Assembly (NCBI GenBank): GCA_013140575.1
Contig: JABFSN010000064.1
Span: 1-40,053, forward strand
Length of the DNA stretch: 40,053 nt
Direction: 5' to 3'
From: Phycisphaerales bacterium
GTDB taxonomy: Bacteria; Planctomycetota; Phycisphaerae; UBA1845
In this document: positions 1-40,053 of the stretch, piece after piece
Position numbering within the stretch: the stretch's first letter is position 1
Layout: the number at the start of each line of letters is the position of its first letter
Notes under the pieces: model-generated
What the model was told of the DNA's origin: nothing
Databases searched by the model: none
What the model saw: the letters and a program-made list of their open reading frames with translations, nothing else
Translations under genes and position numbers: made by a program

Positions 1-53
1 ATCGCCACCTTCTCCTGCCCTGTGAAATGCCGCCGTTGCTTCGCGTTGTTCAT
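1..53 (-). CDS. Transposase N-terminus (partial, runs off left edge)
   Basis: Reading the minus strand from 53 to 1 gives an open frame beginning MNNAKQRRHFTGQEKVA. It is preceded by a strong ribosome binding site, GGAGGA, 7 nt before the ATG. The basic 'KxRRxFTxxEKVA' opening is typical of the short helix-turn-helix transposase subunit of IS3-like elements, which binds the element ends. Only about 17 residues are inside the window, so the family assignment rests on this motif alone. The gene points away from the large secreted-protein gene that starts about 120 bases further on, so the insertion sequence end should lie between them, roughly 60-140. I could not recognise its terminal inverted repeat. 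Confidence 0.6.
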   Translation of the reverse strand, partial: MNNAKQRRHFTGQEKVA

Positions 54-175
54 GTCGTTTTCCTCCGATCGGGACCACACTAACCCGCACGGCCGAAAAC
101 TCCATTTCCGACTGAAGCAACACAGGCACGATTCGTGCATCAGGTGCAATCGTCCCCGGCGACAGCGACGGCGAC

Positions 176-3100
176 ATGGACGTGGACCTGCTTGACTGGG
201 CCGCGTTTCAGCGATGTTCCAGGATCAATCCGGGCCCACAACCCGTCGAGTGCGAAGCGCTTGACTTCTACCATGACGGCCGGCTTGACCTCGAAGACCT
301 GAAATGGTTCGTCTGCGCCGCCGGCGGTCCAAACATCATCCGCTCGGCCGTCACGCTGAACGTACCGGACGACCCAACGAACCAAACGCAAATCACACTA
401 AACGGCACATCCGCCGGCTGGCAGTCGGTTCGAATCTCCGGCGGCCTCACAACGACCACGATCAATCTCGACGATTGCGCATTCTCAACCCCGTACAACC
501 TGATACCCAACACCGTCAACTGGATTTACGCCACGGGCTTGCTTCCCGACGGCACGGCCAGCGCCCCCACCGGCCTCCAAATCACCCACGACCAACAGCC
601 GCCGAGCTTGTTCATCGACTTCCCGATCGACGGCGCGACCGTCACCACCGATTCCACTGATGTTGCCGGGCGCGTGGGCGACACGCTTAGCGGGTTCATG
701 GGCCTGACCGTGACCGTCAACGGCGTTTCCGCCGCCGTCAATCCCGGCATTGGAACGAACGGGACATTCTTCCTCACCGGCGTACCATTGGCCCCGGACG
801 GCCCCACGATCATCACCGCCGTCGCGCGCGACGCCCTGCAAAACCAAAGCTCGCCAAAGCAAATCACCGTGACACAGACGCCGATCCCCGAAAACGCCCC
901 CCAAATGACGATCGTTTCCGGCAACGGCCAACAGCCCATGCCCATCCACTCCCTGCTTCCCGAGCCTATCACGGTGCAAGTACTCCGCGGCGACGGCGCC
1001 CCCTTCGCCAACAAAGTCGTCAGCTTTCACGTCACGCGCAGCGACGGCCGCTTGACGGCCGACGGCGCGGGCGACGGCAGCATGATGCTTCAAGTGCACA
1101 CCGACGACGCGGGCCTGGCCGGCGCCCGATGGCGGCTGGGCAGCGACGCGGGCATGGGCAACAACCGCGTCGAGGTCACCTCGGCCAGCATCGTGGGCAC
1201 GGTCGTGTTCTGCGCCTCGGCCACTCCGGCCCCGGCCGGGCAGATCAACATCGGCTCCGGCAACAATCAGCGGGCCGAGGTCGGCGCACCGGCCCCCGAA
1301 CCATTGGAAGCCTGGGTCAGCGACGGTTGCAACCCCGTCAAGAACATGGCCGTCACGTTCACCGTCACCCAGGGCGGCGGCAAGGTGAATGGGCAGGACA
1401 GCATCACCGTTAACACCGACACCAGCGGCCACGCCGACGTGAATTTCACGCTCGGACCCGACCCCGGCAACAACGCCGTCGAGGCAAGCTTCCCCAACAA
1501 CCCCACCGGACCGGCCACGTTCATCGCCTTCGGCCTCGTTCGTGACGCGACCCGGCCGACGCGTTTCACCGGGCTCGTGCTCGACAACGCCAGTCAACCC
1601 ATCGCGGGGGCCAGGTGTACGCTCGTCGTTGCCGACCAGGGATTGTTCACGTCGACCGACGCGAACGGTCAATTCGCATTCGAAGATGTTCCGGCCGCCG
1701 GCGCTGCGGACCTCGTGGTGGACGGCCGATACGCGACCGCTGTCGGAGGGGAGGCGATTTCACCCTGCATCGACGCCGGCGGTTCACCGCTTCCCGACCC
1801 CTGTTTGTTCCCGTTCCTGCATTACGAACCGGTGCTCGTGCCCAACGCCGCCAACGCGCTGCCGTCGCCGATCCTGATTCCCCGGCTCGATCCCGCCAAT
1901 CGCGTGCCCTACCGTGGCACACAGGACGCGGTCCTGACCGTGGCGGGCGTGGATGGCCTGGAGATGACCGTCAAGGCCGGCACGCGCGTCACGCTCCTTT
2001 CGGGACATTGCGTCGATCCCGACGACCCGTTGTGTACCGGCGATCCCGGCTGCAACGCCGAATTCGGCGGGCCATGCGTTACGCTCGCCCTGAATCAGGT
2101 TCATCACGACGACGTGCCCATGCCCATGCCCGACGGCGCCGCCCCTCCGTTCGCTTGGACGTTGCAACCGGCCGGCACGACGTTCAATCCGCCGGTCAAG
2201 GTAACCTACCCCAACATGTCCGGCCTGCCCGCCGGGGCCATCGCAAACTTCCTGTCGTTCGACCACGACACCATGCAATTCGAAATCGTCGCCGGCGGCC
2301 ACGTTACCGCAGATGGGTCTTGCATCGAGACCGACCCCGGCGACGGGATCGACAAGGCGGGGTGGGGCTGTAATTGTCCTCCATACTCCGTCACCGGAAA
2401 CTGCTGTACCTGTAACACGAGTACGCCACCGCTTGACGAAACAAGAGAGGCTGGTGGCTTCAAGGTGTATGCGCCACCTCTCTTCTTTGGTCCCTGGGTA
2501 ACGGCCTATGGCGGCAATGGGCCTCATCGCGTGACAATATCCGCTCAGCCACAAGGGGACACAACAATCTTTGGCCAGGTGCACTATTACGCTTGCGAAA
2601 CGGATCCAAACCAATGTGGATCAGGGGGAGTCGAAAAAACAGTCAGTTTTGGGGCGGTAACGTCTGTCTTTACCGCCGATGCTTTTGCTAACGTGCGGGT
2701 CAGGTTCAAGGGAATACCTCTTGGTAGCGTGGTAAACGGTAGTGCTACTGTAGTTCCATTTCCATGTTGCCCCCAATCCAGTGAAACATCTTCTGCCAGA
2801 GTCGGTCTAGACCAATCATGGAACATCGCCGTCAACGGGCAGGCGGGATCGGTTAATCCAGGCGGGAGCTTTCGCGTCACGAATATCGCAGCCCTAGATG
2901 CATTTGGAGAAAGTGGACCGGGATCTCTGCCTGACTTTCTGAGCGACGATTTCGTCCGCATTGTGGGGTCAAAAGCCATCGATGGAACTACCTACTACGC
3001 CGTAAGTCAGCCGTTTCGCCTCACCCAGGGAGAGACTATTCAGGCCGAAGGCATTTCTGTCACCGAAACGCCGCCAGCGTTGCCGCAGAGCATTGCGATC

Positions 3101-4870
3101 ACCGAAGGTGCGTCCGTGTTGGAACCCGGGCAAGGAACCCAGTTGGAGGTAACGGCATCACTGCTTTTCGGCGGAGAGATAGATGTGACGCCCGGATCAG
3201 CGTTCACGACCTACCGGACGAGCAATCCCTCCGTTGCCACGCCGAACGAGAATGGCTTGGTCACCGCCGTAGGAGATGGAACGGCCTTTGTCACGGCCAC
3301 GAACGAGGGCGCAGCCGCGACAAGGGTTTTTACGGTCGTGAGCGAAACATCGACCACGACTGTTGAAGGATATTGTCAACGTGAAGACGGGACTCCGCTG
3401 CCCGAAGCCGAGGTGACCGTGCTTTCCGTAAAAGGATCGGGACTTACCGATTCCCAAGGTTTCTTTTCGTTCTCGATTGTAGTGCCCTCAACGATTGAAG
3501 CGATAAACATTGCGATCCGCGCAAATGGAGGGACTCAAGCTTTCTTGGAGACCGTATATGGGCTTCCAATCATCCCGAACGGCATCACCGACGCCGGTAT
3601 CATTGTCGTAAGCCCATACTTTGGCGACCTAGACTTGGGGCCGTGGCCGCAATTTCGGGGCAACAACCGAAAAACGGGGTCTCTCATTGCGCCTGGGCCC
3701 GCAACGACTCTATCATGGCGCCGCGGCGAAATTGCATCCGTGTCGCGCGGAGGGATCGCCATCGCGGCCAGCGGCGACATTTACTTCAAAAGCAGAGAAC
3801 TCGGGGGATCCTTTGTTTATCGGATCGATGGTGGGTCTGGGCAGGTACTCGCGCAGAGTCCGAATTTCGGGTTGCTAAGCTCGGGCGTTACGATCGGCGC
3901 CGACGCGTTGTATACGACGAGTTTGAGTCCAACTGGAACGCATGTCACGATTTTGGACAGAATAACTCTTGGGGTAATCAGCGAAATCAGTAGCCCGGCA
4001 TTTGGCAGTTTAGGCGATGCTCCGATTGTCAGTCTCAATCGAAACAGTCCAAGCGGAACGCATACGCTTTACGTGACTGATACTTCGCAGAGAGCCATTC
4101 ACGCGATAGACGCGGGCACGAATCAAGTGTTATGGACTTTTTTGGCGACTGCTCCGCAGGTGGCCGGCTCGAGACTGGGCCCAATTTGGCTAGGTGATGA
4201 CGGCCGCCAAGTCATCGCGTTTTTCGGCAATCAGACCAGCAATGGCGCCGTGGCCTTGGCTGATAATGGTGACGGATCTTTTGAACTACTTTGGACAGGG
4301 GGGCCGGTGGGATTCAATTGGATGGGGACAGGTGTGCTGAGCAGCGATGCTTCGCGGATATACGTGGCGACTTTTGCGAACGATGGTGCAGACGTCATTT
4401 GGGCGATCGATGCGACGAATGGCAAACCGATCTGGTCGGTTCCAAGCAACTCTGGAGTCCGGAACTTTTTTGGTCGTCCTGCCGTAGTGGGTGATCGAAT
4501 CTACGCAGGTGGCCACAACGGGCGAGTTACCGCAGTCATTGATGAGGGTGAGACCTATAGCGTGCCGTGGGAATATATTCCTGCGTCTGGGCAATTCGCC
4601 GAATTTACATCAATTTCGGCAGTGGTGACGAAGAGTGGGACTACTTATCTATACGCAGTTGACCAGGGGAATATGTTTGGCCAATTATTGGTATTGCGCG
4701 ACGATGGGTTGACGTATACGGAAATACTGCGGACCAGTCTTAATGGAACTATGGGCGCAAGTGGTTTTGGCAGCAACTCTGCAAGTATTGACAACGAGGG
4801 GTGCGTGTACATCGGTTCCGGGCGAACGACTGTTGCGAATGGAGGAGAGATTTACCGTTTTTGTCCATGA
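176..4870 (+). CDS. Giant secreted Ig-like / PQQ-propeller protein, 5' end missing
   Basis: A frame of 1564 codons from the first ATG. The frame stays coding-like upstream of it: codons from about 155 encode PGDSDGDGD, completing a dockerin-type calcium loop, up to an in-frame TGA at 113-115. No start codon with a ribosome binding site is present, so the true N-terminus and signal peptide are lost. Order of parts: a two-repeat dockerin-like module (residues 1-50, the second loop around DFYHDGRLDLED); Ig-like segments resembling Big_1 (about 240-480); a carboxypeptidase-regulatory-like segment (about 470-560); a Cys-rich stretch near 750-800; a Big_2-like domain (about 970-1060) followed by another regulatory-like domain; and a C-terminal PQQ/BamB-like beta-propeller opening with PWPQFRGNNRKTG. 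The role is probably extracellular or surface adhesion; no catalytic motif is visible. Base composition drops in the second half. It may be a broken gene. Confidence 0.8.
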   Translation: MDVDLLDWAAFQRCSRINPGPQPVECEALDFYHDGRLDLEDLKWFVCAAGGPNIIRSAVTLNVPDDPTNQTQITLNGTSAGWQSVRISGGLTTTTINLDDCAFSTPYNLIPNTVNWIYATGLLPDGTASAPTGLQITHDQQPPSLFIDFPIDGATVTTDSTDVAGRVGDTLSGFMGLTVTVNGVSAAVNPGIGTNGTFFLTGVPLAPDGPTIITAVARDALQNQSSPKQITVTQTPIPENAPQMTIVSGNGQQPMPIHSLLPEPITVQVLRGDGAPFANKVVSFHVTRSDGRLTADGAGDGSMMLQVHTDDAGLAGARWRLGSDAGMGNNRVEVTSASIVGTVVFCASATPAPAGQINIGSGNNQRAEVGAPAPEPLEAWVSDGCNPVKNMAVTFTVTQGGGKVNGQDSITVNTDTSGHADVNFTLGPDPGNNAVEASFPNNPTGPATFIAFGLVRDATRPTRFTGLVLDNASQPIAGARCTLVVADQGLFTSTDANGQFAFEDVPAAGAADLVVDGRYATAVGGEAISPCIDAGGSPLPDPCLFPFLHYEPVLVPNAANALPSPILIPRLDPANRVPYRGTQDAVLTVAGVDGLEMTVKAGTRVTLLSGHCVDPDDPLCTGDPGCNAEFGGPCVTLALNQVHHDDVPMPMPDGAAPPFAWTLQPAGTTFNPPVKVTYPNMSGLPAGAIANFLSFDHDTMQFEIVAGGHVTADGSCIETDPGDGIDKAGWGCNCPPYSVTGNCCTCNTSTPPLDETREAGGFKVYAPPLFFGPWVTAYGGNGPHRVTISAQPQGDTTIFGQVHYYACETDPNQCGSGGVEKTVSFGAVTSVFTADAFANVRVRFKGIPLGSVVNGSATVVPFPCCPQSSETSSARVGLDQSWNIAVNGQAGSVNPGGSFRVTNIAALDAFGESGPGSLPDFLSDDFVRIVGSKAIDGTTYYAVSQPFRLTQGETIQAEGISVTETPPALPQSIAITEGASVLEPGQGTQLEVTASLLFGGEIDVTPGSAFTTYRTSNPSVATPNENGLVTAVGDGTAFVTATNEGAAATRVFTVVSETSTTTVEGYCQREDGTPLPEAEVTVLSVKGSGLTDSQGFFSFSIVVPSTIEAINIAIRANGGTQAFLETVYGLPIIPNGITDAGIIVVSPYFGDLDLGPWPQFRGNNRKTGSLIAPGPATTLSWRRGEIASVSRGGIAIAASGDIYFKSRELGGSFVYRIDGGSGQVLAQSPNFGLLSSGVTIGADALYTTSLSPTGTHVTILDRITLGVISEISSPAFGSLGDAPIVSLNRNSPSGTHTLYVTDTSQRAIHAIDAGTNQVLWTFLATAPQVAGSRLGPIWLGDDGRQVIAFFGNQTSNGAVALADNGDGSFELLWTGGPVGFNWMGTGVLSSDASRIYVATFANDGADVIWAIDATNGKPIWSVPSNSGVRNFFGRPAVVGDRIYAGGHNGRVTAVIDEGETYSVPWEYIPASGQFAEFTSISAVVTKSGTTYLYAVDQGNMFGQLLVLRDDGLTYTEILRTSLNGTMGASGFGSNSASIDNEGCVYIGSGRTTVANGGEIYRFCP

Positions 4871-4996
4871 AAATGCTGGTCCGTACAAAGTTTTGGCCGC
4901 GTGGCCCACTCATTGCGCGGCGATGGGTGGGAATGTGACGATCGAATCGCGCGTAACTTCCGTCCGCGCATGCGTCCACCAGAATTCCAAGTCGCG

Positions 4997-5083
4997 GCCT
5001 CCCTCCCCTTCCGCCTCGGCTTTCTCCGCGCCTTCGCGTAATTCGCCTTTCCCCATCTGCGTCAATCCGTGCAATCTGCGGAC
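4997..5083. repeat. Interspersed-repeat-like segment in the gap after the giant gene
   Basis: The 350-base gap between the giant gene and the transposase debris holds no gene I can support. It contains strings such as CTTCGCGTAATTCGCC and CTGCGTCAATCCGTGCAATC. These resemble intergenic repeats seen in several planctomycete and deltaproteobacterial genomes ('gcgaaggcgcggag', 'gattgacgcagatg' on the other strand). Just downstream, TTTCGCC recurs several times near 5094-5118. A second, related-looking string lies at 25601-25630. The identification comes from remembered patterns, not from a search. Confidence 0.4.
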
Positions 5084-5218
5084 GCTCTCCTGTTTTCGCC
5101 TTTCGCCGTTTCGCCTTTTGCTTACCGTGCCCCCTGGACAGGCGAATCAGGGTGGCCGAGGCCGTGTACGAGCGCGGCCGGCTGGTCACCAACAAGGGAA
5201 ATCATCTGCGGCACGCCA

Positions 5219-6064
5219 TCAGGGTCCTATGATTCCTTCGCGAATGGCGTAGCGGGTCAGGAGACGGCCACGCCAGTTCTGCGTGATGTGGCAGAACATG
5301 CGGTGTTCGATCTTGTTCCACTTGCTCGTGCCTGGCGGAAGGTGGCAGATCGTCAGACGCAGCCCCAGATCGTCGGCCAGTTCCTGCAGGGCCACCTTCC
5401 ACAGATGCGTCCGACTGCTGTTACTGCCGCCGCCATCCGCGGTGATCAGCAACTCCTTCGCCTGGGGGTAACGCTGGCGGCCCATCTTCCGCCACCATCG
5501 CTTGATGCTCGCCGCCGCGAATCGCGCCGTATCGTGATCGATGCCCACGCTCACCCAGCCTTCGTTGCGCGTCAGATCATAGACGCCATACGGAATCGCT
5601 TTCTTCATCTTGGGGTCCGGGAAGTCATGCACGCGGACCTCTTCCGGCCGCCCGCGACGCCGCCACTCCCGACCGGCGTTCTTGAAATCGCCCAGCAGTT
5701 CCTTCTTTTTCGTGTCCACCGACACGGCCGGCTGACTCCGACGCTGAAATCGCAAGACCTCTTCATTGATATGAGCGAACTGCACATCACGGTCCGGATG
5801 GGATCCGCCCTCGCGCGTCTTGCGATTGGCCTGCAAACTGAACCCTTGTTCCGCGAGTTCTTTCGCCACCGTTCGAGGTCCCACCTGGAAGCCCTGACGC
5901 CGCAATTCGTCCGCCAAGTTACGCGTGCTCTTGCAGGTCCACCGCAACGGCGACTCGGGATCCCCCCGGGTCGTCGGGTCCACCACCCTTCTCAGCAACT
6001 CGCCCAGCCCCGGTTGCTTGTCCCGAGCCCGCTTGCGACCTCCGCCTGGCCGTGGAGTCGAGCA
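5219..6064 (-). pseudogene. ISAzo13-family (Rhodopirellula-type DDE) transposase fragment
   Basis: The minus-strand frame encodes a clear ISAzo13-type DDE transposase core. Landmarks are SPLRWTCKSTRNLADEL, SLQANRKTREGGSHPDRD, the catalytic-region strings SVDTKKKEL and LITADGGGSN, and PPGTSKWNKIEHRMF. The first ATG-initiated frame starts at 5998. Coding similarity extends upstream through PRPGGGRKRARDKQPG to about 6060, where it meets a different transposase without a start of its own. At the other end homology is lost soon after NWRGR, and a stop follows at 5219-5221. Both ends are therefore truncated; intact members are around 400 residues, and this retains about 270-280. It is not expected to be active. 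Confidence 0.85.
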
Positions 6065-6335
6065 TCAGACATTCGAGGTCTGGGTTTTGCCAAATATGGA
6101 AGAGGCTTCCCCAGTTTCCGCGTTTGGACCATCGATTGAATCGCTGGAAGACCAAGTTCCACTCCCCGAGTCGTTCCGGCAATTCGCGCCATGGCGCCCC
6201 CGTCTTGGCGATCCAGAGCATCGCATTGATGAAGCCGCGATTGTCCTCGGCCGTTCAGCCCGGATCGCCGGCTTGGCCGGGAAGCAGGTCCTTGATCTGG
6301 TCCCCTTGCTCGTCCGAAATCTCGTGTCGTCGCAT
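6060..6335 (-). pseudogene. IS5-family transposase N-terminal remnant with internal stop
   Basis: From an ATG at 6335, preceded on the minus strand by GGAGGA, the frame reads MRRHEISDEQGDQIKDLL. It hits an in-frame TGA at 6257-6255, then continues in the same frame through TAEDNRGF, MLWIAKTGAPWRELPER and GEWNLVFQRFNRW to LDSTA. These are the hallmark N-terminal strings of IS5-group transposases, with the first catalytic Asp in MLDST. The TGA sits where related proteins usually have an Arg codon, consistent with a CGA to TGA change. After LDSTA the frame runs directly into the ISAzo13 fragment, so this is the 5' third of a dead element at a fusion point near 6060. The native start and ribosome binding site survive. 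Confidence 0.8.
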
Positions 6336-6499
6336 CGCCGCGTTCCTCCGTGAATCGAAGGCACCGTTCGTCCCTGGACCGTCCCACACTCAAGGAATCG
6401 GCGCGGGCGTCGGAGTCGCTGGAATAAATATCAACACAACCTCGTAGGCGGATTTGGGGAAAGGTTCATGGGATTCATGCCGTCGGCGCGATTCGCGGT

Positions 6500-7909
6500 T
6501 CAACTGCGGGCTGTGTTCTCGTCGACGGTGGGCAGGGATAGCTGCACGCGGGCGCCGCTCGTGGACGCGTTGATGATCCGCACCTGGCCGCCGTGGGATT
6601 GCACGGTCTGCTTGACGGAGGCGAGTCCGATTCCGGTGCCACCGGATCGGGTGGTGAAGAAAAGGTCGAACACCCGATCGGCGATGTGCGGGGGAATGCC
6701 CGGGCCCGCGTCCGCGATCAGCACATTGACGAACTCGGGACGATCGGGGCAGGGGACGCACTCGACGGTGACGACGCCCGGTTGGGGCGAGAATTCGGCC
6801 GCGTTGGAAAGCAGTTCGATGAAGCACTGGACCATCCGCTCCCGGTCGCCCCGGACGAACGGTTCGGTTGCGAAGGAGATGCGTGTCTCGATCCGGCGTT
6901 CCTCGAGGCGATTGCGGATTTCGGCGACGGCCTGGTCCACGACGCAGCGGAGATCGAGCGTTTCGTGCGCGACGGACGCGTTGGAGGCGAACCCGAGCAG
7001 GCGCGTCACCCGATGATCCAGCCGGCGGCATTCCGACACTATGTCGTCGAGCCGCGAGCGTATGGATTCATTGCCCCGGTGGTCGACCAGACCCAGTTGC
7101 GCGGAGCTGGAAATGGCCGCGAGCGGGTTGCGAATGCCGTGGGCGACGGCCGTGCAAACTTCGCCGACGGCGGCCAGGCGGGCGAGGCTTTCGGCGGCGG
7201 CCTGCTGATGAGCGAGGGTCATCTGTTCGTGAAGCTGTTGAAGTTTGCGTCCGTACCAGAGCATGCCGATGAGGATCAACCCGACGATGGCGATGAAGAC
7301 GCGTTCGAAGGCCCCGTGGCTGAGGACGCGAGCGCCGTGGTCCTTCAAAAGGCTTTCCACGCGCATGAGAAACTCCTGCTCCAGTTCGGTGAGCGCGGTG
7401 ATGGCATCGGTCTGATGGCGGTCCATCGCGGCCATGGCGCGGGAGGCATCCTCGATGGTCGCGGCTCCGTCCCGCGACGGGTCGCCGGGGGGCGATGTTT
7501 CGAGAAGGGTGAAAATGCGTCGCTCCTGTTCGATCATATGCTCCAGGTGTCCGCGGAAGCTGGACAGGTCGATCTCCAGGTTCCGCTCCCGCCGCATTTC
7601 CGTGTTCAGGGCGATCAGCCGCTCGTCGAAGCGGGCCTTTTCCCAGGCGATGCGGCGGGTTTCGAAGACGTCATTGCCCGGGGCGTTGAGTTGCATGACG
7701 CGGAGGCGGAGGTGGGCCACCCATCGTTGACGGGTATGGGTGTTGGCGAGCTTGATCAGGGCGATCTCGTACGACCGGGTGGTGCGATGGGTCAGCCACA
7801 AGCTCGCGGCGATGACCAGCAGATCCACGGACGCGAGTACGAAGTAGTAATGATACCATTGCCAGCGGGCCCTTTCGTTTCCGGAGTTTCGCGGCGGCGT
7901 CTTGGTCAC
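6500..7909 (-). CDS. Membrane sensor histidine kinase (NtrB/ZraS-like)
   Basis: 469 residues from a GTG start, with AGGGAG 6-7 nt upstream. Membrane segment 1 is about residues 18-40 and segment 2 about 204-219. They flank a helical, charged sensor region of roughly 160 residues with no recognised ligand fold (CHASE3-like in size only). A short coiled coil leads to the HisKA motif AVAHGIRNPLAAI with phospho-acceptor His257. The ATPase domain has the N box (ELLSNAAEF), the G1 box (DAGPGIPPH) and the G2 box (GGTGIGLA). It should autophosphorylate at the membrane and pass phosphate to a response regulator. The obvious partner is the NtrC-family activator transcribed divergently 242 bases away. 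The signal is unknown. The 3' flank (6420-6499) shows no strong terminator. Confidence 0.92.
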   Translation of the reverse strand: MTKTPPRNSGNERARWQWYHYYFVLASVDLLVIAASLWLTHRTTRSYEIALIKLANTHTRQRWVAHLRLRVMQLNAPGNDVFETRRIAWEKARFDERLIALNTEMRRERNLEIDLSSFRGHLEHMIEQERRIFTLLETSPPGDPSRDGAATIEDASRAMAAMDRHQTDAITALTELEQEFLMRVESLLKDHGARVLSHGAFERVFIAIVGLILIGMLWYGRKLQQLHEQMTLAHQQAAAESLARLAAVGEVCTAVAHGIRNPLAAISSSAQLGLVDHRGNESIRSRLDDIVSECRRLDHRVTRLLGFASNASVAHETLDLRCVVDQAVAEIRNRLEERRIETRISFATEPFVRGDRERMVQCFIELLSNAAEFSPQPGVVTVECVPCPDRPEFVNVLIADAGPGIPPHIADRVFDLFFTTRSGGTGIGLASVKQTVQSHGGQVRIINASTSGARVQLSLPTVDENTARS

Positions 7910-8082
7910 CGATGCTCCCTTCCCATTCTATGCACTCCAGTGCCGGGGTCGTGCACCGGGGGAATGCCATGCCGTTCGGAGCCGAAGTGCAGTGTCGGCA
8001 AGTGTCGCGAGTCCGCAACGCCGGGTTGCCGCGGAACGCGGTCCACGGTGTCTTTCCCACGTTTCGACGCGGGGTCCTCCGC

Positions 8083-8110
8083 TTGACGATACCATCGGGT
8101 TCGCGAGAAT
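8083..8110 (+). promoter_or_regulatory. Possible sigma-70-type promoter for the response regulator
   Basis: TTGACG at 8083-8088 and GAGAAT at 8105-8110 are separated by 16 bases and would start transcription about 35 nt before the TTG start at 8152. The -10 matches TATAAT at four of six positions. Weak statistical support in GC-rich DNA. No sigma-54 site was seen in this divergent gap. Confidence 0.3.
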
Positions 8111-8151
8111 TGAATGGGCGACGGGATCGTTTCGTGCGGCGGAGGTGGAGT

Positions 8152-9567
8152 TTGGCCGTCATTCTGATCATCGAGGATGAACCCATCCTCGCCCGCAACC
8201 TCCGCGACGCGGTGCAGTTGGCCGGTCACGAGGCGATGCTGGCCGGTTCCGGCGAGGAGGCCCTCGAGGTCGTGCCGGTACTTCGTCCGCACGTAGTCCT
8301 CACCGATTACCGGTTGCCCGGCATCAACGGTCTGGAGGTGCTGCGCCGCGTCCGCGGGACGCACCCCACGATCGATTTCGTGGTGGTCACGGCGCACGGC
8401 GAGGTAAGCGTCGCGGTGGCGGCGATGAAGGCCGGCGCCGCGGATTTCCTGACCAAGCCGCTGGACCTTCACGAGCTGTGCGTGGCCATCGATCGGGTGC
8501 TGCGGCACCAGTCGGAAACGATTGAGTTGAGTTTCCGACGGGAGCGCGAACATGCCGCCGGCGCGGTGGACAACATCATCGGCAGCTCGCCGGCGATGCG
8601 CGACGTGCGGGCACTGATCGTCCGCATCGGCAAGATTCCGGCGATGGCTTCGCGCGAGCCGCCCTGCGTGCTGATCACGGGGGAAACCGGCACGGGCAAG
8701 GACCTGGTGGCCCGGGCCATTCACCACAGCGGTCCTCGGCGGGAGGCCGCTTTCGTGCACGTCAACTGCACGGCCATTGCCGAGAATATCGCCGAATCGG
8801 AATTGTTCGGTCACGTCAAGGGGGCGTTCACCGACGCGCGAACGGACAAGCGGGGCGTGTTCGAGCTGGCCGACCGGGGGACGCTGTTCTTGGACGAGAT
8901 CGGGCACATGTCTCCGGCGCTGCAGGCCAAGCTGTTGACCGCGATCGACCACCGGATGATCCGCGCGGTGGGGGCATCGATGGACCGCAAGGTGGACGTG
9001 CACCTGGTCGCGGCAACGAATCGGAAACTGGAAGACGCAATCGACGCCGGCGAGTTTCGTGAGGACCTGTATCATCGCTTGCGCGTGGTGACGCTGGCGC
9101 TCGCGCCGTTGCGAGACCGCGGGAGCGACGTGGAGGTGCTCGCCCGGCATTTTCTGCGGCTGCACGCGGTGCGGATGGGATCGCTGGCGGAAGATTTCAG
9201 TTCCGATGCCTTGCAGGCCGTCCGGGCGTACGACTGGCCGGGAAACGTGCGCGAACTTTCGCACACCATCGAGCGCGCGGCGTTGTTCGCCGACGGGGCG
9301 TTGATCCTGCCCGTGCACCTGAATCTGCAACCGGCCGAGGGATTGACCCGCGTGGCGGTGGAAATGCCGGACGCGACGACCATCCGGCTGGATTTTTCGG
9401 AAAACAGCCCCACGCTCGAGGAGCTCGAGTACCAGATCATTGAGGCGGCGGTGAAGCACTCGTCGCACAATCTGAGCCGGGCGGCGCGGATTCTGGGCAT
9501 CTCGCGCGACGCCATACGCTATCGGCTCGAACGATTTCGGCGACGCGCGGGCGATGCCGGCGAGTGA
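8152..9567 (+). CDS. NtrC-family sigma-54-dependent response regulator
   Basis: 471 residues from a TTG start chosen because GGAGG lies 6 nt upstream (8141-8145) and the receiver domain begins at once (MAVILIIEDEP). Upstream in-frame ATGs would add about 80 residues of non-conserved sequence. The receiver domain (1-120) has phospho-acceptor Asp52 (TDYRLPG), T80 and K102. The AAA+ sigma-54 interaction domain has Walker A GETGTGKD (177-184), the sigma-54 contact loop GAFTDA (224-229; the usual form is GAFTGA), Walker B TLFLDEI and arginine-rich sensor motifs. A Fis-type helix-turn-helix lies at about 430-465 (AARILGISRDAIRYRLERF). Its partner kinase is divergent. It converges on the last gene of the glycan operon with only 26 bases between. 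Sigma-54-like promoters at 22262-22276, 22511-22526 and 33806-33821 are plausible targets (inference). Confidence 0.93.
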   Translation: MAVILIIEDEPILARNLRDAVQLAGHEAMLAGSGEEALEVVPVLRPHVVLTDYRLPGINGLEVLRRVRGTHPTIDFVVVTAHGEVSVAVAAMKAGAADFLTKPLDLHELCVAIDRVLRHQSETIELSFRREREHAAGAVDNIIGSSPAMRDVRALIVRIGKIPAMASREPPCVLITGETGTGKDLVARAIHHSGPRREAAFVHVNCTAIAENIAESELFGHVKGAFTDARTDKRGVFELADRGTLFLDEIGHMSPALQAKLLTAIDHRMIRAVGASMDRKVDVHLVAATNRKLEDAIDAGEFREDLYHRLRVVTLALAPLRDRGSDVEVLARHFLRLHAVRMGSLAEDFSSDALQAVRAYDWPGNVRELSHTIERAALFADGALILPVHLNLQPAEGLTRVAVEMPDATTIRLDFSENSPTLEELEYQIIEAAVKHSSHNLSRAARILGISRDAIRYRLERFRRRAGDAGE

Positions 9568-9593
9568 CATCGGCTCCGACGCAACGCCGTCCG

Positions 9594-10952
9594 TTATTCG
9601 ATGTACCCCAGCGCGCGTAAACGATCCACCAGAACTTCGTCCGCGTCGACTTCGCGCCGCGCCGCTGATTGGACCGCGCCCGCCCGGGGACCGGCGGCGG
9701 CTTCCATTTCTTTCGTCATGCACTCAATGACCGACGCCTCCGCCGGATCGCCGGCCAGGTCCTTGCGCTCGCCGGGGTCCGCGGCCAGGTCGTAGAGACG
9801 CACGGTTTCGTGCCCGCTCGTGTCACCGCGGTACGCGCCGCGCAGGAATTCAAGCGGCGAAAGGTCGTGGTCACGTGGAAATGTTGATTCGCGGTGCAGG
9901 CGCCGATCGCCCACGCGAATGGCCCGCAGGCAGCGCCGTCCGATGCTGAGTTCGCCATACGCGGCTGACGCCGACGTGCCCGCGGAAATGACATCGCGCC
10001 CCGGAAACACGGTCCCGACACCGCCAAGGCGAAGGAGGGTGTGCGGAAGATCGACGAGACTGACCGGTTCGGCCCGGCGCCCGCAGGCTGGTTCGATGGG
10101 GTTTGATACGATCAGCGGAACATGGGTGGTTTCGACGTGCAGCGAATGCCCGTGACCGATGCCGCCGTGGTCGAACAACTCCTCGCCGTGGTCGGCGGTA
10201 ATCACGACCGCGGTCGTGTCGCGGACGCCGCGGTTTTCCAGAATCCGCAGGAGCAGCTTGATTTTGCCGTCCAATCGGCGTACGGCCGCGTCGTACATGC
10301 GGATCAGGTCTTCACGTTCACCCGCCGAAAGCGTGACTTCTCCGCGGGCGAGGGCGCGGCGCAACCTGCTGAAATCACGCGCGCTGTACGCGGCGAACGC
10401 GCTCGTGTTGCGATCGCCGCCGAAGAGGGCGACGTGGCGCCGCCGCGGCTTGTAGGGCCAATGGGCCTCCATCAGGTGCAGGTATGCGAAGAACCGATCG
10501 TCCGCGTGTCCCGTCGCGAGCCAATCGTCCAACGCCTTCAACTGGCGATCGGCGCCCCGGCAATCGGCGACGTACGTCGAGAAGCCGCGGTTGAACCCGG
10601 TGTAGTTCTCGAGCTGCACGTTGTTAAGGAACGCCGCGCATTGCCGGCCCGTCCGGGCAAACTCCCCGGCCACGTGCGGGCAGTCGCCGGGCAATGCGTC
10701 GGTCACACAGCCGGTACGTCCGCGAAGGCGTTTGGGACCGCGCAGGACGCCGTGCTGGGAGGGATAGAGCCCGGTCAGGATCGAAGCGACTGAGGGCTTC
10801 GTCCAGGAACAGGTGCTGTAGGCGTGTTCCCAAGTCAGCCCGCGGCGGGCGAGTGCGTCGATGGTGGGGGTGGTCTCGCGACCGTAGCCGTAACACGAGA
10901 GGTGATCGGCTCGAACGCAGTCCAGGACCACGAGGACGATTCCGCGAACCAT
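9594..10952 (-). CDS. Alkaline-phosphatase-superfamily 'sulfatase-like' hydrolase/transferase
   Basis: 452 residues from the ATG at 10952, one base after the TGA of the upstream kinase gene, so translation is probably coupled. The fold is shown by the N-terminal metal motif IVLVVLDCVRADHLSCYGY (Asp11), the nucleophile region WTKPSVASILTGLYPSQHG and the second metal site TADHGEELFDHGGIGHG. The nucleophile position is Thr51 (T-x-P-S-x-A-S) instead of the Cys or Ser that is converted to formylglycine in true sulfatases. A phospho- or phospholipid-head-group transferase or phosphodiesterase is therefore at least as likely as a sulfatase. There is no signal peptide or membrane anchor, so it probably acts in the cytoplasm. 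It is the last gene of the ten-gene operon and may modify the glycan made there. Confidence 0.85.
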   Translation of the reverse strand: MVRGIVLVVLDCVRADHLSCYGYGRETTPTIDALARRGLTWEHAYSTCSWTKPSVASILTGLYPSQHGVLRGPKRLRGRTGCVTDALPGDCPHVAGEFARTGRQCAAFLNNVQLENYTGFNRGFSTYVADCRGADRQLKALDDWLATGHADDRFFAYLHLMEAHWPYKPRRRHVALFGGDRNTSAFAAYSARDFSRLRRALARGEVTLSAGEREDLIRMYDAAVRRLDGKIKLLLRILENRGVRDTTAVVITADHGEELFDHGGIGHGHSLHVETTHVPLIVSNPIEPACGRRAEPVSLVDLPHTLLRLGGVGTVFPGRDVISAGTSASAAYGELSIGRRCLRAIRVGDRRLHRESTFPRDHDLSPLEFLRGAYRGDTSGHETVRLYDLAADPGERKDLAGDPAEASVIECMTKEMEAAAGPRAGAVQSAARREVDADEVLVDRLRALGYIE

Positions 10953-10953
10953 G

Positions 10954-12402
10954 TCAGGCGGCCCCCGGCTCGCGCGCCGCGAGCGCCATGGCGTCCCGGT
11001 GGAACGCACCCGTGCTCGGCTGCGCGCACGGCTGGGACGGGGCGATGTCAACGTGGTTGCGTCGTGTGGTTTCCGTCCATAGGCCGGTGTTGTCGGATAT
11101 GGCGAGGGCGAGTTGCCAGACCGGCGCCAATGCCCCGTCCGGAAAACCCCGGGCGGTGTGCATAGCCGCCACCCGGGCCAGCGCGACGGCAAGATACCAG
11201 CCCAGTCGGGGGGAGTCGATCATCCCCCCCGCGTTATGATGGGCATCGAGAAACGCATTCAAGCGAATGAAGCCGTCATCGCCGGAGACCGAGCCGAGGG
11301 CCGCGTCCAGAACCGCATGGGCGGCGTAGGTTGCGATGTCCTGTTCGGGGTGTCCGAGACAAAGCGTGTCCCAGTCGACCAGCCAGATCGCCCGCTCGTT
11401 ACGCAGCAATTGGGCGTGGTGGAAATCGCGGTGAATGAGGGTCATGGTTTCGCGACCGGCCGTCGGGGTTTGATCGCGCAGGCGTTCGCGAATCTCCTGC
11501 AATGGCGTGGCGACGTGCGGACACAAAACGCCGAGCACGTCGTGCCAGCGATCGACCGTGTCCCATTCGTCGGCCGCGCGATGGACGCGTTCGTCGCCGA
11601 CGCACGGAAGCGAATGAATCGCCGCGGCCACCCGCGCCGCAAGGGCGACGTCCGCGGCGGCGTAATGAACCGGAGACGGCGCCGGCCAGACCTCGTCCGA
11701 AATGAGAAGCCCCAGTTCCGGCAGGGCGCCGCGCACGAGGGGCACGCGGATTTCCCCGGACGAGCGGGTGGCGAGCATGGCGGCCAGTTCGGCGGCACGA
11801 TGCAGGGAAGTCGGTCCGGGCATCCTGCGAAAACCCTTGACGAAGAGCCGGGCGCCGTCATCGTCGGTGCGGATCGCGGCGACGAAACGTCGACCCACGC
11901 GATAGGAGACCAGATTCATCGCGGGCGAGCCGGTTCGCGACGGTTCCTGCCCCGCCGGCGCAATCCTGGCGAACCGGGCGTCGGCGAGAAGGTCGTGGAG
12001 ACCGCGGGGTCGAAACAGGCGGCGGGCGGGCGGCAATTCCGGGTCGCAATCGGGGGTGGACAGCCAGGCGAATCGGACCGGGTCGGTCCGGAGTATTCCC
12101 AGCAGCGAACCGTGCTCGAAACGGATCGGTTGCTTGACGATGCGGTTTGGGGGCGAGGATATGGAAACCACACCCTGCACCGAATGCCGGCTCGCGCCCG
12201 ACGGTCCGTGGAGCGTCAGCTGAAGGTCAAACGTCAATCGGCCGTTCCGACCCGCCCATACCCGTGCGAGGCGGGTGTCGGTCAAGCCGGTTCCGGCGGG
12301 CCACACGATGGCGTTGACCAGATCGGTCAGGGCGCCCATCGGCCCGGAAGTCGGCGGGTGACAGGTCGCGTCACCAACAGGGTGTGTTGACGCGGGATTC
12401 AT
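10954..12402 (-). CDS. APH-fold phosphotransferase, third kinase of the operon
   Basis: 482 residues from the ATG at 12402, which overlaps the TGA of the preceding nuclease gene as ATGA; an upstream in-frame ATG at 12420 lies inside that gene and is less likely. The aminoglycoside-phosphotransferase/choline-kinase fold is shown by an N-lobe signature VSYRVGRRFVAAIR with a possible nucleotide-binding Lys in LFVKGF, catalytic loop HRDFHHAQ (324-331) and metal-binding DWD (LVDWDTL). The loop ends in Gln where most APH proteins have Asn. Gln also occurs here in maltokinase-type enzymes (HGDxHLGQ, from memory), which favours a sugar or polyol substrate over a drug. The first 150 residues have no recognised motif. 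It is paralogous to the two other kinases in the operon. Confidence 0.82.
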   Translation of the reverse strand: MNPASTHPVGDATCHPPTSGPMGALTDLVNAIVWPAGTGLTDTRLARVWAGRNGRLTFDLQLTLHGPSGASRHSVQGVVSISSPPNRIVKQPIRFEHGSLLGILRTDPVRFAWLSTPDCDPELPPARRLFRPRGLHDLLADARFARIAPAGQEPSRTGSPAMNLVSYRVGRRFVAAIRTDDDGARLFVKGFRRMPGPTSLHRAAELAAMLATRSSGEIRVPLVRGALPELGLLISDEVWPAPSPVHYAAADVALAARVAAAIHSLPCVGDERVHRAADEWDTVDRWHDVLGVLCPHVATPLQEIRERLRDQTPTAGRETMTLIHRDFHHAQLLRNERAIWLVDWDTLCLGHPEQDIATYAAHAVLDAALGSVSGDDGFIRLNAFLDAHHNAGGMIDSPRLGWYLAVALARVAAMHTARGFPDGALAPVWQLALAISDNTGLWTETTRRNHVDIAPSQPCAQPSTGAFHRDAMALAAREPGAA

Positions 12403-13085
12403 GGCTTGCACTTGGCGCACGGGGCGAAGCCTTTTTCCAACGCGGCCTGGTCCGAGGGGAATTCGACCAGGCGATCGGCGGGGATTTTGGGCAGCTCCTC
12501 GCAGGTGCGGCGGTGAAAATTTCCGTGGTGGGGATCGCCGGCGTACGATCGCTCGGTTCCGCCCGGGCGACGCGACCAGATCCCCCGCCGGGCCGAGCGG
12601 GCCTCCTTCTGCGCGGACAGGAGCCGCTCCGCGAATCGGTGGGACGAGGTCGTGGAACGCACGTAGGCAAGCCCCTCGCGGACGAGGGTTTCGTTGACGA
12701 AATCGTCCTCGACAAATACATAGGCCAACAACCGCCCGTCGGCGTCGCGATGCTCCTCGTCGAACCGCAGCCGAACCTTCTGCTGATCGCCGACCAGCTC
12801 CCCGTTTCGCCGCGTGGCTTCCTCGTCGAAGGGTTCGCCGCCCACCGGGGCGCGGATTCCGGCGTAAATCAGGTATTCGTCCTGATCGTTGTCGAGCTTG
12901 ATCTTCTGCCCGCTGACGGCACGCTTGACCTTGACGAAGAGGCGCTCCTCGGGGTCGGACTGCTTGGTGATTTCCTCGCGGGGGCGAAATACAATCACCA
13001 GGGCGCTCAGCGTCGCGATGGACAGGACCGCGACGCCGGCCGGAGTTCGCGCTTTGGAGAGAAGCAAATCGAACACAGTTTTCAT
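12399..13085 (-). CDS. Membrane-tethered SNase-like (thermonuclease-fold) protein
   Basis: 228 residues from the ATG at 13085, which overlaps the stop of the pseudopilin gene as ATGA. One membrane segment (about 14-33) is followed by a staphylococcal-nuclease-like OB-fold domain (about 50-165), with YAGIRAP, EPFDEEATRRN and DADGRLLAYVFV aligning to the regions that carry the catalytic Arg/Glu/Arg. The Glu and the last Arg look preserved. The first Arg position appears to be Tyr or shifted, so catalysis is uncertain. The C-terminus (about 185-228) is a small Cys/His module (FHRRTCEELPKI...CAKCKP) of the kind found after bacterial SNase domains, which probably binds a metal. The domain would face the periplasm or exterior. 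A nuclease-type gene inside a glycan operon is unexpected. Confidence 0.82.
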   Translation of the reverse strand: MKTVFDLLLSKARTPAGVAVLSIATLSALVIVFRPREEITKQSDPEERLFVKVKRAVSGQKIKLDNDQDEYLIYAGIRAPVGGEPFDEEATRRNGELVGDQQKVRLRFDEEHRDADGRLLAYVFVEDDFVNETLVREGLAYVRSTTSSHRFAERLLSAQKEARSARRGIWSRRPGGTERSYAGDPHHGNFHRRTCEELPKIPADRLVEFPSDQAALEKGFAPCAKCKP

Positions 13086-13768
13086 CGGGCGCCTCGATTG
13101 ATCTTGTCCCACATGTCCTCGAGCAAATCGTTGTCCTCGGGTTGGAACGGATGGGTCAACTCGTTGTCGGTCAGGAATCCGGTGTCGGGAACCCAGCGGA
13201 CGTCGCCGCCGAGATAGGCGGCGTTGATGCCGTTGCGATGGCCGCTGCGGATCAGCTTGGGCAGATGAAACACGTCGGTGAACAACGCGGGGTTCCCGCG
13301 GAGTTGCGACAGCGATTTACCCGTCAGGTTGTAGCGCCGGCCGTAGCTGGCACGCGTGTCCAGCAACGGCACGACCGGCCAGGGATTTTCAGGCGTGGCG
13401 AAACTATGGTAGGGGTCGGTCTGCCGCGGGCAGTACAGCGTCTCCAGCTTTTCGAGGTTCTTGCCCAGAGAAATCAACGGACCGAAGTTGGAGTCGAAAT
13501 CCCGACCGTCGTAGATCAGGTAATTGTATTGCCATGCCCCGTCATCGAGTTCATTGTTCAGATCCGGAAACCGGTCGTACACGCTCAAATACGTCGTCGA
13601 CGCCAGGTAGATCGCGTGCAGGTGGGCGCGACACTGGATGTCACGGGCCTGCACTCGCGCCCGCTTGAGTGATGGAACCAGGATCGACACCAGCAGGGCG
13701 ATGATGCCGATCACCACCAGCAACTCGATCAACGTAAAGCCGCGAGCGCGGCGCCGCAGGACGCGCAT
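13082..13768 (-). CDS. Prepilin-type (pseudopilin) protein
   Basis: 228 residues with a textbook type IV prepilin leader: a basic n-region, then G10/F11 in GFTLIELLVVIGIIALL with Glu at mature position 5. A prepilin peptidase should cleave after Gly10 and methylate Phe. The rest is a soluble domain with a planctomycete pseudopilin-like ending (GHRNGINAAYLGGDVRWVPD). Such proteins are usually carried by type II secretion or pilus-like machines. No assembly ATPase or secretin gene is in the window, so it must use machinery encoded elsewhere. The start has GAGGGA a few bases upstream and lies 16 bases after the second kinase gene. The downstream SNase gene starts inside its stop codon. Confidence 0.9.
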   Translation of the reverse strand: MRVLRRRARGFTLIELLVVIGIIALLVSILVPSLKRARVQARDIQCRAHLHAIYLASTTYLSVYDRFPDLNNELDDGAWQYNYLIYDGRDFDSNFGPLISLGKNLEKLETLYCPRQTDPYHSFATPENPWPVVPLLDTRASYGRRYNLTGKSLSQLRGNPALFTDVFHLPKLIRSGHRNGINAAYLGGDVRWVPDTGFLTDNELTHPFQPEDNDLLEDMWDKINRGAR

Positions 13769-13784
13769 GGTTCATCCCTCGCTT

Positions 13785-15185
13785 TCACTTCGTAACGCCG
13801 CCGGCGAGTCCACAGCCGGGCGTCAGGTCCGGCATCCGCCGGCTTTCAAACGTCTCGTGATCCAACAGATGCCGGGCCATTCTCCACAACAGCGGGCGGT
13901 AACCGGACGTCCGCGAGCGCAGCGCGTGCACCGCCCCCAGGCGAAACAGCGAGCTGGCCATGTAGAATGCCAGGTGGTGGCGATTCAACCGGCCGCGCTG
14001 CCCTTCGTATTCGCTTACAAACCCCTCCGCCAACGCGGGAAACGCGCACGCATCGCCGCGTGAGGCCAGTTCGCGCAGCAGGAGGTGGGCGAGGTAGTTT
14101 CCGATGTCCACGCACACGTCACCGCGGGCCATGGTGTCCAGGTCCAGAACGGTGACGCACCGGGGCGACAGGATCAGCTGCTTTTCATAAAAGTCGCGGT
14201 GGATGGCGGCCGGCTCCTTGTCGGAGGTTCGGGCCGACGCCGCCTCGAGGCGGGCGGCCAAGTCATCGGCTTCCCCGGCGACCGGGGGAATCAGGCGCCC
14301 GATGACTCGCCGCCAGCGGTCCACGACGGCATACTCGTCCCGCGGGCCGAAGGCGTCGAAGTCCCCGTGGGGCAACTCGTGTACGATGACCAGCGCCTCG
14401 ACGGCCGCCCGCGACACGGCGTCGGTTGCGTGCCCCACCGTTTCCGCCCGCGCCCCCGGCATCCACACGAACAGGGCCATGTTCAATTCGTCGTCGAATC
14501 CCACCGGCGCGGGCACGCGGACCCGGCCGCCGCAGCGCCGGCGCAGCTCCTCGCTGACCCGCAGGTGAAGTTGAATGAGCCGCCGGCCTCGATCATCGCG
14601 AAACGTCTTCCCGCAAAGATGAACGTTTTGTCCGGTCGCTTCCCCGTTCCCGAACCGCACCGTGGCCCGGCGCCCGGGCCGATAGCCGCCCAGGCGGCAA
14701 CGCAGCGAGTGTCGTTCGCCGGCACCCGCCCGGGGACGCAGCCCGAACGCCACCAGACGATCGGACATTCGATGCCGATCCAGACAAACCGACATCTGCG
14801 GCAGGAATGCGTCCCGGTCGGGTGAGCGCAGGACAAGGTCCGCGCCCGGGACCCGCATCTCCAGGCCGCGCAGCCCGTCCGCGGTCAGCGTCGGTTCCGT
14901 ACTTGCCGTGGGATCGGACGCACGCGACCGTCGGTGTTTGCGCATCGCACCCCATTCGCCGTATACCGCGTGACGTCGCCCCCGCGCCGCGAATGTCCAT
15001 TCCAGCGCGAATCCCGAAGCGACCGGCGCTCCCACCGGCCAACACCGTTCGACGCGTACGTCATCCGCGGCGCCGCCCGCGCAGATCGACGGCATCAGCG
15101 AACGGAACAAACCGGCCACGGAACCGCCGTTCAGCAGGTCGCAGTTGCGATCCTGAATCCGAACCGGAAGGGAGGCGGCGTTCAT
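13785..15185 (-). CDS. APH-fold phosphotransferase, second kinase of the operon
   Basis: 466 residues from the ATG at 15185 (MNAASLPVRIQDR), chosen because it overlaps the TGA of the upstream kinase gene as ATGA; the longer frame starting at 15395 lies inside that gene. APH fold: N-lobe signature GGYRPGRRATVRF and a candidate ATP-binding Lys in LCGKTF, an acidic helix, catalytic loop HRDFYEKQ (329-336) and metal-binding DLD (VLDLDTM). The Asn of the usual HxDxxxxN loop is Gln, as in the other two kinases. The catalytic His lies at residue 329, against 324 and 326 in the paralogues, so the three share overall architecture. Substrate unknown; a sugar, glycolipid or small-alcohol intermediate of the operon is the best guess. 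Confidence 0.82.
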   Translation of the reverse strand: MNAASLPVRIQDRNCDLLNGGSVAGLFRSLMPSICAGGAADDVRVERCWPVGAPVASGFALEWTFAARGRRHAVYGEWGAMRKHRRSRASDPTASTEPTLTADGLRGLEMRVPGADLVLRSPDRDAFLPQMSVCLDRHRMSDRLVAFGLRPRAGAGERHSLRCRLGGYRPGRRATVRFGNGEATGQNVHLCGKTFRDDRGRRLIQLHLRVSEELRRRCGGRVRVPAPVGFDDELNMALFVWMPGARAETVGHATDAVSRAAVEALVIVHELPHGDFDAFGPRDEYAVVDRWRRVIGRLIPPVAGEADDLAARLEAASARTSDKEPAAIHRDFYEKQLILSPRCVTVLDLDTMARGDVCVDIGNYLAHLLLRELASRGDACAFPALAEGFVSEYEGQRGRLNRHHLAFYMASSLFRLGAVHALRSRTSGYRPLLWRMARHLLDHETFESRRMPDLTPGCGLAGGVTK

Positions 15186-16543
15186 GCGACCTCCTCGCGG
15201 CTGGCCGCGCGAATCAGATCGTCGACCGCCCGGGTCACGCATTCCGCGACGAACGGCTGCCACCAGGGGCGCAGATGCCGCAGAATGCCGCGGGCCAGTT
15301 CCAGCCGCGAGCGGGCGGCCAGCAGATGGAACCGGGCGGGGTTCCATTCGCATCGCGATGCGTCTTTCCAGCAGGCGAGCAGGGCTCCGCGCCATCGGTC
15401 GGCGGTCACGGCGTCCACATCGTGATCGGGACGTACGCCGAGCATGTGGAGTTGTGTGGCCAGATTGGCGACGTCGATGTCGGCGGCGCCGACGGCCAGA
15501 CGTTCCAGGTCCAGAATCGCCACGCGGTTTTTCTTGACCGTCACCTGGTTCCCATGAAGATCGTTGTGCAGGGTGACGGGGGGGCCGGATTCCATGCCCG
15601 CCAATCCCCGCGGCAGCCCTTCCGCAAGGATGGACAGCGGTTCATGCAGATCCGGACACGTCGCGGTCAGGTCGGTGAGCGCGTCCGCAACGCTGTTGAC
15701 CAGACCCACGCCGGTCAGCTCGGCAAGATCGGGGATGGTCATTCCGTGGAATTCGCGCAGGGCCCGAACCACCCGCGTCATTACCTCGAACTCGTCCCCG
15801 CGACGCAATGCCTCGACCAGCGTGTCACCGCGCAGCCACTCCAACGCGAGCAGCCCGCGCCGCGGGTTGAACCCCACGACGCCGGGCACGACGAACCCCG
15901 ACGCACCGCCCCCGACGCGCCCGCAAACCTGACGGTGACGCCGTTCCAGACGCTGGCAACCGGCCGTGGGACTGGATCGCACCGCGACCCGCCGTGTGAC
16001 GACCGCACCTCCGGTCGTCGATGACCATTCGGCACGAACGCGCACCACGCATTTCTGTTCGGGCACATAACGCACCAGTTTCCGCTGCAGCGTGTCTTCA
16101 TCCACTTGTTCCCCGGATCCGCCGGACCACGATCGCCAGGTCTCCAGCACGCGATCGCGGCGGGCGAACGTGCGCAGCCCGCGAAGCCGGCGATCGTTCG
16201 GGAAGCAGTAGGCTTCCACGTCGTGCCCGGCGATGCGCAGCACGTCGCCCCGACGGGACATCGTTGCGCGCAACGGAGTGAACAACGCGAGGAGTTGTTC
16301 CTCCGGCCAGGCGCGGTCGGTCGGCGTGGCGGGGTTCCGCAGCAGGGCGTAGACCATGCGGGCGTAACGCCCCGGGTGATAGAGCGCCTCGATCAGTCGT
16401 GCCTCCCGCCAGCACTCGCGCTCCGCGGGGTCCACGCGATGCAAACGGTCGCGGGCCGCCTCCAGCACGGCCGTTGAATCCATACACGCGGGCAGCGCGG
16501 AGAGCGCGGGCTCCGTCGGCAGTGGAACGCCGCACGCTAACAT
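15182..16543 (-). CDS. APH-fold phosphotransferase, first kinase of the operon
   Basis: 453 residues from the ATG at 16543, which lies inside the last codons of the ABC exporter gene (7-base overlap). The first 130 residues carry no known motif. The APH-like part has an N-lobe signature RYVPEQKCVVRVR, an inter-lobe segment LLALEWLRGDTLVEAL, catalytic loop HNDLHGNQ (326-333) and DLE in place of DFD/DWD (AILDLERL). The last position of the catalytic loop is Gln, shared with both paralogues. It is cytoplasmic and has no membrane segment. Immediate adjacency to the exporter suggests it acts on a precursor before export. Divergence from the two other kinases is high, so they probably have different acceptors and are not redundant copies. 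Confidence 0.82.
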   Translation of the reverse strand: MLACGVPLPTEPALSALPACMDSTAVLEAARDRLHRVDPAERECWREARLIEALYHPGRYARMVYALLRNPATPTDRAWPEEQLLALFTPLRATMSRRGDVLRIAGHDVEAYCFPNDRRLRGLRTFARRDRVLETWRSWSGGSGEQVDEDTLQRKLVRYVPEQKCVVRVRAEWSSTTGGAVVTRRVAVRSSPTAGCQRLERRHRQVCGRVGGGASGFVVPGVVGFNPRRGLLALEWLRGDTLVEALRRGDEFEVMTRVVRALREFHGMTIPDLAELTGVGLVNSVADALTDLTATCPDLHEPLSILAEGLPRGLAGMESGPPVTLHNDLHGNQVTVKKNRVAILDLERLAVGAADIDVANLATQLHMLGVRPDHDVDAVTADRWRGALLACWKDASRCEWNPARFHLLAARSRLELARGILRHLRPWWQPFVAECVTRAVDDLIRAASREEVA

Positions 16544-18393
16544 GCGATTTTCTCCCGCGATTCGTCCGCCGCCGTTCCCATCGCCGACGCGTGAAGCGAT
16601 GCGTACTCGCCGCCGCGTTGCAGCAATTCCGCATGTGTGCCTTCTTCGCGAATCCGTCCTTCGTGGAGCACCAGAATGCGATGAAACCGTTCCATGTCCC
16701 GCAGCCGGTGGCAGATCACCAGCGTGGTCGCGGTGTTTTCAGGCGAAAGCCACGCCTCCTCGACGATCCGCCGCGATCGCGCGTCCAGTCCGGTGGCCGG
16801 TTCGTCCAGAAGCAGAATCGAAGGGTGGTGCAGGAACGCACGCGCCAGGGCGATGCGTTGCCGTTGCCCGCCGGAAAGCGTCGCCCCCGATTGCCCCAGA
16901 ACGGTGTCGTAGCCCGCGGGCAGCCCGGCGATGAACTCGTCGGCATGGACCCGGCGGGCCGCGTCGCGAATGGCTGATTCCGGCGCCTCGTGGAACCCCA
17001 GCGCGATGTTCTCCGCGATGGTCATGCCGAACAGAATGGTGTCCTGATGAACCCAGCCGATGTGCCGGCGCAACGACGCCAGCGTCAGGTCCTGCAGCTT
17101 GATGCCGTCGACGCGGATGGTCCCTTCCCGCGGGTCATAAAAACGAAGCACTAACTTCGCCAGCGTGGTCTTGCCCGCGCCGGAATGACCCACGATGGCC
17201 ACACGCTCGCCCGCCCCGACTTGAAGCGAAACGTCGTTCAACGCCGGGCGGCCCTCGTCGTATTCAAAACGGACGTTTTCGAACGCAAGCTCCCCCTTGA
17301 CCTCGGTCAATGTACGGCTGCCGGTCGTGTCGCGGACCGCGGGCTCCACGGCCTGAATCTCAGCGATGCGCTCCGCGCAGGTGGTGGCCTTGGCCACCTG
17401 CCCCGCGACTTTCACGACCTGCCGCACGGGCTTGCCGATGGAGCGAAGATAGGCGACGAACACCAGCAACTCGCCGGCCGTCATCCGCCCGCGCAATACC
17501 GAGTCCACGCCGAGGTACAAAATGGCGCAGGTGGAAACCGCGGACGCCAGTGCCACCATCCGGAAGAGTTTGGATTCCAGCCGCGTGGTCTTCAATCCCG
17601 CGCGAACCGTGCTGCGGTCGTGCCGGAAGAAGCGTTTCTGTTCGATGATTTCCCTATTGAACGCCTGGATGATGGACATGGCCCCGAGTACGTCATGGGC
17701 GATGTTGGCGACAACGCCCTCCTTTTCACGCTGGTTCTTCGTGGCCCGCTGAATCTGCCGGGAAATCCGCCAGCCCGCGAGGAGGGTGAAGGGAATGATC
17801 GCCAGCGCCACGGCCGCCAGCAGCGGGTTCAACAGAATCATGACCACGACCAGCGCGAGAATCGTCACGCCGGCCTGACCGATGGTGACCACCGAGCCGA
17901 CCAGCATGACCCGCAGCATGGTGATGTCGCCGGTCAGACGCATCAGCAGATCGCCCGTTCGGCGGCGTTCAAACGTCGACGGCGGAAGCGATTGCAGATG
18001 CGCGAACAGATTGCGGCGGATCTTCCCCACCACGCGCTGTCCGACGCTCGCCAGGGCCACGTCGCGGATGTGCGAAAACAGGGCCTCGACCGCCCCCACC
18101 ACGAGAATGGCCGCGCAGGCCAGCATCAGAATGCCGCGCCCGGTCATCATCCCCGTCGGTTCCAGCGCGGTCAGCCACGTCGGCGGGTTACGATCGGACA
18201 ATACGAAATCGAAAACCCATTGGATCGGCCAGGGCGCCGCGAGCTGCGCCGCCGTGGCCGCGATGGCCGCCAGCCCCGCACCCACCAGCAGCGGCGCGTG
18301 CGGACGCACGAATGGGGCGAACCGCAGCCACAGGCTTCCCGCCCGGGCCACGTCCAGCTTGCCCCGCCGGGTCTTGATCTTCCAGCCCGACAT
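16537..18393 (-). CDS. ABC exporter, fused membrane and ATPase domains (MsbA-like)
   Basis: 618 residues from the ATG at 18393, which overlaps the stop of the upstream glycosyltransferase as TGATG; an upstream frame extension lies inside that gene. The membrane domain (about 20-330) has six predicted segments, with the helix-loop FERRRTGDLLMRLTGD typical of type IV exporters (MsbA/LmrA class). The ATPase domain (about 365-600) has Walker A GHSGAGKT (402-409), signature LSGGQ (506-510), Walker B SILLLDEP and an H-loop His in ICHR. It should act as a homodimer, or pair with a partner encoded elsewhere, to flip a lipid-linked or amphipathic product across the membrane. Position among glycosyltransferases and kinases points to a glycolipid or glycan cargo. 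Confidence 0.92.
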   Translation of the reverse strand: MSGWKIKTRRGKLDVARAGSLWLRFAPFVRPHAPLLVGAGLAAIAATAAQLAAPWPIQWVFDFVLSDRNPPTWLTALEPTGMMTGRGILMLACAAILVVGAVEALFSHIRDVALASVGQRVVGKIRRNLFAHLQSLPPSTFERRRTGDLLMRLTGDITMLRVMLVGSVVTIGQAGVTILALVVVMILLNPLLAAVALAIIPFTLLAGWRISRQIQRATKNQREKEGVVANIAHDVLGAMSIIQAFNREIIEQKRFFRHDRSTVRAGLKTTRLESKLFRMVALASAVSTCAILYLGVDSVLRGRMTAGELLVFVAYLRSIGKPVRQVVKVAGQVAKATTCAERIAEIQAVEPAVRDTTGSRTLTEVKGELAFENVRFEYDEGRPALNDVSLQVGAGERVAIVGHSGAGKTTLAKLVLRFYDPREGTIRVDGIKLQDLTLASLRRHIGWVHQDTILFGMTIAENIALGFHEAPESAIRDAARRVHADEFIAGLPAGYDTVLGQSGATLSGGQRQRIALARAFLHHPSILLLDEPATGLDARSRRIVEEAWLSPENTATTLVICHRLRDMERFHRILVLHEGRIREEGTHAELLQRGGEYASLHASAMGTAADESREKIAC

Positions 18394-19730
18394 CAGGCGG
18401 CCTCCGGCTGGGCGGCGGGATTCTGCCCCATCGCGGAAGCTGATTCGCCGGCGATCACGGGTCGGACGTCGGCCGGGGATGTTTCTCCCTGCGCGACGTC
18501 CGCGAAGAATTCCCGCATGCGGGCGACGTTTTGCCGCGCGTCGAAGAGTTGTTCGGCCCGCCGCCGCCCCTGCTCCGCCAGCGATCGCGAAAGCTTCGCG
18601 TCGATCAGCACCCGTCCGATTGCGTCGGCCAGCGCCGCGTCGTCTTCGGGTTCGACCAGCAGTCCGCTTTCTCCGTTCTCGATAATCTCGGGAACGCCGC
18701 TGAGACGCGTGCTGACACTCGGGCACGCGCAGGCCAGGGATTCGAGCAGAACGGTGGGCAGCGCGTCGATGTTGCCGTCTTTGGCCTGAACGCAGGGCAG
18801 CGCGAAGCACGACGAGTGCCGCATCCATTGGCGGACCTCGTCCTGCCGAAGTGAACCCATCAGGTGAACCCGATCGCCGAGGTTGCGTACGTGGATTTCG
18901 CGGCGGAGGAGCGCTTCGTCGCGCCCCTCGCCGGCGATCCGGCAGACTACGGGAAGCCCTCGATCACGAAGCGCCCCCATCGCCCGGATCAGGTGCACGA
19001 ATCCCTTTTTCTCGATCAACCGTCCCACGCTGAAAACCGAGTACGGCTCGCGAACGGAATCCCCCGGCGAAAATTCATCGAGGTTGATCCCGTTGTAATT
19101 CACATGGATCTTCCGGGGGTCCACGCCGGGAAGCGCTCGCCGGAGGTAGGCTCCATTGGACTGGCACACCGTCACCGTGAACCGCGACGCGTTGATCTTG
19201 GCCGCCAGCAGCGAACGGTCCACGTTGTCGCGGAAAATGTCGAACGCGTGCAGCGTCAGGCTGTACGACGGCCCGCCCAACAGATACGCGAACATGGCCA
19301 CGTCGGCCTCGTCAGTGCCGAAATGTACGTGAACGTGCCGGACCCGCTCCCTGTGCGCCCAGCGGATCAGTGCCGCCGCCTGGCATAACTCGAACCACTC
19401 GATGCCGCGGTGCCGCCGCACCAGCCGCACCACTTCGGCGTAGGCCCGCGGCGACTGACGGAACAACTTCCACTGGGCGAGCAATTGCGAACCGCCGCGA
19501 CCCAGGAATCGCTCTTCCAGGTAGGTCGCCTGGGCCCGGACCCGGGTCACCGACTCGTGAAACACCCCCTCGTTGGGCAATCGCAACGACGCGATGCGTA
19601 TGTCGACCCCCTGGCGCTCCAGCTCGCGAATCTCGTTGACCACGAACGTCTGGCTGAACCTCGGATACATCCGCAGCAGGTAACCAACCCGCAACGGTGG
19701 AGGCGTGTGGTTTTCGTGGTCCGTTGTCAT
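18393..19730 (-). CDS. GT4-family glycosyltransferase (WcaL/colanic-acid-like)
   Basis: 445 residues. The N-terminal Rossmann-like domain has YLLRMYPRFSQTFVVNEI, typical of colanic-acid-type GT4 enzymes. The acceptor-side motif HVHFGTDEADVAMFAY and LTLHAFDIF follow. The nucleotide-sugar domain has SVGRLIEKKGF, then the E-x7-E-like motif around DALPTVLLESLACACPSVS and the tail VPEIIENGESGLLVEPED. It retains the donor configuration of a sugar-nucleotide-dependent GT-B enzyme. No membrane segment; it probably acts at the cytoplasmic face. The start follows the previous stop by 12 bases, with AAGG just before the ATG. The gene end overlaps the exporter start. Confidence 0.9.
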   Translation of the reverse strand: MTTDHENHTPPPLRVGYLLRMYPRFSQTFVVNEIRELERQGVDIRIASLRLPNEGVFHESVTRVRAQATYLEERFLGRGGSQLLAQWKLFRQSPRAYAEVVRLVRRHRGIEWFELCQAAALIRWAHRERVRHVHVHFGTDEADVAMFAYLLGGPSYSLTLHAFDIFRDNVDRSLLAAKINASRFTVTVCQSNGAYLRRALPGVDPRKIHVNYNGINLDEFSPGDSVREPYSVFSVGRLIEKKGFVHLIRAMGALRDRGLPVVCRIAGEGRDEALLRREIHVRNLGDRVHLMGSLRQDEVRQWMRHSSCFALPCVQAKDGNIDALPTVLLESLACACPSVSTRLSGVPEIIENGESGLLVEPEDDAALADAIGRVLIDAKLSRSLAEQGRRRAEQLFDARQNVARMREFFADVAQGETSPADVRPVIAGESASAMGQNPAAQPEAA

Positions 19731-19742
19731 TGCCTTAGACCC

Positions 19743-21017
19743 CTAACCGACCGCGACACCCGAACACGCCGCATGATTGGCCGATTCCGATCGGTTGTCT
19801 CGCGCCGATTGGACAAGGGCCACCATTTGCCGCGCGGCGCGTTCCCACGTGTACCGATCACACACCTTCACCCGGGCACGCTCGGCCGCCGCCCGTCGCC
19901 AGGACGGCGAGCGCCGGGCATATTCCAATTGCGCCAGCAGCCCGTCCCTCTCCCCCGCCGCGCACAGCAACCCATCGACGCCGTCCTCAATCACCTCCGC
20001 CAGTTGCCCGATGCGCGACGCGATCACGCAGACGCCGGCGGCCATGTACTCGAACACCTTGATGGGCGAGAAGTAAAAGTCCTCCACGGGCAGAAACGGC
20101 GCCACGGCCACGTCCATCGCTGTCAACAGGTCCGGAATCTCTCCGTGCGGAACGGCGCCGGTCATCACCACCCGGTGGGTCAGCGCCAGACGTTCAACCT
20201 CCGCCCGGAGACCGGCCGCGGTGGGCCCGTCGCCGACGAGCAACAACCGCGCTTCCGAATCGCGCCGCGCCACCTCGGCGAACGCCTGCAGCAGCACATC
20301 GACGCCGTGCCAGGGTTTCAGGCTTCCGGCGAATCCCACCACGAATCCGTCCCCCAGTCCCAACTCCGCCCGAACATCGGCCGGCGACCGGACGCCCGCG
20401 AACTCCCGCAAATCGACCCCGTTGGGGACCACTTGGATTCGTTCCGCGTCCACGCCGTCGTCCGCCAGACGCCGCGCCAGTTCTTTCGAGACTGCGGCCA
20501 CCCGGTCGGCGCTCCGCAGCACGCGGGATTCCATCTCCGCCGCCAACGCCTGCAACTGCAATCCGCGAAACGTGCCGGCCTCGTTCGTCAGCGGCGCGTT
20601 CACTTCCAGGATCAGGGGCACGTCAAACGCCTGGGCCAGGTCCAATCCGAGGTGTCCGAACAGCGACAGACGCTCGATTACGGCATCCGGCGGCCGAAGA
20701 CGAAGAGCGTCCGCGGCCCTGCCCGGCGCCCAGGCGTTGAAAATCAACGGGCGCAGTTCCCGGGCCGCCCCTTGCGGCAACCCGCGATCGCCCAGCCAGT
20801 CGCGAAGTAGTTTGGCGGCGTCTTCCGCTAGGTCGCAGGGCTCGTGAACCACGGGGCGGGCGGGATGGTCAACGCCCGGCACCCCACGGGGGCTCAACAG
20901 AAACACCTCGTGGCCCAAGTCGGCCAATGCCCGGGTGATGGCCCGCAGGTGGATCGCGGCCCCCTTGGTCCCGTCGGGGCGGATTCCCCAATCGCTACAG
21001 ACATACAGCAGCCGCAT
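19743..21017 (-). CDS. GT4-family glycosyltransferase
   Basis: 424 residues from the ATG at 21017, picked because GGAGG lies 6 nt before it and the protein then begins with the expected strand MRLLYVCSDWG; a longer frame to 21062 would add 15 weak residues. The gene start lies 23 bases inside the end of the upstream gene. The GT-B fold is shown by the N-terminal glycine-rich loop TKGAAIHLRAITRALADLGHEV, the central VVPNGVDLREF, the donor-domain strand FVVGFAGSLKPWHGVDVLLQAF and the C-terminal SPIKVFEYMAAGVCVIAS with GQLAEVIEDGVDGLL. It probably adds one sugar to a lipid-linked or soluble acceptor. The donor is not predictable. Confidence 0.9.
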   Translation of the reverse strand: MRLLYVCSDWGIRPDGTKGAAIHLRAITRALADLGHEVFLLSPRGVPGVDHPARPVVHEPCDLAEDAAKLLRDWLGDRGLPQGAARELRPLIFNAWAPGRAADALRLRPPDAVIERLSLFGHLGLDLAQAFDVPLILEVNAPLTNEAGTFRGLQLQALAAEMESRVLRSADRVAAVSKELARRLADDGVDAERIQVVPNGVDLREFAGVRSPADVRAELGLGDGFVVGFAGSLKPWHGVDVLLQAFAEVARRDSEARLLLVGDGPTAAGLRAEVERLALTHRVVMTGAVPHGEIPDLLTAMDVAVAPFLPVEDFYFSPIKVFEYMAAGVCVIASRIGQLAEVIEDGVDGLLCAAGERDGLLAQLEYARRSPSWRRAAAERARVKVCDRYTWERAARQMVALVQSARDNRSESANHAACSGVAVG

Positions 21018-22188
21018 CGGGAACCTCCGCTTTCCAGAACGTGCCGAAACGGTCGCAGACACGGTCCAGTCCGTTGAAGTCCATTTCGTCGCATATGTGC
21101 GTCGGTCCCCGACCCAGCATTCCCACCACCCGTTCCGCCAGCGTCGCCGGCGTCAACTGATCCACGCCCAGCACATCCACCACGCCCCGCTCCGCCCACA
21201 CCTGCGCCCGAATCGCCTGCTCCAGACGCGGCTTCGTGCGCGGCACGATCAACGCCGGTTTGCGGTGCGCCGCGATCTGACACAACGTGTTGTATCCCCC
21301 CATCGACACCACAAGTTTGGCCGCGCGAATCCGGCACATCATGCACGGCTCGAAGTCCAGCCATTGAACGCCGTTCATGCCCTCCGCACGCCGACGCAGG
21401 GCCTCGGCCGGCCCGGGCGGCAAATCGGGTCCCCCGACGATTACCGACCGGTAGCCGGCCCGCCCCACATGATCCGCTGCGTTCGACAGATAGCGCTCCA
21501 GCAGAAACTCCCCGTCGGTCCCGCCGCCCACCGTCACCAGCACGTACGGGTCGCCGCAAGCCTCGGACGCGGCGTGTCCGCACCGTCCCCGCGTGACGTA
21601 TCCCATGAACGACAGCTTCTCCTCGACCGATTCCGGCAGGCGGTAGGCACGAACCACGTCGAACATCGAACGCACGCCGTAGACCCAGATCTCGTCGAAG
21701 CACGACTCCAGCGCCTCCACGACGCCCGACTGGCGCCATTGAGCGATCGTCGCCTCGGGCGAATCCTCAATGTCGCGCATGCCGAAAACGATCCGCACAT
21801 CGGGTCGGTGGCGGCGCAGCCAGCGCAGCGACGGCAGCAACTCGCCGCACACGCCGATCGCGGCCTTGTCCACCAGCACGATCTCGGGATCAAAATGCTC
21901 GACCGTATCCCGCAACACCGTCTTGCGATATTCGATCAGGTCGTTCGAGGACATGGGCAGGTACTTGCCCCGGTAGGTCTCCGGCGCTTCCTTGGCCAGA
22001 GCCGGCAGTTTGATGTAGTCCAACCGTTGAAGGTTCTGAAACAGCGGCACGTACGGCGTCCCCGTCGCCACCAGAAAACTGGAAAACGGATACGTCCGCC
22101 CCACCCGGTCGCAGATCGAGAGCGTTCGCGTCAGGTGGCCGATGCCCACGCTGTCGTGGCAATACGCGAATACGCGACCTCGTGCCAA
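20995..22188 (-). CDS. GT28/MurG-like glycosyltransferase, first gene of the operon
   Basis: 397 residues from a TTG start at 22188. This start has GGAGG 6 nt upstream, and the protein then begins correctly with GRVFAYCHDSVGIGHLTR, the glycine-histidine loop of MurG-like GT-B enzymes. An ATG at 22260 would add 24 basic, non-conserved residues and lies very close to the predicted transcription start. The C-terminal domain has VLVTVGGGTDGE and the GT28-type donor motif VVSMGGYNTLCQIAAHRKPA followed by a Pro-Arg loop. It probably transfers a sugar from a nucleotide donor at the inner membrane surface. It is first in the operon, behind a sigma-54-type promoter, and its end overlaps the next glycosyltransferase by 23 bases. 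Confidence 0.88.
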   Translation of the reverse strand: MARGRVFAYCHDSVGIGHLTRTLSICDRVGRTYPFSSFLVATGTPYVPLFQNLQRLDYIKLPALAKEAPETYRGKYLPMSSNDLIEYRKTVLRDTVEHFDPEIVLVDKAAIGVCGELLPSLRWLRRHRPDVRIVFGMRDIEDSPEATIAQWRQSGVVEALESCFDEIWVYGVRSMFDVVRAYRLPESVEEKLSFMGYVTRGRCGHAASEACGDPYVLVTVGGGTDGEFLLERYLSNAADHVGRAGYRSVIVGGPDLPPGPAEALRRRAEGMNGVQWLDFEPCMMCRIRAAKLVVSMGGYNTLCQIAAHRKPALIVPRTKPRLEQAIRAQVWAERGVVDVLGVDQLTPATLAERVVGMLGRGPTHICDEMDFNGLDRVCDRFGTFWKAEVPDAAAVCL

Positions 22189-22261
22189 GGAAATCCTCCG
22201 ACCGCGGATGCGGATGTGCCGCCGGCGAACCGAGCCGAACGCTACCAAGGGCGAATTCATG

Positions 22262-22276
22262 GCATTTGACGTGCCA
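22262..22276 (-). promoter_or_regulatory. Sigma-54-type promoter for the ten-gene operon
   Basis: On the minus strand, TGGCAC at 22276-22271, five bases, then ATGC at 22265-22262. The -24 element is perfect, spacing is exact, and the -12 element differs from TTGC at one base. Predicted start is near 22250, about 60 nt before the TTG of the first gene. The divergent partner site lies 235 bases away. Confidence 0.65.
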
Positions 22277-22313
22277 GTCGCCGGATTACGCCGGTGCCCC
22301 TGGCAACAGCGCT

Positions 22314-22326
22314 GGATTGACAATCC
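22314..22326. promoter_or_regulatory. Perfect palindrome GGATTGACAATCC between divergent promoters
   Basis: A 6-1-6 inverted repeat located 38 bases upstream of the operon-side -24 element and 185 bases upstream of the plus-strand promoter. A possible activator or repressor site. Only one copy was seen, and the assignment is by position and symmetry only. Confidence 0.3.
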
Positions 22327-22398
22327 GACCGTTAGCGTGGTGCCTGAACACCCTCCACCTGTCCTTCGTCCGTGGACGGGCTCGCATTGGGGCGGTTC

Positions 22399-22439
22399 GC
22401 GCTGCGAGTTTGCACACACCCACTCGAAAATCGCAGCGC
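22399..22439. promoter_or_regulatory. Paired 9-bp inverted repeat, candidate enhancer
   Basis: GCGCTGCGA at 22399-22407 and its exact reverse complement TCGCAGCGC at 22431-22439, with half-site centres 32 bases apart (about three helical turns). It lies 72-112 bases upstream of the plus-strand sigma-54 site and 120-170 bases from the minus-strand site, within the usual range for an NtrC-type enhancer. It could also be a simple RNA hairpin. Confidence 0.35.
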
Positions 22440-22510
22440 CCAACGCCGGCTGGGAACACTAATAACTGCTTGGATGGCGTTTCATTTGGTCGCCGGTTTT
22501 CGTTGGTCTC

Positions 22511-22526
22511 TGGCACGTGACTTGCT
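22511..22526 (+). promoter_or_regulatory. Sigma-54 promoter, consensus match
   Basis: TGGCACGTGACTTGCT matches the sigma-54 consensus TGGCACG-N4-TTGCW at every defined base, with correct spacing. Predicted transcription start is near 22536, giving a leader of about 105 nt before the ATG at 22640. It lies in a true divergent intergenic region. Confidence 0.8.
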
Positions 22527-22639
22527 TGGTGAACCGCATGGGTGGGAGGGGATGCCGACTCCGTTTCGTTCGGATCGATGGCTTCGTCATCGAATCAGTA
22601 TCCCTGACTTTTTGACTGTCACGAACAAGGCGGTTTCGC

Positions 22640-25471
22640 ATGAAGTTCGAATTGGCTGCACGGTGCGTTTTCGTTCCCGCGATGATCTTGGCGTGCGCCG
22701 TCGCTACGTTCGGCCAAGTACCCAATCGCCCGGTCATCACCGAGGTGTTCACCGATCCGCCGGGCGACAACGACGGACCGGTGGGGCGGCTCGGCGGCAA
22801 CGCGCATCAGGAGTACATCGAGATTTACCTGCCCCCGTCTGCTTCGCTTTCGGCCACGTTGAACAAGGACGCATTGCGACTGACCTTCTATGAAGTCGAG
22901 GGCGATTCGACGAGTTCCGGTCTCGGGCTGGTCAACTATCGGTTCGATCTTCCCACGTTCGATCTCGATCCGTCGAACGGCATAACCCCGGGTGCCATCC
23001 CGCGCCCCTCCACCGGGGTCGTCGTCCTCGGATGGGTCGACTACGCCTCCACCGCTCCGGTCGTGTTGGCCGGAACTTCCGCGACGCGCGTGGCCATGAT
23101 CAACGGGGGCATCACCTCCACCGGCGGGACCTACACCTTCATAGCCATGAACGGCGCGCAGGATGGCGGCACCACCAACTTCCCCGTCCCCACGGCCGAA
23201 AACAAGATCGATATGCCCGCCGAGGCGGGCAGCGGCGTCATCCAAAACGGCTCGGCCGCGTACCTGCTGGTTAACCGCGATTCGCCCTCCTACGTCATGC
23301 TCTGCGACGACGCCCACACCGCGGAATGTCCGGCCGGCTCCGATCCGCAACTGGCCAACGACGCCGTCGGACTCAACACTCCCGCGTCGCTCGACGGATT
23401 GGCCTGCAACGACCACGGCAAGTTCCTGGTGACCGACCAGCCCTACGACGCCCCCACGGGTGACGATATTGACCTGGAAACGGTGCTGCCGCTGGGCGGG
23501 GCCTTCAGCCTGCTCGTGCCCCAGGTGCCGGAGGTTGACACTTCCGCGACCTTCGCCGGTGTGGCCAACGGATACGCCCGCCGGTTCGTCGACGTCGCCA
23601 AAACCACCGAAACCGCGGCCGACGACGATCCCGTGGCGGACGCCACGACGGCTTACCGCCACGTGCGCAACGACGGCCCGTTCTTCCCCTCCCCGGGACG
23701 GGCGGCGTTGACCACCACGCCGCCGGAACTCGGGGTGGCCGGATCGATCGAACAGTCCGTCCAGGTGTTGGCCGACACCACCGGTCGTCCGGGCATTCTG
23801 GCGGCCAACGTGGGCGGCAATTACCCGGTGAATCTCTCGACCGCCGCCGGCGCGTCCAGCAATTCCCTGGTCGCAACGTTCGCCGCGGGATCCTCTGCGA
23901 CGGGCGTCCCCGGGCAGACGCTTGGATTCCCAACCGTCGCGGTCACGGTCGCACCGGGCGCGACCCACGGCGCCGTGGCCGACGCCACCGTCACCGTGAC
24001 GGCCAACAACGCCAATGGCGGCGATCCGCCCGTGGCGGCGCCCATTCAGAACACGACGCTCACGGCCACGGTCTTGAAACCGACCGCGGGACTGACCGCC
24101 TCGGGTCTGCCATTTCAGACCACCGTCTTCGCGGCCATCCAGGGCATTCCGGCCAGCGCCGGGCTCACCAACGAGTTTCGGGCGACGAGTCTCGGCGCGG
24201 CGGTTGCCGCAAATCTCGGCGGCGCGATATTGGACACGCTGACGAACGGCGCCGTCTTGGCGGACTCGACAACCAACATCGGAAACGGCGTGCTCATGCA
24301 GACCATCATTCGGGATTTCCCGGACCCGGCGTTCTACATCGAGCTCCCCGGACCGCCGGGCGAGCCAAGCCTGGTGCAGGCCGTCCTCCAGTCGGCCGAG
24401 GTGCAAAGCGGCGCGTCCACCTACGACAACAGCTTCGACGTCGGATTGACCGTGTTACGGGCGATTCGCTTTAACCTGCCCGATACATTCACTTTCGGCG
24501 GCTTCTTCACGCCCACCGAGACCCTCCAATTCGTCGACGCCACCGGTCGCGCCGGACGGGTGCGCAGCGGTCTGTCCAACGCGACCACCACGCGGACGTT
24601 CGAATTGGCGATCCTCGACACCAACGTCAAGGACGACAACTCGCTGGAAACCGGCGCCACCGACGATGTCGGGATCGTCGTCGAGGTTGAGACCGTTGAG
24701 GCCGGATCGCCCGTGGCGCCCGGCGAATTCGTCTTTCTCAGTTACACGGGAGGTCTGCAGGGCGCGGACATCGATGGCGTCGATGTTCCGCCCGGCAACA
24801 ACATCGCGACCATCCTGTTTCTCGACCTCGACAACCTGCACACCGTTCTCGGAATTCGCACGCTCGAAGCGATTATCCTTGTGGACGGCAGCGGGACCGG
24901 CGAGCTGGACGTCGCGGAGATATTCAGTCTGAACGCCTCTTCCCAGCAGCCGTCAGTCGTGGCCGCCACGCCCAACAACGGCGCCAGCCTGTGGCGCACG
25001 TCGCTCAACACCGTGCGGCTCAGCTTCAGTCAGGACATCACCACGCCGGCCGCCGGTCAGGTTGAGATACGGCAATTGCTTCCGGGCGGTCTCTTCGGAC
25101 CGGATCTGTCGGGGGGTTTCGGAATGCTGGTGCAAGAGGGCGTCGGCGGCAGTCCTCGCGTGTTGAGAATCCGTGATACCGGCGGCGGCGACCTCGTTCA
25201 CCGGAACTGGTACGCGATTCGCAACGCCGGTACGTGGGCGGGCGTGGCGGACTTCGAATTGCACTACCTGGTGCAGATCGGCGACGTCGACGGCGACATG
25301 GAGGTGCTGGACGCGGACGTGGACGTCACGAACCTGGCGATTCCATCGTTGACCCCGTCGGGCGACGATCGCCGAAACGTGGATGGCGACGGCGCCATCC
25401 TCAACGCCGACGCCAGTTCGACCAACGCCAGGATTCCGTCGCTGTTCGTGCCCAAGCCGTCGGGGCATTGA
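22640..25471 (+). CDS. Large secreted protein with lamin-tail-like start and dockerin-like end
   Basis: 943 residues with AAGGCGG 6 nt before the ATG. The signal peptide is about residues 1-26, ending at the FGQ/VPN region. The mature N-terminus (VITEVFTDPPGDNDG...HQEYIEIYLP) resembles a lamin-tail domain. The middle is beta-rich, Thr/Ala/Gly-rich sequence with no catalytic motif, including repeated extended-filament-like strings around 370-480. A late Ig-like segment (about 765-800, SVVAATPNNGASLWRTSLNTVRLSFS) precedes a C-terminal two-part calcium module, GDVDGDMEVLDADVDVTNLAIPS and NVDGDGAILNADASSTNARIPS. That paired module ending in PSGH is a known planctomycete-style dockerin-like tail (from memory). 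Probably a surface or matrix protein. It is controlled by the sigma-54 promoter at 22511 and divergent from the glycan operon. Confidence 0.88.
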   Translation: MKFELAARCVFVPAMILACAVATFGQVPNRPVITEVFTDPPGDNDGPVGRLGGNAHQEYIEIYLPPSASLSATLNKDALRLTFYEVEGDSTSSGLGLVNYRFDLPTFDLDPSNGITPGAIPRPSTGVVVLGWVDYASTAPVVLAGTSATRVAMINGGITSTGGTYTFIAMNGAQDGGTTNFPVPTAENKIDMPAEAGSGVIQNGSAAYLLVNRDSPSYVMLCDDAHTAECPAGSDPQLANDAVGLNTPASLDGLACNDHGKFLVTDQPYDAPTGDDIDLETVLPLGGAFSLLVPQVPEVDTSATFAGVANGYARRFVDVAKTTETAADDDPVADATTAYRHVRNDGPFFPSPGRAALTTTPPELGVAGSIEQSVQVLADTTGRPGILAANVGGNYPVNLSTAAGASSNSLVATFAAGSSATGVPGQTLGFPTVAVTVAPGATHGAVADATVTVTANNANGGDPPVAAPIQNTTLTATVLKPTAGLTASGLPFQTTVFAAIQGIPASAGLTNEFRATSLGAAVAANLGGAILDTLTNGAVLADSTTNIGNGVLMQTIIRDFPDPAFYIELPGPPGEPSLVQAVLQSAEVQSGASTYDNSFDVGLTVLRAIRFNLPDTFTFGGFFTPTETLQFVDATGRAGRVRSGLSNATTTRTFELAILDTNVKDDNSLETGATDDVGIVVEVETVEAGSPVAPGEFVFLSYTGGLQGADIDGVDVPPGNNIATILFLDLDNLHTVLGIRTLEAIILVDGSGTGELDVAEIFSLNASSQQPSVVAATPNNGASLWRTSLNTVRLSFSQDITTPAAGQVEIRQLLPGGLFGPDLSGGFGMLVQEGVGGSPRVLRIRDTGGGDLVHRNWYAIRNAGTWAGVADFELHYLVQIGDVDGDMEVLDADVDVTNLAIPSLTPSGDDRRNVDGDGAILNADASSTNARIPSLFVPKPSGH

Positions 25472-25481
25472 CATGATCTTC

Positions 25482-25533
25482 TCCGCGGAATCCGTGGCCG
25501 CGGATGTCGGTGCGTCACGATTCGACCGTGACG
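25482..25533 (+). terminator. Two short hairpins after the secreted-protein gene
   Basis: TCCGCGG (25482-25488) pairs with CCGCGGA (25498-25504), and CGTCACG (25513-25519) pairs with CGTGACG (25527-25533). The first begins 11 bases after the stop codon. Neither is followed by a T-run, so termination is only a possibility. Confidence 0.3.
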
Positions 25534-25600
25534 ATTCAGGCTCTGTGAGCAGAATGATGAGCGAGTTGTTTAACCGCATCGAACCGCCGCACTCGCAGAC

Positions 25601-25630
25601 CTGTCTTCTCGGCGTCTCTGCGGTAATCCT
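25601..25630. repeat. Interspersed-repeat-like string
   Basis: The string TCTTCTCGGCGTCTCTGCGG within the 220-base gap resembles a common intergenic repeat type in planctomycetes, the partner of the strings at 4997-5083. Recognised by memory only. Confidence 0.3.
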
Positions 25631-25692
25631 TCTGGAACGATGCGGGTGATTGCCCGACCCCTGATTGCAGAACAGACAATGGAAGGCGGATC

Positions 25693-26463
25693 ATGCAAAC
25701 CGTGAAAACCTCGAGTCTGATGATGCTCGTCTGTGGCGCGGCGACCGCGTGGGGCGCGACGGCCGCTTTTGTCCCGCTCGGTCCGACGACGGTCCCGGCG
25801 GGCACCGACGTCAGCTTTGATGTCGTCCTGACCGTCGGGACGATTCCCGATTTCGACGCCGCGGACGTGGTGATCGGTTCGGCGGATGTTGCCGGACTCG
25901 TGTTCACTTACTCACCCGAGTGGACCGGCGGCATGTTGAACGTTACCCCGCCGCTCGCCGGCCTCGGCGTCTACCCGCACGATGTGTTCGCGGGCGGAAA
26001 CAACCCGGTCCCGGTCGGCGCCGGTCTCCGGATCGGGACGGTGACGGTCGGCACGACCGGACTGCTGGATGGCGCCTATGCCGTTCAAATCAACGGCGTT
26101 TCGGACGGCGGGGTGAGCGCGCTCAGTCGCGGTGATCTACGCGACCTCATCGTCGGCTCCGCCACGATCACCGTGGCATGTCCCGGCGGCCCATGCGACG
26201 ACGATGACGTGTGCACGGCCAACCGTTGTGTCGGCTCGTGCCAGTATCCGCCCGTCGCGTTTGGCGACGTGAATGATGACGGCGGCGTCGACATTTTCGA
26301 CATCCTTTGCGTGCTCGATGGCTTCAGCGGGGTTTTCTCCGTCTGCACCCTGGCCCAGCTCGATCTTGCTCCCTGTCCCGGCGGCGACGAGATCATCGAC
26401 ATTTTCGACATCCTCGGCGTGCTGGACGGCTTCGCCGGCAATCCGGGCTGCTGCGGCCCCTGA
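25693..26463 (+). CDS. Secreted cohesin-like protein with double DIFDIL dockerin module
   Basis: 256 residues with AAGGCGG before the ATG. Signal peptide about 1-24. Residues 25-160 form a single beta-rich domain with cohesin-like spacing: VPAGTDVSFDVVLTV near the start, then GLRIGTVTVGTTGLLDGAYAVQI, then LIVGSATITV at the end. A short Cys-rich linker (CPGGPCDDDDVCTANRC) leads to two calcium-loop motifs, VNDDGGVDIFDILCVLDGF and IIDIFDILGVLDGF, joined by C-x6-DLAPC and ending in CCGP. This tail is shared with the 888-residue protein further on and resembles the GC-type dockerin tails annotated in Phycisphaerae (from memory). The likely role is surface anchoring or protein-protein assembly. No enzyme domain. 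Confidence 0.88.
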   Translation: MQTVKTSSLMMLVCGAATAWGATAAFVPLGPTTVPAGTDVSFDVVLTVGTIPDFDAADVVIGSADVAGLVFTYSPEWTGGMLNVTPPLAGLGVYPHDVFAGGNNPVPVGAGLRIGTVTVGTTGLLDGAYAVQINGVSDGGVSALSRGDLRDLIVGSATITVACPGGPCDDDDVCTANRCVGSCQYPPVAFGDVNDDGGVDIFDILCVLDGFSGVFSVCTLAQLDLAPCPGGDEIIDIFDILGVLDGFAGNPGCCGP

Positions 26464-26827
26464 CGTGGTTTCGCAGAAGTGCGTCGCGATGGCATTCCCA
26501 AACTCCGCGCGTCGGTCGACATCCGCAGCCCTGCCCAATCAAGATCAAGACGGCACGTGCGTCGTTGACGAAGAAGTGGATGTCATTCCGGTGGAGGGCA
26601 GCAGAAAAAGCAATGAATTCCGATCCGGCCGGAACGGAGATTGCCAGTGAATACTTCGGGAAAAAACGACTCCAGGCCGCAGGGCGGCTCGGCAGACGCT
26701 GGCCGCGGCCGAGCCCATTGAGGTGACAGTCGCTCCTTTTTCAGCGGGACGCGACGCAGCGGTTCGGTCGTGCGTCAAGCCCCTATTGGATGCGGCTTTA
26801 CCAACAGGCGCCGAATAACAAACTGCA
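26464..26827. other. Gap of about 360 bases, no supported gene
   Basis: Only short overlapping frames with no ribosome binding site, signal peptide or recognisable motif. No promoter, RNA gene or strong hairpin was identified. Confidence 0.5.
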
Positions 26828-27295
26828 ATGAAGGTGCTACGCTCAACTTGTTGCCGACTCGGCCGGCAGTTCATGGTCTCGGCCCTGTTGTTGACGGTGC
26901 TTGCGAGGAGCACGGTAGGCGAGGCGCTGGTGTTGCATCAACACGGCCGCATTCGCGCACACCTGCACCTGCTTGGGCACGGCGACCTGCTGTCCAACGC
27001 GGCGGAGTCGTCGAGCTATGGTCACCGTTCGCGCCCGGACGCGGCGATCCAATCGACATTTCAACGCGTGCGGGTCATCGCGGTCATCACCACTGGGGCG
27101 ATTTTCGTGTCGACGGCTCGCGACACGGGCGCCGACGAGGCCGGCATCCGTTCTCCGCACAACAGCGCGCCTGTGTCAATCGCGGAATCGCATGCGTGGC
27201 CGCCCTATTGTTTTCCCACTCAGCTTTGTCCGGTCCGCCTGGGTCGGAGCGCTTCCGCCGTTCTGCTGCTTCGAAACCACACTTTGCTCCTATGA
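26828..27295 (+). CDS. Small hypothetical secreted His-containing protein
   Basis: 155 residues. The start MKVLRSTCCRLGRQFMVSALLLTVLARSTVG looks like a signal peptide with a cleavage site near Gly31/Glu32. It is followed by a His-rich stretch, ALVLHQHGRIRAHLHLLGHGDL, of the kind seen in short planctomycete secreted proteins. The remainder (about 60-155) is low in recognisable structure and ends in a hydrophobic stretch. There is no clear ribosome binding site upstream of the ATG, and competing frames overlap it, so the C-terminal half may be frame-shifted or non-coding. I do not recognise a family. It lies just upstream of the Cys-rich repeat protein, in the same direction, with a gap of 125 bases. 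Confidence 0.45.
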   Translation: MKVLRSTCCRLGRQFMVSALLLTVLARSTVGEALVLHQHGRIRAHLHLLGHGDLLSNAAESSSYGHRSRPDAAIQSTFQRVRVIAVITTGAIFVSTARDTGADEAGIRSPHNSAPVSIAESHAWPPYCFPTQLCPVRLGRSASAVLLLRNHTLLL

Positions 27296-27420
27296 CGGCC
27301 TGCCCTCCAAGGGCAGCGGCGTCATTCACGCATCATCCATTTAGTTTGTGGTTTTTGTAACCGTCCGGTCAATCACATCCTCAATCGGGGGCCCAAGTGG
27401 CGCCTGGGGAGAATACAGTT

Positions 27421-30400
27421 ATGAAAAAGCGATTATCGAGAGTCGGGGTCGCGCTTCCAGCCATGGTGCTGTCAACCATGGTGCTTGCGCCAACCCCATC
27501 CGCGTCGGCCAGTACGGCCTATGGCACGCTCAACAACTTCGATTGTGTCAATGACACCGGAGTCGAAGCGCACGGATTTGAAATCGAACTGGAGGATATT
27601 CACAGCAGGGATATCACGTACACGTACGACTACAATCATTATGGCATCCCGAAAATAACGGAGGACAACAGCGACCCGGCACACCCGAGGGTCACTATTC
27701 GCTATGCCGCCGCCAGGAACCCCGACGGCACCTGGACTGCGTTCACGGCGGTCCCGGCGGGTCCCATTACGCCGACCAACGGCCATCAGTTCACGAATCC
27801 ATCGGTGAACTTCGGGGGAGAACATTTCGGCGCCGGTTATTACGGCGCGCCGACGGCCGTAAGGTACTTCTGGCTGATCGACGACGGAACGGGCCATTTG
27901 GTCCATGGGCCGCCGGTCTATGTCTCGACGCCGACTTTTACCTATTACCCGCCGGCGGCGATGCAACCCGCTCAAGTTCAAGCCGTGATCGTTCCGCCTC
28001 CCCCGCCCGATCCGCCCGTGCTGCAATTCGGCGAGGCCACGTGGGTGAAGGACATCAAGACGACCACCCACAACTCCAACAAGGTGGAACTCACCGATCT
28101 GGTCGATCCCGACCCCGACGATCCGGACGCCCACAACTGGGCCAACGGGGAGCCGGCGGAGGTGGAGACCGAGTGGAGGATTCTCCAGACGGAATTCGCC
28201 GACGCCAATAATCCCAAGGGCGAGCTGGCGGGTGTACCGGAAGACCTTCCGGGCGGCGATGAAATCATCACCCGCCGCTACGAGTTCTACAAGTATATCG
28301 GCCCGCTCGACGCGGAATCCGGCGAAGCCATGGCCGACGAGGTTGCTCCCGACGGCATTCACGGGGCTGGAAGCGTTACATTCAACGATCACTTCGACCC
28401 GGTGACGGGAGAATGGGTGGAGGTAACGCTTGACCTCTCGACCGTGGAGGTGGTGGGCGATTTCTTCGGCGCACAGATGGCCGGATTTGATATCGCTCCG
28501 GCCTTGGGACTAATCGATCACATCCCGGACGGCGAGCTGGGCGTCGCCTCCGCCGAGCGCACCGTGGTGGTTTCCGGAGGCGCCGCATTTCTTGCCACGG
28601 TATCCGGATCACTTCCCGACGGAACGACACTGGACGAAATCACGGGGATATTCTCCGGAACACCGACGGCCGGCGGTGCTTTCACATTCACCGTGGAGGC
28701 CTCGGATACCGGTGGTGCGGTTGTATCGAAGACATACACCGTCACGATTCCCGAAGGTGCGCCCGTCACCAGCACGATTGCGACGAGCGCATCGCCCGTT
28801 GACGGCGGAAGCACGGTCGGAGACGGCGTCTATGCCAACGGGACGCCGGTGACCGTCGTGGCCACCCACAGCCCGGGCTTTGCGTTCGTCAACTGGACGG
28901 AAGACGGAGTGGAGGTGAGCGCCTCCGAGGTTTACCCCTTTACGGTCAACATGGACCGCACACTGGTGGCACACTTCATTCCGGGCGGCTGCACAGTCGA
29001 TGCGGACTGCGTGGACGCGGACGCTTGCACCACAGAACGGTGCGTGGACGGGATTTGCGAGCGTCAGCCCATTGCGGACTGTTGTAATGTTGACGGGCAG
29101 TGCGACGACGGCATGGATTGCACGCTGGATGCATGCACAAACCACGTCTGCACGCATAATCCCATAGCGGACTGCTGCATGACGAATGCGGACTGCACAG
29201 ATGCAGACGCCTGCACCACCGACGTATGCGTTAGCGGAATTTGCGATCACCAACCGATCGCGGATTGCTGCAATGTCGACGCAGAGTGTGACGACGGCGA
29301 CGACTGCACCCGCGATTTGTGCGAGAACCACGTCTGCACGCAAGACGCCGTTCCGGACTGCTGCAACACGGATGCGGAATGCGCGGACGCGAACGCCTGT
29401 ACGCTGGACGCGTGTGTGGACCATCAATGCCAGAACACGGCCGTGGTCGGTTGCTGTCTGAATGACGGCGACTGCGACGACGGCGATCCCTGCACGGGCG
29501 ACGCCTGTCAGGCGCATGTCTGCCCGCACGACCCGATCGTCGGCTGCTGCACCGCGGATGCACAGTGTGCAGACACAAATCCATGCACTTTGGACGTCTG
29601 CAACCTGGCCTCGAATCAGTGCGCGCACCAGTTGCTGCCCGAATGCTGCATCGACGATGCGGACTGTGCGGACACCGACATCTGCACGATCGACGTGTGC
29701 GTCAATCAGCTTTGCGAGCACAACCGGATCGCGGATTGCTGCGCGACGGACGAGGATTGTTCGCAAGACGATCCGCCGCCGACGTTTGACAATTGCGTCG
29801 ACGGCGATAACGAACTGGGCTGCAACCCGGACGCAGTCGCCGGGTGCGATTCCGGGGTTACGGCGAGTGATCGCTGCGGGAAGGCCGACGTTACTTGCAC
29901 TTCTGACGACGCCGTCGACGGTTGCGTTCACACCCGCACGCTGACCTATGCAGCCGATGACGGTTGCAGCAATACGGCCACGTGCGTGCAGATCTTCACG
30001 TGGACCGAGGACGTGTCGGGCCCCGCGATCGAATGTCCGGCCGATCTGACGGTGGAGTGCGACGGGCAGGACGACAGCGCGGCGTTGGACGACTGGTTGA
30101 ATTCGACCACGGCCAGTGATGCGTGCGGCAGCGTCACCATCGGGCATCGGCGTGACGACGACGGATGTGACGATGGCTGGCATCGCCACGGCGGGTATCG
30201 TCACCGCGGGCACGGCGACGTGGGGCACGCCGACGTTCAGAACTTCACGTGGACGGCCACCGACGCTTGCGGCAATGCGTCCACGTGTTCCGCCACATTC
30301 ACGACTGTCGACACCACGCTCCCCGTCGTGACGGTTGCCGAGCCCGGACCGGTGATGTGGCCGCCGAACCACAAATACCGCATGTTCCAGTTGTCGGACT

Positions 30401-30741
30401 GCGCCGTCACCGTCGTGGACGGATGTGATGGTACGCTCGACGTCGACTGGAGCGGGACCATCGATTCGATCTACAGCGATGAACCGGAGAACGCGAAGGG
30501 CGACGGCGACGGCAGCACGCGCTACGACATCGTCATCCTGGGGCGGTCCTGGTTCATGCTCCGGGCGGAGCGAGGCAACGCGGGCAACGGCCGGGTGTAC
30601 GGCATATCCTTCACGGTGGGGGACAAGTCCGGAAACGTGACGCCGGCCGTTTGTCGTGTGCGCGTGCCGCACGACCAGTCAGGCGCACCCGCCATCGACG
30701 ACGGTCCGGCCGCGGGCTACACCGTGCTGCGGCGTCGATAG
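27421..30741 (+). CDS. Secreted multidomain protein: Ig-like, bacterial repeat, Cys-rich repeats, HYR
   Basis: 1106 residues from the ATG at 27421 (GGGGAG upstream); an earlier in-frame ATG at 27397 adds eight residues before the natural signal peptide MKKRLSRVGVALPAMVLSTMVLA. Order: an N-terminal domain of unknown fold (about 30-350); a putative-Ig (He_PIG-like) domain (about 356-443, LPDGTTLDEITGIFSGTPT); an internalin-type bacterial repeat (about 451-520, HSPGFAFVNWTEDG...MDRTLVAHFIPGG); eight tandem Cys-rich repeats (523-773); a HYR-like region (about 780-970, ECPADLTVECDG and WTATDACGNAS); and a C-terminal domain beginning near VMWPPNHKYRMF. Probably a disulfide-rich surface or adhesion protein; no catalytic site is seen. 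A 32-residue His/Arg/Gly-rich stretch interrupts the HYR part. No clear promoter. Confidence 0.88.
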   Translation: MKKRLSRVGVALPAMVLSTMVLAPTPSASASTAYGTLNNFDCVNDTGVEAHGFEIELEDIHSRDITYTYDYNHYGIPKITEDNSDPAHPRVTIRYAAARNPDGTWTAFTAVPAGPITPTNGHQFTNPSVNFGGEHFGAGYYGAPTAVRYFWLIDDGTGHLVHGPPVYVSTPTFTYYPPAAMQPAQVQAVIVPPPPPDPPVLQFGEATWVKDIKTTTHNSNKVELTDLVDPDPDDPDAHNWANGEPAEVETEWRILQTEFADANNPKGELAGVPEDLPGGDEIITRRYEFYKYIGPLDAESGEAMADEVAPDGIHGAGSVTFNDHFDPVTGEWVEVTLDLSTVEVVGDFFGAQMAGFDIAPALGLIDHIPDGELGVASAERTVVVSGGAAFLATVSGSLPDGTTLDEITGIFSGTPTAGGAFTFTVEASDTGGAVVSKTYTVTIPEGAPVTSTIATSASPVDGGSTVGDGVYANGTPVTVVATHSPGFAFVNWTEDGVEVSASEVYPFTVNMDRTLVAHFIPGGCTVDADCVDADACTTERCVDGICERQPIADCCNVDGQCDDGMDCTLDACTNHVCTHNPIADCCMTNADCTDADACTTDVCVSGICDHQPIADCCNVDAECDDGDDCTRDLCENHVCTQDAVPDCCNTDAECADANACTLDACVDHQCQNTAVVGCCLNDGDCDDGDPCTGDACQAHVCPHDPIVGCCTADAQCADTNPCTLDVCNLASNQCAHQLLPECCIDDADCADTDICTIDVCVNQLCEHNRIADCCATDEDCSQDDPPPTFDNCVDGDNELGCNPDAVAGCDSGVTASDRCGKADVTCTSDDAVDGCVHTRTLTYAADDGCSNTATCVQIFTWTEDVSGPAIECPADLTVECDGQDDSAALDDWLNSTTASDACGSVTIGHRRDDDGCDDGWHRHGGYRHRGHGDVGHADVQNFTWTATDACGNASTCSATFTTVDTTLPVVTVAEPGPVMWPPNHKYRMFQLSDCAVTVVDGCDGTLDVDWSGTIDSIYSDEPENAKGDGDGSTRYDIVILGRSWFMLRAERGNAGNGRVYGISFTVGDKSGNVTPAVCRVRVPHDQSGAPAIDDGPAAGYTVLRRR
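28990..29739 (+). repeat. Eight tandem 31-residue Cys-rich repeats (93-bp units)
   Basis: In-frame tandem units with the spacing C-x5-C-x5-C-x4-C-x4-C-x7-C, for example CTVDADCVDADACTTERC at the start of unit 1. Each unit begins with the second Cys of a CC pair. Unit 7 is two residues longer (CNLASNQC). A partial ninth unit follows from 29740. The six cysteines per unit suggest three disulfides and a rigid extended rod. Confidence 0.85.
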
Positions 30742-30784
30742 GGACGCGGACCGCAATGGGCCCGTGCGTCGCGTCAGCATCATC

Positions 30785-30817
30785 GGGGCCGGGCAGACAA
30801 TGAGCCTGCCTGGCCCC
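30785..30817 (+). terminator. Strong hairpin 44 bases after the Cys-rich protein gene
   Basis: GGGGCCGGGCAG (30785-30796) pairs with CTGCCTGGCCCC (30806-30817) over 12 positions, one of them a G-T wobble, with a 9-base loop. There is no T-run, so it may act as a weak terminator or be a repeat element. Confidence 0.45.
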
Positions 30818-30876
30818 TCGTGCGGCGCGATCAGGGCGCCCGCGGCACGAGGTGCGTGGAACCCGCCCCACGAGTT

Positions 30877-30895
30877 CACGGGCAGGATGCCCGTG
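30877..30895. repeat. REP-like hairpin CACGGGCA / TGCCCGTG
   Basis: A perfect 8-bp stem with a 3-base loop, followed by CCACAACC. The strings 'cacgggcaggatgcccgtgcc' are common as interspersed repeats in planctomycete genomes (from memory). No coding role seen. Confidence 0.4.
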
Positions 30896-31053
30896 CCACA
30901 ACCCGCGTGCCACATTGCGACACTACCCGATGCGACCGGTTGGCGCAGCCCCCGCTTTTTTGGGCGGGAAACGCCGGTTGCGTCGGGCATGTCGGTTCGA
31001 AGATTTTTCGGATTCGCAAATCAGCCGCGGGCGGGGTCGCCGCCGTGGGCATT

Positions 31054-31215
31054 TCAGGCCGGACAACAGGCATGCAGGGCGTCGGCCCGCGCGTGCAGCG
31101 ACTCGGCGAGGCCGGCGTAGCGGACGGCATGGAGGACGGTCCGACCCTGTTTTTCGACGGTGAGGATGCCGGATTCGTGGAGGATCGCGAGGTGGCGGGA
31201 GAGGACGGAGATCCG
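31054..31215 (-). pseudogene. ArsR-family regulator, C-terminal remnant
   Basis: The minus-strand frame without a start codon reads VLSRHLAILHESGILTVEKQ, then GRTVLHAVRYAGLAESL, then ADALHACCPA and a TGA at 31056-31054. The strings SRHLAILHESGIL and the beta-wing EKQGRTVLHAVRY are the recognition helix and wing of an ArsR winged-helix repressor, and the CC pair near the end is typical of one planctomycete subgroup. Only about 50 codons remain. The 5' part, including the start, is replaced by phage terminase sequence on the other strand at about 31207. It cannot produce a working repressor. Confidence 0.7.
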
Positions 31216-31819
31216 ATCGACGAGTCGGCGCTCGAGGGCAAGCTGTGCTTCGCGGGTCTGGATTTGTCAACCACCACCGACCTGAGCGCCCTGGTGCTGG
31301 CGTTTCCGCACGATGACGGGAGCGTGACGCTGCTGCCGCGGTTCTGGGTGCCGGCCGACAACGCCGAGAAGCGCGAACGCCGCGATCGCGTGCCCTATCA
31401 GACCTGGGCCCGGCAGGGGTTCATCGAGATGACGCCGGGCAACGTCATCGACTACGGCCGCATCCGGGCTTGCTTCGATCAGCTCTACGAGCGGTTCAAT
31501 ATCAATGAGATCGCGGTGGATCGCTGGAACGCGACGCAGTTCATCACCCAGCTCACCGACGAGGGCTACAACGTGGTCCCCTTCGGTCAGGGGTTCAAAG
31601 ACATGACCGCCCCGACCAAGGAGTTGGAGAGGCTGGTCATCAGTGCCATGCTCAGGCACGGCGGGAACCCCGTCCTCCGCTGGATGGCCCGGCAACCTCA
31701 AGCCCTTGAAGAAGAAATCCACCGACCGCATCGACGGACTGGTCGCCGCTATCATGGCCCTGGGCCGCCTGCTCCTGACCACCCCGGACTCCGACGATCC
31801 GGGGTTTACGTTCATCTGA
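31207..31819 (+). pseudogene. Phage terminase large subunit (TerL) nuclease-domain remnant
   Basis: The frame from about 31207 reads DESALEGKLCFAGLDLSTTTD, PRFWVPADNAEKRERRDRVP, GFIEMTPGNVIDYGRI, AVDRWNATQFITQL and TKELERLVISAMLRHGGNP. This is a typical ordered match to the C-terminal nuclease domain of phage and prophage terminase large subunits. After RWMA the reading moves by one base into the adjacent frame, which continues correctly as GNLKPLKKKSTDRIDGLVAA and ends at TGA 31817-31819. The roughly ten residues normally between these parts are missing. The N-terminal ATPase half is absent. It is therefore a truncated, frameshifted relic, and no other phage genes are nearby. Confidence 0.82.
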
Positions 31820-32440
31820 GGGAGTCTTCGTCTGAGGAAGCCCTCGTCTCCGCACCGGCGCCGGCAATCTCCAACCGTCCGGCGGCGCTGCCACCACCGT
31901 CCCAATTCCGCGTCGAGGGCAAGAATCGTGACACCCTTTCGTCAACGTCGTCGATGCGCAGAAGGTGACTGAAGCGTCAATGGGTGTCATACGCATGCCG
32001 CGTGCCAATGGACCGTGGAGAGTAGTCATTTATCGGGACGCGCATCGAGTGGCATCGGATGGCGTTCAGCGCAGTTTAGCACAGGATGGCACTCAATAGA
32101 GTTATAACAGGTTGCCTGCACGGATGTTGCAGCATCGTGTAGCAGGCTCATAGCTGTACAGACAGCCGTCCCGCGCACGAGCGTCGGGAGCCATGCCTGT
32201 TTTCCCCAGGACGGCTGGATTGATGCGAACCGGTGTTTCGCTGGCCAACGGGCCAAGTGACGCCATCGTGATAGTTTCAAGTCGGATGGGTTCGAACCAA
32301 CGAGCCGTGCTCGAACGCATACGTGATTGTGCGTGCACTTGACGAGGTCGGTGTGTAGAATTGCGGCCCCCGGGCGGCAGGCGCGGGGCGAAAATCGAGG
32401 GGGAGCCCGAAGTCGGACGGGGCCGCGACACGGTCATTGC
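31820..32440. other. Gap of about 620 bases, no confident gene
   Basis: Frames on both strands are short and lack recognised domains. A 118-codon minus frame (32102-32458) has no ribosome binding site or family resemblance. A sigma-54-like string lies on the minus strand at 32007-31993, but no gene follows it. GGGTTCGAACC-like sequence near 32287 is not part of a foldable tRNA. Confidence 0.45.
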
Positions 32441-32497
32441 GAGGAGGGAGGACAACACAGGTCAGGGACGCGAGTACGACGGGCAACACGGACGGCG

Positions 32498-33745
32498 GTG
32501 ATCACGCTCGGGATGATTGCAACGGTGCGCGGGCAAATCATCGACCAGCCGCCGATTTATAACGACCGGAACGGCTCGCCGCCGAATTGCTTCTATGCCG
32601 GGAACGTGGGCGCGGTATGCGGTACGCTGTGCCGTTGTTCGCCGACGGTGGGCGGAACAGGTTGGAGCTGCGACGGCAGCGAGGTGAGCGGGCGGTGGCC
32701 GGTATTCTCCTTGCCCTATTATGTTCACTCTTCAACACTGGGCGGAAATTTCATCGACTGGCCGCTCCTGGATCTGACGCCGGTGGACGCACCGACCGGA
32801 CTTCTGCTTCAACAAGGCACGCAAACGCTGATTCCGGATAACCGCATCGCGCTGTCGCCGATTGCGCGCCTGGATCGGATTCGCGAGGTTCCGCTGGAAT
32901 GATCGCCGCGGCGGGCGCCGGTCGATGCGGCGGCGCGATACATACTGACACTGGTCGCACAGGGTTCAAGCGCGGCCTGCGACGGGGCGCTGTTCTTCGT
33001 GACCGCGGAGTATAACGCGGCGCTTTTCGACGTCAGTATTCACGGACGGATTCGAAGCGGAAGCGCATTCAACTGTGCTTCGGCCCCGCTGGCCCCCTAC
33101 GCGCCCCGGCTGATCGTCGGCAGTGAGGTTTCGACGACCAACGTCCTTCGTTATCCCGAATTGCTGGCGTCCACGTCGGGCAATCCCGCGTACGTGAAGG
33201 TGCGGATCAAGCCTGGACGCAGCCTGCGGGACGCAGGCGGCCAGACGGTGACCTTACGTGTCCATTCGTACAACTGGGGCGGAAGCACCACCAGTCCGTC
33301 GATGTGCGCGACGTTCGGTGATTGCTCCGAAGGGTTCCGTTTTCACCAGCGCGGGGCGACGACCGTGCAAGTGTTCCATCTGGAATCGCCGCCGAACTGG
33401 TGTCAGGAAGCGGGGCCTCTCGATCCGCAGGACGCGCTGCCCATCTCGTCGCTTCCCGACGGTCAGCGGCAGGCCGCGGAGTTCGACGGCGCGGGTGCGA
33501 AGGCGATCAACGACCTCACGGCCGAACTGCCGAACTTGCGAGTCGGGCATTGCCGATTTCGCTCCGGGCGGACAATTGACGAATCGCTCGGCAATGACGC
33601 CTACTGGCACAGCGGATTCGGCAGCAATCAATTCGTCCGGATGGATGCATTCGGCGTGTGGTGCGCCGTGGACGATCTGCCGGGATGGACCTGGCAGCAG
33701 GCAGAGCGAAGGGCCTGCACCGATTTGAGCGTGATGCCTGTCTAG
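32498..33745 (+). pseudogene. Secreted protein of unknown family, interrupted by an in-frame TGA
   Basis: One frame spans the interval with a single stop, TGA at 32900-32902, and coding character on both sides. Before it: IIDQPPIYNDRNGSPPNCFY and SLPYYVHSSTLGGNFIDWPL. After it, without a start: PVDAAARYILTLVAQGSSAA, SIHGRIRSGSAF and NVLRYPELLASTSGNPAYVK to the stop at 33745. The likely original codon is TGG (PLE-W-SPRR), so a nonsense mutation is the simplest reading. The start is also unclear: a ribosome binding site GGGAGG (32446-32451) has no ATG at the expected distance, and the first in-frame initiator is the GTG at 32498 inside a short hydrophobic stretch, AVITLGMIATVRGQ. The protein has several Cys but no recognised domain. 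Confidence 0.65.
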
Positions 33746-33805
33746 CGATCCAGAACCGCTGGTTCATGCGGAAACCGACGAATTGGGGTCGGAAATCGAT
33801 GGAAT

Positions 33806-33821
33806 TGGCACGCGTAATGCT
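33806..33821 (+). promoter_or_regulatory. Sigma-54-type promoter upstream of the NxxGxxAF-repeat gene
   Basis: TGGCACGCGTAATGCT has a perfect -24 element and correct spacing, with one mismatch in the -12 element (ATGC for TTGC), the same variant as at 22262-22276. Predicted start is near 33832, about 29 nt before the ATG at 33861. Confidence 0.6.
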
Positions 33822-33860
33822 GTAGAATTCCGATGAGGGCTGTAGCAGAGAGGTGGCAAA

Positions 33861-35696
33861 ATGAAGCGCAAGCGCATTTTCCGAACAGCGATCGTCGTTG
33901 CGTGCTCGATTGCCTGCCATCGCGTGCGGGGAGGTGAGCCGACGCCGGGCGAGGGCGGCGATCCGCAGTCGATCGTCGTCCGTGTGCCGGGGACGGTGGA
34001 CGATCCGACGCTGCCACGCACTGTCATCACGCCGGTGCTGCACAGCGACGACAAGGCCCCGGGGATTCCCAACGCGTCCATCGTTACGTTCATCCGGCCG
34101 GCCATTGACGGCGCGGGGAACGTGTTGTTCTGGGGGCAGTTCCGCCGCGAGGGGGAGCCGTTCGCACGGTCGGCGTTGTGGTACGGCCAACCCGGCAAGA
34201 TCACGCCCGTCATGTACGACGGCATGCCCGCGCCGCTGTTCCCGCCGGGCGTGGAGATCGGCGAGCCGAGCAGCGCCTCGTGTCTGGCCGAGAATGGGAT
34301 GCTGGCACTCACGGTCCGGCTGCGTGGGCCGGGCATCGTCGCGGGGTTCAACGACCGGGTGATCTACGTGGGTTGGCCGGGGTCGCTGCGCAGGGGATTG
34401 CAGGGCGGCGATCAGGCGCCGGGTCTGGAGCGCGGGACGATCATCGACCTGACGCTGCCGTTCGGCTTCGGGGCGCAGATCAGCGACAACGGGGTGCTGA
34501 TGGTGCTGGCCTACCTGTCCGGTCCGGAAGTGGACGACACCAACGACCGGGTCATGTGGATCGGCCCGCACGGCGATCTCAAGCTCGTCTGGCGCAAAGG
34601 CATGGTCGCACCGGGGACGAATGGGGCGCGATTCGCTTGGGCCGATTTCATTCGGTTCAATGATGCGGAGCAAGCCGTGTTTCGAGCTGGTCTCGTTCAC
34701 GACCACGGAGTCGATTTCGAAAACGACGTTGGCCACTGGCGCATCGATGACGGCATGGTGACCCTGCTCGCTCGCGGAGGGGATCAGGCGGCCGGCATGC
34801 CCGCCGGAGTCCGCTATTTCAGCGGTGGGGGCATCCCGTCCATCAATGCACAAGGCGATATTGGCTATCGAATGCTCCTAACCGGCGTCGGTATCACCTC
34901 AGAAAACGACGCGGCGCTCTGGATTGTTCGCGCCGGATCCATATCGCTGGTGGCACGCAAGGGTGATCCGGTCCCGTCGGTAGGCGAAGGCGTAGAACTC
35001 ACGTCAGTCAGTGGAAGCCACCTGAGCGAAAGCGGATGGTGGGTTTATCGAGTCAAATACGGTGGGTCCGGGATCAACGATGCAAACGCCTGGGCGGCGT
35101 ATACAGGATCGGAGGGCAATGTTTTCGAAACGCTCCGAGACGGGGAACTCGCTAATCATTTTGACGGTGACGTCGCACTTTCCGGCATCGGCGTGATTTC
35201 GTCGGTGGTCGTGGCCAATGACATCGGCGACGCAATCACATTCACGGGCATCGTGGGCGACTCTATCTCCAGCGCTGAAAACGTTGTGTTTTGGCAGCGA
35301 GACGATTTGCGCGACGACTGGTTCCCACTGTTGCGAAGCGGAATGACTATTGGTGCGAGCACATGGTTTCCTGAAAGCGCTAGCAACGTTGCTTCGGGAT
35401 ATTGGACGATGACCGGCGGAAGCGACGGTGAACGCCAAAGTTTCAATGACCGGGGGAAGTTCTCCATTCAGCTCGATTTCGACGACTCGACCAAGGGCGT
35501 TTACTTGTTAAACCTTTTATGGCCCGGCGATGGCGATGGCGACGGCGACGTGGACCTTTCCGATTTCGGTGAATTTCAGGATTGCCACGGTATGAAGGCG
35601 GTCACCGGCTGCGCCGCGTATGATTTCGACGAAGATGGCTACATTGATTTAGCAGACTACTTCTTTTTTAGAGATGCGGTTACTGAAGCGAAATAG
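33861..35696 (+). CDS. Secreted NxxGxxAF-type tandem-repeat protein with C-terminal dockerin
   Basis: 611 residues with AGAGAGG upstream of the ATG. The signal peptide is about 1-24. The body (about 45-540) is built from repeats each carrying an N-x-x-G motif on a beta-strand: IDGAGNVLFWGQF, LAENGMLALTVRL, ISDNGVLMVLAYL, FNDAEQAVFRAGL and INAQGDIGYRMLL. This fits the 'choice-of-anchor tandem repeat NxxGxxAF' family (TIGRFAM-type name from memory). The C-terminus is a two-loop dockerin: GDGDGDGDVDLSDFGEFQDC and DFDEDGYIDLADYFFF. The module probably anchors the protein to a surface or complex. Downstream of about 34640 the sequence becomes progressively less GC-rich. Expression is probably sigma-54 dependent. 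Confidence 0.88.
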   Translation: MKRKRIFRTAIVVACSIACHRVRGGEPTPGEGGDPQSIVVRVPGTVDDPTLPRTVITPVLHSDDKAPGIPNASIVTFIRPAIDGAGNVLFWGQFRREGEPFARSALWYGQPGKITPVMYDGMPAPLFPPGVEIGEPSSASCLAENGMLALTVRLRGPGIVAGFNDRVIYVGWPGSLRRGLQGGDQAPGLERGTIIDLTLPFGFGAQISDNGVLMVLAYLSGPEVDDTNDRVMWIGPHGDLKLVWRKGMVAPGTNGARFAWADFIRFNDAEQAVFRAGLVHDHGVDFENDVGHWRIDDGMVTLLARGGDQAAGMPAGVRYFSGGGIPSINAQGDIGYRMLLTGVGITSENDAALWIVRAGSISLVARKGDPVPSVGEGVELTSVSGSHLSESGWWVYRVKYGGSGINDANAWAAYTGSEGNVFETLRDGELANHFDGDVALSGIGVISSVVVANDIGDAITFTGIVGDSISSAENVVFWQRDDLRDDWFPLLRSGMTIGASTWFPESASNVASGYWTMTGGSDGERQSFNDRGKFSIQLDFDDSTKGVYLLNLLWPGDGDGDGDVDLSDFGEFQDCHGMKAVTGCAAYDFDEDGYIDLADYFFFRDAVTEAK

Positions 35697-35849
35697 TCAT
35701 TTGACCTGGATCGGGCGACGCAATCTGAGAAGGGAGGTGCGATGATCAACAACCGATCGAATCTGTGAGTAGCAGACGAAAGTAATGCCACTTGTTGTTC
35801 CGCGCGGATATTCCGTTCGTGGCGCGGACGGAAGGAAAGGAACTCGTTC

Positions 35850-38516
35850 ATGTTTACGAACAGCAGAATTCTTGGACAAACGATCGTATTGGCGCTACTT
35901 GGCTGCGTAATCTACGGGAATGCAGCTCAGGCACAGTGTGATCCGCCGGCGGCCAACACGAAGTGCTGGACCGGCGGTGGAGTCGGAGGTTGGTCGGACG
36001 AGGACAACTGGAATCCCGCCGTATTGCCTCAGTCCACCGACACCGTTTACCACCTGATCGGCGGGCCGATCAACGTGGACATCGGCAGCTATATCAATCC
36101 CGTTCTGATCGCCGATTTCCGTTTTGGGCCGACGCCGGGGAGCATGACGGTTCAGGCGGGCAAGGTCATCTTCATCGACGAGGGCATTTCGCCCAGCGAG
36201 TTCGAGGCCGCGGGGACGTTGGAGCTCACGCTGGAGGACGGCGCCCGGCTTCTTGCGGACACGGTCATCGACCATGTAGACGTGCACCTGAAGGAGGGAT
36301 CGTCCGGCCCCTCCACGCTCGATATTGTGCCGGGGACGATCGGCGCGGGCAACTGGACGCTGGAGGGCAATACGATACTGATCGTCGATGTCATCGATCT
36401 CACCGGCGCACCCGCGAACGCCCGAACGTGGAACACGCAGGGCGACATCCGCGTGCAGAGTTCCATCTTCGGGGACGGCGACTGGACGCTGTCCAAGCCG
36501 CCCGGCTACGAGGGTGTGATCACGGTGCCGTATCACCTGGAGGCCTCCCGCCTGACCATCGAGGGCGGGGCGTTTATCGACAGCGGCGCGGTGGCGGTTC
36601 CCGGGTGGCCCAACTTCCTGCACATCACCGAGTCGCTTTCGGTCCGGGACGCGGACGCGTATCAGACCGAGTTGATTCACCATCACGGCAATCTGATCGC
36701 CGATGCGGGCTCCACGATTTCGCTGTCCAACGGAGGGCGCGTCGAGGTAGGCTATGCGTCCGGTTTCGATCCCAGTCTCGTGGACGACGTCGAATACGGC
36801 GTGGATGGTCCGGGCTTTGCGAACTGGTTCGCCCACAGCGCCGGATTGGTGTTCACGGAAGCGTCTTCGACATTGCGGGCGGTCGAGGGTGCAGGGAGCC
36901 ATTTGAATCTCGATATCGGGCGCAACGGTCTGGATATCCTCTCGAAAATCCACGAAGAGGCGTCGGACTGGGATTCCTCGGGCGTGACGCTGTTCGTGCA
37001 GGCCTATGGCGGCGACGCGCCGGTGGAGGTCACTTCGCCCGATTTTGACGGCATCTGGTTTACGGACTCGCCGTGCATCAAGCCCTGGGGTGAACTGGAC
37101 CTTCTGACCGGCGGATTGGGTGACATCAGCCTGGTCGACGACCGGGAGAACTCGCGGGCCGGCGTCAATGCCGACACCGGGCTGCCCGAAGCGCTCTACG
37201 TCGATCACTTGATTCTGCACTTCGGATCGGCCGCCGATCTGAACGGGCTGAATCTCTATTACGCGACGGTGTCACCACCCGATTTGCTTTGCTTGCCACC
37301 GGCGTTTCCGGACGGGTGCTTCACGCACGCCATCACCACCCTCTACGGCGACTACGACGGCGACGAGATCGCGGACGACGCGGGCGATGCGGCGCGGTTC
37401 TTGGCGGCGTATCCGTGCATGGACGCCAATGCGGAATACGACGCACTGGCGGACTGGGACTGCGACGGGGTGATCAGTTACGTCGAGCATCAGAAGTATC
37501 TGGCCAATTGGCCGGGGGCGAGCGGACTGGGCGACGAATGCGCGGAGAACGGGCCGTGTCTGGATCGCGACGTCTGTTCATTCAGTTGTTGCATGGAGGG
37601 CGACAACGTCTGTAGTTTTCAGGAAGCGGCCTATGGCGATGTGATCGGCGGCGACAACATCTGCGGGCAGCTCTCAATTACGTGCGGCCCGGATGGGCAA
37701 ATCGATATTTTTGACATTTTGGGCGTGCTCAACGCGTTTGGCAGCGCCCTCCCGGAAGGGTGCGCCTACCACAATTTCGATCTCTCGCCGTGCAGCACGG
37801 ACGGCGTGATCGACATTTTTGACGTCTTGGCCGTTCTGGATGCGTTTTCGGGCATCGACGCGTGCTGCGGCGGCGGGGCGAAAGTGATGCTGGCGGCAGG
37901 TGCTGCTGATGTTTCGCCCGATTTCGCGGGCGGCGGCGCGACGCGGGTGTCGGTGACGACCGGCATCCAGTCCGTCAAAGCCAGGGCCGAAGGCGATGAG
38001 GCGACCGAATCGCCGGCATCGACTGTTTCGCAGACCGGCCGGGCCAAGGTCGTGGCGTCGGAGACGCAACTGGCGCTGGTTCCGAAATCAAACAGCGTCG
38101 ACGCGGGCGAGACGGTGGCCGTCGATGTCTTTGCCGATGATGTTACAGACCTGCGCGGGTATCAATTGCGTTTGAGCGGTACGGACGCAGTGCCCGTGGA
38201 TGTCTACGTGGACACCGAACGAGAAGACTACGTCTTCTATGGCGCCGACGCGCGGCACGCCGAAGATATGGAGAATCACCGGATGGTCGTCGCCCTTGTG
38301 CAAGGCGGCGTGACGCAGACCGGGCGGGTCTATCTGGGCACGTTCGTCTTCAAAGCCGATGAATCGGCCGGTTCGTCCCCCACCCCAGAATGGGGCGGGG
38401 CACCCAATGGCATCCGCGCCGCGATTCACCCGTTCGATGGCATGATCCTGGTGGACCCGACGGGTGCGGTGCTGGACGTCGCGACGCCGTCGTCGGCGGA
38501 CGTCGCAGTGCGCTAA
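35850..38516 (+). CDS. Large secreted protein with dockerin modules and a cohesin-like domain
   Basis: 888 residues with AAGGAAAGGA before the ATG. The signal peptide is about 1-29 (ending AAQAQ). The N-terminal 460 residues are beta-helix or repeat-like with WTGGGVGGWSDEDNWNPAVLP, a motif of planctomycete surface proteins. Calcium-type motifs follow: GDYDGDEIADDAGDAARFLA (about 500), DWDCDGVISYVEHQKYLANW, then DIFDILGVLNAF (about 618) and DIFDVLAVLDAF (about 654), linked by C-x6-DLSPC and ending in DACCGGG. After a low-complexity linker, residues 740-880 form a cohesin-like domain: SVDAGETVAVDVFADDVTDL, LRGYQLRLSG, VYLGTFVFKA and DGMILVDPTGAVLDV. A hairpin-bearing insertion (SSPTPEWGGAPNG) sits in it. 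It probably takes part in a surface assembly. Confidence 0.88.
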   Translation: MFTNSRILGQTIVLALLGCVIYGNAAQAQCDPPAANTKCWTGGGVGGWSDEDNWNPAVLPQSTDTVYHLIGGPINVDIGSYINPVLIADFRFGPTPGSMTVQAGKVIFIDEGISPSEFEAAGTLELTLEDGARLLADTVIDHVDVHLKEGSSGPSTLDIVPGTIGAGNWTLEGNTILIVDVIDLTGAPANARTWNTQGDIRVQSSIFGDGDWTLSKPPGYEGVITVPYHLEASRLTIEGGAFIDSGAVAVPGWPNFLHITESLSVRDADAYQTELIHHHGNLIADAGSTISLSNGGRVEVGYASGFDPSLVDDVEYGVDGPGFANWFAHSAGLVFTEASSTLRAVEGAGSHLNLDIGRNGLDILSKIHEEASDWDSSGVTLFVQAYGGDAPVEVTSPDFDGIWFTDSPCIKPWGELDLLTGGLGDISLVDDRENSRAGVNADTGLPEALYVDHLILHFGSAADLNGLNLYYATVSPPDLLCLPPAFPDGCFTHAITTLYGDYDGDEIADDAGDAARFLAAYPCMDANAEYDALADWDCDGVISYVEHQKYLANWPGASGLGDECAENGPCLDRDVCSFSCCMEGDNVCSFQEAAYGDVIGGDNICGQLSITCGPDGQIDIFDILGVLNAFGSALPEGCAYHNFDLSPCSTDGVIDIFDVLAVLDAFSGIDACCGGGAKVMLAAGAADVSPDFAGGGATRVSVTTGIQSVKARAEGDEATESPASTVSQTGRAKVVASETQLALVPKSNSVDAGETVAVDVFADDVTDLRGYQLRLSGTDAVPVDVYVDTEREDYVFYGADARHAEDMENHRMVVALVQGGVTQTGRVYLGTFVFKADESAGSSPTPEWGGAPNGIRAAIHPFDGMILVDPTGAVLDVATPSSADVAVR
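38378..38400. repeat. REP-like hairpin inside the cohesin-like coding region
   Basis: CCCCACCCC (38378-38386), a 5-base loop and GGGGCGGGG (38392-38400) form a stem with one mismatch. It encodes SSPTPEWGGAPNG, a stretch unlike its surroundings, consistent with a palindromic repeat inserted in frame. Confidence 0.45.
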
Positions 38517-38576
38517 TGAATTCTCGAAAGTGACTGCGCTCAATCCATACGTGCTGCGTCATACGATCGAACCCGG

Positions 38577-38607
38577 GGGGCACGCCGTTCGCGAAGCGGC
38601 GTGCCCC
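38577..38607 (+). terminator. Perfect 11-bp hairpin between genes
   Basis: GGGGCACGCCG (38577-38587) pairs exactly with CGGCGTGCCCC (38597-38607), with loop TTCGCGAAG. It lies 60 bases after the previous stop codon. There is no T-run, so it may terminate weakly or be a dispersed palindromic repeat. Confidence 0.5.
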
Positions 38608-38637
38608 ACAGTGCTGTTGGGCTGAAGGTATTCAGAC

Positions 38638-40053
38638 GTGATCACCCTCAGAAGGCCGAGCCTCTCACTCCTTGTTGTCTCTATTCATCTCACGGCGGGC
38701 ACAGCTTCAAACGATCTTGCCGGCCGACTGCAGACGCGGCGGGCCGAGGACGCGTTCATCACCTACTACGAGCACGATTGGCGCGGGCAGGTGGTCCGAA
38801 AGCGGCAGAACTCCTCCGGCGGCGCCGTGCTGGAGTCGTTCACGCACGATTCGCTGGGACGCCGAACGGCCGCCGCCGTCGGCGATCTGCCGTCTGCCGC
38901 CATTCGAACGAACTTCGCGTACAGCGATGGCGGAGATGTCGACGGCGACAAGATCGGCGATCCGGCGTTCACGGACACGCCGACCACGTTGTCGCAAACC
39001 GTTGACGGGGTGACAAAGACGGCCGTCCTTGATTTCAACACCGTCGGTGAGCCTTCGGAATTGCGCTACCCGTCGGGGACGGGCACGTTCCTGGCTTTCG
39101 GGCATGACCGCTTCGGACAGGTGACGTCCATCGATCGCAACGGCCTGCGGCTCGCCAATTATGCGTACGCCAGCCGAAACGCGACCTCGCGCCAGGTCCG
39201 GACGACGGCCGGTCCCGGCGAAACGTGGATCGAACTGCAGTGGAACCGCCCCGATCAACTCCGCCGTCCGGCCAAAATCACCAACCGCGTGCGAACCGGC
39301 AGCACCGCCGGCGTCGGTGGAACGACGGTGGATCGGGCGACGTTCGACCAGGTATTCGATCCGGCGACAAATCTCGACACGCAGGCCGTCTCCAAACACC
39401 GCATCCTCGCGGAAAACGGGATCCATGACCACACGTACGATCGGCTGCATCGCCTGCGGCAGACCAACTACCCCAACACAACCGCCGACGAGAACTGGAA
39501 CCTCGACAAGTTGAGCAACTGGGTCACCCATGCCGACCGTGGCGGAGCGACTACCACATACGTTGACAACACGCTGAATCAATACACGTCAATCACCGGC
39601 GGGACCGCGGCACCGGCGTATGATGCCAAGGGGAACTTGGTTCGCGACGAACGCGGGTACGGGTTCACTTACGATTTCGAGAACCGGCTGAAGCGGGTGT
39701 TCACGGACAGCGCCCCGGCCAATGGGGTGTACCTCGCCGGCGAGGCGGTTCACGCGCAATTCGTCGTCGATGCGCTGGGCCGGCGGGTCAAATCGACGGT
39801 CAACGGCGTGACCACGTACCGTTTCCACGATCCGGACGCGCCGGGCGTGGAGTTGGCCGAGTTCGATTCAATGAACACGGCCACGGCGCGGGCCACGTTT
39901 ATCAACGGCCCGACGTATCTGGACGAGAGGGTTCTGGTCCGCGGCGCGTCGGGGCGGGAGTATTACTATCTGCTGGAGGGGCTGTACACCGTCACCGGTC
40001 TGGCTGACGCGCGGGGGTGCGTGGCCGGGGCGGCGGCGTACGATAGGTACGGT
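38638..40053 (+). CDS. RHS-repeat protein with signal peptide (partial, runs off right edge)
   Basis: An open frame of 472 codons from a GTG start at 38638, with GAAGGT 8 nt upstream; it continues past the window end. The first 25-30 residues (MITLRRPSLSLLVVSIHLTAGTAS) look like a signal peptide. The mature part contains YD/RHS-type repeats: YYEHDWRGQVVRKRQNSSGG, FTHDSLGRRTAA, HTYDRLHRLRQTNYPN, YDAKGNLVRDERG and YGFTYDFENRLKRVF, followed by VDALGRRVKSTVNGVTTYRF. These form the extracellular shell of RHS/YD-repeat proteins, often a toxin or adhesin capsule with a variable C-terminus beyond the window. The repeat array is short at the N-terminal side, so the gene may be a truncated or hybrid member. 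It begins 31 bases after the hairpin. Confidence 0.85.
   Translation, partial: MITLRRPSLSLLVVSIHLTAGTASNDLAGRLQTRRAEDAFITYYEHDWRGQVVRKRQNSSGGAVLESFTHDSLGRRTAAAVGDLPSAAIRTNFAYSDGGDVDGDKIGDPAFTDTPTTLSQTVDGVTKTAVLDFNTVGEPSELRYPSGTGTFLAFGHDRFGQVTSIDRNGLRLANYAYASRNATSRQVRTTAGPGETWIELQWNRPDQLRRPAKITNRVRTGSTAGVGGTTVDRATFDQVFDPATNLDTQAVSKHRILAENGIHDHTYDRLHRLRQTNYPNTTADENWNLDKLSNWVTHADRGGATTTYVDNTLNQYTSITGGTAAPAYDAKGNLVRDERGYGFTYDFENRLKRVFTDSAPANGVYLAGEAVHAQFVVDALGRRVKSTVNGVTTYRFHDPDAPGVELAEFDSMNTATARATFINGPTYLDERVLVRGASGREYYYLLEGLYTVTGLADARGCVAGAAAYDRYG

Follow-up and report, generated by a model that had tools for sequence, protein, structure and literature searches.

We propose that the intergenic region at positions 22189-22639 of the window (the whole 40,053-nucleotide stretch of Phycisphaerales DNA analyzed here) is probably a bidirectional sigma-54 control region, in which a shared enhancer and a linked two-component system switch a leftward operon and the rightward gene for a protein, P1, together. 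Sigma-54 polymerase would wait at two outward-facing promoters. Signaling by a histidine kinase (6500-7909) would lead to phosphorylation of an NtrC-type activator, for which the product of 8152-9567 is the likeliest candidate. The activator would then bind two dyads separated by about three helical turns and, through DNA looping, open both promoters. A single signal would in this way turn on the leftward glycan and export operon along with rightward P1. Both promoter sites, the conservation of the pair in some of the relatives, the tandem dyads, and the linkage of the regulator in three genomes come from sequence comparison; binding, looping, the identity of the activator, the signal, and the single transcript of ten genes are the parts that we infer. 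With good support, the model predicts regulation of an ordinary type in a system so far unstudied.

The original prediction had placed two outward-facing sigma-54 sites in this region, each at a sensible distance from its gene, and the sequence confirmed both points. The predicted right promoter (22511-22526, plus strand; TGGCACGTGACTTGCT), which aligned in 10 loci, has no mismatches to TGGCACN5TTGCW. The predicted left promoter (22261-22276, minus strand; TGGCACGTCAAATGCC) is an exact match to TGGCACN5WTGC and has two mismatches to TGGCACN5TTGCW. Both sites carry GG at -24 and GC at -12 with a 10-bp spacing, and the genome encodes rpoN (sigma-54). When the 40-kb window was scored with a sigma-54 consensus matrix, the right and left sites ranked first and fourth. 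Transcription is predicted to start at 22537 on the right, leaving a leader of 103 nt before the ATG at 22640, and at 22250 on the left, leaving a leader of 62 nt before the TTG at 22188. This TTG, the start codon of the left gene GT1, was picked by its ribosome site, a GGAGGA five bases upstream. No Rfam family was found in the window.

Ten leftward genes, all on the minus strand and closely packed, would form one transcript. The first is GT1, a GT28-like glycosyltransferase (20995-22188), and it is followed by two further glycosyltransferases, GT3 (19743-21062) and GT2 (18393-19730), and by an ABC exporter with membrane and ATPase domains (16537-18828). Next come a conserved protein without a Pfam family (15182-16543; it has a very weak match to LxmK, 24 bits against a cut-off of 315), APH-family kinase 2 (13785-15395), a pilin-like protein with an N-methylation motif (13082-13768), a staphylococcal-nuclease-like protein (12399-13112), APH-family kinase 1 (10954-12420), and, as the last gene, a sulfatase (9594-11192). 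For GT3, GT2, the exporter, both APH-family kinases, and the sulfatase, the coordinates are open reading frame limits. Gene order was largely kept in the context loci compared. GT1 had matches in 27 of 100 genomes at an E value of at most 0.001, some of them weak, and in 21 of 114 genomes of the order at 1e-100, with its own genome included in both counts and all of the latter among the earlier GT1 genomes. The cluster would probably assemble a surface glycan or glycoprotein.

On the right, P1 (22640-25471, plus strand) is a protein of 943 amino acids that had been described as a secreted dockerin protein. The first half of that description held, in that P1 looks secreted from a signal peptide recognized by eye, but "dockerin" is only loosely right: the C terminus has a degenerate dockerin-like appearance by eye, and there was no Pfam dockerin match in P1 or in its two end pieces at E values up to 10. 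Of two C-terminal pieces of P1 orthologues that were tested, the one from G053 gave a subthreshold match to Dockerin_1 (20.2 versus 22.9 bits). P1 had matches in 37 of 100 genomes, its own included, some of them in the C-terminal module only. This module (24974-25468), of about 165 amino acids and ending in KPxGH, matches many other relatives' proteins; among 10 P1 orthologue ends inspected, 5 carried KPxGH and the others looked dockerin-like by eye. The module is perhaps a sorting or anchoring signal.

By number alone, the sigma-54 motif is near chance, and its sites are not separable from background. The window contained 21 matches with up to two mismatches versus 16.0 ± 4.0 in shuffled sequence, and 14 of 100 shuffles reached 21. 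Across the 5.05-Mb genome there were 42 motif matches versus 36 for the reversed pattern, and with one mismatch to TGGCACN5TTGCW there were 131 versus 215 for the reversed control. The pair is credible because it is conserved in relatives and not because of the motif count. At a divergent spacing of 225 to 275 bp, the window pair scored above all 541 background tiles, which were 800 bp each and taken from the GT1 and activator loci of relatives, mostly coding DNA.

Conservation of the motifs upstream of orthologues had been proposed as a test of the prediction, and we examined it by comparing the GT1 upstream regions of 18 relatives with the same matrix, spacing, and tile length. Besides the window's own genome (G000), 5 of the 18 had a pair above all 541 tiles (G016, G030, G010, G029, and G015), and 3 had a weaker pair (G036, G025, and G043; background P = 0.004 to 0.009). 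G036 has a weak left site, and G043 has kept the right site and the dyads described below. No pair at this spacing was present in the remaining 10 (G019, G053, G026, G033, G020, G032, G011, G068, G071, and G089). Among these, G020 carries the two sites separated by 3 bases, and G026 has a possible degenerate pair, with sites of 9.2 and 8.2 bits at a distance of 262 bp, that was counted as none, its right site lying outside the 800-bp tile; a dyad, TGCGAA-cagg-GTCGCG, lies near the middle of the G026 pair. Outside the 18, G014 had no pair, the more distant locus L242 had the left site only, and the GT1 of G040 was cut at a contig end. In 471 kb of context from relatives, we found 76 sites of at least 12 bits and six divergent pairs at 200 to 290 bp in which both sites reached that score. 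Five of the six lie upstream of GT1, and the other lies upstream of the activator orthologue in G088, a region that is also the best-scoring background tile (30.8).

If these motifs had arisen by chance, ordinary promoters would read both genes. The motif counts, not clearly above controls, and the 10 relatives without the pair fit such an account, but we regard it as extremely improbable given that several genera share, at this locus, a pair of nearly fixed spacing in intergenic DNA that otherwise aligns poorly. It is the conserved spacing that makes a motif pair convincing when its count is no better than chance. The right neighbor of the pair also varies. It is P1 in G000, G016, G030, G010, and G025, and the sulfatase in G029 and G015. 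This argues for retention of the promoter pair in its own right, and for unchanged control of the sulfatase, a left-operon gene in G000, when it relocates.

The two sites are unequal, with the left weaker than the right in all nine regions that have the pair, window included, and not credible in G043. This raises the question of whether the right promoter alone works, the left site being a relic and the left operon being read from another promoter. We consider this quite improbable, since G029, G015, G020, and the more distant L242 all retain a strong left site, the spacing is nearly constant, and no sigma-70-like promoter was found at 22100-22700. Two working promoters remain our preferred reading.

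Midway between the promoters are tandem dyads that form a candidate shared enhancer. An alignment of the upstream regions contained a shared CTCGC/GCGAG block, and two copies of TGCGAG-N4-CTCGCA, 31 to 32 bp apart, occur in the window and in five relatives. Out of a maximum of 24, the tandem dyads scored 18 in G000, 22 in G016, 20 in G030, 19 in G010, 24 in G036, and 18 in G043, with P ≤ 0.002 from 500 shuffles in each of these six regions for a consensus derived from these same upstream regions. Among offsets of 20 to 44, an offset of 31 or 32 was best in all six, tied with 29 in G043. The two strong NtrC sites of glnA are likewise spaced by 32 bp. In the window, dyad 1 (22371-22386; CGTGGA-cggg-CTCGCA) matches 8 of the 12 consensus positions and has one good half only, and dyad 2 (22403-22418; TGCGAG-tttg-CACACA), 32 bp from dyad 1, matches 10 of 12. 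Relative to the right start, their centers lie at -126.5 and -158.5, and relative to the left start, at -128.5 and -160.5; in the other five regions, dyad centers lie about -116 to -174 from the predictable starts.

In G036, the only two exact dyads in the entire genome are both in this upstream region. The distant G089, without a sigma-54 pair, has a dyad pair that scored 18 (shuffle P = 0.0), and the tandem dyad was not significant in the other 12 of the 19 regions. It was absent from G029 and G015, both of which have the promoter pair, and G025 has one dyad (11/12) outside the tested stretch. Genome-wide, in eight genomes, there was no enrichment over the reversed control (96 versus 106 forward matches), so a large regulon is not supported. 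Of 16 activator loci, 4 (G014, G025, G033, and G088) contain dyads matching 11 or 12 of 12 positions; the one in G025 lies beside a second activator and not the orthologue. In G033, with up to one mismatch, 2 dyads fall in the 17-kb activator locus versus 14 in the whole 4.4 Mb. The window's own kinase/activator intergenic region has no good dyad (best, 8/12). Because the window dyads are degenerate, they could be read as operators of a repressor or of some other transcription factor rather than as a sigma-54 enhancer. Their position relative to the starts, their three-turn spacing, and the recurrence of the dyad at orthologous activator loci make that very unlikely, and an enhancer is the reading that we carry forward.

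The candidate activator (8152-9567, plus strand; TTG start chosen) is an NtrC-type response regulator with receiver, AAA+, and Fis helix-turn-helix domains, and the candidate sensor is the histidine kinase (6500-7909, minus strand) divergent from it. PF00158 had 11 matches in the genome, 8 of them strong, including one at 8152-9567. Together with the conserved pair and the tandem dyad, this linked kinase and activator support the earlier suggestion that the operon and the secreted protein are probably coregulated. The usual form of the sigma-54 contact loop is GAFTGA. Among 25 activator proteins, 16, including that of the window, have GAFTDA, 7 have GAFTSA, and 2 have GSFTSA or GSFTDA.

An activator orthologue of at least 52% identity was present in 14 of the 21 GT1 genomes, the window's own included; the 13 others are G010, G014, G016, G019, G020, G025, G026, G029, G030, G033, G036, G040, and G043, with fragments in G029 and G040 and a frame with one TAA in G036. 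No activator match at an E value of 1e-100 was found in G011, G032, or G053, all without the pair, and matches of only 43 to 49% were found in G015, G068, G071, and G089. Correspondence with the promoters is imperfect in both directions: G015 has the pair with an activator match of 45%, and G019, G026, G033, and G014 have the orthologue with no clear pair. In a simple tally, 13 genomes had an orthologue of at least 52%, and 9 of them carried the pair or the right site, versus 1 of 4 genomes without such an orthologue, an association that is only suggestive. The tally omits G040 and three distant genomes that lack the pair (G068, G071, and G089; activator matches of 43 to 49%). The recognition helix is nearly the same in orthologues from genomes with and without dyads and so does not discriminate.

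These patterns bear on whether the linked activator is the one that acts here. The divergent promoters and the enhancer could be real while a different sigma-54 activator binds the dyads and the linked activator serves other genes. Consistent with this, the genome encodes the 8 strong PF00158 proteins, the orthologue is on a different contig from the cluster in G016, G030, G033, and G020, and an orthologue of at least 52% occurs in nine genomes without GT1 (G005, G007, G027, G028, G039, G046, G049, G083, and G088). On the other hand, the kinase and activator genes adjoin the sulfatase end of the operon in G000, G010, and G043, and dyads matching 11 or 12 positions lie in the 4 activator loci noted above. 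We therefore judge a different activator to be rather unlikely and favor the linked protein. Two further observations concern the activator loci. In G088 (L213, 1907-2151), the activator orthologue is immediately preceded by a divergent sigma-54 pair enclosing two dyads with a separation of 20 bp, which suggests autoregulation. In G005, G014, G025, G033, and G020 (L198, L203, L204, L206, and L207), a further kinase and a second such activator (42 to 47% identity) are encoded a few kilobases from the orthologue.

Sigma-54-like sites were also seen elsewhere. Good sites lie about 40 bp before start codons at 33806-33821 (plus strand) of the window and at 1501-1516 of L046 (G000:C113:29302). The genes behind them encode paralogous proteins; the window copy matches NxxGxxAF/DUF7453, and the second was assigned from its aligned start. 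Additional exported proteins may therefore be under sigma-54 control in this organism. Sites precede genes that resemble GroEL, GroES, and Hsp20 by eye (L002, L009, and L049, on G000 contigs C3, C267, and C136), and three more divergent pairs, about 90 to 150 bp apart, occur on G000 contigs C155, C192, and C74 (L005, L008, and L037). In the window, a leftward site of 15.3 bits lies at 31992-32007 (minus strand). The open reading frame at 30820-31968 (plus strand) matches a phage terminase nuclease domain (PF20441) and sits beside secreted-protein genes.

Several known systems share parts of this arrangement. In the ZraSR/zraP system of Enterobacteria, a single two-component activator drives a divergent pair of sigma-54 promoters, and an exported protein is the product on one side (PMC4987338), much as one such activator is proposed here for two divergent promoters, one serving secreted P1. 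One side of ZraSR/zraP transcribes the regulator genes, whereas both outputs here are structural and the regulator lies beyond the last gene of the left operon; against the ZraR model NF007689, the activator scored 313.3 bits, below the cut-off of 760. In the PrsK/PrsR system, a sigma-54 motif and an activator motif lie upstream of PEP-CTERM genes, in association with glycan genes and secreted proteins (PMC1569441). The window resembles it in having an NtrC-type regulator, a membrane kinase, a predicted sigma-54 site with a candidate activator motif upstream, glycan genes, and a predicted secreted protein. Scores again fell below the cut-offs, at 347.2 bits for the activator against the PrsR model TIGR02915 (cut-off, 502.6) and 75.9 bits for the kinase against the PrsK model TIGR02916 (cut-off, 300). 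PrsK/PrsR genes are usually in tandem, whereas here the kinase and regulator are divergent and the promoters are paired. No exosortase appeared among the Pfam matches of the window open reading frames searched; the genome had five matches to exosortase PF09721, four over the cut-off and none on the window's contig (C185). An RpoN-dependent PEP-CTERM gene has been described in floc formation (PMC9850573).

The candidate enhancer, too, has counterparts. At glnA, tandem NtrC sites lie at about -90 and -140 upstream of a sigma-54 promoter (PMC7408454). Tandem candidate activator sites likewise lie upstream of a sigma-54 promoter here, but the dyad sequence differs and a single enhancer sits midway between two promoters. 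In Desulfovibrio vulgaris, a cluster contains two sigma-54 operons, orp1 and orp2, that are both served by the activator DVU2106 through palindromic sites. These are located at -131 (orp1) and -88 (orp2), and IHF sites separate them from the promoters (PMC3897727). The orp operons have separate activator sites, whereas one tandem dyad seems to be shared here. No published account of this planctomycete cluster was apparent in the listed literature on sigma-54, planctomycetes, exopolysaccharide, or regulons.

A bolder possibility, which we advance tentatively and with some doubt, is that the cluster represents a planctomycete-specific, exosortase-independent surface-glycan system. A GAFTDA-type activator with very few target regions would act through a single midway enhancer to produce a glycan-export machine and its large secreted partner at a fixed ratio, in the way that PrsR acts on PEP-CTERM proteins of Proteobacteria. 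At the level of the preferred model, the analysis offers a concrete, testable regulatory unit, consisting of a predicted kinase, activator, enhancer, two promoters, and targets, for an uncharacterized glycan and secretion cluster from a group that is largely uncultured. A joint action of P1 with this cluster is a further prediction.
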